From a virus, in the IMG/VR virus record IMGVR_UViG_3300042484_001556, positions 1-64,000 of that record: DNA of 64,000 bases; one strand, given 5' to 3'. Shown piece by piece: positions 1 through 64,000 of the stretch. The notes beneath the pieces were generated by a model. The model was given only the letters and a program-made list of their open reading frames with translations. It ran no database searches and was not told the DNA's origin. The translations under genes and the position numbers were made by a program. Numbering within the stretch: position 1 is the first letter of the stretch; each line of letters starts with the position of its first letter.

Positions 1-1709
1 TAGATGCATTCACACAATTCAACGAAGGCGGAATAGGCATTTATCTATTGAATAGTGGATATATGCAATTGGTTTCATTGTTTACAATTTGTTGCGAATA
101 TTCTATTCTTGCAGAGTCGGGCGGGTTCGCATCAGTTACTAACTCAAATACTTCTTTTGGTAGATTTGGTTTAGTTGCTGACGGAGTAAGTCCTAAATTA
201 TATTCCGGTAAGGTTATACGTCAGATATCTAGTAGATCTGTAGAAATTGAGACCACGAAGAGACCAAATATACAAGATAAAGTAATAATGGCCAATTATA
301 ATCAGGAAAAATGTTTCCGTGATACTGGTCTTATTGTTGATTCATTAGCATTTGATTTGGCATATCAAAGTAATACACAATCTAGATTTTCGGGATTACA
401 ATATTCTTCGCAGGGTTTGAATAGAGTATTGGATCAAAAAGTTGAAGTAAGTACTACATTTGAATATTTAAAAACACTTGCTACAAATGTTGTGCTTAAT
501 AGTACATTGTGGGATAATAGCGTAAGTAAACCATTCCAAGGAACAAATACTCAAGTTATTCTAGGAGCATCGCCTGGTACAGGTTATACTGCGAATTTAG
601 TTGCTAATATATTTGATTTATTTTTAAATATCTATAATAATGGTATATATGGAGTAACTGACAAGATAGTACCTAATAAGTATCCTGCAAATGTTGATAC
701 TGCGTTAAGAAATACTGCGAATTTGTTAATCGCAAATAAGAATTTTATGCAATCGGAGGCAGCAACATTCTTTGCAAATAATTATTCTTATGCAACGTAT
801 ATGCCGAATAGGACGGTATTTTCTGATGTAGGCAAATTAATAGATGCATTGACATTTGATATTTCGAATGACGGGAATAGACAAACTATTACACAGGCAG
901 TATTGTATTATGATTACTTACAAAATGTTTCAGCAATTGAAAATCAAGCTGTACAAACAAGCGGCGCATTTGCATATATTAAAACAATTATAGATGATAT
1001 TTTAACATTAACTCCAATTGCTAATACATATCAGACAACATATTTGCAAAATACATCGTTTGTTGCGAATGTAACACCTAGTGAAATTTTGTATGTTCGT
1101 AATAGAGTGGATGATATTACTAATATTATTAACAACGGGCCGACATATGAAAACGTTCAATATAATATTGAGCCGATTAGTTTAACTGCAAACACCGACT
1201 CTAATATAGTTATTGCGACTCAGATAATTTTAGCAAATAGAGACTTTATTAGAGCAGAAGTGCTTGAGTATGTTAATCAAAATTGGACAGATTTGAGTAA
1301 TGGAACTAGAAATTTCTACACAGTAGGTGAAACAACCAATGTAACAAGCAATACTTGTATAGTGTCTTTCGACGAAAAGATATTCCGTATAGATAGACCT
1401 CTTGCTAATTCGCGGATTAGTTTTCACCAAGGTAGTTATCTTTCAACCAGTAGTCATACGTTTGAATATGTTGGTGCCGGAAATAACTTAACAACTGCTT
1501 TCCCATTCAATGGCGGAATTCCTATTCAGGAAAATGAAGTAATTGAATCTAGAGGCGGCGCAGTTTATTATACAAGTACAGATCACAAAGGTGATTTTAG
1601 AATTGGTAATGAACTATTAATAAACAGAGCGACGGGTACTATTAATGGAAGAACATTCAATAAGAGTTTGTTCGCCGTAATGACACCATATATATTAGCA
1701 TTACAATAG
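1..1709 (+). CDS. Tail-fibre-like virion protein, C-terminal part (5' truncated)
   Basis: The reading frame is open from the left edge (first full codon at base 3), so the gene starts outside the window; the TTG at 48 is not a convincing start. The visible ~568 residues are a paralogue of the C-terminal half of the protein at 8898-13082. Shared signatures are EGGIGI near the edge, a module beginning NQEKCFRDTGLIVDSLAFDL, an NGNRQ motif, and a C-terminus with PIQENEV and FNKSLFAVMTPYILA. Such KCxRDTG modules occur in structural proteins of T4-like marine phages. It is followed after 9 bases by a small accessory protein, as in the paralogous pair at 8898/13090. Role in host binding is inferred from context. 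Confidence 0.85.
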   Translation, partial: DAFTQFNEGGIGIYLLNSGYMQLVSLFTICCEYSILAESGGFASVTNSNTSFGRFGLVADGVSPKLYSGKVIRQISSRSVEIETTKRPNIQDKVIMANYNQEKCFRDTGLIVDSLAFDLAYQSNTQSRFSGLQYSSQGLNRVLDQKVEVSTTFEYLKTLATNVVLNSTLWDNSVSKPFQGTNTQVILGASPGTGYTANLVANIFDLFLNIYNNGIYGVTDKIVPNKYPANVDTALRNTANLLIANKNFMQSEAATFFANNYSYATYMPNRTVFSDVGKLIDALTFDISNDGNRQTITQAVLYYDYLQNVSAIENQAVQTSGAFAYIKTIIDDILTLTPIANTYQTTYLQNTSFVANVTPSEILYVRNRVDDITNIINNGPTYENVQYNIEPISLTANTDSNIVIATQIILANRDFIRAEVLEYVNQNWTDLSNGTRNFYTVGETTNVTSNTCIVSFDEKIFRIDRPLANSRISFHQGSYLSTSSHTFEYVGAGNNLTTAFPFNGGIPIQENEVIESRGGAVYYTSTDHKGDFRIGNELLINRATGTINGRTFNKSLFAVMTPYILALQ

Positions 1710-1718
1710 AGGATAAAG

Positions 1719-2081
1719 ATGGCAACGCTAGTTCCCTTAAATACGTTTAGAACAATTACTGCAAATGTGACTACGGAGTCTACGTTATTATATACTACTC
1801 CGCCAGAAGTTGCTACAATTATTTTGACCGCACAGGTAAGTAATATAAGTAATAATGACGCAAATGTTACTTTTATACATAGGTCAAACATTTTATTTGG
1901 CGGAAGTCAAATAATTACTGATACTGAGTTGGTTCAGGATTTTGATATTCCGAGAAAAGATGCATCTTCGGTTATCGTTGGTAAAATTGTTTTGGAAGAA
2001 GATCAAGCAGTATTAATTAAGGGTAGTGCAAATGCTACACTTAAAGTACTTTTAAGTTTATTAGAAACGTCACTACAATAA
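1719..2081 (+). CDS. Small fibre-associated beta-rich protein
   Basis: A 120-residue protein with a GAGGA ribosome-binding site just upstream. It begins MATLVPLNTFRTITANVTTE and resembles the 113-residue protein at 13090 (similar N-terminus, TTE..LLYT motif, LLSLLE/LMSVLE ending). Both sit directly after a KCxRDTG-module fibre and before a gene starting with the same [16 protein letters not shown]-type sequence. No enzymatic motif is visible. Alternating polar and hydrophobic residues suggest a beta-sandwich. It is probably a fibre connector, cap or chaperone; this is inferred from gene order only. Confidence 0.8.
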   Translation: MATLVPLNTFRTITANVTTESTLLYTTPPEVATIILTAQVSNISNNDANVTFIHRSNILFGGSQIITDTELVQDFDIPRKDASSVIVGKIVLEEDQAVLIKGSANATLKVLLSLLETSLQ

Positions 2082-2087
2082 TAAAAT

Positions 2088-4046
2088 ATGTCTCTCCCTA
2101 GTTTAAGTGGAAAAGTAAAAGTATTAAGTCCCGCGAATGCCGCGGATGATCGTTATCGTTATTTAAATATCGAAAATGCTGAACCAAATCTAGGGTTACC
2201 CGGCGGGAATCGATATTTTTTACGTGGCGATACAAACGGTACTCGATATTGGGACACGATTGAATCTAACGCTGAGGTATCTGTTAGATATGATTATATT
2301 ACTGCAAGTCCCACAAATACTTTTACTAGCTCTTCGGTTAGTTTAAGGGGAGATGCGTTATCATTTAATTCCAATACAGACGTAGTATTAGTATGGGTAA
2401 ATGGTGTTCTTATTTCTCCAGGCGGCGGTGTTGAACTCGGAGATTATCTTTTAGGTACAAATTCAGTAACACTATATACACCTACCGATGTAGATGATAT
2501 TGTTACAATTATGCCGGTATTAGGTGGAGCAGCAGGACAAACCGGCCCAGCAGGCCCACCCGGCCCCCAAGGCGCAACTGGCGCAACATTACTTGTAGGT
2601 GGTCCGACTGGCGCAACTGGGCTTAGAGGAGCAACCGGTGCATCAGGTGCAACCGGTCCTTCGGGTTCTACTGGGTTGGGTGCGACTGGCGCTACTGGAG
2701 ATATGGGTGCAACAGGATTAACTGGTGCAACAGGCGGCGCAGGGTCAACCGGCATTGGCGCAACGGGTGCAACTGGACCCGCCGGAACAACGGGCGCAAC
2801 AGGCACCGGAGGAGGCACAGGCGCCACTGGCGCCACGGGTGCGCTAGGCACAACAGGTGCTACAGGATTAACTGGCGCCACGGGATTATCAGGAGCTACA
2901 GGTGTTGCTGGTGCAACAGGCGCAACCGGTTCATTAGGATCAACGGGCGCAACAGGAGCAACAGGAGTTGCTGGTGCAACTGGATCAACAGGTATTCAGG
3001 GTATTCCTGGGGCAACCGGCACTGGCGCAACGGGTGTTGCGGGTGCAACCGGCGCATCAGGAGCAACAGGTGTTGCAGGAGCAACCGGTGCTGGGGCAAC
3101 AGGATTAACTGGCGCTACAGGACTGTTGGGTGCGACAGGGGCAACCGGCTTAGCCGGACCAGCTTCAACGGTAGCAGGACCACCCGGCGCAACAGGGGCA
3201 ACCGGCTTAGCCGGACCAGCTTCAACGGTAGCAGGACCAACAGGATTAACTGGCGCTACAGGAATACGAGGATCTACTGGCGCAACTGGAGCTCCGGGAC
3301 CCGCTTCGACGGTAGCAGGTGCCACTGGAGCAACAGGAGCCCCGCCGGATACTTCGTTGTTTGTAACAACGAATACCACTCAAACTATTAGTGGCATTAA
3401 AAGTTTTACTGCAGATGTTGCGGTAACAGGCGTAGGCAATGGATTATATGTATACTCCAGTGGAGAATTGGTTGTAGGTACTGCAACCAATCCCGGATCT
3501 CCTAATTGGAAAGCGTATTTTCTTGCAAATGGTGCGCACCCTGGTATAGCAGCAAGTACTACTACAACCGCCGGCACAGCAATGTCGTTATTTGTAACAT
3601 CACCTGCAATAAATTGGATTACGTTTGGTGATTCTGGACCATCAGGCGCCGCAGACAATGGTGCAATCTCAGATTTAGCTGGGGGAGTTCAATATTTTAC
3701 TGCGGCCGGTGGAGCGTTTACAAATGCTTCAGATTATAGGCAAAAAGAAAATGTACAATTACTCTCAAATGGATTGCAATTAATTAATCAACTTAGACCA
3801 GTTACATATACTTGGATAGATAAACCTGAAATTGGAACGTATCAGGGATTTATTGCTCACGAAATACAAGAAATATTACCAAAAAGTGTGGTGGGCGATA
3901 AAGATGCTGTATATGAGGATGGTAAAGTTAAACCTCAAGCAGTAGACTATAGTAAAGTAGTCCCCGCTTTGACAGCAGCAGTAAAAGAATTATCACAAAT
4001 GGTTGACGAACTTAAATTGGAAGTAGCGGCACTAAAGGCTAAGTAA
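2088..4046 (+). CDS. Collagen-like tail fibre with S74-type chaperone domain
   Basis: A 652-residue fibre. Residues 1-60 match the N-terminus of the protein at 13424 ([18 protein letters not shown] type), a likely attachment module. Residues ~65-145 form a beta module also seen in the 24275 fibre ([10 protein letters not shown]...DY). Residues ~147-420 are almost pure Gly-X-Y triplets rich in GAT, predicted to form a collagen-like triple helix. The last ~110 residues look like a peptidase S74 intramolecular chaperone: SDYRQKEN with Ser548 and the nearby Lys as the expected dyad, [21 protein letters not shown], and a terminal coiled coil. In this family the domain trimerises the fibre and cleaves itself off. 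Proline-rich reading frames on the other strand are shadows of the Gly-X-Y repeat. Confidence 0.9.
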
Positions 4047-4052
4047 TATGAG

Positions 4053-4060
4053 GATAAATA
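4053..4060 (+). promoter_or_regulatory. T4-type late promoter box GATAAATA
   Basis: GATAAATA lies between the collagen-like fibre gene and the glycosyltransferase, 36 bases before the ATG at 4096. It matches the NATAAATA form of the T4 late promoter (consensus TATAAATA) read by the gp55/gp33/gp45-modified polymerase. Confidence 0.6.
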
Positions 4061-4095
4061 AGTAGTATTAGATAATAAATTTTTTGAAAGATATT

Positions 4096-5172
4096 ATGAG
4101 ATTTCATATTTTAGGATTGCCGCATACAGTATCATCTAAAGAATATAATGCATGTGCTTATACACAAAAGGTAGTTAAATTTGGTAAGATGATGACCGAA
4201 CGAGGTCATACTGTAATACATTATGGACACGAAGATTCGGATTTAATTTGTTCTGAGCATGTTACTGTATTAACTAACGAAGATTTTAAAATTGCATATG
4301 GTGATCATGATTGGAGAAAAAACTTTTTTAAGTTTGATACCAATGATTATGCGTATCAAACATTTTATAAAAACGCAATTCGTGAAGTAGAAAAAAGAAA
4401 ACAAAAAAACGATTTCATTTTGCCCTTTTGGGGAAGCGGAGTTAAAGCAGTATGTGACGCTCATCATCATGATATGATTGTAGTTGAACCTGGTATAGGA
4501 TATGCAGGTGGACATTGGGCTCGTTGGAAAATATTTGAGTCTTATGCTATTATGCATGCCTATTATGGTATGGAAGGCGTCGGCAATTGTCGTTCCGATT
4601 GGTATGATACAGTTATTCCAAATTACTTTGATTCTGAAGATTTTGAATACTCCGAAGAAAAAGAAGATTATATTTTATTTCTAAGTCGAGTATATGAAGG
4701 TAAAGGTATTCATATTGCAGTACAAGCAGCAAAGGCGGCAGGTGTTAAATTAGTTGTTGCCGGGCAAAATCCGGATAATATTCAATTTCCAGATCATGTA
4801 GAATTTGTGGGATATGCGGATATTGCAACAAGAAAAAAATTAATGTCTAAAGCCAAAGGGCTTTTTGTTGCATCAATGTATATTGAGCCGTTTGGTGGGG
4901 TACAAGTAGAAAGTTTATTATCTGGAACGCCTACAATTACTACAGATTGGGGAGCGTTTGTTGAAAATAATCCTAATGGTGTAACTGGTTATAGATGCAG
5001 AACTTTTGCAGACTTCGTTGAAGCTATAAAAAATCTTGATAAAATAAAACCTTCGGATTGTAGAAAATTCGGCGAGAAGTTTTTATTAGAAAATGTTGCT
5101 CCTTTATATGAGAAATATTTTCAAGATGTGTTGAATGTTTATACGGGCAATGGTTGGTATCAAATGCCTTAG
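4096..5172 (+). CDS. GT-B family glycosyltransferase (GT4-like)
   Basis: I choose the ATG at 4096 ([11 protein letters not shown], 358 residues) over the upstream TTG at 4084; a GAAAG sequence precedes it. The C-terminal half has the features of retaining GT4 enzymes: a Rossmann entry [19 protein letters not shown], then VVAGQ, then EPFGGVQVE with the E-x7-E pair at Glu264 and Glu272, and [15 protein letters not shown]. The N-terminal acceptor half is less conserved. It would transfer a nucleotide-sugar-activated sugar in the cytoplasm. Its own late promoter and position inside a fibre cluster suggest glycosylation of a virion protein, or modification of host surface sugars; the acceptor is unknown. 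Confidence 0.88.
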
Positions 5173-5293
5173 TAGCATAAGATAGTTATAGTGTGAGTAG
5201 GCATAACTTCATATGAATGGATAAACTATAATAGATGCAATAATTTGATATTCTTTTTCATGTAATACTATTTAGTATCCAAATGTGGAATAT

Positions 5294-5301
5294 TATAAAT
5301 A
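5294..5301 (+). promoter_or_regulatory. T4-type late promoter TATAAATA
   Basis: A perfect TATAAATA lies 25 bases before the ATG at 5326 in a 153-base gap that contains no gene. It marks the start of the fibre transcription unit beginning at 5326. Confidence 0.75.
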
Positions 5302-5325
5302 ATAGAGAGAATTTCTGGAAAAAGA

Positions 5326-8300
5326 ATGACAAAAGCAAGAGTATTTTCACAGGGCGGCGGCGGTTCAGCGGCAAATGCCTTAGCTAATATTAGTTTGGCG
5401 GACTTATCCGCCTTTCTTACTACTGCTAACGTACGAGAAGTATCAAATCTTTATTACTCTAATAGTAGAGTATTTGCAAATTTATCATTAACTAGTATTA
5501 ATGATTTATTTGATGTTGAAACTAGAAGCAATACTGGTAATAGTTTAGCTAGTATTGGATATGGTTTAATTTGGACGGGTAATATTTGGACACCTGGACA
5601 AGTAGCAGCAAATCTTGCAACACTTACTACGGATGATATAGCAGAAGGTTCAAATAACCTTTATTTCTCTAACGCCTTAGCTAGAAGAGCATTCACCGCA
5701 GGTACACCATCAATTGTAATTGATTGGAATTTAGGTACCATCTCTGCAAACTTAACTGCTCTTGCAGCTTCCGCAAATACTACCGATTCTATACCGGAAG
5801 GCGCGGTTAATTTTTACTACCGCGATTCTCGCGCATATGCTAATTTAACTTTAGCGCATTTAGGTTCATTGCGTGATGTATATGTAACAGATGAAATTTA
5901 TCCTGCAGGACATCCGAATTCCGGCAACATTATAGATGCTCATCCGAACGGTGGAGCATTAGTATATAATTCTGCAGCAGCAGCTTTCTTTGTAGAAAGA
6001 ATTGTACCTACTGTTTCTGATCTTGCAAATGCTTTATCTAATTTAAATACAGATGCTCTATTAGAAGGCAGTAATAACTTATATTATAAAGATAATAGAG
6101 TTGTATCTAATCTAGCAAATTTAAGTATAAATGTATTTGCTGACGTAGATACCGTTAATACTGCACCTACATTAGGATACGTATTAACGTGGACAGGATC
6201 TGCTTGGGAACCTAGAGCTTCAAATATTGGTAACGTAGGCGTAATTTCTACCGCAACTAATGCAAATTTTGCAAATCTTGCAGGTATATCGAATGTAGCT
6301 TTAGTTGCAAATCAAGCAAACATTGCAAATTTTGCAACACTTGCTGCAGTATCAAATTCTACAGTATTTGCGGAAAGATCAAATGTCGCAAATATTTCCT
6401 TATCTACAGTATTTGCGGAAAGATCAAATGTCGCAAATTCTACGGTATTTGCAGAAAAATCTAATGTAGCAAATTTAGTATTATCCTTATCGAATTTTAC
6501 TACTACGAATTTAGCAGAAGGTAGTAATTTATATTACACTGATAGTAGAGTATTTGCTAACGTATCGCAAATGAGTATTGATGCATTGTACGACGTTAGT
6601 ACAAGCATAGCAAATGTGGGTGAAGTTCTTACCTGGTCTGGCACAAATTGGTATTCGGGTGCAACGGTAGGTGCAGCACAATCTGCACAATTTGCCGAAA
6701 GATCGAATGTAGCAAATTTAGTATTATCCTTATCAAATTTTACCACTGATAATTTAACTGAAGGTTCAAATAATTTTTATTATACCTCAAATAAGTTAGC
6801 ATCAGATATTCAGGCAGCAATATATCGTAAAGATATAGAATTAGATGATTTAATTCTAGGTGGAGATTTAACAGTACAGGGTAATACTGTATTACTTAAT
6901 GTTTCTAATGTAAAAACAGAAAGTAGAACACTAACACTTGCTTTAAATTCAGGTAGTCCTTCTAGTGCAGAAGGTTCTGGGATTTACATTGATGGCGCTA
7001 ATGCTAGATTTACATACGGCCAAACAGATGACGGATTTGGTCTTAATAAAAATCTAACAGTTTTAGGTAACATCTTACCTGCAATCAGCGGTGTTTATAA
7101 CATAGGTTCGCCTAGCAAATTATGGCGCGGAATATATGTTGGTGCACAGACAATTTATTTAGGCAATTTAAGTCTAAGTGAATCTGCAGGTGGCGGCATA
7201 CAAATACAAGATCAATATGGAAATCCAGCCGGTGTTGATTTAGCAAATCTTGTAAGTACACAATTTGTTACTGTAAATCGTGTAGCATCAAATTCTACTA
7301 CTGAGATTAATGGGTATTTCGGCGGAAACATACAGCAGTTTACTTCCGGTCAAACTGCAAATATTTACTTTGGTGTATTAAAAGATGGTACACTAAACAA
7401 ATTCGCAGGTATGCGAATTACGGAAACGAAAGATATTGGATCAAATGTAAGAAGCGACATCCATTTCTACAATGATAAAGAAGGCACGGTTGATTCTACT
7501 GCAAGATTATCTTTATTAGGTACAGGCAATATTGTACTTAATTCAAATCTTGTTACAATTAACGGCATTCGTTTAATTGATAATTTTGGTAATTTTGTTG
7601 GTAATGCGTATCTTGGTACTACAGATGTAGCAATCGAACGTGGCGGTACTGCGGCAAACACTAGATCGGATGCAAGACGAAATATATTTTCGGATTTTTC
7701 TAATGGTCTTGTTGCAAAAATTGGAGGAGCAACAAATACGTTGGTTGCTGTTTCTATCGCGGCAGGTACAGGTGTTTATGTAACAGACGGTGATGCCCAA
7801 TCAGGCAATCCTACTATTGCAATTGGACAAAATGTTCATCCTACTGCATCAGTTACATTTAACAATGTAACCGTAGATGGTACATTAAATAGTAATGATA
7901 TTACTGCGACAACTATTACTGCATCGGGTGATTTAATTGTTTCGGGGAATTTGACTGTTCGCGGTAACGTAACAACAGTAAATTCAACAACCGTATCAAT
8001 TAATGATAAAAACATTGTTCTTGCCAATAATGCAATAAATGCGGCAGAAGCAGATGGCGGCGGCATTACAATAAATGGTGCCAATGCAACATTCACATAT
8101 TCAAATACCGGCGATAAGTTTGTAGTTAATAAGAATTTAGATGTTGCTGGAAATATTTCTAGTGTATATTCTATCTCTGCAGATAATATACAATTATCGG
8201 GCGATAAAATAACTGTGTTATCTGCGGTTGACGGCTCGCCTTCTTCTAATGCAAGTTTTATTATTAACCGAGGAAGTAGCACAGACGTAAGTTTAAAATG

Positions 8301-8895
8301 GGATGAAAGTATTGATAGATGGCAGTTTACTAACGATGGAACTGCGTTTTATAATATTCCTAAGCCTGAAGAATATGATAATGTAACATATAATATTTCT
8401 ATACAGACTGGCACCATTCCAACAAATGGCGCAAATTTAAAATTAGTTGGAAGCAAATCTGGTAATGTTGTATCTACAGATGTTATTGAAATTGTAGGCG
8501 ATAGTTTAATTAATGTTACTAGATCTACTGATGATAAGATACTTATCAGTGCAAGTGCCGGTACAAAGATATTAGAAAATATTGATAACTCTGGGGATTT
8601 TGTATTAGATTTATTTGGTAGTGCAGTGTATAGATCTGCCAAATATCTTTATACCGCAAAAACCACAGCATATTTAAGCGGTGGCCCTCATTTTGCATCT
8701 GGAGAAATTTTAGTTATGCACGATGGCGCCAATGCATATATTACTCAATATGCTATGTTAAGTTCATCTGCTGATGATATTGTTACAGTAACAACCGACA
8801 TAAATAATAGTAATGTAAGATTATTAGCTAGAGCTACTTTAGGTGGCACATTAGCAACCGTTCGCCTAACAGGCATAACTTATACTGAAATATAA
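5326..8895 (+). CDS. Long modular tail fibre protein
   Basis: A 1189-residue structural protein. The first ~500 residues repeat a module of the form LAEGSNLYYTDSRVFAN, S-I-D-A-L-x-DV and LTWSGTNW at least five times. Two later domains carry the marine T4-like fibre signature GDLTVQGNT...L-A-N, near residues 510-560 and 865-920. A phase-variable-looking 12-residue repeat (STVFAERSNVAN) occurs at residues ~345-383. The C-terminal ~200 residues look like a beta-structured tip. No signal peptide or enzymatic motif is present. It is transcribed from the perfect late box at 5294, and the next fibre starts only 2 bases after its stop. It is probably a long or accessory tail fibre; which T4 fibre it replaces cannot be told. 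Confidence 0.85.
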   Translation: MTKARVFSQGGGGSAANALANISLADLSAFLTTANVREVSNLYYSNSRVFANLSLTSINDLFDVETRSNTGNSLASIGYGLIWTGNIWTPGQVAANLATLTTDDIAEGSNNLYFSNALARRAFTAGTPSIVIDWNLGTISANLTALAASANTTDSIPEGAVNFYYRDSRAYANLTLAHLGSLRDVYVTDEIYPAGHPNSGNIIDAHPNGGALVYNSAAAAFFVERIVPTVSDLANALSNLNTDALLEGSNNLYYKDNRVVSNLANLSINVFADVDTVNTAPTLGYVLTWTGSAWEPRASNIGNVGVISTATNANFANLAGISNVALVANQANIANFATLAAVSNSTVFAERSNVANISLSTVFAERSNVANSTVFAEKSNVANLVLSLSNFTTTNLAEGSNLYYTDSRVFANVSQMSIDALYDVSTSIANVGEVLTWSGTNWYSGATVGAAQSAQFAERSNVANLVLSLSNFTTDNLTEGSNNFYYTSNKLASDIQAAIYRKDIELDDLILGGDLTVQGNTVLLNVSNVKTESRTLTLALNSGSPSSAEGSGIYIDGANARFTYGQTDDGFGLNKNLTVLGNILPAISGVYNIGSPSKLWRGIYVGAQTIYLGNLSLSESAGGGIQIQDQYGNPAGVDLANLVSTQFVTVNRVASNSTTEINGYFGGNIQQFTSGQTANIYFGVLKDGTLNKFAGMRITETKDIGSNVRSDIHFYNDKEGTVDSTARLSLLGTGNIVLNSNLVTINGIRLIDNFGNFVGNAYLGTTDVAIERGGTAANTRSDARRNIFSDFSNGLVAKIGGATNTLVAVSIAAGTGVYVTDGDAQSGNPTIAIGQNVHPTASVTFNNVTVDGTLNSNDITATTITASGDLIVSGNLTVRGNVTTVNSTTVSINDKNIVLANNAINAAEADGGGITINGANATFTYSNTGDKFVVNKNLDVAGNISSVYSISADNIQLSGDKITVLSAVDGSPSSNASFIINRGSSTDVSLKWDESIDRWQFTNDGTAFYNIPKPEEYDNVTYNISIQTGTIPTNGANLKLVGSKSGNVVSTDVIEIVGDSLINVTRSTDDKILISASAGTKILENIDNSGDFVLDLFGSAVYRSAKYLYTAKTTAYLSGGPHFASGEILVMHDGANAYITQYAMLSSSADDIVTVTTDINNSNVRLLARATLGGTLATVRLTGITYTEI
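6358..6474 (+). repeat. 36-bp in-frame repeats in fibre gene
   Basis: Two identical 36-base units at 6358-6393 and 6403-6438, plus a diverged third at 6439-6474, each encoding STVFAERSNVAN. Multiples of three keep the fibre frame open if copy number changes. Confidence 0.8.
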
Positions 8896-8897
8896 TA

Positions 8898-11800
8898 ATG
8901 CAAGATTTTAGAGTAAAATCAGGACTACAAGTTTCCGGAAATATTTACGGAATTAATTACCTTACTGCCGGTAATATTACTGTTACCTATAGCGGATCGT
9001 TTGGTAATTTAACAGTAGGTGGGCAATTAGTTGCAAATGTTACAGGCACGGTAAGTTCTTTAAATAATTTTACTACGGCAAATTTAGCTGAGGGCACTAA
9101 TCTTTATTATAGAGATAGCAGAGCATATGCAAATTTAACATTAGCAAGTATCGATGCTCTTTCAGATGTAAACACGGTAACCGTAACTCCTTTAATGGGA
9201 TATGGGTTAATTTGGAATGGTTCAGAGTGGGCACCTAATGTAATTACTGTTTCTGATATTGCATTAGCTAATGTTGCCAATAGTGTTTTAGGTATAGTAC
9301 AACAATCTATTGCGTCTTTTCAGGCAAACACTGCTAAGTTTGCGGAATCCGCAACTACTGCGAATGTAGCAAATTCTTCTGTATTTGCCACGACTGCTAA
9401 TGTAGCAAATACTGTTTTAACATTAGATAACTTTACTACAAGTGATCTAAGTGAAGGTAATAACTTATATTTTACTTCGCAACGGGCAATTGGTGCATTA
9501 GCGGGAAATAATGTCACTGTTAATAATTTAACAGTGTCTGGCGATTTAGAAGTACAAGGTAATACGGTAACAATTAATACCGCAACACTAACGATTGAAG
9601 ATAAAAATATTGTACTTGCGAATGGAGCAACAAATGCTTCACAAGCAAATGGCGCCGGCATTACTATTGCAGGTGCGAATGCGGAGATTAAATACATATC
9701 ATCAACAGACACTTTATTAATTAATAAAGCGTTAGATATCACTGATATTACTTTAGCTGCAAATACCGAAACAACCGGAGCATTACAGGTTGCCGGTGGT
9801 GCATATATTGCGGGCAATTTAATTGTTGGTGGAGACATATATGTTCATGATGAACCGGTTGTAACTTTAAATCCGTTAAATCAAAGTATTGCATTATTAC
9901 GATCCTATATGGATCAACCAGTGGGAAATGTATTATATGTCACCGGCAACGGTAACGATAATAATAGTGGTCATTCTTTCGCTAACGCATTAGCGAATAT
10001 CCATACTGCGTTAAATAGAGCGCAACCATGGACTACCGTTTTTGTTAAAAGTGGAGATTATCTTTTATATGAGCAACCAGTCACCATTAAGAATCGCGTT
10101 GGTCTGGTTGGCGATAATTTACGAACAACCACAATACGACCCGCTGAACGAACTAAGGATATGTTCTATGTGAACAATGCATCTTATGTAACGGGTATTA
10201 CATTTAGAGATCATTTAAGTCCTTCGGCAGTATTTTCATATAATCCGGACGGATCGGCAGGATTTATTAGTACAAGCCCATATATTCAAAATTCTTCATC
10301 TATTACAACTACCGGAACAGGTATGCGAGTAGATGGCAATTATGTTTCAGGGCTTCGCTCGATGGTGTGCGATTCTTATACCAATACGAATGAGGGTGGT
10401 ATTGGTATCCACATGCTTAATAGAGGATATACGCAATTAGTATCGGTATTTACTATTTGCTGCGATATTGCAATTTTATGTGAAAATGGCGGATTTTGTT
10501 CCATTACTAATTCAAATGCATCGTTTGGTAGGCTTGGTCTACTTGCAAGAGGAGTTAGTAGCCCATTAAACTTTGGTAAATATGCAGAATCGTTTGAAAC
10601 AGATGAGGGTACTCAATATCTAATCACAAATTTAAATTCTCGTCCAAATTATGGCGATGTTATTTTATTTGCAAACTACGATCAGGCAAAATGCAGCAGA
10701 GATACCGGATTAATTATTGATTCTCTTGCTTTCGATTTAGCATACCAAAGTAATACGCAGTCCGCATTTGCGGGATTGCAATATTGGTCTCAATCTTCGT
10801 CAGCTATTCCGAATCAATCGGAAGAAACAATTGCTGCATTTAATTATGCAAAAGATTTATCTACAAATGTTGCCGCAAATATTAATATAACTGCTCCTAG
10901 ACAAGGAAATGTAAATCAAACATTTGGCAATGCTGGAGCATGGGTTACCAGAATTTCTGATGGATTTGATTTAGTTGCAAATGTTATTACCGGAGGAACA
11001 GTAGGTATAACGGATAGAATTATTCCGAATACATTTCCGGCAAATACAAATGTAGCTGTCAATAATGCAGCAAATTTAGTTATTGCTAATAAAGAATTTA
11101 TTCAGAAAGAAGTCATAGCATTTGTTAATCAAGAATATCCAGGATTTTTTGCGAATGCAACAAACTTTATTGATGCAGCAAATGCAATTACAAAATGCGA
11201 AAGAGACACCGGTTATCTAATAGATAGTATAATATTTGACTTCTTACATAACGGTAATCGGCAGGCAATAACATCGGGTGTATATTATTATACTAATGAT
11301 TTCAATTCTACACAAATTGAAGACCAAGTTGTACAAACAACTGCAGCATATGATTTCATTGGCACTATTATTGATGACATTGTTAGAAATAAAAAGGTTG
11401 CTGCGTATAATCAAGAAAAATGTGAAAGAGATACTAAGTTAATTGTAGATTCTATTGCTTTTGATTTAGGATATACTAGTAATACGCAATCTAATTTTGC
11501 TGGATTGCAATATTGGGCGCAAACTTCTTCTGCTATTCCGAATCAATCGGAAGAAACAGTGGCAGCAATTGCCCATGTCAAAGTATTAGCTGCAAATATT
11601 GCACAGAATATTACAATAGCTTCACCAAAACAAGCGAACGTTTTACAAGTTTCTGGCACAGGTGGTACTGTTAATGAATCAAATATAATTACTAATAATT
11701 TTAATTTAGTTATTGATATCATTAATAATGGCACAGTCGGAATTAGTGATAGAATTATTTCAAATAAATTTCCTGCAAATACAAATGTAGCTGTTAATAA

Positions 11801-13082
11801 TGCTGCAAATCTCGTATTGTTGAATAGATCATTTATTCAAGCAGAAACTATTGCATATGTTAACCAAACATATCCAGGATTTTTTGCAAATGCAAATAAC
11901 TTTATTGATGTAGCGAATGCACAAACCAAATGCGCTAGAGATGTTGGTTATATTTTAGATAGTACCATATTTGATTTGCGTCACGATGGTAACCGTCAAT
12001 CGGTTCAATCCGGTGTATTTTATTATAATTTTAGTACAGCAAATACTCAAATTAACGAACAAATTGTGCAAACAGGCGCAGCATATAACTTTATCGGAAC
12101 TATAATCGATGAAATTGTACGAGGAATTCCTGTTGCAAATGTTAGACAAAACGTATTTGTACAAAATACTACAGCAGCATCTGCCGCAACTCTAGCGGAA
12201 GCAAATATTGCACTACAAAAAATTAGTTTAATTACTAATATTATAACAAATGGGCCCAATGTTGCGTTAGCTAAAATTTCAATTGATGCGAATGTGGCAA
12301 CAATATCTACAAATGTTTCAAATGCAGTTAAATTAATACTTGCGAATAAAGATTTTATTGCTGCAGAAACAATTGAGTTTGTAAATGCAACCTTATTTGA
12401 TCCGCCTTACCAATCAGTATATACGCAAGATACTACGTCATATCCGGCGGCAAGTTTGGCTGAAGCAAATGTTGTACTACAAAAGATTGATCTAATTACA
12501 GATATTATAACTTTAGGTGCAAATGCTGCCCCAGTTAAAAGCCCAATTTCTTATAGTACTTTAAGTACAAGTTCAAATGTTATTAATGCTGCTAAAATAA
12601 TTTTAGCAAATAGAGATTATATTGTTGCTGAAGTAAATGGATATATTAATAGAAATTGGGCAAATATTAGTAATGGTACAGTTGCGTTTTATACTGTAGC
12701 AAATAGTACTCCGATGGTTTCAAATACATCGTTGGTTACTCTTTTAGAGGGCGCCACAGATACTGTAATATTGGCAAATTCTTCAGTAAGTTTCCATCAA
12801 CCTAGTTATATTTCTGCTCTAGGATATACATTTGAATATATTGGGTCAGGAACAAATATACAAACGGCATTGCCTTATAATGGCGGTTTTCCTATTCAGG
12901 AAAATGAAGTTACTGAGGAAAAGGGCGGTAGAGTATATTTTACAAGTACAGACCAACAAGGTGACTTTAGAATTGGTACAGAATTGGTATTTAATCGAGT
13001 AGATGGTACAATTTCTGGCAGGACATTTAACAAGGCATTGTTTGCAGTTATGACACCATATATATTAGCAATCGAAGGATAA
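8898..13082 (+). CDS. Giant beta-helix tail fibre / virion protein
   Basis: A 1394-residue protein starting 2 bases after the preceding stop. Residues 1-310 carry LAEGTNLYYRDSRAYAN and GDLEVQGNT fibre modules. Residues ~350-560 resemble a right-handed beta-helix (pectin-lyase-like) domain: an NDNNSG entry, TVFVKSGDYLLYEQP, and short beta repeats to EGGIGIHMLNRGYTQLV. Residues ~592-835 and ~836-1080 are tandem copies of a ~243-residue module (KCxRDTGLIIDSLAFDL...NGNRQ). Two shorter repeats follow, then a C-terminus shared with the truncated gene at 1-1709. This is the largest protein in the window and is clearly structural. A beta-helix could bind or degrade surface polysaccharide, but no catalytic residues can be assigned. 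Confidence 0.85.
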   Translation: MQDFRVKSGLQVSGNIYGINYLTAGNITVTYSGSFGNLTVGGQLVANVTGTVSSLNNFTTANLAEGTNLYYRDSRAYANLTLASIDALSDVNTVTVTPLMGYGLIWNGSEWAPNVITVSDIALANVANSVLGIVQQSIASFQANTAKFAESATTANVANSSVFATTANVANTVLTLDNFTTSDLSEGNNLYFTSQRAIGALAGNNVTVNNLTVSGDLEVQGNTVTINTATLTIEDKNIVLANGATNASQANGAGITIAGANAEIKYISSTDTLLINKALDITDITLAANTETTGALQVAGGAYIAGNLIVGGDIYVHDEPVVTLNPLNQSIALLRSYMDQPVGNVLYVTGNGNDNNSGHSFANALANIHTALNRAQPWTTVFVKSGDYLLYEQPVTIKNRVGLVGDNLRTTTIRPAERTKDMFYVNNASYVTGITFRDHLSPSAVFSYNPDGSAGFISTSPYIQNSSSITTTGTGMRVDGNYVSGLRSMVCDSYTNTNEGGIGIHMLNRGYTQLVSVFTICCDIAILCENGGFCSITNSNASFGRLGLLARGVSSPLNFGKYAESFETDEGTQYLITNLNSRPNYGDVILFANYDQAKCSRDTGLIIDSLAFDLAYQSNTQSAFAGLQYWSQSSSAIPNQSEETIAAFNYAKDLSTNVAANINITAPRQGNVNQTFGNAGAWVTRISDGFDLVANVITGGTVGITDRIIPNTFPANTNVAVNNAANLVIANKEFIQKEVIAFVNQEYPGFFANATNFIDAANAITKCERDTGYLIDSIIFDFLHNGNRQAITSGVYYYTNDFNSTQIEDQVVQTTAAYDFIGTIIDDIVRNKKVAAYNQEKCERDTKLIVDSIAFDLGYTSNTQSNFAGLQYWAQTSSAIPNQSEETVAAIAHVKVLAANIAQNITIASPKQANVLQVSGTGGTVNESNIITNNFNLVIDIINNGTVGISDRIISNKFPANTNVAVNNAANLVLLNRSFIQAETIAYVNQTYPGFFANANNFIDVANAQTKCARDVGYILDSTIFDLRHDGNRQSVQSGVFYYNFSTANTQINEQIVQTGAAYNFIGTIIDEIVRGIPVANVRQNVFVQNTTAASAATLAEANIALQKISLITNIITNGPNVALAKISIDANVATISTNVSNAVKLILANKDFIAAETIEFVNATLFDPPYQSVYTQDTTSYPAASLAEANVVLQKIDLITDIITLGANAAPVKSPISYSTLSTSSNVINAAKIILANRDYIVAEVNGYINRNWANISNGTVAFYTVANSTPMVSNTSLVTLLEGATDTVILANSSVSFHQPSYISALGYTFEYIGSGTNIQTALPYNGGFPIQENEVTEEKGGRVYFTSTDQQGDFRIGTELVFNRVDGTISGRTFNKALFAVMTPYILAIEG

Positions 13083-13089
13083 AATAAAA

Positions 13090-13431
13090 ATGGCAACCGC
13101 ATTAAACGTATTTAAAACAGTAACCGCAGATATTACCACTGAAGATAAAATTCTTTATACTGCCCCATCTAGAAAAACTTCTATTTTCTTATCGGTACAG
13201 GCAGCAAATTTAAACAATACTACGGTACAGATATCTTTTTACCATGGATCCACTGCTAATGTAAAAACTGCTCTTGCTAAAGATTTCAAAATCCCAGGCA
13301 ACGACTCTATGGCTATTATTAGTGCTGGTTCTAAATTGGTTTTAGAAACTGGGCAAAAGGTATATGCAAGTGCTAGCGCAAATAATGCAGTTCAATTATT
13401 AATGAGTGTCTTAGAATCAGCAAATGACTAA
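13090..13431 (+). CDS. Small fibre-associated beta-rich protein
   Basis: A 113-residue paralogue of the protein at 1719, in the same position relative to a KCxRDTG fibre. It begins MATALNVFKTVTADITTED and ends LLMSVLESAND. Its 3' end overlaps the next gene by 8 bases, suggesting translational coupling and stoichiometric expression. Function is unknown; an accessory or connector role is inferred from conserved synteny. Confidence 0.82.
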   Translation: MATALNVFKTVTADITTEDKILYTAPSRKTSIFLSVQAANLNNTTVQISFYHGSTANVKTALAKDFKIPGNDSMAIISAGSKLVLETGQKVYASASANNAVQLLMSVLESAND

Positions 13432-14515
13432 ACTAATATCCGGCAGAGTTGCGAAAGTTCCTAGCTCGAATGTTAGTTCGGATCGTTACCAATTCTTAGA
13501 TTTATCAGAAGCAGAACCAGATTTAGGCCTTCCGCCTGAACGGGCGCATGTACTTACCTCAGATTTAAATGGATATCGAAGTTGGATTCAATTAGATTCC
13601 GGTAACGTATTAGAAAGTACTAATCAATACTTTACGAATACTAGAGCTAGATCCGTATTCACGGCAGGAAAAGGTATCGCAATAAACGGAGATGGTGTAA
13701 TTATAAACACCGGATCTTCGTTTGAATTCAACTTAGGTATAGATGGTTCAGGATATGGCAATGTGTTAAGTACCATGTCTGGTATATTAACAATCCCAAA
13801 TTCTCCAGTAAACGACAGGCATGTATTAAGATCGTTACATATCACAAATATTAGTAATCAAGACGCATTAATATCCGGTAATATTTTATATTCTACGGGC
13901 AATACTGCACTGTTTGCGAATAAGTTACCAGTTCCAGTTGGTGGAGCTGTTGAATTAATGAGAAATGTGCAATTGCTGCAACCAAATGATAAGGTAAATC
14001 TTCAAGGATTTGCCTCAGATGGTACAGCTACATCTAATTTGTTACAATCAATTTATACATATGAAACATTTGCGACGGATTTTTCTTATGTCGGAAACGG
14101 AATTACATTAGAAAATTCCAATACAAATATACAAATATATGATTCGGCGCAAGGTTTTAGTATTGTAGAAAGCATTAAGCTTGTAAATTTAGTAAATTCA
14201 ACTGTTCCTGTTAAAGTATATTGGGGCGATGCAAATGGAAATCCTAAAGCATATTTAGCACATAATTTACCTATTCCGCCAAATTCTACGGTAGAAATAA
14301 TAACGGCACCAAAAAGAATTGAATTGAGTGATAAATTATATGCAAATTATACAAATGCTGATGCTGGAGCAGTTTCTGCATTTATTTCTGCTAGATTAGG
14401 TTCAGTATATTCAATCGCAGCATACACACCGTCTGCTTCTTCGTCAAATACGTTCTTAGCTTCATTTACAACTACCGAAAATGACGGTACAGTTATATAC
14501 TACTCAATAGAATAG
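13424..14515 (+). CDS. Fibre protein (shaft/base partner of glycine-rich tip)
   Basis: A 363-residue protein. Residues 1-55 match the N-terminus of the collagen-like fibre at 2088 (DRYQFLDLSEAEPDLGLP), a probable docking module. Residues ~60-363 form a domain shared with the C-termini of the fibres at 16327 and 20835: FTAGKGI, HITNISNQDALISGNILY, YGDANG/WGDANG-type segments, and a final acidic EGT/DGT-xx-YYSIE. In all three cases the next gene is a glycine-rich tip protein a few bases away. The domain is therefore likely the part of the fibre that receives the tip. It overlaps the preceding gene by 8 bases. Confidence 0.85.
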   Translation: MTKLISGRVAKVPSSNVSSDRYQFLDLSEAEPDLGLPPERAHVLTSDLNGYRSWIQLDSGNVLESTNQYFTNTRARSVFTAGKGIAINGDGVIINTGSSFEFNLGIDGSGYGNVLSTMSGILTIPNSPVNDRHVLRSLHITNISNQDALISGNILYSTGNTALFANKLPVPVGGAVELMRNVQLLQPNDKVNLQGFASDGTATSNLLQSIYTYETFATDFSYVGNGITLENSNTNIQIYDSAQGFSIVESIKLVNLVNSTVPVKVYWGDANGNPKAYLAHNLPIPPNSTVEIITAPKRIELSDKLYANYTNADAGAVSAFISARLGSVYSIAAYTPSASSSNTFLASFTTTENDGTVIYYSIE

Positions 14516-14519
14516 AAAA

Positions 14520-16283
14520 ATGGCAACTATATTTCCTAAAAACTTTGCATCTAATTCCTTTACTGGATCGGTCGTTGTGCGCAACGGACATGCAAATGTC
14601 TTTCTTCCTACCAATCCATACGCATTAGAAGGAAATAAACAATTCGTAGTTAGATTAAGAAAAAATAGCACCAGTGGATTTATAGTTGCAACAAGTCCGC
14701 AAATGACTATTAACGATACAAGTACAGTTGTCAGTTTATCTGCAAATGTATCTTCTGTTGCAGAGGGCAATCTTGTAAGTTTTACACTTGTTACTGCTAA
14801 TGCGATGAATGGCGCAGGTATATTTTATTCCGCATATCCGGTAACAGCAAATTTAACTATATCCGATTTTTTAGGTGGCAACACTGGCGTTTTTCCTATA
14901 GTAAATAACCAAGCAACATTTGTTCTAAGGGCAAATACGGATGCTGGTCTTGTAGACGAGACCGGAGAAAAGTTTGGTGTTCAAATAAGAACAAATTCTG
15001 CAGTAGGCGACATCGTTTATTCATCCTCAAATGTAGAAATATTAGATTTTTATAAAACTGTCAATGTAATAAGTTTTGTTGAAAACTATACTGAAATTGC
15101 AGAGGGATCGAATGTAACATTTACAATTACTGCACATAATGCAAATGCCACAACTTTGTATTATTATACTTCAGGTAATGTGTTACCGTCAAATTTTGTG
15201 TCCGGAAATACTGGTTCTTTTATAATATCTACAGGGACTCCCGTAGTTGTAAATTTACCAACCACATCAATTATACCAAACAACGTATCCCAATCCTTTC
15301 AATTGAATCTTAGTCAAACGGGTGTTGGAGGAGTAGCTATAGCAACTAGCAATGTTGTATCTATTGTGGATACGGCATTGGCATTTATCAATGCCACCGG
15401 CGGAAATGTTACTGTTGCAAATGGGTATACCTCCCATAGATTTACCGATTCAAATATATTTAATATTACAAATTTGGGAATTGTTGCAAATCGAACTATT
15501 GAATATTTAGCAGTAGCTGGAGGCGGTGCTGGGGGTGTCGGTAGCACTCCGGAAGCTATGGGCGCAGGCGGCGGTGGCGCCGGCGGCATGCTAACAGGTA
15601 CGTATACTGCAACTAATACTGGAATTAGTAACATTATAATTGGCGGCGGTGGTGCCGGCGTGTCAGTTGCATTTCCTGCTACTAAAGGTGATAACGGATC
15701 TAATACAACAATTACATCTCCATATATTTCTATATTAGCGTTTGGGGGTGGTTCTGCCGGATATGTATATAACCCAGGGGTTGCGAACGGTAATCCTGGT
15801 GGATCGGGCGGCGCCGCTGGACGAACCTATTTGGCGGCCGGCAGTGTAGGCTCCGGAGTACCAGGGCAAGGTAATCCCGGCGGCTCGTATAGCGACAGCG
15901 CAACTGAAGCCGGAGGGGGAGGAGGTGCCGGGTCAGCTGGAGAATCGGGAAGTCCTTCTCAGGTTCCGTCTGGATCATTTAGTGCCGCTGGTGGTGCAGG
16001 CGCAACCACACCATTTACTTCGGGTGAATATTTTGCAGGTGGCGGTGGCGCCGGTGCTTACCATAGCCCGAATGACGGCGAAAGATATCTAGGTCTTGGA
16101 GGTACGGGAGGTGGCGGTAACGGTGGTGGTTATTTCCCCGGAGATCCCAATGGATCGAATCGCGCTGCTCAAAGTGGAGGAACAAATACTGGCGGCGGAG
16201 GTGGCGGAGGTAAAGGTTTCGGCGGCGTACCTAGCGGAAGCGGTGGCAGCGGTATAGTAATTATTCGGTATCGTACTAGTTAA
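14520..16283 (+). CDS. Glycine-rich fibre tip / adhesin
   Basis: A 587-residue protein. Residues 1-55 are a conserved head shared with the genes at 18971 and 22576 (NALEG/YALEGN, VVRLRK). Residues ~65-165 and ~170-270 look like Calx-beta-type sandwiches (SVAEGNLVSFTLVTANA; IAEGSNVTFTITAHNA). After a linker (GGNVTVANGYTSHRFT), residues ~330-585 are dominated by GGGGxGG runs, ending in GGSGIVIIRY. Polyglycine-rich lattices are known from gp38 adhesins of T2-like phages, where loops between glycine strands bind the receptor. By analogy this is a receptor-binding tip. It follows its fibre partner after 4 bases. Confidence 0.85.
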   Translation: MATIFPKNFASNSFTGSVVVRNGHANVFLPTNPYALEGNKQFVVRLRKNSTSGFIVATSPQMTINDTSTVVSLSANVSSVAEGNLVSFTLVTANAMNGAGIFYSAYPVTANLTISDFLGGNTGVFPIVNNQATFVLRANTDAGLVDETGEKFGVQIRTNSAVGDIVYSSSNVEILDFYKTVNVISFVENYTEIAEGSNVTFTITAHNANATTLYYYTSGNVLPSNFVSGNTGSFIISTGTPVVVNLPTTSIIPNNVSQSFQLNLSQTGVGGVAIATSNVVSIVDTALAFINATGGNVTVANGYTSHRFTDSNIFNITNLGIVANRTIEYLAVAGGGAGGVGSTPEAMGAGGGGAGGMLTGTYTATNTGISNIIIGGGGAGVSVAFPATKGDNGSNTTITSPYISILAFGGGSAGYVYNPGVANGNPGGSGGAAGRTYLAAGSVGSGVPGQGNPGGSYSDSATEAGGGGGAGSAGESGSPSQVPSGSFSAAGGAGATTPFTSGEYFAGGGGAGAYHSPNDGERYLGLGGTGGGGNGGGYFPGDPNGSNRAAQSGGTNTGGGGGGGKGFGGVPSGSGGSGIVIIRYRTS

Positions 16284-16288
16284 GTAAC

Positions 16289-16296
16289 AATAAATA
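16289..16296 (+). promoter_or_regulatory. T4-type late promoter box AATAAATA
   Basis: AATAAATA, 31 bases before the ATG at 16327. The 45 bases at 16311-16355 (leader plus gene start) are identical to 20819-20863, so the promoter-leader unit has been copied together with its fibre gene. Confidence 0.65.
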
Positions 16297-16326
16297 ATAG
16301 AGTATAAAATAAAGTAAAGTATAAAA

Positions 16327-18969
16327 ATGCCAATAATTAACAAAGGTGTATTTGATATAGATTCAGTTTACCTACGAGAAGTAGGTAACGATTGGCCTAC
16401 TGCTCAGGTGATAACAACATCTGATGTAATTGAAACTACAAATCAATATTTTACTAATGCTAGAGCAGTTGTTGCAGTAACGCCATTATTGACTACTGCA
16501 AACGTAATCGAAACTGCAGGAAATTTATATTTCACAAATGAACGAGTCGCTGCAAACGTAGCCAATTTATCTGTTGGCGCATTATTTGATGTTATCATAA
16601 GCGGAAATTTAGAAACAGGTCAGGCCCTGGTCTATAGTAGTAATGCTAATGCATTTATTCCAATTTTCGTCAATAGCGAGGTTGCAAATGTAGCAGATAT
16701 TGCAGGTAGAGTACTTTCATTAGAAAATCAAACTACTGCTAATGTAAGAGAGGCAAGTAGTAATTTATACTTTACAAATACTAGAGTATTAGATGCAATT
16801 TCATTGGCAACAATTAATCCTAGTAATATTAATGTACAGAATATAGTTGTTGATGTAATAACAGCAAATACATGGAATAGATTATATTCATCAAATGTTA
16901 TAGAATTTAATAATTTATTCTATACAAATTCAAGAGTTATATCTGCAGTAACACCAATATTGACAACTGCAAATGTTGTAGAATTGGACAATTTATATTT
17001 TACAAATACCAGAGTTATATCTGCAGTAACACCACTATTGACAACTGCGAATGTTATAGAATTAGAAAACCTATTCTATACAAATTCAAGAGTTATATCT
17101 GCAGTAACACCAATATTGACAACTGCAAATGTTGTAGAACTTTCAAGCAATTTATATTTTACAAATACTAGAGTATTAGATGCAATTGCATTTGCAGATA
17201 TTACTAATACAAAAAATTTAAATGCTTTAGGAAATATTGTTGCAAGAATAATTTTTGCAGATGCAGTTTACGCAAATACCATTACTTCAACCGGTATCAT
17301 CTCAACTACTGCAGTATTTGATTCTCTTATAGTAAATACAAATACTATATTTTACGGTGACGTAACAACATACGGGGCAAATAATTTATCCATTTCAGAT
17401 AATATGATTTATCTGAATAATGAATCTACACAAACTAATCCCGACATGGGTTGGGTCGGCAATTACAATGACGGTAATTATGGGCACGCTGGATTTTTCC
17501 GAGATGCGTCGGATGGAATATTTAAGGTATTTGATAACTATACACTTGAGCCAGATGCAAATATTTTTATTGATACTGCTAATGTATCTTTTAGATTAGC
17601 GAATTTACAGGCTACAAATTATTTTGGTAACGTAACCGGTTTTGTTACAGGGCAAGTAAGTAGTATAGGTAATCATAATTCAGACGCATTAGCAGAAGGA
17701 TCAGTAAAACTTTACTATACAAATAGTAGAGTAATTTCTGCAGTAACACCATTATTAACGACTGCAAATGTATCAGAGTTAACCAATCTATATTATACAA
17801 ATGCAAGAGTTCTTGCAAATGTAGAACAGATGAGTATCAATGTTTTAGCTGATGTTGATATTACAGATGTTTCTGTTAATTCTGTACTTACATGGAATGG
17901 AACAAAGTTTGTTCCCGGAGCAACAGATGTTGCATTACGAGCAAATTTTGCAAATACTGCAGGATCTGCCAATGTTGCATTACTTGCAGCTGTTGCAAAT
18001 ATTGCACTATTAACAAATTTTGCGAATGCTGTTTTATCTCTAAGTAACTTTACTACTGCAAATTTAGCAGAAGGCAATAATTTATATTTTACTAACACCA
18101 GAGCTAGATCAGCATTTACCGCAGGTAAAGGTATTGTTATACAAGATAACGGTACCATTAAAAATACAGGTTCTCCTCCAGAATACAATTTAAGTATAAA
18201 TGGTACGGGTGGAGGAAACGTCTTAGGCGCAATGTCAACCTTAATTACATTTCCAAATGTGACTAATGACAGATATTTATTATCATCAATACATTTAGTT
18301 AATACTTCGAATGATACAGCTTTAATTTCTGGTAACATTTTATATGCTACAGGTAATACCGCAGTATTTGCAAATAAAATTCCTGTAGGGGAAGGAAGTG
18401 TCGTAGAATTTATTAAACGAGGCCAAATATTTCAACCAAATGATAAAATTAATTTGCAAGGATTTAATTCATCAGGTGTAGCCACCTCGAACTTAATGTC
18501 CGTAATGTATACTTATGAAACATTTGATACTGATATAAGTTATATTGGACTCGGGCAAACTATTGCAACAAGTAACACGCAAACACAGATATATGATTCA
18601 TCGCAATCATATAGTATAATTGAAAGTATAAAATTTGTCAATCTTTCTACGGGAAATACCCCTATTCGATTAGTGTGGGCCGACGCTAACGGTGTACCTA
18701 AAGCACATCTTGCATATAATGTTCAAATACCCGCAAATTCATCTTTAGAAATTTTGCAAAAGCCTAAAAGAATTGAGCAATATGATAAATTGTATGCATC
18801 GTATGCAAATGCAGCAAATGCAACAATGTCGGTATTCGTATCTGCAAGAATTGGTGCCGCTTATACGATAAGTACTTATACTGCCGCAGCTATCCCAGGA
18901 AACACATTGTCACTAGCATTCCTCACAACCGACAATGAAGGTACATCACTATACTACACAATAGAATAA
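16327..18969 (+). CDS. Modular tail fibre protein (cassette 1)
   Basis: An 880-residue fibre beginning MPIINKGVFDIDSVYLREVG, an N-terminus shared with the genes at 20835 and 24275. Residues ~30-290 contain repeated 26-residue units (FTNTRVISAVTPLLTTANV type). Next come a fibre domain with NMIYLNNESTQTNPDMGWVG and more LYYTNARV modules. Residues ~590-880 are the tip-receiving domain also found at 13424 and 20835. The gene has its own late promoter and is followed after one base by a glycine-rich tip gene. Together they form one fibre/tip cassette of a set of three. Confidence 0.87.
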   Translation: MPIINKGVFDIDSVYLREVGNDWPTAQVITTSDVIETTNQYFTNARAVVAVTPLLTTANVIETAGNLYFTNERVAANVANLSVGALFDVIISGNLETGQALVYSSNANAFIPIFVNSEVANVADIAGRVLSLENQTTANVREASSNLYFTNTRVLDAISLATINPSNINVQNIVVDVITANTWNRLYSSNVIEFNNLFYTNSRVISAVTPILTTANVVELDNLYFTNTRVISAVTPLLTTANVIELENLFYTNSRVISAVTPILTTANVVELSSNLYFTNTRVLDAIAFADITNTKNLNALGNIVARIIFADAVYANTITSTGIISTTAVFDSLIVNTNTIFYGDVTTYGANNLSISDNMIYLNNESTQTNPDMGWVGNYNDGNYGHAGFFRDASDGIFKVFDNYTLEPDANIFIDTANVSFRLANLQATNYFGNVTGFVTGQVSSIGNHNSDALAEGSVKLYYTNSRVISAVTPLLTTANVSELTNLYYTNARVLANVEQMSINVLADVDITDVSVNSVLTWNGTKFVPGATDVALRANFANTAGSANVALLAAVANIALLTNFANAVLSLSNFTTANLAEGNNLYFTNTRARSAFTAGKGIVIQDNGTIKNTGSPPEYNLSINGTGGGNVLGAMSTLITFPNVTNDRYLLSSIHLVNTSNDTALISGNILYATGNTAVFANKIPVGEGSVVEFIKRGQIFQPNDKINLQGFNSSGVATSNLMSVMYTYETFDTDISYIGLGQTIATSNTQTQIYDSSQSYSIIESIKFVNLSTGNTPIRLVWADANGVPKAHLAYNVQIPANSSLEILQKPKRIEQYDKLYASYANAANATMSVFVSARIGAAYTISTYTAAAIPGNTLSLAFLTTDNEGTSLYYTIE
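16933..17166 (+). repeat. 78-bp tandem repeats (3 copies) in fibre gene
   Basis: Units starting at 16933, 17011 and 17089, each 78 bases and encoding a 26-residue RVISAVTPxLTTANVxEL-NLYFTN unit. Copies 1 and 3 are closer to each other than to copy 2 in several positions. The in-frame length lets the fibre shaft grow or shrink by recombination. Confidence 0.8.
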
Positions 18970-18970
18970 T

Positions 18971-20797
18971 ATGCCATTAACTCCAAGTAAATTTGCAACA
19001 AATTCCCTTTTTGGCACGACTTCCGTTCAAAATGGGTTTGCTAATATAATGTTAGATACGATACCCTACGCATTAGAGGGAAACGTAAACTTCGTTGTTA
19101 AATTAAGAAAAGGTAGTATTTCCGGCGACGTCATTGCTACTTCTCCAGTAATAACATTACAGGATTTAAGTTCAGTTATTAGTTTAACGGCAAATACCGC
19201 ATCCGTATCTGAAGGAAGTATTGTAAGCTTTACACTTACAACCGCAAATGCTGCAAATAATGCAAACGTATTTTACTCTGTATTGCCGGTTACTGCTAAC
19301 GTAACCAATTCAGATTTTTATACTGCGAACACAGGTACAGTATCTCTTATTAATAATCAAGCAACGATTTCTTTATATGCAAACACCGACGCAGGTTATG
19401 TAAATGAAGATGGCGAAACATTTAAAGTACAAATAAGAACTAATTCTGTAACAGGTGACATTATCTACACATCTGCAAATGTTGCAATTGTAGATTTATA
19501 TAAATTAGTTACTATAACAGGCGTTACGCCTAATAATGCATCTATAAATCAAGGTGCAAATATAATATTTACTGTTTCTGCACTAAATTCAAATGGAATA
19601 ACTTTATTTTATTCCACTTCAGGTAACGTAAATTCTACAAACTTCATAGGTGGAAATACCGGTTCTTTTGTTGCGAATGCGACAGGCGGGTTAGTTGTAT
19701 TGCAAAGTAATACCAACATACCGTTGAATGAGATACGACAGTTTGCCTTACAAGTTAATCAAACAGGATTTGCTCCTGTACCTAGTGCAAATGTTGTAAT
19801 TTATGGGCCAATTTCATATATTGAAGCAACAGGTGGTACTGTAACTACTGCGGGCGGATACAGAACACACGCATTTACATCATCTGCGAATTTAGATGTT
19901 ACCAGTTTAGGTGCAAGTACTACTATTGAATATCTTATTGTTGCTGGTGGCGGTGGTGGAGGCGGTGGTGGTACTTCGAATATTCCGCCGTACTCAGGTG
20001 GTGGCCCCTACGGCGGTGGTGGCGGAGGCGGTGCTGGTGGCACATTTATTGGTAATGTTACGGTAGGGTTAGGCGGAACGGTTATTGTAGTTGGGGGCGG
20101 TGGCGCAGCGACATCACCAAAAAATAGAGCAGGATTTAATGGTACCGATACAACCATCGCGGTATTTGGGGGATCTACAATACTTGCATATGGTGGAGGT
20201 GGCGGTAGTGGTGTTCCAACACCAGGCCCCATACCCGGCGCAGCATCTCCGGGGGGGTCGGGCGGTGGTACTGCACCAGATGCGGTGGCCGGCGCGGGAG
20301 GAGGAACTCCTGGGCAAGGATACCCGGGAGCAGGTGGTATAAGTTGCGGCATAGCAGATAACTTAGGTGGCGGGGGCGGTGGTGCTGCGGAATCAGGAGT
20401 TAGTACAGATGGACCAAGTAATAGTCCTGGTACTGCGACCCGCGGAGGAGATGGTATAGGTGTACCTTGGGTTCCGGGATCATATGGTACCCCTGGGCCT
20501 ACACCAGGCGCAAGATATTTTGGTGGTGGCGGCGGTGGCGGTAATTCTCCTGTGGCGATGGCATATGACGTGCGCGGCGGTCATGGCGGTGGTGGAGCTG
20601 GCGGAAATTATTATTCACCCCCATCCGGTGCATATGCAATAGGTAGGAATACTGGTGGTCGTGACGGGGGAGGATATGCAGATGGCAATACCGGCGGTGG
20701 CGGTGGAGGAAATGGTTCCGCGGGTGCATCAACCGGCACCGGCCAAGGTGGTCCTGGAGGTTCGGGTATTGTGATTATTCGTTACCCATACATATAA
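18971..20797 (+). CDS. Glycine-rich fibre tip / adhesin (cassette 1)
   Basis: A 608-residue paralogue of the protein at 14520, starting one base after the fibre stop. It has the conserved head (YALEGNVNFVVKLRKG), two Calx-beta-like segments (SVSEGSIVSFTLTTANA; INQGANIIFTVSALNS), the linker AGGYRTHAFTSSANL, and a glycine-rich lattice from about residue 324 with long G runs and the ending GGSGIVIIRYPYI. A 76-base stretch (19373-19448) is identical to 22981-23056 in the tip gene of cassette 2. Loops between glycine runs differ strongly from its paralogues, as expected for a receptor-binding surface. Reverse-strand reading frames rich in proline are shadows. Confidence 0.86.
   Translation: MPLTPSKFATNSLFGTTSVQNGFANIMLDTIPYALEGNVNFVVKLRKGSISGDVIATSPVITLQDLSSVISLTANTASVSEGSIVSFTLTTANAANNANVFYSVLPVTANVTNSDFYTANTGTVSLINNQATISLYANTDAGYVNEDGETFKVQIRTNSVTGDIIYTSANVAIVDLYKLVTITGVTPNNASINQGANIIFTVSALNSNGITLFYSTSGNVNSTNFIGGNTGSFVANATGGLVVLQSNTNIPLNEIRQFALQVNQTGFAPVPSANVVIYGPISYIEATGGTVTTAGGYRTHAFTSSANLDVTSLGASTTIEYLIVAGGGGGGGGGTSNIPPYSGGGPYGGGGGGGAGGTFIGNVTVGLGGTVIVVGGGGAATSPKNRAGFNGTDTTIAVFGGSTILAYGGGGGSGVPTPGPIPGAASPGGSGGGTAPDAVAGAGGGTPGQGYPGAGGISCGIADNLGGGGGGAAESGVSTDGPSNSPGTATRGGDGIGVPWVPGSYGTPGPTPGARYFGGGGGGGNSPVAMAYDVRGGHGGGGAGGNYYSPPSGAYAIGRNTGGRDGGGYADGNTGGGGGGNGSAGASTGTGQGGPGGSGIVIIRYPYI
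19373..19448 (+). repeat. 76-bp direct repeat, copy A
   Basis: Identical over 76 bases to 22981-23056. It encodes the NTDAGYVNEDGETFKVQIRT end of the first Calx-beta-like domain in two tip genes whose flanks are diverged. This indicates recent gene conversion or module exchange. Confidence 0.85.
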
Positions 20798-20855
20798 TAA
20801 ATAATAAAATGTTAAAACAAAGTAAAGTATAAAAATGCCAATAATTAACAAAGGT
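20794..20855 (+). repeat. 62-bp direct repeat: promoter, leader and fibre start, copy A
   Basis: Identical over 62 bases to 24234-24295. It spans the late promoter, the whole untranslated leader and the first seven codons (MPIINKG) of a fibre gene. It is a natural site for homologous recombination between fibre cassettes. Confidence 0.9.
20796..20803 (+). promoter_or_regulatory. T4-type late promoter box AATAAATA
   Basis: AATAAATA overlaps the stop codon of the preceding tip gene and lies 31 bases before the ATG at 20835. It is inside the 62-bp repeat shared with 24234-24295. Confidence 0.7.
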
Positions 20856-22571
20856 GTATTTGACACAGGTGATGCATTCTATGGAGTTGACATCTCAGCT
20901 ACTGATGCTGACACTACATTTGCATACTCAACCATTGGCGATAAATTTTTACTCAATAAGACGATTGACGTAGTTAAAGGCGATGTTAGAGCATCCGGCA
21001 ATTTAATTGCAAATGGTTTAATAATTAGAAACATATCCGTTTCTGATCAAGTTCTGTCGGGACAAATTATATCTGCAAACATATTAGCAGATAGTGTAAC
21101 CGCAAATATTTGGAATAGATTATACACATCAAATGTTGTAGAAAATACAAATCAATACTTTACTAATGTTCGTGTACTACAAGCAGTAACACCCGTATTA
21201 ACCACTGCAAATGTTGTAGAAAATACAAATCAATACTTTACCAATACTAGAGTATTAAGTGCCCTTGTAGGCGCAAATGTATCTGTAAATAATCTAATTG
21301 TATCCGGTGATCTTGAAGTTCAAGGTAATACAGTTACATTAAATACAGCAACACTAACAATTGAAGATAAGAATATTGTACTTGCCAACGGCGCGCCAAA
21401 CTCGGCTGCTGCGGATGGAGCGGGTATTACAATTAATGGTGCTGACGCTACGTTTACATACGCAAATACTGGCGATAAATTTGTAGTTAATAAAACATTA
21501 GATGTAGTTGTAGGCGATGTTATATCATCCGGCAATTTAATTGCAAATGGTTTAGTAATTAGAAATATAACGGTATCGGATCAAATCCTTACGGGGCAAG
21601 TTACTTCTGCAAACATACTAGCAGATATAGTAACTGCAAATATTTGGAATGGCCTTTATACATCAAATGTTGTAGAAAATACTAGTTTATATTTTTCAAA
21701 TTCTCGAGCCAGAGCAGCGTTTACCGCAGGTAAAGGTATTGTTATTCGAGGCGACGGTACTATACAAAATACTGGCGGCGCAGTAAATTATAACTTAGAT
21801 ATTGATGGTACGACAAGTGGTAATATTTTAAGTACAATGTCTGCGATGTTGGCATTTCCGTCGATCCCTTCCACTGATAGATTTTTACTTCGTTCTATAC
21901 ACGTAGTAAATATATCAAATGCGCCAGCATTAGTTTCGGGTAATATTTTATATGCCACAGGTAATACGGCATTTTTTGGAAATCAAATACCAGTAATGGA
22001 AGGCGGCGTTCTTGAGTTTATGGACAAACCGCAGATATTTCAACCTGGCGATGTAATTAATTTACAGGGATTTGACAATTCAGGTACAGCAACATCGAAT
22101 ATATTAAGTGCAATGTTTACTTATGAAACATATTCGACCGATCCATCGTTTGTTGGATTAGGTCAAACATTGACGACCAATGCTACAAATTACCAAATAT
22201 ATAATTCGGAACAATCCTCAAGTATAATTGAGAGCATTAAATTTGTTAATTTAGCTACAACGACTAATACAGCAAAATTATATTGGGCAGATGCAAATGG
22301 TATATTAAGAACTCATTTGGCACATAATTTACCAGTACCTCCTAATTCTTCGGTTGAGGTATTAGTTCAACCCAAACGTATAAATTTTAAAGATACGTTA
22401 TACGCAAGTATTCGAGATAATACGAATATGTCGGTATTCGTATCTGCAAGATTGTCAGCAACATATACGATATCGGAAAATACAGGTAATGTTGCACCTG
22501 GCGGAACAGTTTCGACGGTATTTGTTACTACCGATACTGAAGGAACCACTTTGTACTACACAATAGAATAG
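20835..22571 (+). CDS. Modular tail fibre protein (cassette 2)
   Basis: A 578-residue fibre with the MPIINKGVF N-terminus. It contains about one and a half copies of the domain GDLEVQGNT..LTIEDKNIVLANGA..ADGAGITI, each followed by KFLLNKTIDVVKGDVRASGNL-type sequence. Two VVENTNQYFTN modules lie near residues 100-140. The tip-receiving domain occupies residues ~290-578 and ends EGTTLYYTIE. A tip gene follows after 4 bases. It is shorter than the cassette 1 fibre because it lacks the long 26-residue repeat region. Confidence 0.87.
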   Translation: MPIINKGVFDTGDAFYGVDISATDADTTFAYSTIGDKFLLNKTIDVVKGDVRASGNLIANGLIIRNISVSDQVLSGQIISANILADSVTANIWNRLYTSNVVENTNQYFTNVRVLQAVTPVLTTANVVENTNQYFTNTRVLSALVGANVSVNNLIVSGDLEVQGNTVTLNTATLTIEDKNIVLANGAPNSAAADGAGITINGADATFTYANTGDKFVVNKTLDVVVGDVISSGNLIANGLVIRNITVSDQILTGQVTSANILADIVTANIWNGLYTSNVVENTSLYFSNSRARAAFTAGKGIVIRGDGTIQNTGGAVNYNLDIDGTTSGNILSTMSAMLAFPSIPSTDRFLLRSIHVVNISNAPALVSGNILYATGNTAFFGNQIPVMEGGVLEFMDKPQIFQPGDVINLQGFDNSGTATSNILSAMFTYETYSTDPSFVGLGQTLTTNATNYQIYNSEQSSSIIESIKFVNLATTTNTAKLYWADANGILRTHLAHNLPVPPNSSVEVLVQPKRINFKDTLYASIRDNTNMSVFVSARLSATYTISENTGNVAPGGTVSTVFVTTDTEGTTLYYTIE

Positions 22572-22575
22572 AAAA

Positions 22576-24237
22576 ATGGCAACTATACTACCTAGTAATT
22601 TTACTTCGAATTCATTATCTGGATCATTTACTGTTCAAAATGGTTTAGCCAATATAACACTTCGCACGGTTCCTTATGCATTAGAGGGGGACAAACCGTT
22701 TGTTATTAAAATTCGCAGAAATGGTATAACCGGCGATGTTATTGCAACATCTCCGCCAATCGTATTACGAGATACTAGCTCTATTGTAAGTTTAACTGCA
22801 AATGTTTCATCTATAGCTGAAGGAAATCTTGTAAGTTTTACTTTTGTTACGGCAAATGCAACAAATAATGCAAATATATTTTATTCAGTATTTCCAGTAA
22901 CAGCGAATTTAACATTGTCTGATTTTTATGGTTCTAATGTAGGAATTGCTACATTAGTAGATAATCAAGCAACTTTCTCATTATATGCAAACACCGACGC
23001 AGGTTATGTAAATGAAGATGGCGAAACATTTAAAGTACAAATAAGAACTAATTCTGCTTCAGGTAACATTGTTTATACGTCATCTAATGTAGCAATATTA
23101 GACACATATAAAGCATTTAATGTATTCGGCTTTGTTGAAAGTATTTCTTCTGTGGTTGAGGGAGCTAACGTAACATTTACAATTACTGCACATAATGCGG
23201 ATGCAGGTACATTATACTACTCTACTACAGGTAATGTTACAAGTTCTAGCTTCGTATCCGGTAATACTGGATCAGCTGTTGTTAGTGGTACTACTGCTAC
23301 AATATTATTACAAACAACCTCCACCGTGCCTGCCCTTGAAGAAAGAACATTCCAATTAAAACTTAGTCAGACATCGGCATTTGGACCAACCATAGCAACT
23401 AGCAACACGATAACTATAATAGACTCTGCATTGGCATATATTAATGCAACAGGCGGCGATCTAGTTACTGTTGCTGGTGGTTACAAGACTCATAGATTCT
23501 ATACTTCTAATGCATTAGTCATTACTGGATTAGGTACTCCTGCAGGCAGAACACTTGATTATCTAGTTGTTGCTGGCGGTGGCGGTGGCGGTGGCGGACT
23601 ATACGGTGGTGGTGGCGGTGGCGCTGGCGGTTTTAGAACAAGTGCAGTTACTGTCACTACTGCGGGGAATGTAACTGTTGTCGTTGGTGCGGGAGGGGCA
23701 CAGGCGACTTATATCGCACCTGGTGCTTCAAGTATGTTTAGCGGAAATCCATCTTCAATCAATGCCCCATATGTATCTATTGATTCAGCTGGCGGCGGGC
23801 ACGGCGGCGGTTATCCGGTCTCACCTAGCGGCGCCGGCGGCGGTTCAGGTGGCGGTGGCGGACATTCGGCAACTTATCCCGCAGGTGGCGGTACTCCTGG
23901 TCAAGGAAATCCTGGCGGTATTCTATACGGCGGAGGTGGAGGCGCATCGGCTGCTGGTACGAATGGCGGCGCTGGTAGCGCCAACCCTAAGGGTAATGGA
24001 GGAGATGGTTCAACCACACCGTTTACTCCTGGCGAATATTTTGCAGGTGGAGGTGGCGGTGGCAAAGAAACGATGCCACAGCCCGCATCCGTTGGGTCGG
24101 GTGGATTAGGTGGCGGTGGACCTGGATTATCCGCCGCAACTGTTAATACTGGAGGCGGAGGCGGAGGCGGTGTACAATCAAATCCTTCTGGTGCAGGTGG
24201 TTCGGGTATTGTGATTATTCGATATCCATACGCATAA
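22576..24237 (+). CDS. Glycine-rich fibre tip / adhesin (cassette 2)
   Basis: A 553-residue paralogue of the tips at 14520 and 18971. It has the head module (YALEGDKPFVIKIRRN), Calx-beta-like segments (SIAEGNLVSFTFVTANA; SVVEGANVTFTITAHNA), the linker AGGYKTHRFYTSNAL, and a glycine-rich lattice from about residue 331 ending GGSGIVIIRYPYA. The N-terminal part is a mosaic: some segments are closest to the 14520 tip, others (the 76-base identical block) to the 18971 tip. Predicted to be the distal receptor-binding protein of its fibre. Confidence 0.86.
   Translation: MATILPSNFTSNSLSGSFTVQNGLANITLRTVPYALEGDKPFVIKIRRNGITGDVIATSPPIVLRDTSSIVSLTANVSSIAEGNLVSFTFVTANATNNANIFYSVFPVTANLTLSDFYGSNVGIATLVDNQATFSLYANTDAGYVNEDGETFKVQIRTNSASGNIVYTSSNVAILDTYKAFNVFGFVESISSVVEGANVTFTITAHNADAGTLYYSTTGNVTSSSFVSGNTGSAVVSGTTATILLQTTSTVPALEERTFQLKLSQTSAFGPTIATSNTITIIDSALAYINATGGDLVTVAGGYKTHRFYTSNALVITGLGTPAGRTLDYLVVAGGGGGGGGLYGGGGGGAGGFRTSAVTVTTAGNVTVVVGAGGAQATYIAPGASSMFSGNPSSINAPYVSIDSAGGGHGGGYPVSPSGAGGGSGGGGGHSATYPAGGGTPGQGNPGGILYGGGGGASAAGTNGGAGSANPKGNGGDGSTTPFTPGEYFAGGGGGGKETMPQPASVGSGGLGGGGPGLSAATVNTGGGGGGGVQSNPSGAGGSGIVIIRYPYA
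22981..23056 (+). repeat. 76-bp direct repeat, copy B
   Basis: Identical to 19373-19448; see that entry. The copies are about 3.6 kb apart in the same orientation. Confidence 0.85.
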
Positions 24238-24295
24238 TAAATAATAAAATGTTAAAACAAAGTAAAGTATAAAAATGCCAATAATTAACAAAGGT
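24234..24295 (+). repeat. 62-bp direct repeat: promoter, leader and fibre start, copy B
   Basis: Identical to 20794-20855. Recombination between the two copies would delete or duplicate the 3.4-kb fibre-plus-tip cassette 20835-24237 without breaking any gene. Confidence 0.9.
24236..24243 (+). promoter_or_regulatory. T4-type late promoter box AATAAATA
   Basis: AATAAATA overlaps the end of the preceding tip gene and lies 31 bases before the ATG at 24275, within the 62-bp repeat. Confidence 0.7.
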
Positions 24296-26446
24296 ATATT
24301 TAATGTAAATTCTATTTATCTACGAGATGTAGGTAACGATTGGCCTACTGCTCAAGTTATTTCTACTACTGATATAGTTGAGGGCACCAATGAATACTTT
24401 TCTAATTCAAAAGTGTATGCCCCTGCAGTTGTAGCGGTAACTCCGTTATTAACTACTGCAAATGTTGTAGAAACTACAAATCAATACTTTACCAATGTTC
24501 GTGTATCTCAGGTTATTGATCCAAAATTAACTACAGCAAATGTACTTGAAACTACTAATCAATATTTCACCAATGCGAAAGTTATTGCAACGGTTACTCC
24601 GTTACTAACTACTGCAAATGTTAATGAGTTAGGAAATTTATATTTTACAATTCCTCGAGTCTTTGAGGCGTTATCTTATGCAAATTTAGCCTTAAATAAT
24701 TTAACACTTATCGGTGATCTTGAAGTACAAGGAAATGTTGTTACTTTAAACATTGGTACTTTAAATGTTGAAGATAAAAATATCTTATTGGCCAACGGCG
24801 CAATTAATGCGGCAGCTGCAGATGGTGCAGGTTTCACAATTGCAGGTGCGCAAGCTAATATAGTATATCAATCCGCCGGTAATAAATTTTTAGTTAATAA
24901 AACATTAGATGTAATTATTGGCGATGTTAGAGCATCAGGTAATTTAATTGCAAATGGTCTAATAATTAGAAACATATCAGTATCAGATCAAGTACTTGCC
25001 GGAAATATTACGGGCACTTCTGTTACCGGTGCTAATATTTTAGCTGATAGTGTAACCGCAAATAGTTGGAATAGATTATATACTGCCAATGTAATTGAAA
25101 CTGCCGGTAATTTATATTTTACTACGCAAAGAGCAAGAGATTCATTTAGCGCCGGCGATTTTATCTCAATAACTAATGGGGTTATATCTGCTTCAGCAAC
25201 AACTACTGTTGCAAATGATAGTACTACAATACTAGCACAAGCGGATACGCTAAGTTATTCGATGGGCAGAACAATTTCTGATCCAAAAAACATATTAGTT
25301 GTAATTGAGGGATTATTGCAATTACCGGTTACTGATTATGGTGTTACCGGATCTACGATAACATTTACAAGTCAGCCCCCAGTTGGGTCAAATATTGAAG
25401 TTAGATTCTTTGGTTCAGAATCGTTTACTACCTCATATCCTACATTAGTATCCACCGTGGATAGTTTTGTGGGTAACGGATCAAATGTAAATTATACGTT
25501 GTCCACAACGCCGGCGGGAATAAATTTTATTTCCGTTATTATAGATGGCGTGTTTCAACAAATTAATACATATACATTATCTGGCAAAACTTTAATATTA
25601 TCCGAAGCCCCTAGTGCCAATGCAGATATTGATGTAAGAATAATTAGTGGCCCAGTAGGCGGGCAATATAACACCAGAACATTTGTTGGTGATAATACGA
25701 CAAACACGTTTGTTGTTTCTTCTGGATTTACTCAAGATAGCATTTTAGTATTTGAAAATGGCATTGCCCAAGTACCAACTACAGATTATACTTATGATTT
25801 AGGTGTATTAAGATTTGTATCGCCGCCGGCAACGAATGTTGTTATACATATTAGAGAATTAAGTACAGCTGGGCCAAATCTTATTGCCGCTATACGAGGA
25901 ACAGATATAGTAACGGGCAATTTAATACCAATTGCAGATGTTACGTATAATTTGGGTAGTCCTACCAAAAAATACAAAACTTTATATTTAAGTGCAAATA
26001 CTATATTTTTAGGTAATAGTAGTATTAGTATAAATGACAATTCTATTGCAATTAGTTCATCGGGGCAAACTTCTACATTAGCTGTACAGGGACGGGATCT
26101 ACAATCTAGTAATATTATACCTGAAACTAGCGGAATATCTACGTTAGGTAGCGATAATAAAAAATATAAAACTTTGTATTTGGAACCGGCTAATTCTTTG
26201 GTAATAGGTAATACTACTATAGGTGTTACCGGTACTTCATTATCCGTTAGCTCACCTATCAAATTAAAAAGTTATTCTACAATAGATTTAAATAGTTTAA
26301 CTAGTTCTGTAGGAGATATAGTTTTTAATACTACTGTAGCAACAGTACAATATTACAATGGGGAATCTTGGGCTAACATAGGAGCATCCGCTTCTGGGGG
26401 TTCAGACAATAAAACAGTAGGATACGCTTTAGTATTCGGAGGATAA
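24275..26446 (+). CDS. Modular tail fibre protein (cassette 3, different C-terminus)
   Basis: A 723-residue fibre with the shared MPIINKG start and LTTANVxETTNQYFTN modules. It has one GDLEVQGNVVTLN..VEDKNILLANGA domain. Residues ~310-530 then hold three beta modules of the form VVIEGLLQLPVTDYGV..ITFTSQPP..IEVRFF. The C-terminus lacks the tip-receiving domain of cassettes 1 and 2. It ends instead with SPIKLKSYSTIDLNSL..GDIVFNTTVATVQYYNGESWANIG, shared with the small protein at 28786. The downstream partners also differ (26448 and 26819), so the C-terminus and partner genes were exchanged together. Confidence 0.86.
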   Translation: MPIINKGIFNVNSIYLRDVGNDWPTAQVISTTDIVEGTNEYFSNSKVYAPAVVAVTPLLTTANVVETTNQYFTNVRVSQVIDPKLTTANVLETTNQYFTNAKVIATVTPLLTTANVNELGNLYFTIPRVFEALSYANLALNNLTLIGDLEVQGNVVTLNIGTLNVEDKNILLANGAINAAAADGAGFTIAGAQANIVYQSAGNKFLVNKTLDVIIGDVRASGNLIANGLIIRNISVSDQVLAGNITGTSVTGANILADSVTANSWNRLYTANVIETAGNLYFTTQRARDSFSAGDFISITNGVISASATTTVANDSTTILAQADTLSYSMGRTISDPKNILVVIEGLLQLPVTDYGVTGSTITFTSQPPVGSNIEVRFFGSESFTTSYPTLVSTVDSFVGNGSNVNYTLSTTPAGINFISVIIDGVFQQINTYTLSGKTLILSEAPSANADIDVRIISGPVGGQYNTRTFVGDNTTNTFVVSSGFTQDSILVFENGIAQVPTTDYTYDLGVLRFVSPPATNVVIHIRELSTAGPNLIAAIRGTDIVTGNLIPIADVTYNLGSPTKKYKTLYLSANTIFLGNSSISINDNSIAISSSGQTSTLAVQGRDLQSSNIIPETSGISTLGSDNKKYKTLYLEPANSLVIGNTTIGVTGTSLSVSSPIKLKSYSTIDLNSLTSSVGDIVFNTTVATVQYYNGESWANIGASASGGSDNKTVGYALVFGG

Positions 26447-26447
26447 A

Positions 26448-26819
26448 ATGGCAGCACCCAATTTAATCGGCGCAACAACAATTAACGGAAAAACTTCCGG
26501 AATAAGTTTAACAACTACAGTAGCAACTACTGTATTAAATAATCCGGCAAGTTCTGGCAAATGCTTAAAAATTAATACATTAAATGTGAGTAATTATAGT
26601 GCTTCATCTGCAACTATAACGGTATCATACAACACTGGTGCTAATTTAACCGGTACATCATTTCAAATTGTAGCAAACGTAACTATTCCGTCGTATGCGA
26701 CTTTGAATATTATTGATAAATCTAGTCAATATTATTTAGAAGAAAATAGATGTTTAGCTGCAACCGCAGGTACTGCAAATACAATAATATTAACTACAAG
26801 CTATGAGGATATTAGCTAA
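26448..26819 (+). CDS. Small fibre-associated beta-rich protein
   Basis: A 123-residue protein preceded by a strong GGAGGA site. It is rich in Thr/Ser/Asn with alternating hydrophobics (KINTLNVSNYSASSATITV) and lacks enzymatic motifs. It occupies the slot taken by 1719, 13090, 29257 and 49747: between a fibre and the next structural gene. Its stop overlaps the start of the following glycine-rich gene (TAATG). It is probably a connector or cap in fibre assembly. Confidence 0.78.
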   Translation: MAAPNLIGATTINGKTSGISLTTTVATTVLNNPASSGKCLKINTLNVSNYSASSATITVSYNTGANLTGTSFQIVANVTIPSYATLNIIDKSSQYYLEENRCLAATAGTANTIILTTSYEDIS

Positions 26820-27769
26820 TGGTTAAAAGGTATCAAGGTGGATTTATTTCTGCCACTAGAGCATCCACCTCTCTTTCCTCAGCAAGCGGAGTATATGACG
26901 CACTATCTACAGTTTCACAATTAAAAACTGCAGGTTATTGGCCAGGATCTTTATTTACCTTTGAAGTATTAATTGTGGGGGGCGGTGGCGGCGGCGGTGG
27001 CTGGAGACAATCCGGCGGCGGTGCTGGTGGGTTATTATATTATGGTAATAATACTACAACAAAAACACCAAATGGTCCAGAATTAACAGCAACAATTAAT
27101 CAAGCATTTACTGTTACTATTGGATCGGGATCTAGTGGTACTTCTAGTGGCGCAACACAGGGTGGACATACTACCTTTGATGTATATACTGCGATAGGAG
27201 GGCAAGGATCTAATTATCGTGCGGCTGCAGGCGGTTCTGGCGGTGGAGGCCCGGGTGGCGGAAACTTAGGTAGCGGTGGTGCAGGCACAGCGGGTCAAGG
27301 TAATCCCGGCGGAACAAGTGTATCTGGAGGTTGGGGCGGTGGTGGTGGCGCCGGAGCTGCAGGTGGTAGCGGAACTTCCCCTGCGACGGGTGGGGTAGGT
27401 GGGGTAGGTCTACAGTACAGCGAATTTTCTGCAGTAGGCGGCTCGCCCGCAGGATGGTTTGCCGGCGGTGGCGGTGGAGGAGCACAAACTAATGGTGGCA
27501 TTGGGGGGTTAGGCGGCGGTGGAGCTGGCGGTACGCCCGCAACATCTGCAGAAGGACAAAATGCTATTGCTAATACTGGCGGAGGCGGTGGAGGTGACAG
27601 CGATATTCACCGTAGCGACACTGGAGGAAATGGCGGATCGGGAGTAGTAATTGTAAGTTACCGAGGTACGGTTGCGCGAGGAACAGGGGGAACAATTAGT
27701 ACATCTGCTAGAACAAATTATGTTGTACATACATTTAATTCTTCAGGCACATTTACATTCACAGGTTGA
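26819..27769 (+). CDS. Glycine-rich fibre tip / adhesin (short type)
   Basis: A 316-residue protein. The ~45-residue N-terminus (MVKRYQGGFISATRAS..GVYDALSTVSQLKTAGYWP) is of a phage tail-tip type and differs from the Calx-beta tips. Residues ~50-283 are a GGGGGGG-rich lattice with FEVLIVGGGGGGGG at its start and GGSGVVIVSY at its end. The last ~30 residues (ISTSARTNYVVHTFNSSGTFTF) form a beta cap. It is translationally coupled to 26448. By analogy with gp38-type polyglycine adhesins, a receptor-binding role is likely. Confidence 0.83.
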   Translation: MVKRYQGGFISATRASTSLSSASGVYDALSTVSQLKTAGYWPGSLFTFEVLIVGGGGGGGGWRQSGGGAGGLLYYGNNTTTKTPNGPELTATINQAFTVTIGSGSSGTSSGATQGGHTTFDVYTAIGGQGSNYRAAAGGSGGGGPGGGNLGSGGAGTAGQGNPGGTSVSGGWGGGGGAGAAGGSGTSPATGGVGGVGLQYSEFSAVGGSPAGWFAGGGGGGAQTNGGIGGLGGGGAGGTPATSAEGQNAIANTGGGGGGDSDIHRSDTGGNGGSGVVIVSYRGTVARGTGGTISTSARTNYVVHTFNSSGTFTFTG

Positions 27770-27772
27770 TAT

Positions 27773-28177
27773 ATGGCACATTTTGCAAGATTAGATAATT
27801 TTAACACGGTTATAAATGTTATTGTTGTTGCTAATGAAGATACATTAGTCGACGGCATTGAAAATGAACAAAAGGGCATAGAATTTTGCCAAAGTTTAAT
27901 TCCAGGTAAATGGATTAAAACTAGTTACAATACCTCCGGCGGAAGACATTTATTAGGTGGCTTGCCTTTTAGAAAAAATTATGCTTCTATTGGTTATAAG
28001 TATGATCCCAACCGAGACGCATTTATTCCTCCGCAACCTCATATGAGTTGGACACTGAATGAAACAACCTGTTTATGGGAAACCGCGGTAGAACATACCA
28101 AAGATGGTGAAACTTGGTCTTGGGATGAAGCTTTGCTTGATTGGGTAAAAGTAACACCCGTCGTAACTTTACCTTAA
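27773..28177 (+). CDS. Conserved marine-phage fibre-accessory protein (MAHFAxL family)
   Basis: A 134-residue member of a family very common in T4-like marine phages, with a paralogue at 54477. Conserved elements are the start MAHFARLDN, a WIKTSYNTSGG block, RKNYASIGYKYDPNRDAFIPPQP, and a C-terminal Trp-rich motif (SWTLNETTCLWE...WSWDEALLDWV). In both places it follows a glycine-rich tip gene. No catalytic site is apparent. It may decorate or chaperone fibres; the function is unproven. Confidence 0.85.
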   Translation: MAHFARLDNFNTVINVIVVANEDTLVDGIENEQKGIEFCQSLIPGKWIKTSYNTSGGRHLLGGLPFRKNYASIGYKYDPNRDAFIPPQPHMSWTLNETTCLWETAVEHTKDGETWSWDEALLDWVKVTPVVTLP

Positions 28178-28184
28178 ATACTTT

Positions 28185-28709
28185 ATGAAAAAAGAACACG
28201 AATTAGGATATTTTGGAAATATTTGGGTTAGGCAAAATGTTTTAGAGAATGAGGGCGACGAATCTGAAGGCCACATTCATTTATTTGATCATGTTAGTTT
28301 ACTAGCACGCGGATCAGTCAAAGTTACTATAGATGGGTATCCTCCAAGGCAGTTTGTTGCCCCTACATTCATTGTTATTAAAAAAGAACATAGGCATAAA
28401 TTTACTGCAATAACTGATGATGTACTTTGGTACTGCGTATTTGCAATACGAGATGAAGCTGGGGAATTATCCGATATATATCCCGAAACAAGTAGTCCAT
28501 TTTTTATTGCAGAGGTTGGAGATAACTATTGGGACAATAGAAAAAAATTAGAAGATCTAAGTATTGATATAGACCATAAACCTTTTCCTAGTTGGAGTTT
28601 TGACAATACTTTGTTAAAATGGAAAGCCCCTACTGCATATCCTCAAGACGGAAAACTATACATATGGAATGAGGAGTCGTGCAAATGGATTCGCAATCTT
28701 CAAGTTTAA
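28185..28709 (+). CDS. Cupin-domain protein fused to fibre-accessory C-terminal motif
   Basis: A 174-residue protein. Residues ~25-90 look like a cupin beta-barrel: GHIHLFDHV (His30, His32, His36), LARGSVKVTIDG, and KKEHRHKFTAI (His69, His71), which could bind a metal. Residues ~145-174 (PFPSWSFDNTLLKWKAPTAY...YIWNEESCKWI) match the Trp-rich C-terminus of the neighbouring protein at 27773 and of 54477. The protein therefore appears to be a fusion of a cupin with the fibre-accessory tail module. Cupins can be enzymes or simple binding domains; the ligand here is unknown. Position 7 bases downstream of the 27773 family member supports a shared virion context. Confidence 0.72.
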   Translation: MKKEHELGYFGNIWVRQNVLENEGDESEGHIHLFDHVSLLARGSVKVTIDGYPPRQFVAPTFIVIKKEHRHKFTAITDDVLWYCVFAIRDEAGELSDIYPETSSPFFIAEVGDNYWDNRKKLEDLSIDIDHKPFPSWSFDNTLLKWKAPTAYPQDGKLYIWNEESCKWIRNLQV

Positions 28710-28722
28710 TAATTGAGCATAA

Positions 28723-28730
28723 CATAAATA
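28723..28730 (+). promoter_or_regulatory. T4-type late promoter box CATAAATA
   Basis: CATAAATA lies 55 bases before the ATG at 28786. A second CATAAATA precedes the paralogous gene at 30780, so the box travels with this gene family. Confidence 0.6.
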
Positions 28731-28785
28731 AAAGAATATTGACCAATATACTCAAAATAACATTTTAAGACTTAGAGAAACCTAA

Positions 28786-29247
28786 ATGGCAAGACGAATA
28801 AGTAGGTTACAAATTAATGCAGGCACCGCTAGTAATAATGATATATTGGTGGTAGAGGGCAACGACTTAGTTTATAAAAATCTTGCAAATATCTATGCTG
28901 GGATAAGTCCAAATTCAAATGTTGAGGGTAACATTAGATTTACCGGTTCCGTTACAGCTAATTCATTTGCTTCTACCGGTTTCGGCGTACCAACATTAAC
29001 ATCCGCAACAAACATCAATTTAAATGCAAATGGGTATAATGGCGGCGCAGTTGTAATACAAAATTCGGCATTACGATTAAGAAGTTATTCCACATTGAAT
29101 TTGACAAGTTTAACCTCAACGTCCGGCGATGTAATATATAATTCTAATACAGCAACGGTGCAATATTACAATGGCTCATCTTGGGCAAACATTGGTGCAG
29201 GTGCATCTGCAGAATCAGTAAGCCCATTTTTACTAATGGGAGCATAG
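28786..29247 (+). CDS. Short fibre protein (paralogue of 30780 N-terminus)
   Basis: A 153-residue protein. Residues 1-~95 (RRISRLQINAGTASNNDILV...GFGVPTLTSATNINL) are nearly the same as in the protein at 30780, down to long identical DNA stretches. The C-terminus (LRLRSYSTLNL..ATVQYYNGSSWANIGAG) instead matches the end of the 24275 fibre. It thus looks like a minimal fibre: a docking module plus a short beta tip. The next genes are an accessory protein and a glycine-rich tip. Confidence 0.83.
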   Translation: MARRISRLQINAGTASNNDILVVEGNDLVYKNLANIYAGISPNSNVEGNIRFTGSVTANSFASTGFGVPTLTSATNINLNANGYNGGAVVIQNSALRLRSYSTLNLTSLTSTSGDVIYNSNTATVQYYNGSSWANIGAGASAESVSPFLLMGA

Positions 29248-29256
29248 GGAAATCAT

Positions 29257-29586
29257 ATGGCAACAACATACAAAGTTTTAGGACAAGTTAATCCCGCATC
29301 AAATACATTCACTACGCTGTATACGGTTCCGGCGGCAACAAGTACAGTTGTATCTACAATTAATGTGTGTAATCAAGGCATAGCTAACGATACTTTTAGA
29401 ATTGCAATTAGGCCAGGCGGCGAAACATTAGTTCCAAAACATTATATATCTTTTAACACTGTGGTTCCTGCATATGATTCTATTAGTTTAACAGTCGGAA
29501 TAACATTAGCTACAACTGATATAATCACCGTGTATGCAAATGCATCTACAACAAGTTTTAATGTGTTTGGTTCGGAGATTAGTTAA
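29257..29586 (+). CDS. Small fibre-associated beta-rich protein
   Basis: A 109-residue protein closely related to that at 49747: both begin MAT-KVLGQ, share LYTVPAA-S-T, the segment KHYIS/KHYLL, and end FNVFGSEIS / FNIFGSEIY. Each follows a short fibre-like gene. The stop overlaps the start of the next gene (TAATG), suggesting coupled translation with the glycine-rich tip. Probably a fibre assembly or linker component. Confidence 0.82.
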   Translation: MATTYKVLGQVNPASNTFTTLYTVPAATSTVVSTINVCNQGIANDTFRIAIRPGGETLVPKHYISFNTVVPAYDSISLTVGITLATTDIITVYANASTTSFNVFGSEIS

Positions 29587-30713
29587 TGGCGATAAAAACG
29601 CACAGCCTCCAAAAAATCAGCACTAGGTTTACAAATGTCTTGGGACTTAATAATCCTAGACTAACTATTCCTGTTGAATATTTGGTAGTTGCGGGTGGCG
29701 GTGGTGGCGGCGCAAATGATGCTGCAGGCGGTGGTGCCGGCGGCCTTAGAACTGCAACTGGATTAGCTACGGCTATTGGAGTCCCGATTACTGTTACAGT
29801 CGGCGCCGGAGGATCGGGCGGTGTTAATAACACTACTGGAACTCAAGGTTCAAATTCTGTATTCTCCTCAATTACATCTACTGGCGGTGGTTTTGGTGGA
29901 GCCGACGACAACACCCCCACCGCGCCTTTGAGGTATGGTGGAGCCGGTGGTTCTGGTGGCGGTGGCGGTGGCGGATCAAATCCGGTGGGTGGAGTTAACG
30001 GTGGTACTGGAATAGGCGGACAAGGCAACAATGGCGGCAACAGCGGCACTAGTCAAGCTCCCGGGTACGGAGGTGGTGGTGGTGGCGGCGCAGGCGCAGT
30101 CGGCGCATCATGCACCAGCGGCGGCAATGGTAATGGTGGTGTTGGTTTAATCTCAACAATTACGGGTACGACCACAAGTACAAGTAGTGTGGCAATGGGC
30201 ACTGGCACAAAAACATTTACTGTTGCGTCTGGTTTAAGTTATACCGCCGGCCAGCCAATACGAATGTACTATGACGTATCAAATTATATGTATGGGGCAG
30301 TTGCAAGTTATTCCGGATTATCTTTAACCGTAACGGTGGCTTCGATTGTCGGTTCAGGTACATATGCTTCTTGGAATATTGATTATATATATGCCGGCGG
30401 CGGCGGGGGCGGATCAAGAGGTACTGTAGGTACGGGCGGAGCAGGCGGGGGCGGGGCAGGAGCTCCATCCGGGGGTGGCGTAACGGCAACAAGCGGAACT
30501 ACAAACACTGGCGGCGGTGGTGGTGGCACTGGCAATGATTGGGAAAATGGCGGTCAAACTGGTAATGCTGGCTCTGGCGGATCGGGTATCGTTATTATAC
30601 GATACGCTGACAGTTATGCAGCAGCAACTGCGACTACAGGATCGCCCAATATAACAGTTACAGGTGGGTACAGAATATATAAATGGACGTCGTCTGGATC
30701 AATTACATTTTAA
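29586..30713 (+). CDS. Glycine-rich fibre tip / adhesin with inserted domain
   Basis: A 375-residue protein. A glycine lattice at residues ~35-180 starts with VEYLVVAGGGGGGAN. It is interrupted by a non-glycine insert of ~85 residues (about 190-270: ITGTTTSTSSVAMGTGTKTF...SYTAGQPIRMYYDV), then resumes to GGSGIVIIRYADS. A final cap follows (GGYRIYKWTSSGSITF). The insert interrupting a polyglycine core is unusual among the seven glycine-rich tips in the window and could be an extra binding loop. The start overlaps the upstream stop. Confidence 0.83.
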   Translation: MAIKTHSLQKISTRFTNVLGLNNPRLTIPVEYLVVAGGGGGGANDAAGGGAGGLRTATGLATAIGVPITVTVGAGGSGGVNNTTGTQGSNSVFSSITSTGGGFGGADDNTPTAPLRYGGAGGSGGGGGGGSNPVGGVNGGTGIGGQGNNGGNSGTSQAPGYGGGGGGGAGAVGASCTSGGNGNGGVGLISTITGTTTSTSSVAMGTGTKTFTVASGLSYTAGQPIRMYYDVSNYMYGAVASYSGLSLTVTVASIVGSGTYASWNIDYIYAGGGGGGSRGTVGTGGAGGGGAGAPSGGGVTATSGTTNTGGGGGGTGNDWENGGQTGNAGSGGSGIVIIRYADSYAAATATTGSPNITVTGGYRIYKWTSSGSITF

Positions 30714-30744
30714 ACTGCATTCCCGTATCATAAGATTGTTACAT

Positions 30745-30752
30745 CATAAATA
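30745..30752 (+). promoter_or_regulatory. T4-type late promoter box CATAAATA
   Basis: CATAAATA lies 27 bases before the ATG at 30780 in a 66-base gap. Confidence 0.65.
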
Positions 30753-30779
30753 TAGATATTAGTACACAAGAAAAAGTAA

Positions 30780-31628
30780 ATGTCAAGACGAATAAGTAGG
30801 TTACAAATTAATGCAGGCACCGCCAGTAATAATGATATACTAGTGGTGCAAGGTAACGACTTAGTTTATAAAAATCTTGCAAACATTTATGCTGGTATAA
30901 GTCCAAATTCAAATGTTGAAGGTAATATTAGATTTACCGGATCGGTAACTGCAAATACTTTTGCCTCTGCAGGATTTGGCGTACCAACACTAACATCGGC
31001 AACAAACATTAATTTAAGTGCGAATGGTGCAAATGGGGGCGCTGTTGTACTTACAAGTTCTCCAATAAGACTTAGATCATATACAACTGCAAATAGAAGT
31101 AATATTATTGCGACTGTTGGTGATACAATTTATAATTCTAATTTAAATGTACCGCAATACTATAATGGTAGTGCTTGGACCAGCGCAGTAGTTGCCGGTC
31201 CGGCATTTAGTGCATATGCAAACTCCACCGGACAAACAATTACAAATGGTATACAGACCAAAGTCCTGTTCCAAGTAGAAGAATTTGATACCAACAACAA
31301 CTATGACAGTTCAAGATTCACTCCCACAGTCGAAGGGTATTATCAATTAAACGCAGAAGTTCGACTAGATGGCGCCAGTGGCACCGGCGAAATGATGATT
31401 GTTCTTTATAAAAACGGCGCAGAACACAAGCGCGGAACAAACCAACAAGGTACACAAATTGCCGCAAACTTCTGGGCAATGCAAGTAAGTTCCGTGGTGT
31501 ATGCTAATGGCACCACAGATTATTTCGAAATATACGTTCAACAAGGTTCGGGCGGGTCTATATCTGTTACAGCAGTTAATGCTCCAGCTATTACCTGGTT
31601 CAACGGATGTATGATCAGAGGCATATAA
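30780..31628 (+). CDS. Fibre protein with C1q/TNF-like head domain
   Basis: A 282-residue protein. Residues 1-~125 duplicate the 28786 docking module (RRISRLQINAGTASNND). Residues ~145-282 resemble a C1q-like jelly roll: AFSAYANSTGQ, FDTNNNYDSSRFTPTVEGYYQLNAEV, LYKNGAEHKRG, and VYANGTTDYFEIYVQQGSG. C1q-like heads trimerise and bind ligands, fitting a fibre tip. The DNA of this domain (about 31,220-31,628) is visibly richer in C and uses codons unlike its AT-rich neighbours, which suggests recent acquisition. It has its own late promoter. Confidence 0.82.
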   Translation: MSRRISRLQINAGTASNNDILVVQGNDLVYKNLANIYAGISPNSNVEGNIRFTGSVTANTFASAGFGVPTLTSATNINLSANGANGGAVVLTSSPIRLRSYTTANRSNIIATVGDTIYNSNLNVPQYYNGSAWTSAVVAGPAFSAYANSTGQTITNGIQTKVLFQVEEFDTNNNYDSSRFTPTVEGYYQLNAEVRLDGASGTGEMMIVLYKNGAEHKRGTNQQGTQIAANFWAMQVSSVVYANGTTDYFEIYVQQGSGGSISVTAVNAPAITWFNGCMIRGI

Positions 31629-31634
31629 TAAAAG

Positions 31635-34600
31635 ATGGCAAAACTAAAAATATCAGAATTAACCAGAATTACTACAGCAAATCCTACAGATTTATTATAT
31701 GTTGTCCAAGCTAATGCTAGTAAAAGTATTAGCGTAAATGATTTGCTTAAGAATTTTGCCGGTCTTAGTCTAAGCGGAAATGTTTCTTTCGGTGGTACTC
31801 CTCAGGTAATTAGCGGAACTGGTACGGTAGATTTAACTACACCGATTACCCATATTAGAGTAGGTTCAAGTTTACAACAAGTAACGGTTCCTAGAGGATC
31901 TAACGGACAAATAAAAATATTCACAACCACCAGTAGCCAAGGTGGTGTCTCGCGGTTATCGGGAAATATTGCAGGCGCAGATTTAAATTTTTCGGCAATT
32001 GGCGACGACGCAATTTTAGTATATACTGACGGAAATTGGCGAGTAATAGGGCAATCCGAATTTAGATCTGCAAATTCTTATGTAACATCCGTGAATGGTG
32101 AGGGTCCTGGCACCGTAGTGTTAACTACCGCAAATATTGCAGAGAATACTAATTTATACTACACAAATTCTAGAGTTAGATCAACAATTTCTGTAACAGG
32201 CACTGGTTCATATGATCAGGCAAATGGTATAATCAATATCGTAGGCGGCGTAACATCAGTCAATGGTGCGACTGGCGCAGTTGTATTAACTACTACAAAT
32301 ATTGCAGAAGGTTCTAATTTATATCATACTACTAATCGAGTTCGTCAAGCAATTTCGGTAACGGGCACTGGTTCTTATGACCAAGCAAATGGCATAATTA
32401 ATGTTGTAGGTGGAGTAACATCTGTTAATGGTGCAACCGGAGCAGTCGTATTAACTACAGATACTGTTCAAGAAGCAACAAATTTATATTATACTTCAAC
32501 CAGAGTTATTACTGATTTGAATGCTGCAGATACTGTATATCTTGGCAACATATTACCTAAAGATAATTTAACGTATAATATTGGTTCGCCTACTGCAAGA
32601 TGGAAAACGGGATATTTTGCTGCACAAACTTTAGATTTGGGCGGGGTTGAATTATCAGTTGACCCCACCACCGGAGGATTAAGTTTACCGGTTGGTTCAA
32701 CAATCGGAGGGGTAAACCCCGGGGCAATAATAATTAAAGGAGAACTTGCAAATGTATCCTTGTTACCAGGCAGTGCAACTACAGGTGATGGTTATCTAAT
32801 TACCAGTAATTTACATGTATGGAATAGTACAACTTGGACAAATGTAGGATTAGTACAAGGTCCTAGAGGATATACAGGTGCAACTGGCCCAGAAGGTATG
32901 CAAGGTACGATTGGCCCGATTGGTTCAACAGGTACGGCGGGTACAAGTGTAACAATTTTAGGAAGTGTTGCGAATGTCAATTTATTACCTCCAACCGCAA
33001 TAGATGGGTCTGGGTATTTAATTGAAGGCAATCTTTATGTGTTTGCCAGTAATGTAGTTACAAATGTTGGTCGCATTGAAGGTCCACCTGGCGCAACTGG
33101 CGTAATAGGATTAACAGGAAATACTGGAGCAACCGGTATTCAGGGCGCAACCGGCGTAATAGGATTAACTGGTAATGTAGGTTTAACGGGATCAACCGGC
33201 GCAACCGGATTAACAGGAAATACTGGATCAACAGGGGTAATAGGGTTAACCGGTAATGTAGGTTTAACTGGCTCAACCGGTATTACTGGTAATACTGGAG
33301 CAACCGGAGTTCAAGGTGCAACAGGCATACAAGGTGCGACTGGATTAACCGGTAATACTGGAGCAACCGGAGTTCAAGGTACAACGGGTTCGATTGGTTT
33401 GACTGGTGCAACCGGCATACAAGGTGCAACTGGGGTAATAGGATTAACCGGTAATACTGGAGCAACCGGAGTTCAAGGTGCAACGGGTTCGATTGGTTTG
33501 ACTGGTAATGTAGGTTTAACAGGATCAACTGGTGCAACGGGTGTATCTGGTCTATACATAGTTTCTGCAAACGTAAGTACCGCAAATTTGGTTATTACAT
33601 TAAATGATTCTAATACAATTAATGCAGGATACATATTAGGTCCAACAGGTGCGACCGGTGTAACAGGACTAACCGGTAACATTGGCTCAACCGGTGCGAC
33701 AGGCATACAAGGTGCAACGGGTATTGGTTCGATTGGCGCAACAGGTATTCGCGGAGCAACGGGAGCAACGGGTGTAACTGGTAATGTTGGCTCAACCGGC
33801 GTACAAGGTGCAACGGGGTTATATGTAGTTTCCGCTAATGTAAGTAATGCAAATTTAATAATTACTTTAAATGACGCAAATGCAATTAATGCGGGATATG
33901 TATTTGGTCCAACGGGTGCAACCGGATTTACCGGTAATACCGGAGCAACCGGTTTTATTGGTGCATCTGGACTAATTGGATTAACCGGGAATACTGGGGC
34001 AACTGGTTCAACCGGTGCAACGGGGCCTGCTGGAACAAGTGTAACTATACTAGCTTCATTACCAGACTCATCTTCTTTCCCTGTAAGCGGCAATGTCAAT
34101 GGGGATGGATATTTAATTACCGGAAATCTTTGGGTATATTCTGGAAATACATTTACAAATGTTGGTACCATTCAAGGACCTAGTGGAGCAACGGGCGCAA
34201 CCGGAGTACAAGGGGCGACCGGATTAACAGGCAATGTAGGCTCAACCGGCGTACAAGGTGCAACAGGCGCAGATTCTACAGTACCAGGAGCAACTGGTTC
34301 AACAGGAGCGACCGGAGCTACGGGATTAGGAGCAACCGGTGCAACAGGCGTAATAGGTGCAACCGGATTGTACATAGTTTCTGCTAATGTAAGTGGCGCA
34401 AATTTACAAATTACACTTAATAATTCTAATGTTATTTTAGCGGGATCGATATTAGGCCCAACCGGTGCAACTGGAGTAGGAGCAACTGGAGCAACTGGTA
34501 CAATTGGTTCAACTGGTGCAACAGGTCCTGCTGGAGGATTTTCAACTGGATCAAACGGTCAAGTAAATTCTTTAGGTGTAGGTACAACCGCATCAGGTAC

Positions 34601-34937
34601 AGCGGGTGAAATTCGAGCAACGAATAATATAACTGCATATTATTCGGATGATAGATTAAAAACTAAATTAGGTCCTATTACCGACGCATTAGATAAAATT
34701 AAACAATTATCTGGATTTTATTATCAGGCAAATGAAATTGCGCAGGCATTGGGATATGAAGTTAAACAAGAGGTGGGTGTATCCGCACAGGAAGTACAAA
34801 AAGTACAACCAGAAGTAGTTGCCCCTGCGCCAATTGATGAAAAATATTTAACTGTTAGATATGAAAGATTGATACCTCTAATTATTGAAGCAATTAAAGA
34901 ATTAGACGTAAAAGTCAATGAGCTAAAGGATAAGTAA
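31635..34937 (+). CDS. Long collagen-like tail fibre with S74-type chaperone domain
   Basis: An 1100-residue fibre. The N-terminus ([20 protein letters not shown]) is a T4-like marine fibre start, followed by a beta domain and [20 protein letters not shown] modules to about residue 300. From about residue 411 to 968, Gly-X-Y blocks (GATG, GLTGN, GSTG) alternate with globular inserts of two kinds: three copies of an LYIVSANVS...[15 protein letters not shown] unit and copies of a TSVTIL...GYLI-GNLYV unit. The C-terminus looks like an S74 chaperone with SDDRLKTK (Ser1004) and [16 protein letters not shown], then a coiled coil. It is predicted to be a trimeric triple-helical fibre with autocleavage of the chaperone. 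Confidence 0.9.
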
Positions 34938-36013
34938 TGGCTTTATTGAATTCGGGTGCAATTAGTCTCGGTGGAAATATATCAGGTCTTTCAGTTAATC
35001 TTGAATTATTTAAAGCAGCCAACGCTACAATAAGTATAAATGATATAGATGCTAGAGACTTAGCAGATATTCCATCCGGTACAATTTCATTGAGCGATTT
35101 CTATGGTAAGTCTTATTATGCATTTGGGCAAGAAGAATTTACTACTCCCGGTACATACACTTGGGTATGCCCGTCTGACGTAACATCCATTTCTGTTTTA
35201 TGTATTGGTGGAGGTGGAGGCGGTAGTGCCGGAACGAATCTTATTGGCGTAGGAGGCGGTGGTGGCGGCGGTGCGCTAGCTTATAGAAATGCGGTTGCGG
35301 TTATTCCTAATCAAAGTTATAATATTGTTGTCGGCGCAGGAGGTACTGGTCAAATAACAATTAGCGGAACAACTACTCAAGAAGCAGGAAGTGGCGGTGG
35401 ATCTAGCGCATTCTCCTGTGTCGGCGGTGGAGGACAATCCGGAGGAAAATCGTCGGCAAATGCAACCATTAGTATTGGCTCATCTGCACTAGGAGACGGT
35501 GGCACTCTTGGGGGAGTATATAGCGGAGGTTCAATTGGTGGAGCTGGTGGAAGTATAGATACTTCTTCTGTAGGTTTTCGAGCACCAGGCGGCGGTGGCG
35601 CAGCTGGCTATACCGGAATAGGAGGAGCGGGCGCTCGAGGTGCAAGACCAACAGGATCTCCTGCATCGTCCGCCGGCTTTGCGGGCACTGCGGGATTAGG
35701 AGGCGGTGCAGGTGGAGGTGGTTCTGGATATATAAGCGATACCATACGAGAAGCAACCGGCGGCAACGGTGGTGGCGTAGGAGTGTATGGTTCGGGGCCA
35801 AACGGTGCTGGAGGAATAGGCGGATCCTCGACAATAACACGCGGTAATGGTGGAGATGGTTCATTTGGTTCATTTGGTTACTATGGTGCAGGCGGCGGGG
35901 GTGGGGTAGGCGGTTCGACTAGAAATGCGGAAAATGGTATAAATGGTGCAGTAAGAATAATTTGGCCTGGGCAATTACGTTCATTCCCTCTAACACTAAC
36001 AGATAATGTTTAA
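34937..36013 (+). CDS. Glycine-rich tail protein / adhesin
   Basis: A 358-residue protein whose start overlaps the upstream stop (TAATG). The N-terminal ~55 residues ([17 protein letters not shown]...IPSGTISLSDFYGKS) are a module typical of marine phage tail proteins. FTTPGTYTWVCPSDVTSISV then leads into a GGGGGGSAG lattice at residues ~95-340, ending with a GAVRIIWPGQ motif. This differs from the GGSGIVIIRY ending of the Calx-beta tips and marks a second subfamily of glycine-rich adhesins. The next gene, a protease, overlaps it by 8 bases. Confidence 0.85.
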   Translation: MALLNSGAISLGGNISGLSVNLELFKAANATISINDIDARDLADIPSGTISLSDFYGKSYYAFGQEEFTTPGTYTWVCPSDVTSISVLCIGGGGGGSAGTNLIGVGGGGGGGALAYRNAVAVIPNQSYNIVVGAGGTGQITISGTTTQEAGSGGGSSAFSCVGGGGQSGGKSSANATISIGSSALGDGGTLGGVYSGGSIGGAGGSIDTSSVGFRAPGGGGAAGYTGIGGAGARGARPTGSPASSAGFAGTAGLGGGAGGGGSGYISDTIREATGGNGGGVGVYGSGPNGAGGIGGSSTITRGNGGDGSFGSFGYYGAGGGGGVGGSTRNAENGINGAVRIIWPGQLRSFPLTLTDNV

Positions 36014-37595
36014 AGAATATATTGTAAGTTTACAAAAAAATGTAGATTATACCTCATTTTGGCAGGAGATGGAGTCTCCTACGAATGCCCATCCATTCAT
36101 TCCTGATAGAAAAATAGATATAGTAAATAATAGAGATGGTAGCACAAGAAGTTGCCATTATTCGTTAACAGATGAAGAAGCAAATATATTAAAAAATGAT
36201 TCTAGAGTATATTCCGTAGAAATTCCACCTGAACAACGAGACGATATAAAAATTGGATTTCGTGGTGCACAGGTTGGAGATTTTACTAAGCCATCGACAT
36301 CAACCGGTGCATATAAAAATTGGGGATTGCGTAGAATAAACAGCGCAACCAATCTTTATGGTACGGGTACAACTACCGATAATGTTTACAAATATTTACT
36401 AGATGGCACAGGAGTAGATGTTGTTATACAGGATAGCGGCATTGAACTGAACCATCCGGAATTTAAAGACAATTTTGGTTCTTCTCGAATACAACAGATA
36501 AATTGGTATACTGCCAGCGGCTTGGGCGGTACACAGAACGCAAATCATTATAGAGATTATGATGGGCACGGGACGCATGTTGCCGGTATAGCAACGGGTA
36601 AAACTTTTGGCTGGGCAAAAAATGCAAAAATATATTCTTTGAAGGTAAGCGGTCTTGAAGGTGCTGGCGATTCTGGTACTGGGATATCAATTACGGATTG
36701 CTTTGACGTAATTAAACTTTGGCATAGAAATAAACCAATTGATTCATCTACGGGATTTAAGCGACCAACAATTGTTAATATGAGCTGGGGATATAGTTTA
36801 ACCTATTCATCTGTATCTTCTGTTTTATATAGAGGAGTTACTTACAATGATGCCAATACTACAGGTAATGCAGCATATCGTTGGACAAATTTTGGCTTAG
36901 TAAATTTATCTAGTGGCGGAAATTTTATTACTAATTTTAGATTAGGATCCGTTGATGTTGATATACAGGAAATGATTGATGAAGGCATACATGTCATCAT
37001 TGCTGCGGGAAATAACTACCACAAAATAGATACTCCGGACGGAGTAGACTATGAGAATTATTTTACTTCTGGTGGATCAGATTATTTCTATCACAGAGGT
37101 TCTAGTCCATATGATGACGAAGCGTTTAAGGTTGGTAATATTGATAGTACTGTATTTTCTGCAGTACAAGATCAAAAAGCCCATTCAAGCGAAACCGGTC
37201 CAGGTGTTGATGTATGGGCGCCGGGATCAAATATTATAAGTTGCACTAGTAACACTAATTCATTTAGCGGTGTTGCCTATAATTTAGATTCTAGCTTTAA
37301 ACAAGTTATTTTAAGCGGAACATCAATGGCTGCACCTCAGGTGTGTGGGTTAGGCGCACTTTATTTACAAATAAATCCCGGAGTAAGACCAAATCAACTT
37401 AAATCTTGGTTCTTAGGAAAATCGGTAAGCAATACCACCATATATAGTTCTAACATCAACAATGATTATACTAATACTAGATCATTGCTAGGTGGAAATA
37501 ATAGATTTGTATATAACCCATTTGGTATAGATTCGGATACTCTTGTATCTGGTCCAATGACTTTAGTATCAGGAGCAATTAACTTAACACAATGA
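36006..37595 (+). CDS. Subtilisin-like serine protease (peptidase S8)
   Basis: A 529-residue protein with a complete catalytic triad: Asp143 (VVIQDSGIELNHPEF), His188 (DYDGHGTHVAGIATG) and Ser440 (LSGTSMAAPQVCGLGAL), plus the oxyanion Asn336 (IIAAGNN). Residues 1-~80 resemble an I9-type propeptide rather than a secretion signal; no signal peptide is visible. The start overlaps the upstream adhesin gene and the stop overlaps 37592, so it is cotranscribed with the fibre genes. A virion-associated protease that matures fibres or digests host surface proteins is plausible; cytoplasmic processing cannot be excluded. Activity is well supported, substrate unknown. Confidence 0.93.
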   Translation: MFKEYIVSLQKNVDYTSFWQEMESPTNAHPFIPDRKIDIVNNRDGSTRSCHYSLTDEEANILKNDSRVYSVEIPPEQRDDIKIGFRGAQVGDFTKPSTSTGAYKNWGLRRINSATNLYGTGTTTDNVYKYLLDGTGVDVVIQDSGIELNHPEFKDNFGSSRIQQINWYTASGLGGTQNANHYRDYDGHGTHVAGIATGKTFGWAKNAKIYSLKVSGLEGAGDSGTGISITDCFDVIKLWHRNKPIDSSTGFKRPTIVNMSWGYSLTYSSVSSVLYRGVTYNDANTTGNAAYRWTNFGLVNLSSGGNFITNFRLGSVDVDIQEMIDEGIHVIIAAGNNYHKIDTPDGVDYENYFTSGGSDYFYHRGSSPYDDEAFKVGNIDSTVFSAVQDQKAHSSETGPGVDVWAPGSNIISCTSNTNSFSGVAYNLDSSFKQVILSGTSMAAPQVCGLGALYLQINPGVRPNQLKSWFLGKSVSNTTIYSSNINNDYTNTRSLLGGNNRFVYNPFGIDSDTLVSGPMTLVSGAINLTQ

Positions 37596-37981
37596 TATTT
37601 GAATTGACTGAAGATAATTTTGTAATGTTTGCAGTAAAACACTATGACAATCCGGGGTGCCTCGGTATGGATGAGTTTTACGACGATTTAAAACGATTTA
37701 AATATATTAAACGATTACTTCGTAAACATGATGTGGGCAAGGATCTTAAAGAAAGATTAATACTTAATCATATAATTATACTAGGAAATTTATTTGGTGT
37801 TGAGGCAACAACTAAAATGCTATTCTTTAAGTTAGAAGAAAAATTTTGGCCTCAAATAAAAACTTTCCTAGTATTTTTAAACTATATGCCTATAAAAATT
37901 ATAGTAACAACCGGTGTAGAAATAGTAGATAATGATATACCGTTAGATGAAACCGTATTAGAAACTTTAAAGAAGATTTAA
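37592..37981 (+). CDS. Conserved T4-like marine phage protein
   Basis: A 129-residue protein overlapping the protease stop by ATGA. It resembles a family found widely in T4-like marine phages: ENNF/EDNFVMFAVKHYDNPGC, FYDDLKRFKYIKRL, and ERLILNHIIILGNLFGVEATTKMLF. It is mostly helical with no catalytic motif. It is followed immediately by 37982, and this pair order is typical. Function is unknown. Confidence 0.85.
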   Translation: MIFELTEDNFVMFAVKHYDNPGCLGMDEFYDDLKRFKYIKRLLRKHDVGKDLKERLILNHIIILGNLFGVEATTKMLFFKLEEKFWPQIKTFLVFLNYMPIKIIVTTGVEIVDNDIPLDETVLETLKKI

Positions 37982-38542
37982 ATGGGAAGATTTGTAGATT
38001 CAATTATTGCTCTAAGAATACTAAACTTATTAGTTACTCCCTTTGAAAATACCGAGGCATATAAGCGCGGCATTATAGATACTAAAGGCAAAGAACTAAA
38101 AAAGATGAGTGAATTAAACACCGTCGAAGATAGAGATGCATATACTTTATTACATAGATTAGTTTATAGATTAAAACGAATTATTGAAAAGGTGCCTATT
38201 GATAATAAAAAAATTGTGTCTTTAGCTGCCGCATATTCTTTAATCAAAGAGCATACACAATTAGGTAAAGAGCCCTTAAATCTCGAAGAACAATATATAA
38301 GACTCATCGGTGAAGATTTGACAGAAGAAATTGCGGAAGTTGAGAAAATATTAGATGAAAAAAAGATTTTTACTTTTAAACAATTTTCGGAAGAAACTGG
38401 TATGGTAGCTCCGGCGAATAATGCAATGGCTACTTCAGGTATTGCTGGATTAGATAAAGATGTACCCGTAAGTAAAAAAGCACAGAAAAAATATACAGCA
38501 TCCGGTGCTAGTTCTATGTTTAGAAGAAATAAGGCATTATAA
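37982..38542 (+). CDS. Conserved T4-like marine phage protein
   Basis: A 186-residue protein starting immediately after the previous stop. The N-terminal half is helical (RILNLLVTPFENTEAYKRGIIDTKGKEL). The C-terminal ~45 residues are low-complexity, Ala/Ser/Lys-rich and probably flexible (VSKKAQKKYTASGASSMF). I recognise the N-terminal block as conserved among T4-like marine phages but cannot name a function. The context suggests a late or virion-related role. Confidence 0.82.
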   Translation: MGRFVDSIIALRILNLLVTPFENTEAYKRGIIDTKGKELKKMSELNTVEDRDAYTLLHRLVYRLKRIIEKVPIDNKKIVSLAAAYSLIKEHTQLGKEPLNLEEQYIRLIGEDLTEEIAEVEKILDEKKIFTFKQFSEETGMVAPANNAMATSGIAGLDKDVPVSKKAQKKYTASGASSMFRRNKAL

Positions 38543-38884
38543 ATGGCTACAAATAATATACGAGATCTTGACACTGATATACGAGTTTCGGTATTGGAAA
38601 CTCAAGTTAATTCGTTAACTACAGGTTTTGAGAAAATTGAGAAAAAAATGGAAGATAATTATGTAATTTTACATGAGCGCATCAATGATCTTGGATCGGA
38701 GTTTGAACATAAAAACGAAAAGATTATAGAAAAAATTGACGCACATAGTGAAACTAGCGCTAGACATAATCATGAAATTTTGGAAAAAATTGGTAAAATT
38801 GAAAAATGGCGTTGGATGATAATGGGCGGAGCAATGGTTGCGGGTTATGTACTTGCTCACATTAAAATGGAAAATTTGTTCTAA
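38543..38884 (+). CDS. Coiled-coil protein with C-terminal membrane anchor
   Basis: A 113-residue protein. Residues ~12-85 form heptad-rich coiled coil (VSVLETQVNSL, EKIEKKMEDN, ILEKIGKIEKW). Residues ~90-108 are a single transmembrane segment (WMIMGGAMVAGYVLAHI). The layout resembles XhlA/haemolysin-type and other small phage membrane proteins. It could be a lysis accessory or tail-associated membrane protein. It closes the gene run before the sigma70-like promoter at 38889. Confidence 0.78.
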   Translation: MATNNIRDLDTDIRVSVLETQVNSLTTGFEKIEKKMEDNYVILHERINDLGSEFEHKNEKIIEKIDAHSETSARHNHEILEKIGKIEKWRWMIMGGAMVAGYVLAHIKMENLF

Positions 38885-38888
38885 AGGC

Positions 38889-38917
38889 TTGACTTTCTAG
38901 TAGTTCTATTATATAAT
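38889..38917 (+). promoter_or_regulatory. Sigma70-like promoter before primase
   Basis: TTGACT at 38889 and TATAAT at 38912 with a 17-base spacer. It belongs to a family of five promoters in the window with the same boxes and spacing (also 54880, 57415, 59795, 62985). It would let unmodified host polymerase transcribe the primase/nucleotide block early. Confidence 0.8.
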
Positions 38918-38940
38918 TTAGACTTCGTATAGGAGTCTAA
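38918..38940 (+). promoter_or_regulatory. Perfect hairpin over the primase ribosome-binding site
   Basis: TTAGACT (38918-38924) and AGTCTAA (38934-38940) are a perfect 7-base inverted repeat with a 9-base loop, ending directly at the primase ATG (38941). The Shine-Dalgarno AGGAG (38931-38935) sits half in the loop and half in the stem. The placement suggests translational control or a protein-bound RNA operator. Confidence 0.6.
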
Positions 38941-39963
38941 ATGTCTTTATTTGTAGATTTAAAGTATTTGAAGTTAATTAGTAATCAACTTCCTCTTTTT
39001 AAACAAAAGAGCGATCGTTTATATAATTGCAGATGTATAATCTGCGGTGACTCTGAGGCAAAGAAAAATAAGGCAAGGGGATATTTTTATCCTGCAAAAA
39101 ATGATTTATTTTATAAATGTCATAACTGCGGTGCATCTATGCACTTTGGTTCATTTTTAAAACAATTCAACGGGTTGCAGTATAATCAATATTCTTTGGA
39201 ACGATACAACGAAGGCTTACCTAGTAATAAACCGCATCAAAATATTGAAGATAAATTTAAGATGCAAGCTCCGGTATTTGTAAAGCCGGAACAACGCTTA
39301 TTAGATGGTCTGTTGGATCGATTGGATAAATTACCCGAAGATCATGAGGCGGTTCAATTTTGTTTGACACGCAAAATACCTAGAGGAAAGTTTCATTACT
39401 TATATTATATTGATAATATTTCCAATATTGTACAACTTAATACGAAGTATAAAGAACAAATAAAAACAAAAGAACCTAGATTAGTACTTCCTTTTTACAA
39501 TAAAGATAATCAATTGATTGCAGTAACATGCAGAGCTTTGCGAAATGAAAGTCTCAGATATGTTACTGTGAAAATTATAGAAGATGAATTACTAGCTTTT
39601 GGATTAGATAAATTAGATAGAACTAAACCAATTTATGTTGTCGAGGGACCCATTGATAGTTTATTTTTACCTAATTGTATTGCGGTGGGTGGTACTGCAT
39701 TTACCAAATTGGAAACATTAGATTTACCAAAAGATAAAGTTATTGCTATATTGGACAATCAACCTCGTAATAAAGATGTTTGTAAAATTTTAGATAAGGT
39801 GATTGATAAACAATATAAGGTTGTGATCTGGCCTCAATCCTTAGATCAAAAAGATATTAATGATATGGTATTGGCAGGTAAAGATCCACTTGATGTTGTT
39901 AAGAAACATATATATCAAGGATTAGAAGCAAAAATTAAATTTACAGAGTGGAAGAGGTGTTAG
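38941..39963 (+). CDS. 61: DNA primase, T4 gp61 type
   Basis: A 340-residue protein, close to the 342 residues of T4 gp61. An N-terminal zinc ribbon uses Cys32-x2-Cys35 and Cys60-x2-Cys63 (CIICGDS; CHNC), with ARGYFYPAKNDLFYKCH between. The Toprim-like core has YVVEGPIDSLF (Glu near residue 235), GGTAFTKLE, and AILDNQPRNKD near residue 270. It synthesises RNA primers for lagging-strand replication with the gp41 helicase, which is not in this window. It is expressed from the sigma70-like promoter at 38889 through a leader hairpin. Confidence 0.93.
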   Translation: MSLFVDLKYLKLISNQLPLFKQKSDRLYNCRCIICGDSEAKKNKARGYFYPAKNDLFYKCHNCGASMHFGSFLKQFNGLQYNQYSLERYNEGLPSNKPHQNIEDKFKMQAPVFVKPEQRLLDGLLDRLDKLPEDHEAVQFCLTRKIPRGKFHYLYYIDNISNIVQLNTKYKEQIKTKEPRLVLPFYNKDNQLIAVTCRALRNESLRYVTVKIIEDELLAFGLDKLDRTKPIYVVEGPIDSLFLPNCIAVGGTAFTKLETLDLPKDKVIAILDNQPRNKDVCKILDKVIDKQYKVVIWPQSLDQKDINDMVLAGKDPLDVVKKHIYQGLEAKIKFTEWKRC

Positions 39964-39964
39964 T

Positions 39965-40624
39965 ATGAAAGTATATATTTCTAATTATCGTAATCATTGG
40001 ATTTCTCCGTATACAGTACTTGAGAAGATTTTCTTCTGGCGCGAAATTGATTATGATGAACCTATCATTGTAAAACTTTCTGATATACTGCAGCCGATTA
40101 GTTTAGTTCTGCAAAAGTTTTTAGACTTTGTTCATCCAAAGACTAATTATGTAAAAATTGATAAATGGGATACTTGGTCTATGGATCATACGTTATCCTA
40201 TATTATTCTACCTATGTTGAAACAACTAAAGGAAAAGGCAAATGGCTCGCCTCTCGTAGATGATGAGGATGTTCCGGAAGAACTTAAAAGTAGTTCCGCC
40301 CCTACTAAGGTAAATGAGTGGGATCCAGATGATAATTACTTTAAACGATGGGAATGGGTTTTAGGCGAAATGATTTTCGCATTTAATTGCAAGATCGATG
40401 ATTCTTGGCAAGACGAATTTAAATCAGGGGAATTTGATATGATGCATGTTCCTGTTGATAAAGACGGCAACGAAGTTCCTGAGCAAGGTGCAAAATTATA
40501 TGAATTGAGAGATGGCCCTAACCATACATATAAATGTGATTTTGATGGTATGCGAAAAGTTGAGGAAAGAATGCAAAATGGCTTTAGATTGTTTGGAAAA
40601 TATTATAATGGATTGTGGGATTAA
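39965..40624 (+). CDS. Conserved phage protein of unknown function
   Basis: A 219-residue protein starting one base after the primase stop. It is rich in Trp and Asp, with conserved-looking blocks WISPYTVLEKIFFWREIDYDE, KIDKWDTWSMDHTLSYIILPML, NYFKRWEWVLGEMIFAF and a terminal NGFRLFGKYYNGLWD. I recognise this type from other phage genomes as a standalone hypothetical but cannot assign an activity. Linkage to primase suggests replication-time expression. Confidence 0.85.
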   Translation: MKVYISNYRNHWISPYTVLEKIFFWREIDYDEPIIVKLSDILQPISLVLQKFLDFVHPKTNYVKIDKWDTWSMDHTLSYIILPMLKQLKEKANGSPLVDDEDVPEELKSSSAPTKVNEWDPDDNYFKRWEWVLGEMIFAFNCKIDDSWQDEFKSGEFDMMHVPVDKDGNEVPEQGAKLYELRDGPNHTYKCDFDGMRKVEERMQNGFRLFGKYYNGLWD

Positions 40625-40626
40625 CT

Positions 40627-40803
40627 ATGAGCCTAGATGAAGAAATCGCATTTAATTCCTGGTGGGATGCTAGTAAATATATGCAGGTTGTGGCATCGTC
40701 GGAGTCATCGAAGCAAGTAGCAAAGGATGCATGGGAAGCCGCATTAAATTTTGAACAAGCAAAAGCTATAAGGTCAACACGTTGGAATGGAGTAATACAG
40801 TGA
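40627..40803 (+). CDS. Small conserved phage protein (WWDASKYM type)
   Basis: A 58-residue protein from ATG 40627; an in-frame GTG at 40615 is less likely. It begins MSLDEEIAFNSWWDASKYMQ and is mostly helical and acidic. The stop overlaps the thyX GTG start as GTGA, so its translation likely feeds thyX. Function is unknown. Confidence 0.75.
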   Translation: MSLDEEIAFNSWWDASKYMQVVASSESSKQVAKDAWEAALNFEQAKAIRSTRWNGVIQ

Positions 40804-41462
40804 AAGTAAAATTGATAGGTTACACAAAACCTAATGTAGATGTTGATGTACCTGAGATGAATGACCTGCAGGATTTGATTGCATTTTGTGCAAGAGTAAG
40901 TAATCCCGCAAATCAAAATAATACTGAAACAAGCGAAAAGCTTATTAAATATCTAATTAAAAACAAGCATTGGTCACCGTTAGAAATGGTCCATGTTACT
41001 CTTGAAATTGAAACAACTCGCGACATTGCACGACAAATGCTTCGCCACAGATCATTTTCTTTTCAGGAATTTAGTCAACGATATGCAGACCCCGTTAAGC
41101 ACTTAGACTTTGTTATACGTGAAGCTAGATTACAAGATACTAAAAATCGTCAGAATAGTATTGCAACTGATGATGTAGAACTTAATTTGGAATGGGCTCG
41201 CCGTCAGCAAAACATTATTGACGTAGTAAAAGACACATATAAATGGGCAATTGATAATGGTATTGCGAAAGAACAAGCTCGGGCAATTCTACCCGAAGGT
41301 AACACTGTAAGTAAACTCTATATGGCGGGTACTCTTAGAAGTTGGATTCATTACGTTCAACTTAGATCAGAAAACGGAACGCAACAGGAACATGTGGACA
41401 TAGCCGAAGCCTGTGCTGAAGTTATTTCTACTATCTTCCCAATGGCTAAGGATATGATTTAA
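40800..41462 (+). CDS. thyX: Flavin-dependent thymidylate synthase
   Basis: I choose the GTG at 40800 (MKVKLIGYTKP, 220 residues). It has a GGAG site 7 bases upstream and a GTGA overlap with the previous stop, rather than the TTG at 40782. The ThyX signature RHRSFSFQEFSQRY is at residues 82-95, and TLRSWIHYVQLRS lies near the C-terminus. The enzyme makes dTMP from dUMP using FAD, NADPH and methylene-tetrahydrofolate. It works with the dCMP deaminase at 46700 and the RNR genes to supply dNTPs for phage DNA. Confidence 0.96.
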   Translation: MKVKLIGYTKPNVDVDVPEMNDLQDLIAFCARVSNPANQNNTETSEKLIKYLIKNKHWSPLEMVHVTLEIETTRDIARQMLRHRSFSFQEFSQRYADPVKHLDFVIREARLQDTKNRQNSIATDDVELNLEWARRQQNIIDVVKDTYKWAIDNGIAKEQARAILPEGNTVSKLYMAGTLRSWIHYVQLRSENGTQQEHVDIAEACAEVISTIFPMAKDMI

Positions 41463-41468
41463 TAAATA
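41461..41468 (+). promoter_or_regulatory. T4-type late promoter box AATAAATA
   Basis: AATAAATA overlaps the thyX stop and lies 28 bases before the spanin-like gene at 41497. A late box placed inside an otherwise early/middle metabolic block fits late expression of lysis genes. Confidence 0.65.
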
Positions 41469-41496
41469 ACAGACTCCCTACTTTTTATTCTATCAT

Positions 41497-41973
41497 ATGT
41501 GGATTCTAAAATTCCTTCCAGATTCTTTATTAATACTATTAACCCATGCAATAACTGCAATTGGAGCAATAGCATTATTGGTTGGATTCTTTTTAGCATT
41601 CATTCCCATTATTAGTAGATATGGTAAGATATTAAAGATTGCAGGTACCGCGGTTCTTCTAATAGGCATATATTTCGAAGGCGGATTGAGTACCGAAATG
41701 GAATGGCGCAAACGAGTCGCAGAAATGCAAGAAAAGGTTAGACTTGCAGAACAAAAAAGCGTCATTGTAAATACTAAAATACAAACTAAAATTGTAGAAA
41801 AGATTAAGGTCATTAAAGAACGAGGCGAAGAGCATATTAAATACATCGATAGAGAGATAGTAAAATATGACGATAAATGCGTAATACCAAAAGAATTTAT
41901 TCAATTATTAAATGATGCCTCTAAGAAACCAGTAGATACTCCTGAAAATACTGCAGGAGAAGGTAATGAATAA
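41497..41973 (+). CDS. Inner-membrane spanin-like protein (i-spanin, Rz-like)
   Basis: A 158-residue protein with two predicted membrane segments (residues ~10-36 and ~45-63). A long charged coiled coil follows (~66-130: MEWRKRVAEMQEKVRLAEQ, TKIVEKIKVIKERGEE) and then a flexible acidic C-terminus. Rz-type i-spanins usually have one N-terminal anchor; the second segment is unusual. The next gene overlaps it by 8 bases and encodes a small lipoprotein, the standard Rz/Rz1 arrangement. Together they would span the periplasm and fuse the two membranes at lysis. The call rests on architecture, not sequence identity. Confidence 0.72.
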   Translation: MWILKFLPDSLLILLTHAITAIGAIALLVGFFLAFIPIISRYGKILKIAGTAVLLIGIYFEGGLSTEMEWRKRVAEMQEKVRLAEQKSVIVNTKIQTKIVEKIKVIKERGEEHIKYIDREIVKYDDKCVIPKEFIQLLNDASKKPVDTPENTAGEGNE

Positions 41974-42226
41974 GCTACTACTATCTTTATTATTTTTGAC
42001 AGGGTGTTCTACTACTGTCCCAGTTGTAATGAAATTTCCTAACGCACCAGTAATTTTAACTGAACCATGCGCGGAATTGATCAAACTAAATGATGATGCA
42101 AAACTTAGCGACGTTGCAAAAACAGTATCGGGTAACTATAATCTGTATCATGAATGTTCCATAAAAGTGGACGGGTGGATTGAATGGCATAAGTCACAAA
42201 AAGAAATATTTGAATCTGTAAAGTAA
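41966..42226 (+). CDS. Outer-membrane lipoprotein, o-spanin-like (Rz1-like)
   Basis: An 86-residue protein with a lipoprotein signal MNKLLLSLLFLTGC, Cys14 being the lipidation site. The mature part has CAELIKLNDDAKLSDVAK, a second Cys pair, and a helical C-terminus. It overlaps the i-spanin-like gene by 8 bases. Size, lipobox and neighbour fit an o-spanin anchored in the host outer membrane, which implies a Gram-negative host. Confidence 0.75.
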   Translation: MNKLLLSLLFLTGCSTTVPVVMKFPNAPVILTEPCAELIKLNDDAKLSDVAKTVSGNYNLYHECSIKVDGWIEWHKSQKEIFESVK

Positions 42227-42255
42227 GTAAACAAAAATAAAAATTGGAGTTATAC

Positions 42256-44052
42256 ATGGCAGAAAATGTCGTACATGGGATTAATGTCGATTATTCTAAG
42301 GATGCCCTTTTCGATGAATTGGGTATCAAAAGATTAAAAGAATCGTATATGAAAGATGATGAAATTTCACCTCAGGAAAGGTTCGCATATGTATCAAGCA
42401 CTTTTGGATCTAATGCTGAACATTCTCAGCGTCTCTATGATTATTGTTCTAAGCATTGGCTTAGTTTGTCTACTCCTATTCTCTCTTTTGGTCGTAGTAA
42501 GCGCGGCTTGCCTATTAGTTGTTTTCTACCCTATTTGGATGATTCAGCAGAAGGTCTTGTCAACACATTATCAGAAGTAAATTGGCTCAGTATGTTGGGT
42601 GGAGGAGTTGGAATTGGTCTTGGTATTCGGTCTGCCGATGATAAGTCTGTTGGTATTATGCCGCACCTTCGCACATATGACGCATCATCTTTAGCTTATC
42701 GTCAAGGTAGGACTCGCCGTGGTAGTTATGCCGCCTACCTTGATATTAGCCACCCCGATATTATAGCTTTTCTTGAAATGAGAAAACCTACCGGTGATCC
42801 TAATATGAGAACACAAAATTTACACCATGGTATTAATATCACCGATGACTTTATGCACATACTAGAAAATAGTATGAAGGATAAAGATGCAAATGATGAT
42901 TGGGAACTTAAAGATCCTGCATCTAAAGAAGTTCGAGAAGTAGTTTCGGCTAAGGAATTATGGCAGCGTATTTTAGAAATGCGTATGATGACAGGTGAAC
43001 CTTATCTCCACTTCATTGATACTAGCAATAGGCACATGCCCGAATCTCAGAAGAAATTGGGATTGAGTATTAAGCAATCTAATTTGTGCAGTGAAATTAT
43101 TTTACCTACTGATAAGCAACGAACTGCTGTTTGCTGTTTGTCCTCATTAAATTTAGAATATTATGATCAATGGAAAAATGATAAGATATTCCTTCGAGAT
43201 GTTGCAGAAATGCTTGATAACGTTCTTCAATATTTTATCGATAACGCACCCAATGCAATTAAACGAGCAAAGTATTCCGCAATGCGAGAAAGATCAATCG
43301 GCATCGGTGCACTAGGATGGCATGCGTTTTTACAGAAAAATAATATCCCATGGGAATCATCCATGGCAGTTGGTAGAAACAAGCAAATCTTTAAAAATAT
43401 TCGGACTAAATTAGATGCAGCTAATCTTGAATTGGGTAAAGAACGAGGTGAAGCTCCTGATGCAACTGGCACAGGTCAACGCTTTTCGCATCTTATGGCT
43501 ATTGCACCTAATGCTTCTTCTTCTATTATTATGGGAAACACGTCTCCTAGCGTAGAACCATATAGAGCAAATGCATATAGACAAGATACACTCTCAGGAT
43601 CAATGCTTAATAAGAATAAATTTTTAGATGCAATTGTTAGAAAAGAAGCAGAGACTCGTAAAGATGGCTGGTATGAAGAAGTTTGGTCTAGCATTATTGC
43701 AAATGATGGATCGGTTCAGCATTTAGATTGGTTGGATGAGTGGAACAAAGATGTGTTTAAAACATCAATGGAAATAGATCAAAGATGGTTAATAGAACAT
43801 GCTAGTGACAGACAAGTATATATAGATCAGGCACAGTCTATTAATCTATTCTTTAGACCAGACGCAAATATATTATATCTACATGCTGTACATTTTATGG
43901 CATGGAAAATGGGTCTAAAGACTTTATATTATTGCCGCTCAGAGAAGATAGGTAAAGCGGACAAAGTATCTAAGCGCATAGAGCGAGATGTAATTAAAGA
44001 GTTGGATATGAAAGCAATTCTCGACGGTGATACTTGTTTAGCATGCGAATAG
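42256..44052 (+). CDS. nrdA: Ribonucleoside-diphosphate reductase, large subunit (no ATP cone)
   Basis: I choose the ATG at 42256 (GGAG 7 bases upstream), giving 598 residues; the listed upstream TTG overlaps that site. Active-site residues are visible: Cys89 (GLPISCFLP), Asn276-x-Cys278-x-Glu280 (SNLCSE), the partner Cys near 293-294 (AVCCLSSLNL), the radical-transfer tyrosines in LKTLYYCRS, and a C-terminal CLACE redox pair. E. coli NrdA has 761 residues, and the missing N-terminal part corresponds to the dATP-sensing ATP cone. The enzyme should thus escape dATP feedback inhibition. It pairs with nrdB at 45025, from which it is separated by two inserted genes. Confidence 0.95.
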   Translation: MAENVVHGINVDYSKDALFDELGIKRLKESYMKDDEISPQERFAYVSSTFGSNAEHSQRLYDYCSKHWLSLSTPILSFGRSKRGLPISCFLPYLDDSAEGLVNTLSEVNWLSMLGGGVGIGLGIRSADDKSVGIMPHLRTYDASSLAYRQGRTRRGSYAAYLDISHPDIIAFLEMRKPTGDPNMRTQNLHHGINITDDFMHILENSMKDKDANDDWELKDPASKEVREVVSAKELWQRILEMRMMTGEPYLHFIDTSNRHMPESQKKLGLSIKQSNLCSEIILPTDKQRTAVCCLSSLNLEYYDQWKNDKIFLRDVAEMLDNVLQYFIDNAPNAIKRAKYSAMRERSIGIGALGWHAFLQKNNIPWESSMAVGRNKQIFKNIRTKLDAANLELGKERGEAPDATGTGQRFSHLMAIAPNASSSIIMGNTSPSVEPYRANAYRQDTLSGSMLNKNKFLDAIVRKEAETRKDGWYEEVWSSIIANDGSVQHLDWLDEWNKDVFKTSMEIDQRWLIEHASDRQVYIDQAQSINLFFRPDANILYLHAVHFMAWKMGLKTLYYCRSEKIGKADKVSKRIERDVIKELDMKAILDGDTCLACE

Positions 44053-44058
44053 ATTAAT

Positions 44059-44694
44059 ATGGGCAAGATTGCGATATTCCTACATCATCCTAAATGCTCA
44101 GTTCAGTCTAGTAATGGTATTATAAATGCGTTATCTAAAGAATATACATTTAAAATATTTACAAAGCATGAAGTGGAACCTGGGTTTTTAGATGATGTGG
44201 ATATTGTATGTTTTCCCGGAGGGATAGGAGATGCAGATAGCTTCGATAGTTTATTTAAGTTTAATCGCGATGCTATTCGTAAGTTTATTTCTCGCGGAGG
44301 AAGATATTTGGGAATCTGTATGGGTGCTTATTGGAGCGGCCCTGATTATTTTGATCTTGTCGGGAACATAAATGTAGTACAATATATAAGGCGACATAAT
44401 ACATGTACACGGCGACCGCATGCAAAACAAATGCCGGTAACATGGAAAGGTGAATCTCACAATATGTTCTTTTATGATGGGTGTACGTTTACCGGTAGTA
44501 ATTACGAAACCGTCGCAACATATCCAAATGGAGACCCAATGGCAATTATAAAAAATCGAATAGGATTAATAGGGTGCCATCCTGAAGCATCCAAGCATTG
44601 GTATGATTCTTATAGTTGGATGCAGAAGCGTTGGGAAAAAACAACAAATGAGCAATTGTTACTAGATTTCGTTAACGAATTAATGAAAAGATAA
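44059..44694 (+). CDS. Class I glutamine-amidotransferase-like protein (BPL_N type)
   Basis: A 211-residue protein with an intact-looking GATase1 triad: Cys87 in the nucleophile elbow GRYLGICMGAYW, and His174/Glu176 in GLIGCHPEASKHWYD. FPGGIGDADSFDSLF forms the typical early loop. The sequence resembles the biotin-protein-ligase N-terminal-like (BPL_N) branch more than true Gln-hydrolysing subunits. No synthetase partner is visible nearby. It lies between nrdA (6 bases upstream) and an Fe-S carrier (1 base downstream), so expression with RNR is likely. Substrate unknown; hydrolase or amidotransferase activity is inferred from the triad. Confidence 0.85.
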   Translation: MGKIAIFLHHPKCSVQSSNGIINALSKEYTFKIFTKHEVEPGFLDDVDIVCFPGGIGDADSFDSLFKFNRDAIRKFISRGGRYLGICMGAYWSGPDYFDLVGNINVVQYIRRHNTCTRRPHAKQMPVTWKGESHNMFFYDGCTFTGSNYETVATYPNGDPMAIIKNRIGLIGCHPEASKHWYDSYSWMQKRWEKTTNEQLLLDFVNELMKR

Positions 44695-44695
44695 A

Positions 44696-45016
44696 ATGAT
44701 AACAATTACAGATTCCGCAGTATCAAAAATTAAAGCAATCATTGCAGAGGATAATGAAGATGCGATGCTTCGTATTTTTGTTGAGGGTGGTGGTTGTTCA
44801 GGATTTAAATATGGGTTCTCTTTAGAAAATGTACTTCAGGAAGATGATTTAAGTTTTGAAAAAGATGGAATAAGTATTATAGTGGATGCAATATCTATGC
44901 AATATCTGCAAGAAGCAGAAGTCGATTACAAACAAACATTAACGTCCGCAGAATTTATAATTAAAAATCCTAATGCAAAGGCATCGTGTGGATGCGGTTC
45001 AAGTTTTACGATATAA
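44696..45016 (+). CDS. A-type iron-sulfur carrier (IscA/ErpA/HesB family)
   Basis: A 106-residue protein of normal family length with the three conserved cysteines: Cys34 (EGGGCSGFKYGF) and Cys98/Cys100 (ASCGCGSSF). The family binds iron or [2Fe-2S]/[4Fe-4S] clusters and hands them to apoproteins. It starts one base after the amidotransferase-like gene and ends 8 bases before nrdB. A role in loading iron into phage or host enzymes made at this time is inferred from position. Similar carriers are known in marine phages. Confidence 0.95.
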   Translation: MITITDSAVSKIKAIIAEDNEDAMLRIFVEGGGCSGFKYGFSLENVLQEDDLSFEKDGISIIVDAISMQYLQEAEVDYKQTLTSAEFIIKNPNAKASCGCGSSFTI

Positions 45017-45024
45017 GGGAAGAG

Positions 45025-46014
45025 ATGGCAAAACAAAATAGTAGAATAACTGATGATAGGAACTCATTCAAACCATTTAATTATCCATGGGCGTATGACG
45101 CCTGGCTTAAGCACGAGCAAAGCCACTGGCTGCATACTGAAGTACCTATGCTGGAAGATGTAAAAGATTGGAAGAAGAATTTAACAGAATCAGAAAAACA
45201 ATTTTTAACTAACATTTTTAGATTCTTTACTCAAGGTGATATAGATGTGGCTGGCGGGTATGTAAATAACTATCTACCGCATTTTCCTCAGCCAGAAGTT
45301 AGAATGATGTTATTAGGATTTTCTGCAAGAGAAGCATTACATATTGCAGCATATTCTCATTTAATTGAGACTTTAGGTATGCCGGAATCTACATATGGCG
45401 AGTTCTTAGAGTATACTGAGATGAGAGAAAAGCACGAATACCTATTGGATCTTTCTTCTAAGAATGGTACAATAGAATCTACTGCTACTCACATTGCAGC
45501 ATTTTCGGCATTTACAGAAGGCATGCAATTGTTTAGCTCCTTCATTATGTTATTGAATTTTGCCAGACATGGTAAGATGAAAGGCATGGGGCAGATTATA
45601 ACCTGGTCTATTGTGGATGAAACTCAACATGCAGAGGGCATGGTTAAACTTTTCCGCACATACGTTGAAGAAAACAAGGAAATATGGAACGATGAGCTTA
45701 AAGGGAAAATTTACACGATTGCGGAGAAGATGGTTGATCTTGAGGATAAATTTATTTCTCTTGCTTTCAGAACTGGGGCGATCACAGGGTTAAGCGAAGA
45801 AGATGTCAAAGAATATATTCGCTACATTGCGGATCGACGTTTAATTAGTCTTGGTCTACGTGGTATTTTTAAACGTAAGAAGAATCCTTTACCTTGGGTT
45901 GAGGAAATGATTAATGCGCCGACTCACACTAACTTCTTTGAAAACAGAGCAACCGATTATGCTAAAGGCGCATTAAGCGGAAATTGGAATGAGGTATGGG
46001 GTAAAGCTGCATGA
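45025..46014 (+). CDS. nrdB: Ribonucleoside-diphosphate reductase, small subunit
   Basis: I choose ATG 45025 (AAGGGA site, MAKQNSRITDD, 329 residues); an upstream ATG overlapping the Fe-S carrier gene is a poorer start. Expected diiron ligands are visible: Asp72, Glu103 and His106 (AREALHIAAY), a Glu in FTEGMQLF, and Glu/His in VDETQHAEG. Tyr110 sits four residues after His106, as the radical Tyr122 does in E. coli NrdB, so a class Ia tyrosyl-radical subunit is expected. It partners NrdA at 42256. The stop overlaps the next gene (ATGA). Confidence 0.95.
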   Translation: MAKQNSRITDDRNSFKPFNYPWAYDAWLKHEQSHWLHTEVPMLEDVKDWKKNLTESEKQFLTNIFRFFTQGDIDVAGGYVNNYLPHFPQPEVRMMLLGFSAREALHIAAYSHLIETLGMPESTYGEFLEYTEMREKHEYLLDLSSKNGTIESTATHIAAFSAFTEGMQLFSSFIMLLNFARHGKMKGMGQIITWSIVDETQHAEGMVKLFRTYVEENKEIWNDELKGKIYTIAEKMVDLEDKFISLAFRTGAITGLSEEDVKEYIRYIADRRLISLGLRGIFKRKKNPLPWVEEMINAPTHTNFFENRATDYAKGALSGNWNEVWGKAA

Positions 46015-46220
46015 AAACATTTAAAGATATTTCAGTAAAAAAATATCCAGACGGCGAATTGATATCTAAAAATTTGCCACCTGCGTATAAATTGGGAAAT
46101 GCAAAAGAAAATTGTGAGAATTGTGAAGCATATAAAGCGGAAACAAAATATTGCAGTATATGGGATGCAAAGGTGAGACCTAACTATTGGTGCAAAAAAT
46201 GGATACCGATCGAAAAGTAA
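46011..46220 (+). CDS. Cys-rich microprotein (HiPIP/zinc-ribbon-like)
   Basis: A 69-residue protein with four cysteines in CENCEAYKAETKYCSIWDAKVR..YWCKKW (pattern C-x2-C-x8-C-x12-C approximately). NYWCKKW and VRPN are conserved in similar small proteins of T4-like marine phages. The spacing could bind zinc or a high-potential Fe-S cluster. It overlaps nrdB by ATGA and is followed by an overlapping zinc-ribbon protein. Confidence 0.82.
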   Translation: MKTFKDISVKKYPDGELISKNLPPAYKLGNAKENCENCEAYKAETKYCSIWDAKVRPNYWCKKWIPIEK

Positions 46221-46381
46221 TAACATTTGTTGAAAAGCGAAGAGCCATATGCAATAGCTGCGAACACCTTACATCTTTCGTAGGAGTTAAATCGTGTCAA
46301 GTATGTGGTTGCGCAATTTGGACTAAGATTAGAATTAAAAGTACAAAGTGCCCCAAGGATAAATGGGGCGTTGAAGATTAA
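46199..46381 (+). CDS. Zinc-ribbon microprotein
   Basis: A 60-residue protein from ATG 46199, overlapping the previous gene by 22 bases. Cysteine pairs CNSC and CQVCGC plus a later Cys in KSTKCPKDKW form a ribbon. The RxxICxxCEHL..CxxCGC..K-R-K..CPKxKW pattern is common in T4-like marine phages. It probably binds zinc and nucleic acid or protein; the target is unknown. Confidence 0.85.
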   Translation: MDTDRKVITFVEKRRAICNSCEHLTSFVGVKSCQVCGCAIWTKIRIKSTKCPKDKWGVED

Positions 46382-46402
46382 ATTATTTGAAAAGGAAATA
46401 TT

Positions 46403-46693
46403 ATGTTAATTGATAAAGGTGTAACTGCTGGCGAAGTAATTACATTTAAGCTTACTTCAGGTGAAGAATTAGTAGCAAAATTAGTGGAGGAAACATCTAC
46501 TCATTATAAATTGGCTAAACCTATGGTTATCGGTATGGGACAACAAGGGCCAGGCTTAATGCCGTATTTGTTCACAGTGAAACAGGAGAAGGATGTTAAA
46601 TTGTCTAAGCATGCTGTTACTGTAGCAGAACCTACTGATGAAATTTTTGCTAAGCAATTTCTTAAAACAACTACAGGAATTGCATTAGCATAA
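46403..46693 (+). CDS. Sm/Hfq-like small beta protein
   Basis: A 96-residue protein with a GAAAAGGAAA leader site. GEVITFKLTSGEELVAKLVEET reads like an Sm1 strand pattern, and KLAKPMVIGMGQQGPGLMPYLFT follows. It resembles conserved Sm-like proteins of T4-like marine phages. It may form rings that bind RNA; RNA binding is inferred only. Location between Cys-rich proteins and dCMP deaminase fits a middle-gene block. Confidence 0.8.
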   Translation: MLIDKGVTAGEVITFKLTSGEELVAKLVEETSTHYKLAKPMVIGMGQQGPGLMPYLFTVKQEKDVKLSKHAVTVAEPTDEIFAKQFLKTTTGIALA

Positions 46694-46699
46694 TTCACA

Positions 46700-47149
46700 A
46701 TGCCTAATAAAATTGATTATGCTCATATGAAGGTTGCGGAAACGTATGCTGAATTATCAAATGCGAAAAGATTGCAGGTTGGGTCTATTATAGTAAAAGA
46801 TGATAAAGTAATTTCTATTGGCTATAACGGCACGCCCTCGGGTTGGGATAACAACTGCGAAAATGAAACTGTGGAACTATATTCAGATTACGAAGGCGCA
46901 ATACATAGCACTATATTAAAAACTAAACCCGAGGTTATACATGCAGAGATGAATGCTATAGGAAAGTTAGCAAAATCGGTATCCTCGGGTGAAGATGCTA
47001 CTATGTATGTGACGCATGCTCCTTGTTTTGACTGTGCGAAACTTATACATATTGCAGGTATTAAAAAAGTATTTTATCGCAATGCATATAGAACAACTGA
47101 TGGCATTGAGTTTTTAACTAAATGTAAAATTGAAGTGGAGCAATTATGA
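46700..47149 (+). CDS. dCMP deaminase
   Basis: A 149-residue cytidine/deoxycytidylate deaminase. Zinc and catalytic residues are His81-Ala-Glu83 (VIHAEMNAIG) and Cys109-x2-Cys112 (HAPCFDCAKLI). The N-terminal VGSIIVKDDKVISIGYNGTPSGWDNNCE is typical of the dCMP-specific branch. It converts dCMP to dUMP, the substrate of the ThyX encoded at 40800. The stop overlaps the next gene (ATGA). Confidence 0.95.
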   Translation: MPNKIDYAHMKVAETYAELSNAKRLQVGSIIVKDDKVISIGYNGTPSGWDNNCENETVELYSDYEGAIHSTILKTKPEVIHAEMNAIGKLAKSVSSGEDATMYVTHAPCFDCAKLIHIAGIKKVFYRNAYRTTDGIEFLTKCKIEVEQL

Positions 47150-47637
47150 AAGATTTAACAGTAGGATTTACATGCTCATCCTTTGATCTTTTCCACGCAG
47201 GTCATGTTGTTATGCTTGAAGAAGCTAAACGACAATGCGATTACCTTATTGTAGGTATTCAAACAGATCCTACAATGGATAGAGATACAAAGAATAAGCC
47301 TGTTCAATCTATTATAGAAAGACAGATACAAGTCAAAGCATGTAAATATGTAGATGAGGTTGTTATCTATAATACTGAAAAAGAACTAGAAGATATTCTT
47401 ATGACTTTACCAATTAATGTTAGAATATTGGGTGAAGAATATAAGGATTTGGAATTTACGGGTAAAGATATTTGTTTAAAACGAAGTATCAAATTCTTTT
47501 ACAATAAAAGAGATCATTACTTTAGTTCGACTGATCTTCGTAAAAGAGTATTTGAAACAGAAGTTAAGAAAAGGGGGTTAGTATGGCCAGAAAACAGCAC
47601 CACGAATGCTTCGAATGTGACGCCGTCTTCAAAATAA
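47146..47637 (+). CDS. Cytidylyltransferase-family protein (TagD-like)
   Basis: A 163-residue nucleotidyltransferase with the signature FTCSSFDLFHAGHVVMLEEA (His17 and His20 form HxGH), followed by YLIVGIQTD and IIERQIQVKACKYVDEV. The C-terminal SSTDLRKRV fits the STS/TS-x-R region. The family couples CTP or ATP to phosphorylated alcohols, as in glycerol-3-phosphate cytidylyltransferase. Whether it makes a lipid or sugar precursor, or modifies nucleotides, is unknown. It overlaps the dCMP deaminase by 4 bases and the next small gene by 55 bases. Confidence 0.88.
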   Translation: MKDLTVGFTCSSFDLFHAGHVVMLEEAKRQCDYLIVGIQTDPTMDRDTKNKPVQSIIERQIQVKACKYVDEVVIYNTEKELEDILMTLPINVRILGEEYKDLEFTGKDICLKRSIKFFYNKRDHYFSSTDLRKRVFETEVKKRGLVWPENSTTNASNVTPSSK

Positions 47638-47756
47638 GTTATGATCTAGATGAAAATTACTATAAAGTAAAAAATTGTCCCTTCTGCGGCACCTCAATGG
47701 ATGCCGAGGAAGAAGATCGATATGAAGATAACGAGTATGACGAAGACGTGTCCTAA
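47583..47756 (+). CDS. Zinc-ribbon microprotein (57 aa)
   Basis: A 57-residue gene read in the frame of ATG 47583, preceded by AGGGGG. It begins MARKQHHECFECDAVF and has a second pair in NCPFCGTSMD, then a highly acidic tail (EEEDRYEDNEYDEDVS). This HHECFxC...CPFC form is familiar from T4-like marine phages. It overlaps the preceding and following genes. Confidence 0.83.
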   Translation: MARKQHHECFECDAVFKISYDLDENYYKVKNCPFCGTSMDAEEEDRYEDNEYDEDVS

Positions 47757-48090
47757 GTGTAATACAACGCACAACAAACCCGGCAAATTTTGTAGCCGGG
47801 TTTGTGCCAACTCCCGGCAATGGACATCTGAGCAAAAACAGGTATTCTCACAAAAACAAAAAGAATATATGGCCACGGAAGAGTCCGAAGGTCACAGATA
47901 TAAAAAATCTATACAAACCACCATGCTACATAAAACGGGGCGCATGGGTTCTGGTTTAGCAACAGAACGGCTTGAAGATGTTATGACTGACCCCGATGAT
48001 TATTTTTTAGTACCACCTAGACAGGAAATAGATACGTTTGTTGAGGATGGCGATCTTTGGGAGGTCGTAGATGACTACAATAAATACTAA
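47722..48090 (+). CDS. Zinc-finger phage protein (HNH-associated type)
   Basis: About 122 residues from ATG 47722; ATG 47701 (no ribosome site) and ATG 47737 are alternatives. An N-terminal finger TCPKCNTTHNKPGKFCSRVCANSR resembles fingers that accompany phage HNH nucleases, but no HNH core follows. The C-terminus is acidic (VPPRQEIDTFVEDGDLWEVVDDYN). It may be a DNA-binding remnant or a regulator. Confidence 0.72.
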   Translation: MKITSMTKTCPKCNTTHNKPGKFCSRVCANSRQWTSEQKQVFSQKQKEYMATEESEGHRYKKSIQTTMLHKTGRMGSGLATERLEDVMTDPDDYFLVPPRQEIDTFVEDGDLWEVVDDYNKY

Positions 48091-48108
48091 TTTAGAATTG
48101 GTATTTTT

Positions 48109-48516
48109 ATGTGGATATATGATAATAACCCGTTAATAGATATTCCAGAAACAGCATATGGTTTTGTATACTTGATTACTAATATTACTAACGGTAAAAA
48201 ATATATAGGAAAAAAATTGTTTTGGTTTCGTAAGACAAAACAAGTTAAAGGTAAAAAGAAACGTATTAAGGTTGAATCGGATTGGAGAGACTATTGGTCC
48301 TCATCTGACGAAGTCAAAAAAGATGTAGAACTCTTTGGTGCGGATAAATTTATAAGAGAAATACTGCACATATGCCCCAATAAAGGGCTGTGCAATTATT
48401 TAGAAGCGCGCGAACAAATGGATCGTCGAGTTCTTGAATCGGATTTATATTATAATGGCCAAATACAATGCAGAGTTCACAAAACTCACATAAAGAACCT
48501 TGCAAAAAATAAATGA
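48109..48516 (+). CDS. GIY-YIG-like nuclease (SegE-like)
   Basis: A 135-residue protein with GFVYLITNITNGKKYIGKKLF at residues ~18-38. This fits the GIY-YIG core (VYLI..KKYIGKK), though the first glycine-Ile-Tyr is FVYL. WRDYWSSSDEVKKDVELFGADKFIREIL and an EAREQMDRRVL helix with the expected Glu follow. Similar proteins occur in T4-like phages as SegE-type endonucleases. It is not inserted in an intron here and may cut DNA during competition or recombination. The stop overlaps the next gene (ATGA). Confidence 0.82.
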   Translation: MWIYDNNPLIDIPETAYGFVYLITNITNGKKYIGKKLFWFRKTKQVKGKKKRIKVESDWRDYWSSSDEVKKDVELFGADKFIREILHICPNKGLCNYLEAREQMDRRVLESDLYYNGQIQCRVHKTHIKNLAKNK

Positions 48517-49268
48517 TATTCGTCTCACTTTTATTGTTAACGGCATTAGCAATCTCAGGCATAGCGGGATATTTTTCAATCGTAGGATTGGCTCATATAT
48601 TCTCTGCAAATGTACTACCTATAGTTATTATGGGTTGCATACTTGAGGTTGGAAAGCTTGTTACTGCATCGTTTGTATATAGACAATGGAACAAAATTAA
48701 TATATTGATGAAGACATATTTCGTCATTAGTATTATCATATTATCTATTATTACCTCCTTAGGTATTTTTGGTTATCTATCAAAATCATATACATCTGAT
48801 TCTGCTGGAATATATGATAGTGAAACACAAATAACAACTACTAAAAATTTAATAGATATAGAACGTAAGCGGTTGGATAATCTATTAGATAGGCAATCTA
48901 AAAGAGAAACGTCGAATAAAAAATTAGATGCAGAAATTCAGAATTCACAAAATAGAATTTCTACACTAACTAAGGATTTTGGCGAAATACAAAAAAACAA
49001 AAATAAACAGAATGCTGATATTGGCCCTATTCGATATATCTCTGAGCTAGTATATCAGAAAAATGATATGGAAACAATTGATCGAGCAGTTCGTCTTATT
49101 ATTATGGCATTGATGTTTGTATTTGACCCGTTAGCTATTTTATTAGTTATAGCTGCGAATATGCTTCTACATCAAAGAAAACATAAGATTCGTCCAAAAT
49201 ACTCAAAACATTCAATAGAAATTGACAAAAGCTCGGTATTTAACATAGAAAATAAAGACTTCGGATAA
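48513..49268 (+). CDS. Conserved four-helix membrane protein with coiled coil
   Basis: A 251-residue protein. Three N-terminal membrane segments (residues ~2-22, 32-56, 66-90) are followed by a ~60-residue coiled coil (IDIERKRLDNLLDRQSKRETSNKKL). A fourth membrane segment lies near 190-215 (LIIMALMFVFDPLAILLVIAANMLL). I recognise the arrangement from T4-like marine phages. It could act in superinfection exclusion or membrane remodelling; no evidence decides this. Confidence 0.85.
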   Translation: MIFVSLLLLTALAISGIAGYFSIVGLAHIFSANVLPIVIMGCILEVGKLVTASFVYRQWNKINILMKTYFVISIIILSIITSLGIFGYLSKSYTSDSAGIYDSETQITTTKNLIDIERKRLDNLLDRQSKRETSNKKLDAEIQNSQNRISTLTKDFGEIQKNKNKQNADIGPIRYISELVYQKNDMETIDRAVRLIIMALMFVFDPLAILLVIAANMLLHQRKHKIRPKYSKHSIEIDKSSVFNIENKDFG

Positions 49269-49276
49269 TATAAATA
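49269..49276 (+). promoter_or_regulatory. T4-type late promoter TATAAATA
   Basis: A perfect TATAAATA begins right after the preceding stop and lies 25 bases before the ATG at 49301. It opens the second fibre/adhesin island. Confidence 0.75.
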
Positions 49277-49300
49277 TTGTGGTAAATTTAAAGGATTAAT

Positions 49301-49738
49301 ATGGCTTTAACTAAAATTAAAAGTAGCGGTATAGCTCCTGCTGCAATCACCGCAACTAATATAGCTCCTGCTGCAATCACCGCAAATAATATATCTACAG
49401 GTGCAGTAGCTGATTTGTTAATTGCGGGCACATTTACAACGATTGAAGCAAATGGTAGAATTAGCTCTACCGTGTCCTCCGGTGACAAAATACTAGTTGA
49501 AGCAAATGGTAGAATTAGTTCGACCGTGTCCTCCGGTGACAAAATACTAGTTGAAGCAAATGGTAGAATTAGTTCGACCGTGTCCTCCGGTGACAAAATA
49601 CTAGTTGAAGCAAATGGTAGAATTAGTTCGACCGTGTCCTCCGGTGACAAAATACTAGTTGAAGCAAATGGTAGAATTAGCTCTACCGCAACAGAATTAG
49701 ATTTTAATCCGCTATCACTAATGCTATCAGGAATGTAA
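49301..49738 (+). CDS. Repeat-containing fibre protein
   Basis: A 145-residue protein. It starts with two 10-residue repeats (IAPAAITATN; IAPAAITANN). Four full 18-residue units (EANGRISSTVSSGDKILV) follow, then a partial fifth, and it ends ATELDFNPLSLMLSGM. The regular beta-forming repeats suggest a short fibre shaft. The following gene (49747) is a paralogue of 29257, so it sits where the short fibre 28786 sits in the other island. It has its own perfect late promoter. Confidence 0.82.
   Translation: MALTKIKSSGIAPAAITATNIAPAAITANNISTGAVADLLIAGTFTTIEANGRISSTVSSGDKILVEANGRISSTVSSGDKILVEANGRISSTVSSGDKILVEANGRISSTVSSGDKILVEANGRISSTATELDFNPLSLMLSGM
49331..49390 (+). repeat. 30-bp tandem repeat (2 copies)
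   Basis: Units 49331-49360 and 49361-49390 differ at one base and encode the IAPAAITA repeat near the fibre N-terminus. Confidence 0.85.
49445..49688 (+). repeat. 54-bp tandem repeat (4.5 copies) in coding sequence
   Basis: Units start at 49445, 49499, 49553, 49607 and 49661 (partial). The middle copies are identical, while the first and last share a different variant (GCTCTACC in place of GTTCGACC), a pattern expected from recent expansion inside the array. Each unit is 18 codons. Confidence 0.93.
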
Positions 49739-49746
49739 GGAACAAT

Positions 49747-50076
49747 ATGGCAACTAAAATTAAAGTATTAGGGCAAGAAATACCATCGGCAGATACCGAT
49801 ACTACATTATATACGGTACCGGCGGCAAATAGCACAATTGCATCCACATTGCAAGTATGCAATCAAGCTAGTAGCGATGCAAAATTTCGTATTGCGGTTA
49901 GACCAGCGGGCGCAGCAATTGCAACAAAACATTATCTATTATATGATACGGTAATACCGGCCAATGACGGTATTTCGTTGACATTGGGGTTAACATTAGC
50001 TGCAACAGATGTTGTTACGGTACGTGCAAATACAGCTAGTGTAAGTTTTAATATATTCGGTTCTGAAATATATTAA
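49747..50076 (+). CDS. Small fibre-associated beta-rich protein
   Basis: A 109-residue close paralogue of the protein at 29257 (MATKIKVLGQEIPSADTDTT; FNIFGSEIY ending), also placed after a short fibre. No catalytic motif. The repeated pairing supports a function in fibre assembly. Confidence 0.83.
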   Translation: MATKIKVLGQEIPSADTDTTLYTVPAANSTIASTLQVCNQASSDAKFRIAVRPAGAAIATKHYLLYDTVIPANDGISLTLGLTLAATDVVTVRANTASVSFNIFGSEIY

Positions 50077-50100
50077 AATTACAAAAATACTATTTTCTAA

Positions 50101-50421
50101 ATGACTACTAAGATAACTCGTAACAACATAAATGATACCGCGTATTACGATATAGCCGGACCCGAATTTACTTCATTAGTGTATCCAGGAGTACAAACTT
50201 CTACGAACACTGCAGGTGGCGACACAATCACTGTTAATGGGCAAGGGTTTAAATCTGGTCTAAGTGTTGTTGCAAATAGTAAAATTGCAAGTGTAGTTAC
50301 ATTTATAAATTCTTCGCAAATTACTTTTACTGCACCGGCGAATCCTGCAGGCACTTATATCTTGTTTATTACGAATCCAAACGGAAGTTTTGCTGTTGCC
50401 CCTGGATTTAGTTATAGTTAA
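50101..50421 (+). CDS. IPT/TIG-domain protein
   Basis: A 106-residue protein. The start MTTKITRNNINDTAYY resembles that of 50449. Residues ~25-106 fit one IPT/TIG immunoglobulin-like fold: ITVNGQGFKSGLSVV, SSQITFTAPANPAGTYILFITNPNG. The same domain opens the next protein, so this gene is a partial duplicate of 50449's N-terminus. Likely a virion adhesion or spacer domain. Confidence 0.82.
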   Translation: MTTKITRNNINDTAYYDIAGPEFTSLVYPGVQTSTNTAGGDTITVNGQGFKSGLSVVANSKIASVVTFINSSQITFTAPANPAGTYILFITNPNGSFAVAPGFSYS

Positions 50422-50448
50422 ATAATTTACTTTAAAGAATGTTGTAAA

Positions 50449-53259
50449 ATGACCACAAAGATTTCTGTACAAAATATTGAAACAGCTACATTAGCCTCTA
50501 TTACGCCTCCTAGAATTACTTCAATTGGTTATGGTGGCGATGATACTGCAACAGATACTGCAGGAAATGTTAGTGTCACTTTGACAGGAGAAGGATTTGC
50601 AGCCGGCGCAAGTGTTTTTATTGATGGCGCCAGTGCAGGATCCGTATCGGTAGTAAGTTCAACTCAAATTACCTTCAATCCTCCAGCGAAACCTGCAGGA
50701 ACATATCCGTTGTATGTTATTAATTCCGATGGTAGTTCTGCTATTGCGATACCTGGAATTAGTTATAGTGGCGTGCCTACGTATACAACTGCTGCAGGTA
50801 ATTTAGCAAACGTATATGAAACAACTTCTTTTAATAGTGCAATAGTTGCGACAGGCGATGCACCTATTGCGTATAGTGTGTACAGCGGAACTTTACCACC
50901 AGGTGCGAATTTAAGTAGCACAGGTAATATTACTGGTACAAGTTCATCTACGGCAAGCCCTACCACATATAATTTTACTGTTCGTGCGTCGGATGCACAG
51001 AATCAAGATACCGATAGGCCTTTTAGTATAACAGTTAATCCCGATATTGTAATTTGGGGTAGCCCAGCTGCAGACGCTATTATAGAACTTGCTGCGGATG
51101 CTGCAATGAGTAATGTTTCATTTATTGCAAATAGTGCAGCAGGATATAGCGTATCATATAGTGCAAATATATTACCAACCGGACTAAGTTTAATCGGGTC
51201 AAATGTTTTTGGTACACCTACTGTGACCGGTAACACTATTAGTGTGGTGACGGCTACTTCGGCGACTACAAATAGAACTACAAACAGAACATTTACTTGG
51301 GTTGTTTCTGTTGCTGCAGAACCTTACTTCAAATCTACTACATTGCTGCTAACCGGTAATGGCACAGATAATGCAAATAATCACGCATTTGTAGACAGTA
51401 GTACTAATGCGTTTGCATTAACACGATATGGCAACGCTACACAAGGATCGCTTACGCCGTTTAGCCCAACTGGCTATAGCGCTTATTTTGATGGTAGCGG
51501 GGATTATTTAACCACTACTGGATTTGGGTTAGCAACTGACTTTACTCTTGAGTTTTGGAGTTATTTCACTGCACAGCCAAGCAGTGGTTATTTTACATCT
51601 GCCAGTAGTATGGGTCCAATCATAGGAATAGAAACTCTTAAAACAATTTTAGGGCAGAATGGAGGCTGGCTTCTTAACCCACCAAATGATTCTAGTGTGT
51701 ATCCAAATGGCGTGTCTCCAATAAATCAATGGAATCACTGGGCAGTAGTTAGAGCATCTGGCACACTAAAGTTTTACTTAAATGGTATACAGCTTGGATC
51801 TGTTGCAAATACTACTGATTATTCTGCTTCTCAAACTTGGGGAATTGGCGCAGCAGATAACGGCCAAGGCCCAGTAAACGCACCACATTACATGAGCAAC
51901 TTTAGATTTTCAAGTGTTGCTAGATATAGCGGAACAAGTACAACAGTTGCGAACTTTGCATTGCCGACTGCAAATTTTACCAGCGATGCAGATACCATCT
52001 TTTTGGGATTAGCAAGTAACAGATTTAAAGACTCCGGACCAAACAATCGAGCAATAACCGTGGCTGGGGATAGTAAAATAGTAGCCTTCTCTCCATTCGC
52101 ACCCGCTGCCGCATACAGTGCTGCGACTCATGGTGGTAGTATGTACTTTGATGGTACTGGGGACTATCTTACTGGTCCAGCAAATAATGCCGATGTGCTA
52201 CTGGGCACCGGGGACTTTACCTTTGAAGGTTGGTTTTATCAGACAGCCACGAATACATACCCAGGAGTTCTTGAAATTGGTGTACATACGGTAAATGGTA
52301 TTTTGTTTATTGCTAGTAACGGGTCCACCATAACTGCATACGGGCCGGCTGGGTTTATGGGTACAGCAACCGCTCCTCCGTTAAACACTTGGAACCACAT
52401 AGCGTGGGTCCGCAGCAGTGGAACTTTTAAGATTTACGTAAATGGTGTAGGTAATGCCGGCACTGCTAGTGCTAGTAATTTCTCTGATAATACAACCACA
52501 ACGTTCGGGGGAGAAAGCACCAGATCGAATGCGGCGTACACCTATTCTGGATATATGTCGGGGGTACGTTTAGTTAAAGGCACTGCAGTATATACTGCCA
52601 ACTTTACTCCACCCACTGCACCACTAACTGCTATTTCAGGAACATCTTTACTGGTACAAGGAACCAACGCAGGTATTGTTGATGCTTCAGGTAGAAATAA
52701 TTTAGAAACTGTGGGTGACGCTAGAATTAGCACAACAGTGAAGAAATATGGTACTGGCAGTATATATTTTGATGGTACCGGAGATGCCTTGTTCACACGA
52801 ACAAATCCAGCGCTTGCGTTTGAGTCTGGAGATTTTACTGTTGAGTTTTGGGTAAACTTTACTTCTATAGCAAACAGGCAAGATCTGGTATGGTGGGTTC
52901 CTGATAATGATTCTTTACGTGGTGGTATAAGTTGGCGCCTGTCTGGTGACGCACTATGCTATTATGATGCTGCTGTGGGTGCAGCTATAAACACAGCTTG
53001 GTTACCAACAATCAATACCTGGTATCACATTGCACTATCAAGAAGTGGATCATCCACAAGACTGTTTATTGATGGAGTGGCTGGAACCACATACTCAACA
53101 ATACGGCCATATGCTGCCTCGTACAGACTCTATATTGGTAAAGATTCTGCCAGCGATAGTTATCCATTCACCGGATACATGGATGACTTTAGAATAACAA
53201 AAGGCGTGGCAAGATATACAGCAAACTTTACGCCGCCGACAGCACATTTATTGAAATAA
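50449..53259 (+). CDS. Multidomain adhesin: IPT/TIG, Ig-like and three LamG lectin domains
   Basis: A 936-residue protein. Residues ~22-105 form an IPT/TIG domain (VTLTGEGFAAGASV, KPAGTYPLYV). Residues ~110-280 hold two cadherin/He_PIG-like domains (PPGANLSSTGNITGTSSST). Three LamG/concanavalin-like domains follow at about 300-515, 555-735 and 750-935. Each has a YFDGxGDYL entry, FTLEFW/FTFEGW, an NQWNHWAVVR-type strand, and a phrase like FYLNG or IYVNG. LamG domains bind glycans, so a host-surface role is likely. DNA from about 51,320 to 53,259 is less AT-rich than its surroundings, consistent with a separate origin. Confidence 0.87.
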   Translation: MTTKISVQNIETATLASITPPRITSIGYGGDDTATDTAGNVSVTLTGEGFAAGASVFIDGASAGSVSVVSSTQITFNPPAKPAGTYPLYVINSDGSSAIAIPGISYSGVPTYTTAAGNLANVYETTSFNSAIVATGDAPIAYSVYSGTLPPGANLSSTGNITGTSSSTASPTTYNFTVRASDAQNQDTDRPFSITVNPDIVIWGSPAADAIIELAADAAMSNVSFIANSAAGYSVSYSANILPTGLSLIGSNVFGTPTVTGNTISVVTATSATTNRTTNRTFTWVVSVAAEPYFKSTTLLLTGNGTDNANNHAFVDSSTNAFALTRYGNATQGSLTPFSPTGYSAYFDGSGDYLTTTGFGLATDFTLEFWSYFTAQPSSGYFTSASSMGPIIGIETLKTILGQNGGWLLNPPNDSSVYPNGVSPINQWNHWAVVRASGTLKFYLNGIQLGSVANTTDYSASQTWGIGAADNGQGPVNAPHYMSNFRFSSVARYSGTSTTVANFALPTANFTSDADTIFLGLASNRFKDSGPNNRAITVAGDSKIVAFSPFAPAAAYSAATHGGSMYFDGTGDYLTGPANNADVLLGTGDFTFEGWFYQTATNTYPGVLEIGVHTVNGILFIASNGSTITAYGPAGFMGTATAPPLNTWNHIAWVRSSGTFKIYVNGVGNAGTASASNFSDNTTTTFGGESTRSNAAYTYSGYMSGVRLVKGTAVYTANFTPPTAPLTAISGTSLLVQGTNAGIVDASGRNNLETVGDARISTTVKKYGTGSIYFDGTGDALFTRTNPALAFESGDFTVEFWVNFTSIANRQDLVWWVPDNDSLRGGISWRLSGDALCYYDAAVGAAINTAWLPTINTWYHIALSRSGSSTRLFIDGVAGTTYSTIRPYAASYRLYIGKDSASDSYPFTGYMDDFRITKGVARYTANFTPPTAHLLK

Positions 53260-53261
53260 TT

Positions 53262-53447
53262 ATGCAAACAACAATCGCAGATTACGTTTTAAGCAATCCG
53301 GCTAATTCTGACATGGATAAGACCACATTTGAAACGGATTTAATTTTTGATACTATCTTAGATGATGCAGATCCTACGTTGATCTATGTAAACAATAATA
53401 TTGCAATTGCCTGGTATGAGCAAATTGCAATGGTCGGATTTAAATAA
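53262..53447 (+). CDS. Small protein after lectin-like adhesin
   Basis: A 61-residue protein (MQTTIADYVLSNPANSDMD) starting 2 bases after the adhesin stop. It is acidic and probably helical, with no known motif. A conserved slot between adhesin genes suggests a chaperone or assembly role, but this is weak. Confidence 0.65.
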   Translation: MQTTIADYVLSNPANSDMDKTTFETDLIFDTILDDADPTLIYVNNNIAIAWYEQIAMVGFK

Positions 53448-53457
53448 CGAGGAATAC

Positions 53458-54462
53458 ATGAGTTTAAAAAAATCTTCAGCCAGAACAGCACTAAATGCTA
53501 GATTAACACAGGCAAGCCTTATCAATGCAAAAGGACCAACTACCGCAGTTGCAACTAGCTTAGGCACAGTTGTTGCGTCTGGAGGAACACAATCTAATAT
53601 AACTGTATATGGAACAAATTATAGAGTTCACACATTCACAACCAGCGCAAATTTAGTAGTTACAACTGGGGGAAATGTAGATCTTCTAGTTGTCGGTGCA
53701 GGTGGTAGTGCCAGAGGATGGATATCTGCAGTATATGGTAGTAGTGGCGGTGGCGGTGGGGGCGGCGTTTTATTATATGGTGCGTATGAACAATCCATAG
53801 CAGGTGGGGGTCCAATCTATTTAGACGGGGCGAACACCTATACTATTACTATTGGTGCCGGCGGACCAGGAACCGCAAATAACTATGTTAGCGCCACGCA
53901 ACTTGGTAGAGACGGCGGCAATACTATCTTTGCGGGCGGAGTACTTAATCTTGTCGCATATGGCGGAAGAATGGGACCGGCAATCGTATCAACTGATGGC
54001 GTTCTAGGAGGAAATGCAGCCATGTTACCATTTGTATCTAATCAAGGATATCGAGGTGGTTTTCGTGGTACTATAATAACTACCGGCGTTGGTTCCGGCG
54101 GAGGCGGTGGGGCTGGCGGCGCTGGGGAAAGCGGAGCAAATTACCCCGCCCATGTCGGAGGAACTTTCAACGGTGGTCCTGGTATAGCGAGTACAATATC
54201 CGGCACTTGGTCAGGCTATGGTGGCGGTGGCGGTGGCGGCATATACAGGTGGGGCAGCGTAGGAACTTTCTATAGAGGTAAAGGTGGGTTCGGTGGAGGC
54301 GGAGACGCAGGGGGTAATGCTTTTATCATTGCAAATGCCGGCAATGTAAATACTGGGGGCGGTGGTGGCGGAGCTTCATCTCGAGAAAATACTTCAATTT
54401 TAGATAGATCTTCTGCAGGCGCGGGCGGGTCAGGAATTGTAATTGTAAGATACGTAGTTTAA
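53458..54462 (+). CDS. Glycine-rich fibre tip / adhesin
   Basis: I choose ATG 53458 (GAGGA 10 bases upstream; 334 residues) over the in-frame TTG at 53401. The N-terminus (MSLKKSSARTALNARLTQASL) differs from other tips. After a linker (YRVHTFTTSANLVVTTGGN), a GGGGGGGVL-rich lattice spans residues ~85-330 and ends GGSGIVIVRYVV, matching the tips at 14520 and 22576. It is the only glycine-rich tip outside the 1-36 kb block. Confidence 0.84.
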   Translation: MSLKKSSARTALNARLTQASLINAKGPTTAVATSLGTVVASGGTQSNITVYGTNYRVHTFTTSANLVVTTGGNVDLLVVGAGGSARGWISAVYGSSGGGGGGGVLLYGAYEQSIAGGGPIYLDGANTYTITIGAGGPGTANNYVSATQLGRDGGNTIFAGGVLNLVAYGGRMGPAIVSTDGVLGGNAAMLPFVSNQGYRGGFRGTIITTGVGSGGGGGAGGAGESGANYPAHVGGTFNGGPGIASTISGTWSGYGGGGGGGIYRWGSVGTFYRGKGGFGGGGDAGGNAFIIANAGNVNTGGGGGGASSRENTSILDRSSAGAGGSGIVIVRYVV

Positions 54463-54476
54463 TTAAGGAGAAATAA

Positions 54477-54848
54477 ATGAGTCATTTTGCTAAAGTAGAA
54501 AACGGAATTGTAACACAAGTAATTGTTGCGGAACAAGATTTTATTAATACCGGTGCAGTAGGAGATCCTTCTTCATGGGTGCAAACCAGTTATAATACAG
54601 CAGGTGGAGTCCATCGTGACGGAGGAACCCCATTGCGTAAAAACTATGCAGGTATTGGTATGGTATATGATTCGGTTAGAGACGCATTTTATGCAACGCA
54701 ACCATATCCAAGTTGGGTGTTAGATGAGAATACTTGTTATTGGAACGCACCAGTAGCTTTGCCTGAAGATCACGGTACGGGAGACCCTCTTAAGATGTAT
54801 GAGTGGGATGAATCCATTACAAATTGGAAAGAAATTGTTACCGCATAA
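54477..54848 (+). CDS. Conserved marine-phage fibre-accessory protein (MSHFAKV family)
   Basis: A 123-residue paralogue of 27773: MSHFAKVENGIVTQVIVAEQDF, WVQTSYNTAGGVH, RKNYAGIGMVYD, and a Trp-rich end PSWVLDENTCYW...YEWDESITNW. An AAGGAG site lies upstream. It follows a glycine-rich tip, as the 27773 copy does. Last gene of the second fibre island. Confidence 0.87.
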   Translation: MSHFAKVENGIVTQVIVAEQDFINTGAVGDPSSWVQTSYNTAGGVHRDGGTPLRKNYAGIGMVYDSVRDAFYATQPYPSWVLDENTCYWNAPVALPEDHGTGDPLKMYEWDESITNWKEIVTA

Positions 54849-54859
54849 CAATTTTGGAT

Positions 54860-54880
54860 AGACCCAGTAACGCTGGGTCT
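54860..54880 (+). terminator. Hairpin at end of fibre island
   Basis: AGACCCAG (54860-54867) and CTGGGTCT (54873-54880) form a perfect 8-base stem with a TAACG loop just after the 54477 gene. The following sequence is only partly T-rich, so it is a probable but not textbook terminator. Its last base is the first base of the TTGACT promoter box. Confidence 0.6.
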
Positions 54881-54908
54881 TGACTTTCGCACCAATATAT
54901 TATATAAT
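54880..54908 (+). promoter_or_regulatory. Sigma70-like promoter for envelope-protein operon
   Basis: TTGACT at 54880, TATAAT at 54903, 17-base spacer. It directs transcription into the secreted-protein genes at 54977-56959. A hairpin follows in the leader (TCTATG/CATAGA at 54940-54958), and AAAAGGTAA occurs twice nearby. Confidence 0.78.
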
Positions 54909-54939
54909 TACCATGTGACCTAAAAAGGTAACCTTATCC

Positions 54940-54958
54940 TCTATGTTAATAGCATAGA
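54940..54958 (+). promoter_or_regulatory. Leader hairpin
   Basis: TCTATG and CATAGA form a 6-base stem with a 7-base loop, followed by TTTCTTA, about 20 bases before the 54977 ATG. It could be an attenuator or RNA-stability element; only the inverted repeat is seen. Confidence 0.35.
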
Positions 54959-54976
54959 TTTCTTAAAAGGTAAACA

Positions 54977-55756
54977 ATGAATTTGTCCAAAATATTAATG
55001 GTAGGGTGTCTTTTCCTTCCTAGTTTGGCAATAGCGGAATGGTACGATTCCCGCGGTGAGTATTATTTTGGTGTAGAAACCTCAGAAAAGGTTGCATGTA
55101 AAGCAGCGGAAGACTTAGCAGTATTAGATGTACTTAGACGCACTAAGGGAGAATCAATTTCAGTTTCTCAGTTTCAGACATGCGATGATAGTAGTGCAGA
55201 TGTTTGCAGAATGTTATCATCGGCAATTATGTATACTGAAGGCACTGTTACTGGTTTAAACAGAGTGCATCAAGAAGTAACTACTTTGCCGGGGAAAAAG
55301 GTATGTACTGTATTAGCAAAAGTAAAGATACAGAAAGAAAAAGGATTTGCAGATGTATCATTTGATCCAGAAATAAAAATGGTTCAAACTCGTTTGCGAG
55401 ACGGCGAGACAATTACTTACATTGTTAAACCTACTTCGGCGATGTACTTAAACTTATTTGTATATTCCCCTTACACTGAAGATATACAACTAATATATCC
55501 GAATCGTTATGATTCAAGTAAAAAGATTACAAAGGTTACTAATATACCTACAAAAAATAGTTATAGGATTAACGCAGAGTTTCCAAAGATTAGCGGCAAT
55601 CTAGCAGGTGAGATGGTAATTGCTGTTGCAACAAAAAAAGAAATAACTTTTAGAGAGAAATTTACTTTTACAGAGTTTAATGAACGACTACTTGAAATAC
55701 CTCGTAATGAACGTCGAGTAGTTCGCATACCCTATTTTATAATGGCACCAAACTGA
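54977..55756 (+). CDS. Secreted FlgT/DUF4384-like protein
   Basis: A 259-residue protein with a signal peptide cleaved near Ala20 (LPSLAIA-EWYD). The N-terminal half (VACKAAEDLAVLDVLRRTKGESISVSQFQTC) is like the ACKxAE..A...A module of FlgT/LPP20-type envelope proteins. The C-terminal half has a DUF4384-like beta domain (YLNLFVYSPYTEDIQLIYPN). The next gene is an LPP20-like lipoprotein, a pairing seen in bacterial flagellar outer-membrane modules. Expression from an early-type promoter points to remodelling of the infected cell's envelope. Function in the phage is unknown. Confidence 0.78.
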   Translation: MNLSKILMVGCLFLPSLAIAEWYDSRGEYYFGVETSEKVACKAAEDLAVLDVLRRTKGESISVSQFQTCDDSSADVCRMLSSAIMYTEGTVTGLNRVHQEVTTLPGKKVCTVLAKVKIQKEKGFADVSFDPEIKMVQTRLRDGETITYIVKPTSAMYLNLFVYSPYTEDIQLIYPNRYDSSKKITKVTNIPTKNSYRINAEFPKISGNLAGEMVIAVATKKEITFREKFTFTEFNERLLEIPRNERRVVRIPYFIMAPN

Positions 55757-55767
55757 GAGATACATTC

Positions 55768-56361
55768 ATGAAAAAATTAATCATTATTGCAGGTAGCATT
55801 GCGTTATTTGGTTGCGGTACACCTAAGCCGGGTACATACGAAGCATTCAAAGCGCAAAAAGAAGAAACAAAAAAGGAAATGACTAAGACGTTAAATTCTG
55901 TCCCCGATTGGTTTCTTAAACCTCCTGTAGATAATTATGCGCTTTATGAAAAGGGTTCAGCAAAATCGCACGATATGCAAATGGCAGTAATTAAAGCAAC
56001 TGCACTTGCACGTGCTCAATTAGCATTATCAATTGAGGGAGAGATCAATGCTAATATTAAATTGTTCATGGATGAGGTAGGGCAGGATCCTACTATCTCT
56101 AATATGAATTCGGTTACGACATCTCAGGATGTTCTGTTAGCCAAACTACACGGAGTACAGCAAGAAGATTGTAAAATAATGATTGAGGATACTCATTATG
56201 TTGCATATATTTTAATCAAATACCCATTAGGAGAAATGAATCGGGTGTTAATTGAAAAGATTAAAAGTAATTCTGTACTTGAATCCAGATTGCGAGCAAG
56301 CAAATCATTTAATGAACTAGAGAAAAAGGTAGATAACGCACGCCGCAACGCAACACAGTAA
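55768..56361 (+). CDS. LPP20-like lipoprotein
   Basis: A 197-residue protein with a lipobox (SIALFGC, Cys16). VPDWFLKPPVDNYALYEKGSAKSHDMQMAVIKATALARAQLALSIEG is the typical LPP20 family pattern, with a WF-PP motif near the mature start followed by an A-x-A-RAQLA helix. A coiled tail closes the protein. It starts 11 bases after 54977. LPP20/FlgP proteins are anchored to the outer membrane in bacteria. In the phage it may block superinfection or stabilise the envelope; this is inference. Confidence 0.82.
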   Translation: MKKLIIIAGSIALFGCGTPKPGTYEAFKAQKEETKKEMTKTLNSVPDWFLKPPVDNYALYEKGSAKSHDMQMAVIKATALARAQLALSIEGEINANIKLFMDEVGQDPTISNMNSVTTSQDVLLAKLHGVQQEDCKIMIEDTHYVAYILIKYPLGEMNRVLIEKIKSNSVLESRLRASKSFNELEKKVDNARRNATQ

Positions 56362-56389
56362 CAAACTTATTCACAACCAGGAGAAGTAC

Positions 56390-56959
56390 ATGGAAATAAG
56401 TTCGAAGAGCAAAATCAAAAAAGCGATTAGCTTAACAACGAAGTTCTTTAAAGCTTTCGCCCTAGGGCTTTTACTTTGTACATATACAAATCTTTATGTC
56501 GTCAACGCAAAGACAGTTGACGCACAATTCATAAAGAAAGAATATGCAAAGGCAAAAGAATTAAAAAAACAACACGCATGCTTAACCCGAAACATTTATT
56601 TCGAAGCAGCAGGTGAATCATTAGAAGGTAAAATTGCTGTTGCTCAGGTTACATTAAACCGAGTAAATTCCGGCAAGTTCCCACATTCTATATGTGAAGT
56701 TGTACAACAGAAAACTGCAGTAAATGAAAAAACAATTTGTCAATTCAGTTGGTACTGCGAAAATTATAGAGATAAGAAAATAAATAAAGCAAAATGGGAT
56801 GAAAGTACTCGTGCTGCCAATATGATTATTTTTGAAAAACATGGCAATAAGAAATTAAAGACTGCACTGTATTTTCACAATGAGGAAGTAAGCCCGGTAT
56901 GGAAAAAGCGAAGACTTGCTAAAATAGGCAGGCATACCTTTTACGGAGATCGAGGATAA
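56390..56959 (+). CDS. Cell-wall hydrolase, SleB/CwlJ-like (Hydrolase_2)
   Basis: A 189-residue protein with a basic N-terminus and one hydrophobic segment (residues ~22-40), either a cleaved signal (VNA-KT) or a signal anchor. The SleB-type domain is clear: ACLTRNIYFEAAGESLEGKI with candidate catalytic Glu72, VAQVTLNRVNSGKFPHSIC, FSWYCENY, ALYFHNEEVSPVW, IGRHTFYGD. The family cleaves peptidoglycan as a muramidase or lytic transglycosylase. It is the best endolysin candidate here. It sits in the early-type envelope operon rather than beside the spanin-like pair. Confidence 0.88.
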   Translation: MEISSKSKIKKAISLTTKFFKAFALGLLLCTYTNLYVVNAKTVDAQFIKKEYAKAKELKKQHACLTRNIYFEAAGESLEGKIAVAQVTLNRVNSGKFPHSICEVVQQKTAVNEKTICQFSWYCENYRDKKINKAKWDESTRAANMIIFEKHGNKKLKTALYFHNEEVSPVWKKRRLAKIGRHTFYGDRG

Positions 56960-56991
56960 TGCCAATTGTGCATTTGACTTTAAATTAAAAT

Positions 56992-57225
56992 ATGACCGAA
57001 GACGAAAAGTTTGATAATTTAATAGAAAGATGGAAGTCTTTGAAATATTACAAAGTAGTCATACCTTTGGCTCACTCATTAGTATTCCGAGGACCGGTTC
57101 CATTTGATGTAAAAATAAATAAAGATGGTATAGCTCAATTTAATATACTTGCCGCTTCATATGCAGAAGCAGAATGCAGAGCATGGGATTTTATAAATGG
57201 AAAATACATACCTAGAAAAGATTAG
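56992..57225 (+). CDS. Small conserved phage protein
   Basis: A 77-residue protein (MTEDEKFDNLIERWKSLKYYKVVIP) with alternating strands and a terminal AEAECRAWDFINGKYIPR. No motif names it. The following gene overlaps it by 29 bases. Confidence 0.72.
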   Translation: MTEDEKFDNLIERWKSLKYYKVVIPLAHSLVFRGPVPFDVKINKDGIAQFNILAASYAEAECRAWDFINGKYIPRKD

Positions 57226-57391
57226 AACAATTAGTGCCAACGGGGTTAGGCCTTCATATGAAAAATACTTAGGTGGCCAGCCAAAATATCCATTTGATAC
57301 AGACGGTGTAGCATTTAGATGTACGCTTTGCGAAGGGATTTGGTTGAAGGAAACTGAGGCCAAACTGCACAAATGTGAGCCAAAAAGTTAG
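57197..57391 (+). CDS. Zinc-finger microprotein
   Basis: A 64-residue protein with a CTLCEGIW pair and a closing LHKCEP, suggesting a C-x2-C...H-x-C zinc site near residues 42-60. It overlaps the previous gene by 29 bases. An AT-rich inverted repeat (TTAGCAA-A-TTGCTAA) follows its stop. Confidence 0.7.
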   Translation: MENTYLEKIRTISANGVRPSYEKYLGGQPKYPFDTDGVAFRCTLCEGIWLKETEAKLHKCEPKS

Positions 57392-57414
57392 CAAATTGCT
57401 AATAAAACTTTTGC

Positions 57415-57443
57415 TTGACTTCTGAACCATTTGCACATATAAT
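57415..57443 (+). promoter_or_regulatory. Sigma70-like promoter
   Basis: TTGACT at 57415, TATAAT at 57438, 17-base spacer. The ATG at 57450 starts only 7 bases after the -10 box, so transcription would begin at or next to the start codon. Confidence 0.75.
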
Positions 57444-57449
57444 AAGTGT

Positions 57450-57755
57450 ATGGTGAGAAAAAAGAGATCTGATCGTAGGCATATAATTTACAGTATGACA
57501 AATACTGTAACAGGTGACTTCTACATAGGTATTACGCAGGGTTTTCGTCAAAAAGATCTAAAAGTTCGTGTGCAAAAACACGTTCGTAGGGCATTGACTG
57601 AAGATAAAAATTGGTCGTTGTGCAAAGCAATACGGCATTTTGGTGCAGACCAATTCTTTTCACAAATTATTGAAGTTGTTCGAGGTAAGACTCAAGCACA
57701 TGCAATTGAACGTAGTATGATTAAAGAATATCTTCCTACTCTTAATACTCAATAA
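57450..57755 (+). CDS. GIY-YIG-family protein, possibly leaderless mRNA
   Basis: A 101-residue protein with HIIYSMTNTVTGDFYIGITQGF near residues 11-32, a GIY-YIG core (IIY...YIG). HVRRALTEDKNWSLCKAIRHFGADQF and a closing ERSMIKEYLPTLN with the expected Glu follow. The small single-domain form could be a nuclease. Starting at the next ATG (57495) would remove the first half of the motif, so 57450 is preferred although no ribosome site fits between it and the -10 box. Confidence 0.82.
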   Translation: MVRKKRSDRRHIIYSMTNTVTGDFYIGITQGFRQKDLKVRVQKHVRRALTEDKNWSLCKAIRHFGADQFFSQIIEVVRGKTQAHAIERSMIKEYLPTLNTQ

Positions 57756-57766
57756 GGAACTATATT

Positions 57767-58084
57767 ATGAAACTTGTTATTCAAACTCAAGTATACGAAA
57801 ACTACGGTGATGCTAGCAATCCTCATTGGAAGGCAAAGGGCGGAGAGGATTATTGGTATGATCTTGGTGAGTATAGTCGAAGCAAACAAGCAGTTGCCGA
57901 ACTAATACAATTTTTTAGTCCTCGTATTGAATCTCATAATAATTATTATCGAGAACATATCATCTACTCAAGTATTGAGTCGGATGCGTATTTAACTCCG
58001 TTTGAAAAAGATCAATTAGACTACGACGGACACATTACATATCAGGCAAAACAATTACACATTCAAGATGAGGTGACTGCATGA
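57767..58084 (+). CDS. Conserved phage protein
   Basis: A 105-residue protein (MKLVIQTQVYENYGDASNPHWKAKGGEDYW) with an AAGGAAC site. Tyr- and Trp-rich N-terminus, helical middle. It resembles standalone hypotheticals in other large phages; no activity can be given. It overlaps the next gene by ATGA. Confidence 0.82.
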   Translation: MKLVIQTQVYENYGDASNPHWKAKGGEDYWYDLGEYSRSKQAVAELIQFFSPRIESHNNYYREHIIYSSIESDAYLTPFEKDQLDYDGHITYQAKQLHIQDEVTA

Positions 58085-58341
58085 GCAAGGGTAAATTGAG
58101 TAATGGTAGTATTACAATTGATGGATTGACACAGGAACAAGTTATTCTGCTGAACGTGATGTGGACGATTGAATCCGAGGAAGATCTGTATACTTGGAAA
58201 GATAAATTAAGTTTGCGTCAAAGTAAAATGGTAGAAGCATTGATGGTTCTAATTCTTCTAGAGCAGTTAGATGCGGATATGATTGAGGAACCGGATTATT
58301 CTGATGCAAGCGAAATCTTAGGTAAATTTACTTTGCATTAA
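58081..58341 (+). CDS. Small acidic phage protein
   Basis: An 86-residue protein (SITIDGLTQEQVILLNVMWTIESEEDLYTWKDKLS), helical and acidic, overlapping the previous stop (ATGA). No motif names a function. Confidence 0.8.
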   Translation: MSKGKLSNGSITIDGLTQEQVILLNVMWTIESEEDLYTWKDKLSLRQSKMVEALMVLILLEQLDADMIEEPDYSDASEILGKFTLH

Positions 58342-58355
58342 TATAGGAGAGTAGT

Positions 58356-58661
58356 ATGAGCGCACAAGAAGACAAAGAGAAGCGTAGTAAACGACTTTTA
58401 AAAGATCAGAATGCAATCAATAAGCAGGTAAAGATCGCAAAAGAATATAAGTTGCATCAAGGGTTGAAATGGAAAAAAATTGAGCAACCTCATCGGAATC
58501 GAAAAACTCATATTCTTAATTGCGGTGATCCTAAGTGTGTGATGTGTATGAATCCTAGAAAATCATTTGGTGATAAGACCATTCAAGAATTAAAATTTGA
58601 GCAAGATGTAGAAACTATTAGAGATAAACATAGTAATGGAACCGCTATAGGAGATGTATGA
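58356..58661 (+). CDS. Conserved phage protein with CGDPKCxxCxNPRK motif
   Basis: A 101-residue basic protein with an AGGAGA site. The motif NCGDPKCVMCMNPRKSFGDKTIQELKFEQ is shared by a family in marine T4-like phages. The three Cys may bind zinc. Overlaps the next start by ATGA. Confidence 0.83.
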   Translation: MSAQEDKEKRSKRLLKDQNAINKQVKIAKEYKLHQGLKWKKIEQPHRNRKTHILNCGDPKCVMCMNPRKSFGDKTIQELKFEQDVETIRDKHSNGTAIGDV

Positions 58662-58891
58662 CATCTGAAATTTTAACAGTGCCGCCTTTAGATAGATTCC
58701 ATTTAGAAAATAAAATTCTAAACTGTTGGAATGTGATTGACGATATTCAACTTATTTCTAATCGAATGGAATCTATGGATGAAGATGCCAGACTGAATTC
58801 TATGATTGGCTTAAAGGCAATCTATGCGCTTAAGTTTGATGATCTTTGGGAAACATTTGAGAAGTTAATTGCTGATAAAAAAATTATTTAA
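58658..58891 (+). CDS. Small helical phage protein
   Basis: A 77-residue acidic helical protein (LENKILNCWNVIDDIQLISNRMESMDEDARLNSMIGLKAIY). Coupled to the previous gene by ATGA. Resembles small conserved phage proteins of unknown function. Confidence 0.8.
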   Translation: MTSEILTVPPLDRFHLENKILNCWNVIDDIQLISNRMESMDEDARLNSMIGLKAIYALKFDDLWETFEKLIADKKII

Positions 58892-58903
58892 TAGGAGAAA
58901 CAT

Positions 58904-59053
58904 ATGAGAGAATTTTCGTTTTACCTTGAGGCATGGAAGTTTTGCCATTTTAATAATATTCCTGTTAATCGTATCAAACGAAAAGAATGGGATATTTGGA
59001 TGGTTGATGTAGGCAGCATTAAAGTTAAAAACCTTCCTGCGGTAGCTGCGTAA
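58904..59053 (+). CDS. Microprotein (49 aa)
   Basis: ATG 58904 with a TAGGAGA site gives 49 residues: MREFSFYLEAWKFCHFNNIP then VNRIKRKEWDIWMVDVG and a short tail. The stop overlaps the next start (TAATG). Aromatic and basic; function unknown. Confidence 0.72.
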   Translation: MREFSFYLEAWKFCHFNNIPVNRIKRKEWDIWMVDVGSIKVKNLPAVAA

Positions 59054-59241
59054 TGAGGCCGCTATCTTTCTTTGAGCTACTGTTAGTTATGATTATTGCC
59101 ATACTGGTATTACTATTTCTAACTGTAGGATTCCCAAGGAAAGATGCGGTTGACCCTTGTGTAATTGTTGAACGTAAATCTAATGTAGCTCAAGAGTATA
59201 AAGACAGCTGCAAGAATTTGAAGGAATTATATGCACCTTAA
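59053..59241 (+). CDS. Small single-pass membrane protein
   Basis: A 62-residue protein. Residues ~5-28 form one membrane segment (FFELLLVMIIAILVLLFLTV), followed by a short tail with two Cys. Start overlaps the previous stop. Confidence 0.72.
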   Translation: MRPLSFFELLLVMIIAILVLLFLTVGFPRKDAVDPCVIVERKSNVAQEYKDSCKNLKELYAP

Positions 59242-59259
59242 TCTAATGAGTGTAGGTGA

Positions 59260-59421
59260 ATGAAAGAACCGCAACTAAAGATATTTAAATGTAAGGTATG
59301 CGGTCAAACTAGATTCGATACTAATCTATATTTTTTCAATACGAAATCTAGTAAATGCCTATGGTGTACTAAGTTTCCTAAGAAAAAGAAAAGAGAATTT
59401 AAAGATGACTCTGTGGCGTAA
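59260..59421 (+). CDS. Zinc-ribbon microprotein (53 aa)
   Basis: ATG 59260 (TAGGTGA upstream) gives 53 residues with CKVC and CLWC pairs about 19 residues apart, and a basic tail KKKKREFKDD. It overlaps the next gene by 17 bases. Likely zinc-binding. Confidence 0.75.
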   Translation: MKEPQLKIFKCKVCGQTRFDTNLYFFNTKSSKCLWCTKFPKKKKREFKDDSVA

Positions 59422-59608
59422 GCGTATAATTGCAAACAAGTGTTGGTGTTATGAATGCAACAAAGACATGACACTTGTTCAAGATGGTACATCATTTCAG
59501 ATACCATATGATGGCACGCATACGCTAGTATGCCCAGAGTGTAAAACTAAACAATGTTCAAAATATACAAATCATTCTAATACATGTGAGGTAAGTAATG
59601 ACAATTAG
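59405..59608 (+). CDS. Zinc-ribbon microprotein
   Basis: A 67-residue protein with CWCYEC near the start and CPECKTKQC later, forming a four-Cys ribbon with extra Cys. It overlaps both neighbours, so the three genes 59260-59780 are tightly coupled. Confidence 0.75.
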   Translation: MTLWRKRIIANKCWCYECNKDMTLVQDGTSFQIPYDGTHTLVCPECKTKQCSKYTNHSNTCEVSNDN

Positions 59609-59780
59609 GCTTTTCCAAAAAGAATACAGAATGGAACATGATGATATGGAAAAAATGGACGAGGACATTGCTAATGCCTTCGATCCGGAGCAAAATGCTG
59701 CTCTTATTGCAATGATTGAGGATGAGAACCAGACTCCTACAGGAAGCATCAGGATCACCATTGATTGGATAGCAGATTAA
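59598..59780 (+). CDS. Small acidic protein
   Basis: A 60-residue acidic protein (YRMEHDDMEKMDEDIANAFDPEQNAALIAMIED). Overlaps the previous stop by 11 bases. Last gene before the promoter at 59795. Function unknown. Confidence 0.68.
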   Translation: MTIRLFQKEYRMEHDDMEKMDEDIANAFDPEQNAALIAMIEDENQTPTGSIRITIDWIAD

Positions 59781-59794
59781 TAACATCTTTTTGC

Positions 59795-59823
59795 TTGACT
59801 TTTCGTCCAATATGTGCTATAAT
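59795..59823 (+). promoter_or_regulatory. Sigma70-like promoter
   Basis: TTGACT at 59795, TATAAT at 59818, 17-base spacer, with TTTGC directly before the -35. The spacer starts TTTTCGTCCAA, nearly the same as the promoter at 62985. The transcript leader contains ATAGACAAGGAG, also close to the 62985 leader. Confidence 0.85.
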
Positions 59824-59852
59824 AATGAAACAATATAGACAAGGAGAAAACG

Positions 59853-60095
59853 ATGACTAGAGAATATACTGCAAAATTGCTGCAAATGATTGACGATGGT
59901 ATGCTTGATAAGGATATGGTCATCTCTGCCTTTGCGCAGTATTTGTCTGAGGATGAAGTTCGAGAAATGATGTACATGAATGATATGATTGATGACATCG
60001 ACGAGTATGATGATAGTATGGATGGTGATTTTGATACTGCAATGAGCTCTGCAGGTATGGGTACAGATGAAGATTATAACTTTTATGGAGTATAA
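59853..60095 (+). CDS. Highly acidic small protein
   Basis: An 80-residue protein with an AAGGAGA site. The second half is extremely acidic (DMIDDIDEYDDSMDGDFD). First gene after an early-type promoter. Such acidic phage early proteins often mimic DNA or bind host proteins, but nothing in the sequence proves this. Confidence 0.78.
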   Translation: MTREYTAKLLQMIDDGMLDKDMVISAFAQYLSEDEVREMMYMNDMIDDIDEYDDSMDGDFDTAMSSAGMGTDEDYNFYGV

Positions 60096-60096
60096 T

Positions 60097-60435
60097 ATGA
60101 CTACACTTGATACAACTACAATTGAAACCGCAGTAATGGAAGCGTTTGCTGCAGCAAAAGAAGCAAGCCTAAGTGAATTCAACCGACTAGGTGGAGACAG
60201 TATGTCATGTGGTTTTGCTTGGGTAACAGTAAAACCTGGTACATCTAAGGTTGCTCGATATCTGAAGGCAATTGGTGAAGGTAAAGCTGCGTATGGCGGT
60301 GGCACACAAATTTGGAATCCAGGTAAACTTAATGTACAGAACATCGATATCAAAGAAGAGGGGGCCTATGCATTTGCAAGGGTTCTTCGAGCCAAACTAG
60401 GTGTTAAGGTAATTGTTGATTCGAGATTAGATTAA
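60097..60435 (+). CDS. Conserved phage protein (CGFAWV motif)
   Basis: I choose ATG 60097 (GGAG 6 bases upstream; 112 residues) over an upstream in-frame start. Blocks SMSCGFAWVTVKPGTSKVARYL, GGGTQIWNPGKLNVQNID and AYAFARVLRAKLGVKV look conserved among phage proteins. Function unknown. Stop overlaps the next start (TAATG). Confidence 0.82.
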   Translation: MTTLDTTTIETAVMEAFAAAKEASLSEFNRLGGDSMSCGFAWVTVKPGTSKVARYLKAIGEGKAAYGGGTQIWNPGKLNVQNIDIKEEGAYAFARVLRAKLGVKVIVDSRLD

Positions 60436-60572
60436 TGAGTACTATTATGTGGAAACTAAATTCGTTTTTAAATACAAAATTTCCTAGGACTTTAACTATA
60501 TTGCAGAATTTTACATTCGCAGAATGGTTTAGTGTTTTCTTTCTTGTAGGAGTTGCATTTGACAAATTCTAA
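60435..60572 (+). CDS. Membrane microprotein (45 aa)
   Basis: ATG 60435 overlaps the previous stop. 45 residues with a hydrophobic segment FAEWFSVFFLVGVAF near the C-terminus. A short membrane peptide is possible; no conservation can be judged. Confidence 0.55.
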   Translation: MSTIMWKLNSFLNTKFPRTLTILQNFTFAEWFSVFFLVGVAFDKF

Positions 60573-60732
60573 TGAGATGGTCGGTGTCGCGAAGCGAACA
60601 TTCCATACTAATGAGTCAGTAGTTATTGTTAAAGCTAACAGCAATGAGGCGCCTCCTTCAGCGAACACTGTACCTATCGCACCGGAACCTTCTCCAGACA
60701 AAAAAGACGATTCGGGGTATCTTTGGCTATGA
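60559..60732 (+). CDS. Small proline-rich protein with probable TTG start
   Basis: TTG 60559 has AGGAG 6 bases upstream and gives 57 residues; ATG 60577 would give 51. It ends EAPPSANTVPIAPEPSPDKK then DDSGYLWL. The stop overlaps the next start (ATGA). Probably an unstructured tail protein or host-binding peptide. Confidence 0.58.
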   Translation: MTNSNEMVGVAKRTFHTNESVVIVKANSNEAPPSANTVPIAPEPSPDKKDDSGYLWL

Positions 60733-61034
60733 GTTCTATTGATAGGTTATCAGATCAATTGCTGAAAGATGTTTCAGGTAAGTGGGTAGCAACATCATGT
60801 CTGGAACAGTTTGCTCAGTCTGTAGCAAAAGAATGTACTTCGGTAATTTGGGACACTATGCGACACCCTGGCGGTGCGGTTGATCTAGCTCAGCATGCTA
60901 TGCTTGTTCATATCATATCTGAAATCAACGATAGATTTTCGATACAGGATAACGGCATATTACAAATGCTTAGTGCCGATATCAATGAAGCATTTAATAA
61001 TGGCGCTAGTTTAGCTAACATGGAGACACCATAA
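60729..61034 (+). CDS. Conserved helical phage protein
   Basis: A 101-residue protein from ATG 60729 (ATGA overlap). Helical (QLLKDVSGKWVATSCLEQFAQSVAKEC...HIISEINDRF). No named motif. Coupled to the next gene by TAATG. Confidence 0.75.
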   Translation: MSSIDRLSDQLLKDVSGKWVATSCLEQFAQSVAKECTSVIWDTMRHPGGAVDLAQHAMLVHIISEINDRFSIQDNGILQMLSADINEAFNNGASLANMETP

Positions 61035-61201
61035 TGGAAGTACAACCGAAGGATACGAGTCGAGGCCACTTCTGGGTCAGTATAGGTAAGAGTGCTGTTC
61101 GTATATTTGCTGGCGGTGTATTGATGCTAGGAAATGTTTGGTTAGCCGGCATTTGTATTGTATTAGCAGAATGTCTCGGTATCCTTGAAGAGCTCGTATA
61201 A
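61034..61201 (+). CDS. Small membrane protein (55 aa)
   Basis: ATG 61034 overlaps the previous stop. Residues ~20-48 are hydrophobic (IFAGGVLMLGNVWLAGICIV). Basic N-terminus suggests cytoplasmic N-side. Function unknown. Confidence 0.68.
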   Translation: MEVQPKDTSRGHFWVSIGKSAVRIFAGGVLMLGNVWLAGICIVLAECLGILEELV

Positions 61202-61220
61202 TTTTTAAATAATCTAAACC

Positions 61221-61228
61221 GATAAATA
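61221..61228 (+). promoter_or_regulatory. T4-type late promoter box GATAAATA
   Basis: GATAAATA lies 21 bases before the ATG at 61250, in an otherwise early-type region, so the following gene is probably expressed late. Confidence 0.6.
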
Positions 61229-61249
61229 TTGTTATTTACAGGAATCGGC

Positions 61250-62737
61250 ATGAGAAATTTTAAGCAAATTAGAGAAGAAACCGGCCATTATGCAAAGGCT
61301 GAAGAACATCTATCTAAAGCAAATGATGCAGATGCTAAAGGCAAACCGGCATCATTCCACGCTCATATGGCCGAATACCACGATGAATTGTCCCAGTGGC
61401 ACGAATCAAAAGGTAGAAGCGCTACAGCAGATAAGCACGCTGATAAAGCAGACTACCATCACGAAAAATCAATAGATCTTGGCCGAGGTGTACATGAAGC
61501 TAGAGATACTAAACAAGAACTAAGAGACGCAATGACAAGACATACTCGTTCCGCGATTGCCGCAAAAGGCGAAGGCGATAGCGAAAAGGTAAAAGTTCAT
61601 CAAGCGTATATCAACAAAATCAAAGACAAATTAGGTAAGATGGATGCAATGGGCGAGGAGGCTGGCCCATTTAGTTACGGAGCGAAAAAGCTACAAGGTG
61701 CGGATAAAGATACTGGGGTTAGTGAAGCTGAGCAGATCGATGAACTGAAAAAGTCTACATTGGGTTCTTATGTTAAGAAAGCAGCACAAGATGCTGAAGA
61801 GGCAGGCAGAGACCAAGAGTATCATGGTCATAAAAATGACTATGCGCGTGGTGAAAAACGTCAAAAAGGTATTGCAAAAGCAGTTGATCGTTTGACTAAA
61901 GAAGATATAAATTCATACGATTTTGAAAAAGACGCTGACGCTAGCATAAAAGCTATGCGAGATAAAACAGCCGCCAAACGAGCAGCAGAAACTCCAGCAC
62001 AAAAAGATGATCGTCGAGCAGCAACCGCCGCAAAAATGGCAACACCTGCCCCAGATGGTAGCGCAAGAGTAAGTCCTGACGATCAAATGGATAAGGACAT
62101 AAAGGCTCATAGGGCTCGTGTACAAAACGCTAAACCTAGCATGGCGGAAGAGCAAGAACAAATAGACGAATTAAAAACCGGTACATTACTTCGCTATCAC
62201 ACTAAAGCAGGAAAAAGTGGTTTAGAAGCTGGTGTAAGAGCATCAAAAAGTTTAGATGCAGGTAAGTATGTTAGTGCTATTCCAGATCTTAATACGCGTG
62301 AGAAGCGTATGAAAGGTCAAATGCAAGCCATGAGTAAAATACAAAAACGGTATGCTACTGAAGAAGCTGAACTAGAAGAAGCTATTACCAGCAAAGACAT
62401 TAAAATGGCTGTTGGGGTAGTAAAAGATAAAAGATATGCCGGTGGTAATATGACCGGTGCAGTAAGTACATTAGAAAAAATTAAAAAGAATCTATCTAAT
62501 CATCCAAGAGTACAGCAAGCACTCAAAACTGCCAACGAAGAAGTTGATGATGAAGGTAGTATGGCTAAAGGTCAATTAAACAGAATGATTGACCAGGCAA
62601 CCGGTCTAGTTAAAATTATGGATGATAAAAAGCAGTTGGATGGTTGGGTACAATCTAAACTAACTACGGCATCTGATTATCTTGATTCGGTCCATGATTA
62701 CCTAATGCATAGTAAACAAGATGTTGATACAAAGTAG
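61250..62737 (+). CDS. Probable virion or internal head protein with DELKxxTL repeats
   Basis: I choose ATG 61250 (495 residues) after CAGGAA; a TTG at 61229 is weaker. It is very hydrophilic, Ala/Lys/Asp-rich and helical. Two copies of a motif EQIDELKKSTLGSYVKKA / EQIDELKTGTLLRYHTKA occur near residues 165 and 300. The C-terminus (GWVQSKLTTASDYLDSVHDYL) is familiar from virion proteins of T4-like marine phages. Acidic junctions such as AEE/LEE could be prohead-protease sites. A late promoter supports a structural role. Confidence 0.78.
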   Translation: MRNFKQIREETGHYAKAEEHLSKANDADAKGKPASFHAHMAEYHDELSQWHESKGRSATADKHADKADYHHEKSIDLGRGVHEARDTKQELRDAMTRHTRSAIAAKGEGDSEKVKVHQAYINKIKDKLGKMDAMGEEAGPFSYGAKKLQGADKDTGVSEAEQIDELKKSTLGSYVKKAAQDAEEAGRDQEYHGHKNDYARGEKRQKGIAKAVDRLTKEDINSYDFEKDADASIKAMRDKTAAKRAAETPAQKDDRRAATAAKMATPAPDGSARVSPDDQMDKDIKAHRARVQNAKPSMAEEQEQIDELKTGTLLRYHTKAGKSGLEAGVRASKSLDAGKYVSAIPDLNTREKRMKGQMQAMSKIQKRYATEEAELEEAITSKDIKMAVGVVKDKRYAGGNMTGAVSTLEKIKKNLSNHPRVQQALKTANEEVDDEGSMAKGQLNRMIDQATGLVKIMDDKKQLDGWVQSKLTTASDYLDSVHDYLMHSKQDVDTK

Positions 62738-62784
62738 TACAAACTAAAGAGAAGCAATCTACATAACCTAAGTGAGATTTTATA

Positions 62785-62970
62785 ATGACCAAACTTGTTC
62801 TACTTAATTTTTTAGTATTTCTCTCTAGCATGACGTTCGCCCTAAGCGCAGGCAATATTCTAGCCTGCGCTCTCCTCTTCGTATTTTTTACGATCACCCA
62901 TACTATACTAGAAATTCGCAACGATGCCAATTTTGAACAACCAAAACGTATAGAACCCGTACTAGATTAA
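62785..62970 (+). CDS. Small membrane protein
   Basis: A 61-residue protein with two short hydrophobic stretches (LVLLNFLVFLSSMTFAL; ILACALLFVFFTI) and a charged tail. Possible small inner-membrane protein; function unknown. The promoter at 62985 follows. Confidence 0.68.
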   Translation: MTKLVLLNFLVFLSSMTFALSAGNILACALLFVFFTITHTILEIRNDANFEQPKRIEPVLD

Positions 62971-62984
62971 CGATCATCTTTTGC

Positions 62985-63013
62985 TTGACTTTTCTTCCAA
63001 ACTATGCTATAAT
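62985..63013 (+). promoter_or_regulatory. Sigma70-like promoter
   Basis: TTGACT at 62985, TATAAT at 63008, 17-base spacer. Very similar to the promoter at 59795 over the TTTGC-TTGACT-TTTC region and spacer. A palindrome ATATGCATAT (63012-63021) overlaps the likely transcription start. Confidence 0.85.
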
Positions 63014-63048
63014 ATGCATATAGACAATGAAGAAACGGAGTGATTACT

Positions 63049-63198
63049 ATGGTGGACCAAGAATTACTTGATACGTTGTATAACGCACTCATTAATTTAG
63101 ATGAAGTAGCTGGTTGTTTTGATGAGGAAACCAATGCTAGGATTGACGGGCAGCGCCGAGAACTTGCGGCACGCATACGTGAACTAGAACCAGCATAA
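63049..63198 (+). CDS. Microprotein (49 aa)
   Basis: ATG 63049 with GGAG upstream gives 49 residues, acidic and helical (DTLYNALINLDEVAGCFDEE...RELAARIRELEPA). Start of the run after the promoter at 62985. Stop overlaps the next start. Confidence 0.72.
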   Translation: MVDQELLDTLYNALINLDEVAGCFDEETNARIDGQRRELAARIRELEPA

Positions 63199-63359
63199 TG
63201 AACGAAGACGACATAGTATACAGGCTGCGTAAGAGAGCTGAGATCCGTAGGCAGATTGTAGATCGTAAGTCTGTACAGGAAGGTCGACCAGATCGTATTG
63301 CAGATTTGTTAGAAGAAGCGGCAATTGAGATAGAGAGGTTACGTAATGAAAACATTTGA
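63198..63359 (+). CDS. Small conserved phage protein (DRIADLLEEAAxEIERL motif)
   Basis: 53 residues from ATG 63198 (TAATG coupling). Contains DIVYRLRKRAEIRRQIV and DRIADLLEEAAIEIERLR, a pattern found in many phage microproteins as a helical pair. Function unknown. Confidence 0.8.
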   Translation: MNEDDIVYRLRKRAEIRRQIVDRKSVQEGRPDRIADLLEEAAIEIERLRNENI

Positions 63360-63570
63360 TACATTTGAACAAGTAGAAGGTATGGGCGGCTGCATGAAGA
63401 AGCCGATTGTGGTTCATGCTAAGAAGATGGATGTAGAATTCCGAGTTAATACTCTAGAAGGTAATTACAAGCAAGGCAAACCTGAAGATTATCTTATGAG
63501 AGGCATTGATGGTGAATTGTATATTTGTGATGGCCCTATCTTTGAAAAGACTTATAATTGGGTTGAATGA
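63346..63570 (+). CDS. Conserved small phage protein (KKPIVVHAK..DYLMRG family)
   Basis: A 74-residue protein overlapping the previous gene by 14 bases. KKPIVVHAKKMDVEFRVNTLEG, GKPEDYLMRGIDGELYICDGPIFEKTY match a widespread phage family of small all-beta proteins whose role is unknown. Confidence 0.88.
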   Translation: MKTFDTFEQVEGMGGCMKKPIVVHAKKMDVEFRVNTLEGNYKQGKPEDYLMRGIDGELYICDGPIFEKTYNWVE

Positions 63571-63588
63571 AGAAGAAAACTAATTGAT

Positions 63589-63702
63589 ATGACAGATAAT
63601 TTTATATTCATTACTACGTTTGTTTTCATTATTTTTTGCGCTAGTATTTCGCTAATTGGATTCGGAATGATGTTGGCTAAGATGGTACTAAGTACACTAT
63701 GA
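63589..63702 (+). CDS. Membrane microprotein (37 aa)
   Basis: ATG 63589; residues ~5-34 are almost entirely hydrophobic (FIFITTFVFIIFCASISLIG). Stop overlaps the next start (ATGA), supporting that it is real. A single-pass peptide. Confidence 0.6.
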   Translation: MTDNFIFITTFVFIIFCASISLIGFGMMLAKMVLSTL

Positions 63703-63941
63703 TACCGCATATACTACTCATGTGGTCAATGTCAATATCCACAATTACTGGAACAGAGCACGGTGACTGGAAGTATCTGGGAACGTATGAATCCAACAAA
63801 GCCTGCCAACAAGCTTTCGTAGACCTCTCGGCACAATACTACAATATCTACGGTACCTTTAAGTGCATGCCTGACGCATATTTACAGCAAGAAGTAAAAG
63901 TACAGAAGAAAACGAACACTGATAACTGGGTAAGATACTAA
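63699..63941 (+). CDS. Small, possibly secreted protein
   Basis: An 80-residue protein with a short hydrophobic start (MIPHILLMWSMSISTITG), then HGDWKYLGTYESNKACQQAFVDLSAQYY and a later Cys. Similar short phage proteins with ACQxA motifs exist. Start and stop both overlap neighbours. Confidence 0.7.
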   Translation: MIPHILLMWSMSISTITGTEHGDWKYLGTYESNKACQQAFVDLSAQYYNIYGTFKCMPDAYLQQEVKVQKKTNTDNWVRY

Positions 63942-64000
63942 TGGGAAATTTCATCATAGGTACCATATTTGGAATTATTGTATCTCAGCTAGGATTCAGC
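63941..64000 (+). CDS. Small membrane protein (3' truncated by window end)
   Basis: ATG 63941 overlaps the previous stop (TAATG). The visible 20 residues MGNFIIGTIFGIIVSQLGFS form a hydrophobic N-terminus known from short proteins of T4-like marine phages; the gene runs off the window. Confidence 0.7.
   Translation, partial: MGNFIIGTIFGIIVSQLGFS

Follow-up and report, generated by a model that had tools for sequence, protein, structure and literature searches.

The fibre genes of an uncultivated, T4-like phage form a host-recognition island in which, unusually, a late-promoter/adaptor unit is repeated, and the phage appears to gain, lose and reshuffle its host-binding parts through recombination. 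The stretch of DNA analyzed here (the window) comprises bases 1-64000 of the 66,122-base IMG/VR record IMGVR_UViG_3300042484_001556, which is a fragment. Assignment of the source phage to the T4-like group is based on gene content: the window encodes a primase with 41% identity to that of Synechococcus T4-like phages, and baseplate-wedge and fibre PHROGs were detected together with genes for ribonucleotide reductase (RNR) and thymidylate synthase. Megablast searching of GenBank gave no near phage, tblastn returned no match for a tip query and 26-29% matches at best for a fibre query, and nothing relevant was obtained in sequence searches of the PDB. The genes and repeats that are discussed below are as follows, with positions given in the window.

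4084-5172, glycosyltransferase gene, one basis of the likeness to the host recognition cluster discussed below
13424-14515, + strand, fibre 0 (363 aa), with a head (MTKLISGRVAKVPSS) unlike the others and a C-terminal adaptor common to fibres 1 and 2
14520-16283, + strand, tip 0, glycine-rich and adhesin-like (Pfam PF21722, E 3e-19)
16289-16355, + strand, repeat copy 1: ATAAATA (16290-16296), leader, ATG and first fibre-1 codons
16327-18969, + strand, fibre 1 (880 aa): the shared head runs to codon 44-45 and is followed by NxYFTN modules and the body
16888-17187, + strand, array of ~78-bp coding modules in fibre 1 (NLYFTN..VTPLLTTANV), with strain-dependent copy number
18971-20797, + strand, tip 1 (608 aa), glycine-rich, phrog_2295
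20794-20863, + strand, repeat copy 2: tip-1 stop, ATAAATA (20797-20803), leader, fibre-2 start and head
20835-22571, + strand, fibre 2 (578 aa)
22561-22587, + strand, 27-bp repeat where tip 2 begins, present in identical form at 14505-14531, where tip 0 begins
22576-24237, + strand, tip 2 (553 aa)
24234-24295, + strand, repeat copy 3: tip-2 stop, ATAAATA (24237-24243), leader, fibre-3 start and head
24275-26446, + strand, fibre 3 (723 aa): head as in unit 3 and body as in unit 4 of the related contig G003
24407-24547, + strand, fibre-3 junction zone, where a unit is gained or lost relative to G003/G004; NxYFTN modules resembling fibre 2
26030-28756, + strand, end of fibre 3, small gene at 26448, tip at 26819 and genes at 27773 and 28185; a different ~1.4-kb stretch in G003/G004

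The tip genes at 14520-16283, 18971-20797 and 22576-24237 each precede a fibre gene (16327, 20835 and 24275, respectively), and the tips are recognized by matches to the Pfam glycine-rich domain PF21722 and/or phrog_2295. Fibres 0, 1 and 2 have ~280 conserved C-terminal residues, with 48-50% identity between fibres. Just downstream of the island, at 36006-37592, lies a gene for a subtilase-family protease (PF00082, E 3e-32), relatives of which are present in ~80 IMG/VR contigs.

The promoter-leader-head segments at these gene boundaries are direct repeats. The 62-base identity reported in the initial annotation is exact (20794-20855 = 24234-24295, 62/62 bases), as is the 45-base match of a third copy (16311-16355 = 20819-20863, 45/45 bases), and the copies hold what had been read in them, namely ATAAATA, a leader, and ATG with the first fibre codons. 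The first few bases of the 62-bp identity are the 3' end of the upstream tip gene with its TAA stop codon (20795-20797 and 24235-24237), and at its other end are ATG and six further codons (MPIINKG). Copies 2 and 3 begin at the tip stop codon; copy 1, which aligns at 92% over 16289-16347, begins a few bases past the tip-0 stop. A weaker upstream extension shared by copies 2 and 3 (93% over 113 bp, 20749-20861 vs 24189-24301) takes in the conserved C-terminal end of the tips, GSGIVIIRYP. Past the head, the fibre bodies have ~30% identity in register, and fibre 2 has only the first part of the ~170-bp shared head. The copies far exceed chance expectation, the longest direct repeat in simulated windows being at most 20 bp, with a mean of 16.6 (order-3 Markov, n = 100). 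No copy beyond these three was found in the whole 66-kb record. In IMG/VR, exact and degenerate repeat patterns led back to the few related contigs described below and to no others, GTDB genomes gave no match, and no publication on fibre duplications with a shared promoter and N-terminus came up in a literature search. Among the 11,379 gene-start pairs compared, which include other T4-like contigs, head repeats are confined to this lineage, so that their generality is not demonstrable.

The ATAAATA box fits a T4-type late promoter, a putative function suggested by its agreement with the consensus, and of its occurrences in the window 14 are on the + strand and 2 on the - strand, mostly in gaps before genes. 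Outside the box, leader identity is 94% for copies 2 and 3 vs a mean of ~32% (maximum 48%) for the remaining pairs; copy 1 shares 37-45 bp exactly with the other copies around the ATG, and its similarity is understated in leader register because its spacing differs. Weak sigma-70-like matches lie over copy 2 (20769-20798) and copy 3 (24209-24238), one each, and such matches are no commoner than in shuffled sequence. A single terminator-like match is present at 20753-20766, and sites of this type are not enriched in the region (10 vs 13 in shuffles). Folding z-scores of -0.47, -0.81 and +0.91 give no indication of a stem-loop in the copies.

The relatives consist of a few IMG/VR contigs of the same lineage (G001-G005), which represent two or three strains in the searched collections. 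G001 and G002 are 99.98% identical, G003 and G004 are 99.99% identical, and, away from the variable spots, the identity of either group to the window is for the most part 95-99% (~96% for G003/G004). G002 and G003 may belong to one strain because the 331 bp over which they overlap are 100% identical. The remaining contig, G005, is 99.99% identical to the window and does not extend to the region at 24234. Of the IMG identifiers of the samples, only 3300002835 could be traced to publications, as that of the 'ME' lake metagenome (PMC6344600).

G003 and G004 carry an additional 2.45-kb unit that is not in the window, composed of a fused fibre+tip gene and the promoter and head that follow it, and this unit sits between the two halves of a single window gene, fibre 3. 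In G003, the fused gene (3469-5928, 819 aa) is headed by the repeat copy at 3428, and the next fibre (5966-7762) by another copy at 5925. Relative to G003, window fibre 3 is, as judged by alignment, a head-3/body-4 hybrid: window positions 24234-24406 match the unit-3 head (G003 3428-3600) at 98.8%, and positions 24528-26029 match the unit-4 body (G003 6051-7555) at 94.2%. The two matches are separated by ~120 bp of NxYFTN modules, whose nearest counterparts are in fibre 2 (24433-24496 vs 21182-21245, 91%). The extra unit is backed by two assemblies because G003 and G004 differ at 1 of 7,315 bases over this region; the window's own arrangement at 24234 rests on one assembly, and its join falls outside the exact repeat. 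The comparison of relatives proposed in the initial annotation mostly supports cassette exchange, given that the number of units between the same repeats differs in G003/G004, each event being seen once because the collections hold so few related strains.

What the comparison does not support is the idea that exchange takes place precisely at the 62-bp copies. The copies do flank fibre+tip pairs, each with its own ATAAATA, but the junctions lie downstream of the repeat, mostly at the NxYFTN motif, and those that could be resolved are ~110-270 bp past the ATG of the copy. At the fibre-3 gain or loss, the window retains 173 bp of the unit-3 head (24234-24406) and the unit-4 body joins from 24528-24548, the match resuming at codon 92, adjoining a motif at codon 95. 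When fibre 1 is compared in the window and G002, 178 bp are identical (16282-16459) and the head is common to codon 45, after which the bodies differ. The shared head of fibre 3 ends at codon 44.7 (vs G003 unit 3), and in both fibres an NxYFTN motif at codons 39-44 marks this end. In addition, fibre 2 of the window and G003 differ by one module between the motifs at codons 106 and 132. An NxYFTN motif is found no more than 3 codons away from 7 of the 10 junctions, where 1.0 would be expected over the full gene lengths and 2.2 if only the motif-bearing part is considered (P about 0.001). This enrichment is only indicative: the junctions were read off alignment ends, which repeated motifs make less sharp, they are not all independent of one another, and the 3-codon cut-off is arbitrary.

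These positions bear directly on whether the phage has a built-in switch, in which the 62-bp copies would be crossover sites for deleting or duplicating whole units within its own genome. T4-like phages recombine readily, an exact identity of 62-64 bp is present inside one genome in both strains, and the strain difference amounts to one head-to-head unit. However, a crossover inside the 62 bp would have placed the unit-4 head (RFKLGEV) in window fibre 3, which instead has the unit-3 head, and none of the resolved junctions falls inside a copy. Nor was a recombinase seen among the ORFs scanned, a set made up of the larger ORFs from this part of the genome, and we regard a switch of this kind as unlikely.

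It might also be argued that selection alone accounts for the copies, which would then be ordinary paralogues kept alike by the need of each fibre for the same promoter, leader and docking peptide. The genes behind the copies are indeed all of one kind, copy 1 does not differ between the window and G002, and the head unit is 98.8-100% identical between strains vs 94-98% for most bodies. Nevertheless, the seven other ATAAATA leaders in the window have little in common outside the box, and the synonymous positions of the seven codons shared by the copies are also identical. Moreover, head-body combinations differ by strain, which selection for identity alone cannot yield, and this explanation, weakened by the hybrid fibre 3, seems to us quite improbable. 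An assembly artefact, with units wrongly joined or collapsed at the repeats by short-read assemblers, is highly improbable. Exact 62-bp repeats can exceed assembler k-mers, and assembly error retains some room because contigs G001-G004 terminate within ~50-300 bp of a repeat copy or tip start, a pattern to be expected where alternative continuations confront an assembler. However, G003 and G004 are independent assemblies that agree, the fibre-3 hybrid junction lies outside the 62-bp copy, where long exact repeats are absent, and the fibre-1 body switch in G002 is likewise outside the copy.

We favour, as the probable explanation, a host-recognition island of fibre+tip units in which bodies and tips are exchanged by general recombination behind a constant promoter and head. 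The island is a row of such units, every one with its own putative late promoter. The constant part extends over ~170 bp, from ATAAATA through the leader and up to ~44 codons that close at NxYFTN, and its head presumably attaches the fibre to the virion. What varies is the fibre body together with the glycine-rich tip, which presumably makes contact with the host. Short homologies, both among the units and with co-infecting relatives, are provided by the repeated heads, the repeated NxYFTN modules and the conserved ends of the tips, and through them general, homologous recombination would probably add, delete or exchange bodies and tips while promoter, frame and docking head stay intact. Such exchange could take place within one genome or between co-infecting phages, and the fibre-3 difference could represent either loss in the window or gain in G003/G004. 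Because the structure models of fibre and tip are poor (pLDDT 41 and 52), the docking and receptor roles are without structural support, and the generic beta-sandwich matches obtained in a fold search with the low-confidence tip model were set aside. We also offer, as a tentative and rather unlikely extension, the idea that one standard plug (late promoter, leader and 44-codon docking head with an NxYFTN hinge) might act as a universal acceptor on which foreign bodies and tips are loaded in tandem as separately transcribed units, giving one virion or population a combinatorial, switchable set of fibres.

Variation within units (tip glycine-rich domains, numbers of 78-bp modules and distal fibre) is at least as common as the gain or loss of a unit. 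The glycine-rich core of tip 0 (15432-15864) has 70-87% identity to G002 inside surroundings of 95-99%, and the tip-2 glycine-rich domain past 23102 has no close match in G003. Fibre 1 in G002 has 1232 residues, with ~1.15 kb of differing sequence after the head, and fibre 2 in G003 has 552 residues and one 78-bp module fewer. In G003/G004, moreover, window positions 26030-28756 are swapped for the different ~1.4 kb listed above. Because tips, modules and distal fibre vary too, the repeated heads are one kind among the many variable places of the island.

Several other repeats were observed. A second family of repeated heads is present at 28786 (MARRISRLQINAGT) and 30780 (MSRRISRLQINAGT) in the region 28786-31628, each after ATAAATA, and its members share 40 bp (28790-28829 = 30784-30823) and 29 bp (28861-28889 = 30855-30883). 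In their N-terminal halves, tips 1 and 2, otherwise clearly diverged, share 76 identical bp (19373-19448 = 22981-23056), possibly through recent exchange between paralogues. Members of a family of ~109-aa genes occur at 29257-29586 and 49747-50076 in the window and at 7773-8102 and 9460-9789 in G003 (L095), those at 29257 and in G003 sitting between a fibre-type gene and a glycine-rich tip. Tandem 54-bp coding repeats are found at 49469-49680, exact over 158 bp. A tail-type gene (50449-53259) and a glycine-rich tip (53401-54462) are 87-89% identical in G003/G004 vs ~96% nearby, and 50449-54462 is possibly a second variable spot.

Promoter-early stem-loop cassettes (PeSLs) have reportedly been described in T4-like phages, by Arbiol in 2010 and Comeau in 2014, and proposed to promote module shuffling. 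This work is cited in PMC4503421. The repeats here resemble PeSLs as copied regulatory segments at gene boundaries that are tied to module gain or loss in relatives, but the box is of late type, a stem-loop is absent and the copy reaches into the coding head of the downstream gene. Membership in the PeSL class was ruled out by the promoter type (ATAAATA, T4-type late) and the absent stem-loop. The island is rich in fibre genes and differs among close relatives, as do T4-like host recognition clusters. In T4-like pelagimyophages and cyanomyophages, according to the passages of PMC7029224 that deal with it, the host recognition cluster is a hypervariable tail-fibre island that changes gradually through gene-cassette addition. 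The present island shares with the cluster so described (PMC7029224) a T4-like background, lack of synteny, fibre-rich content with a glycosyltransferase, and variation between close relatives; it differs in that a repeated late-promoter/head marks each fibre+tip boundary, repeats of this kind being no part of the cluster description in those passages. The succession of a fibre gene and a glycine-rich tip gene, the variable parts of which would set host choice, recalls the S16/T2-type gp37-gp38 long tail fibre with its polyglycine adhesin (PMC6851490), and, as in gp38-type proteins, glycine-rich repeats are interspersed with variable segments (PF21722; strain variation). Here, however, several fibre+tip pairs stand in a row, and the tips have 550-600 residues with a beta-rich N-terminal half; a phmmer search of the PDB gave no gp38 match. 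Finally, as in metaviromic islands and the flexible-gene pan-genomes of phages, receptor-binding genes are swapped for highly diverged versions in genomes otherwise 96-99% identical (PMC3909814, PMC7468147), but the exchange boundaries here map to a repeated adaptor unit and a coding motif.

The in-frame joining of new fibre pieces under a working promoter is rarely visible, and the close relatives examined here show such a join. Tail-fibre exchange sets host range in T4-like phages. In the present lineage the promoter and head stay constant and most switches of body fall at a coding motif that recurs, which may provide a testable rule for the positions at which fibre units are exchanged in uncultivated aquatic phages.
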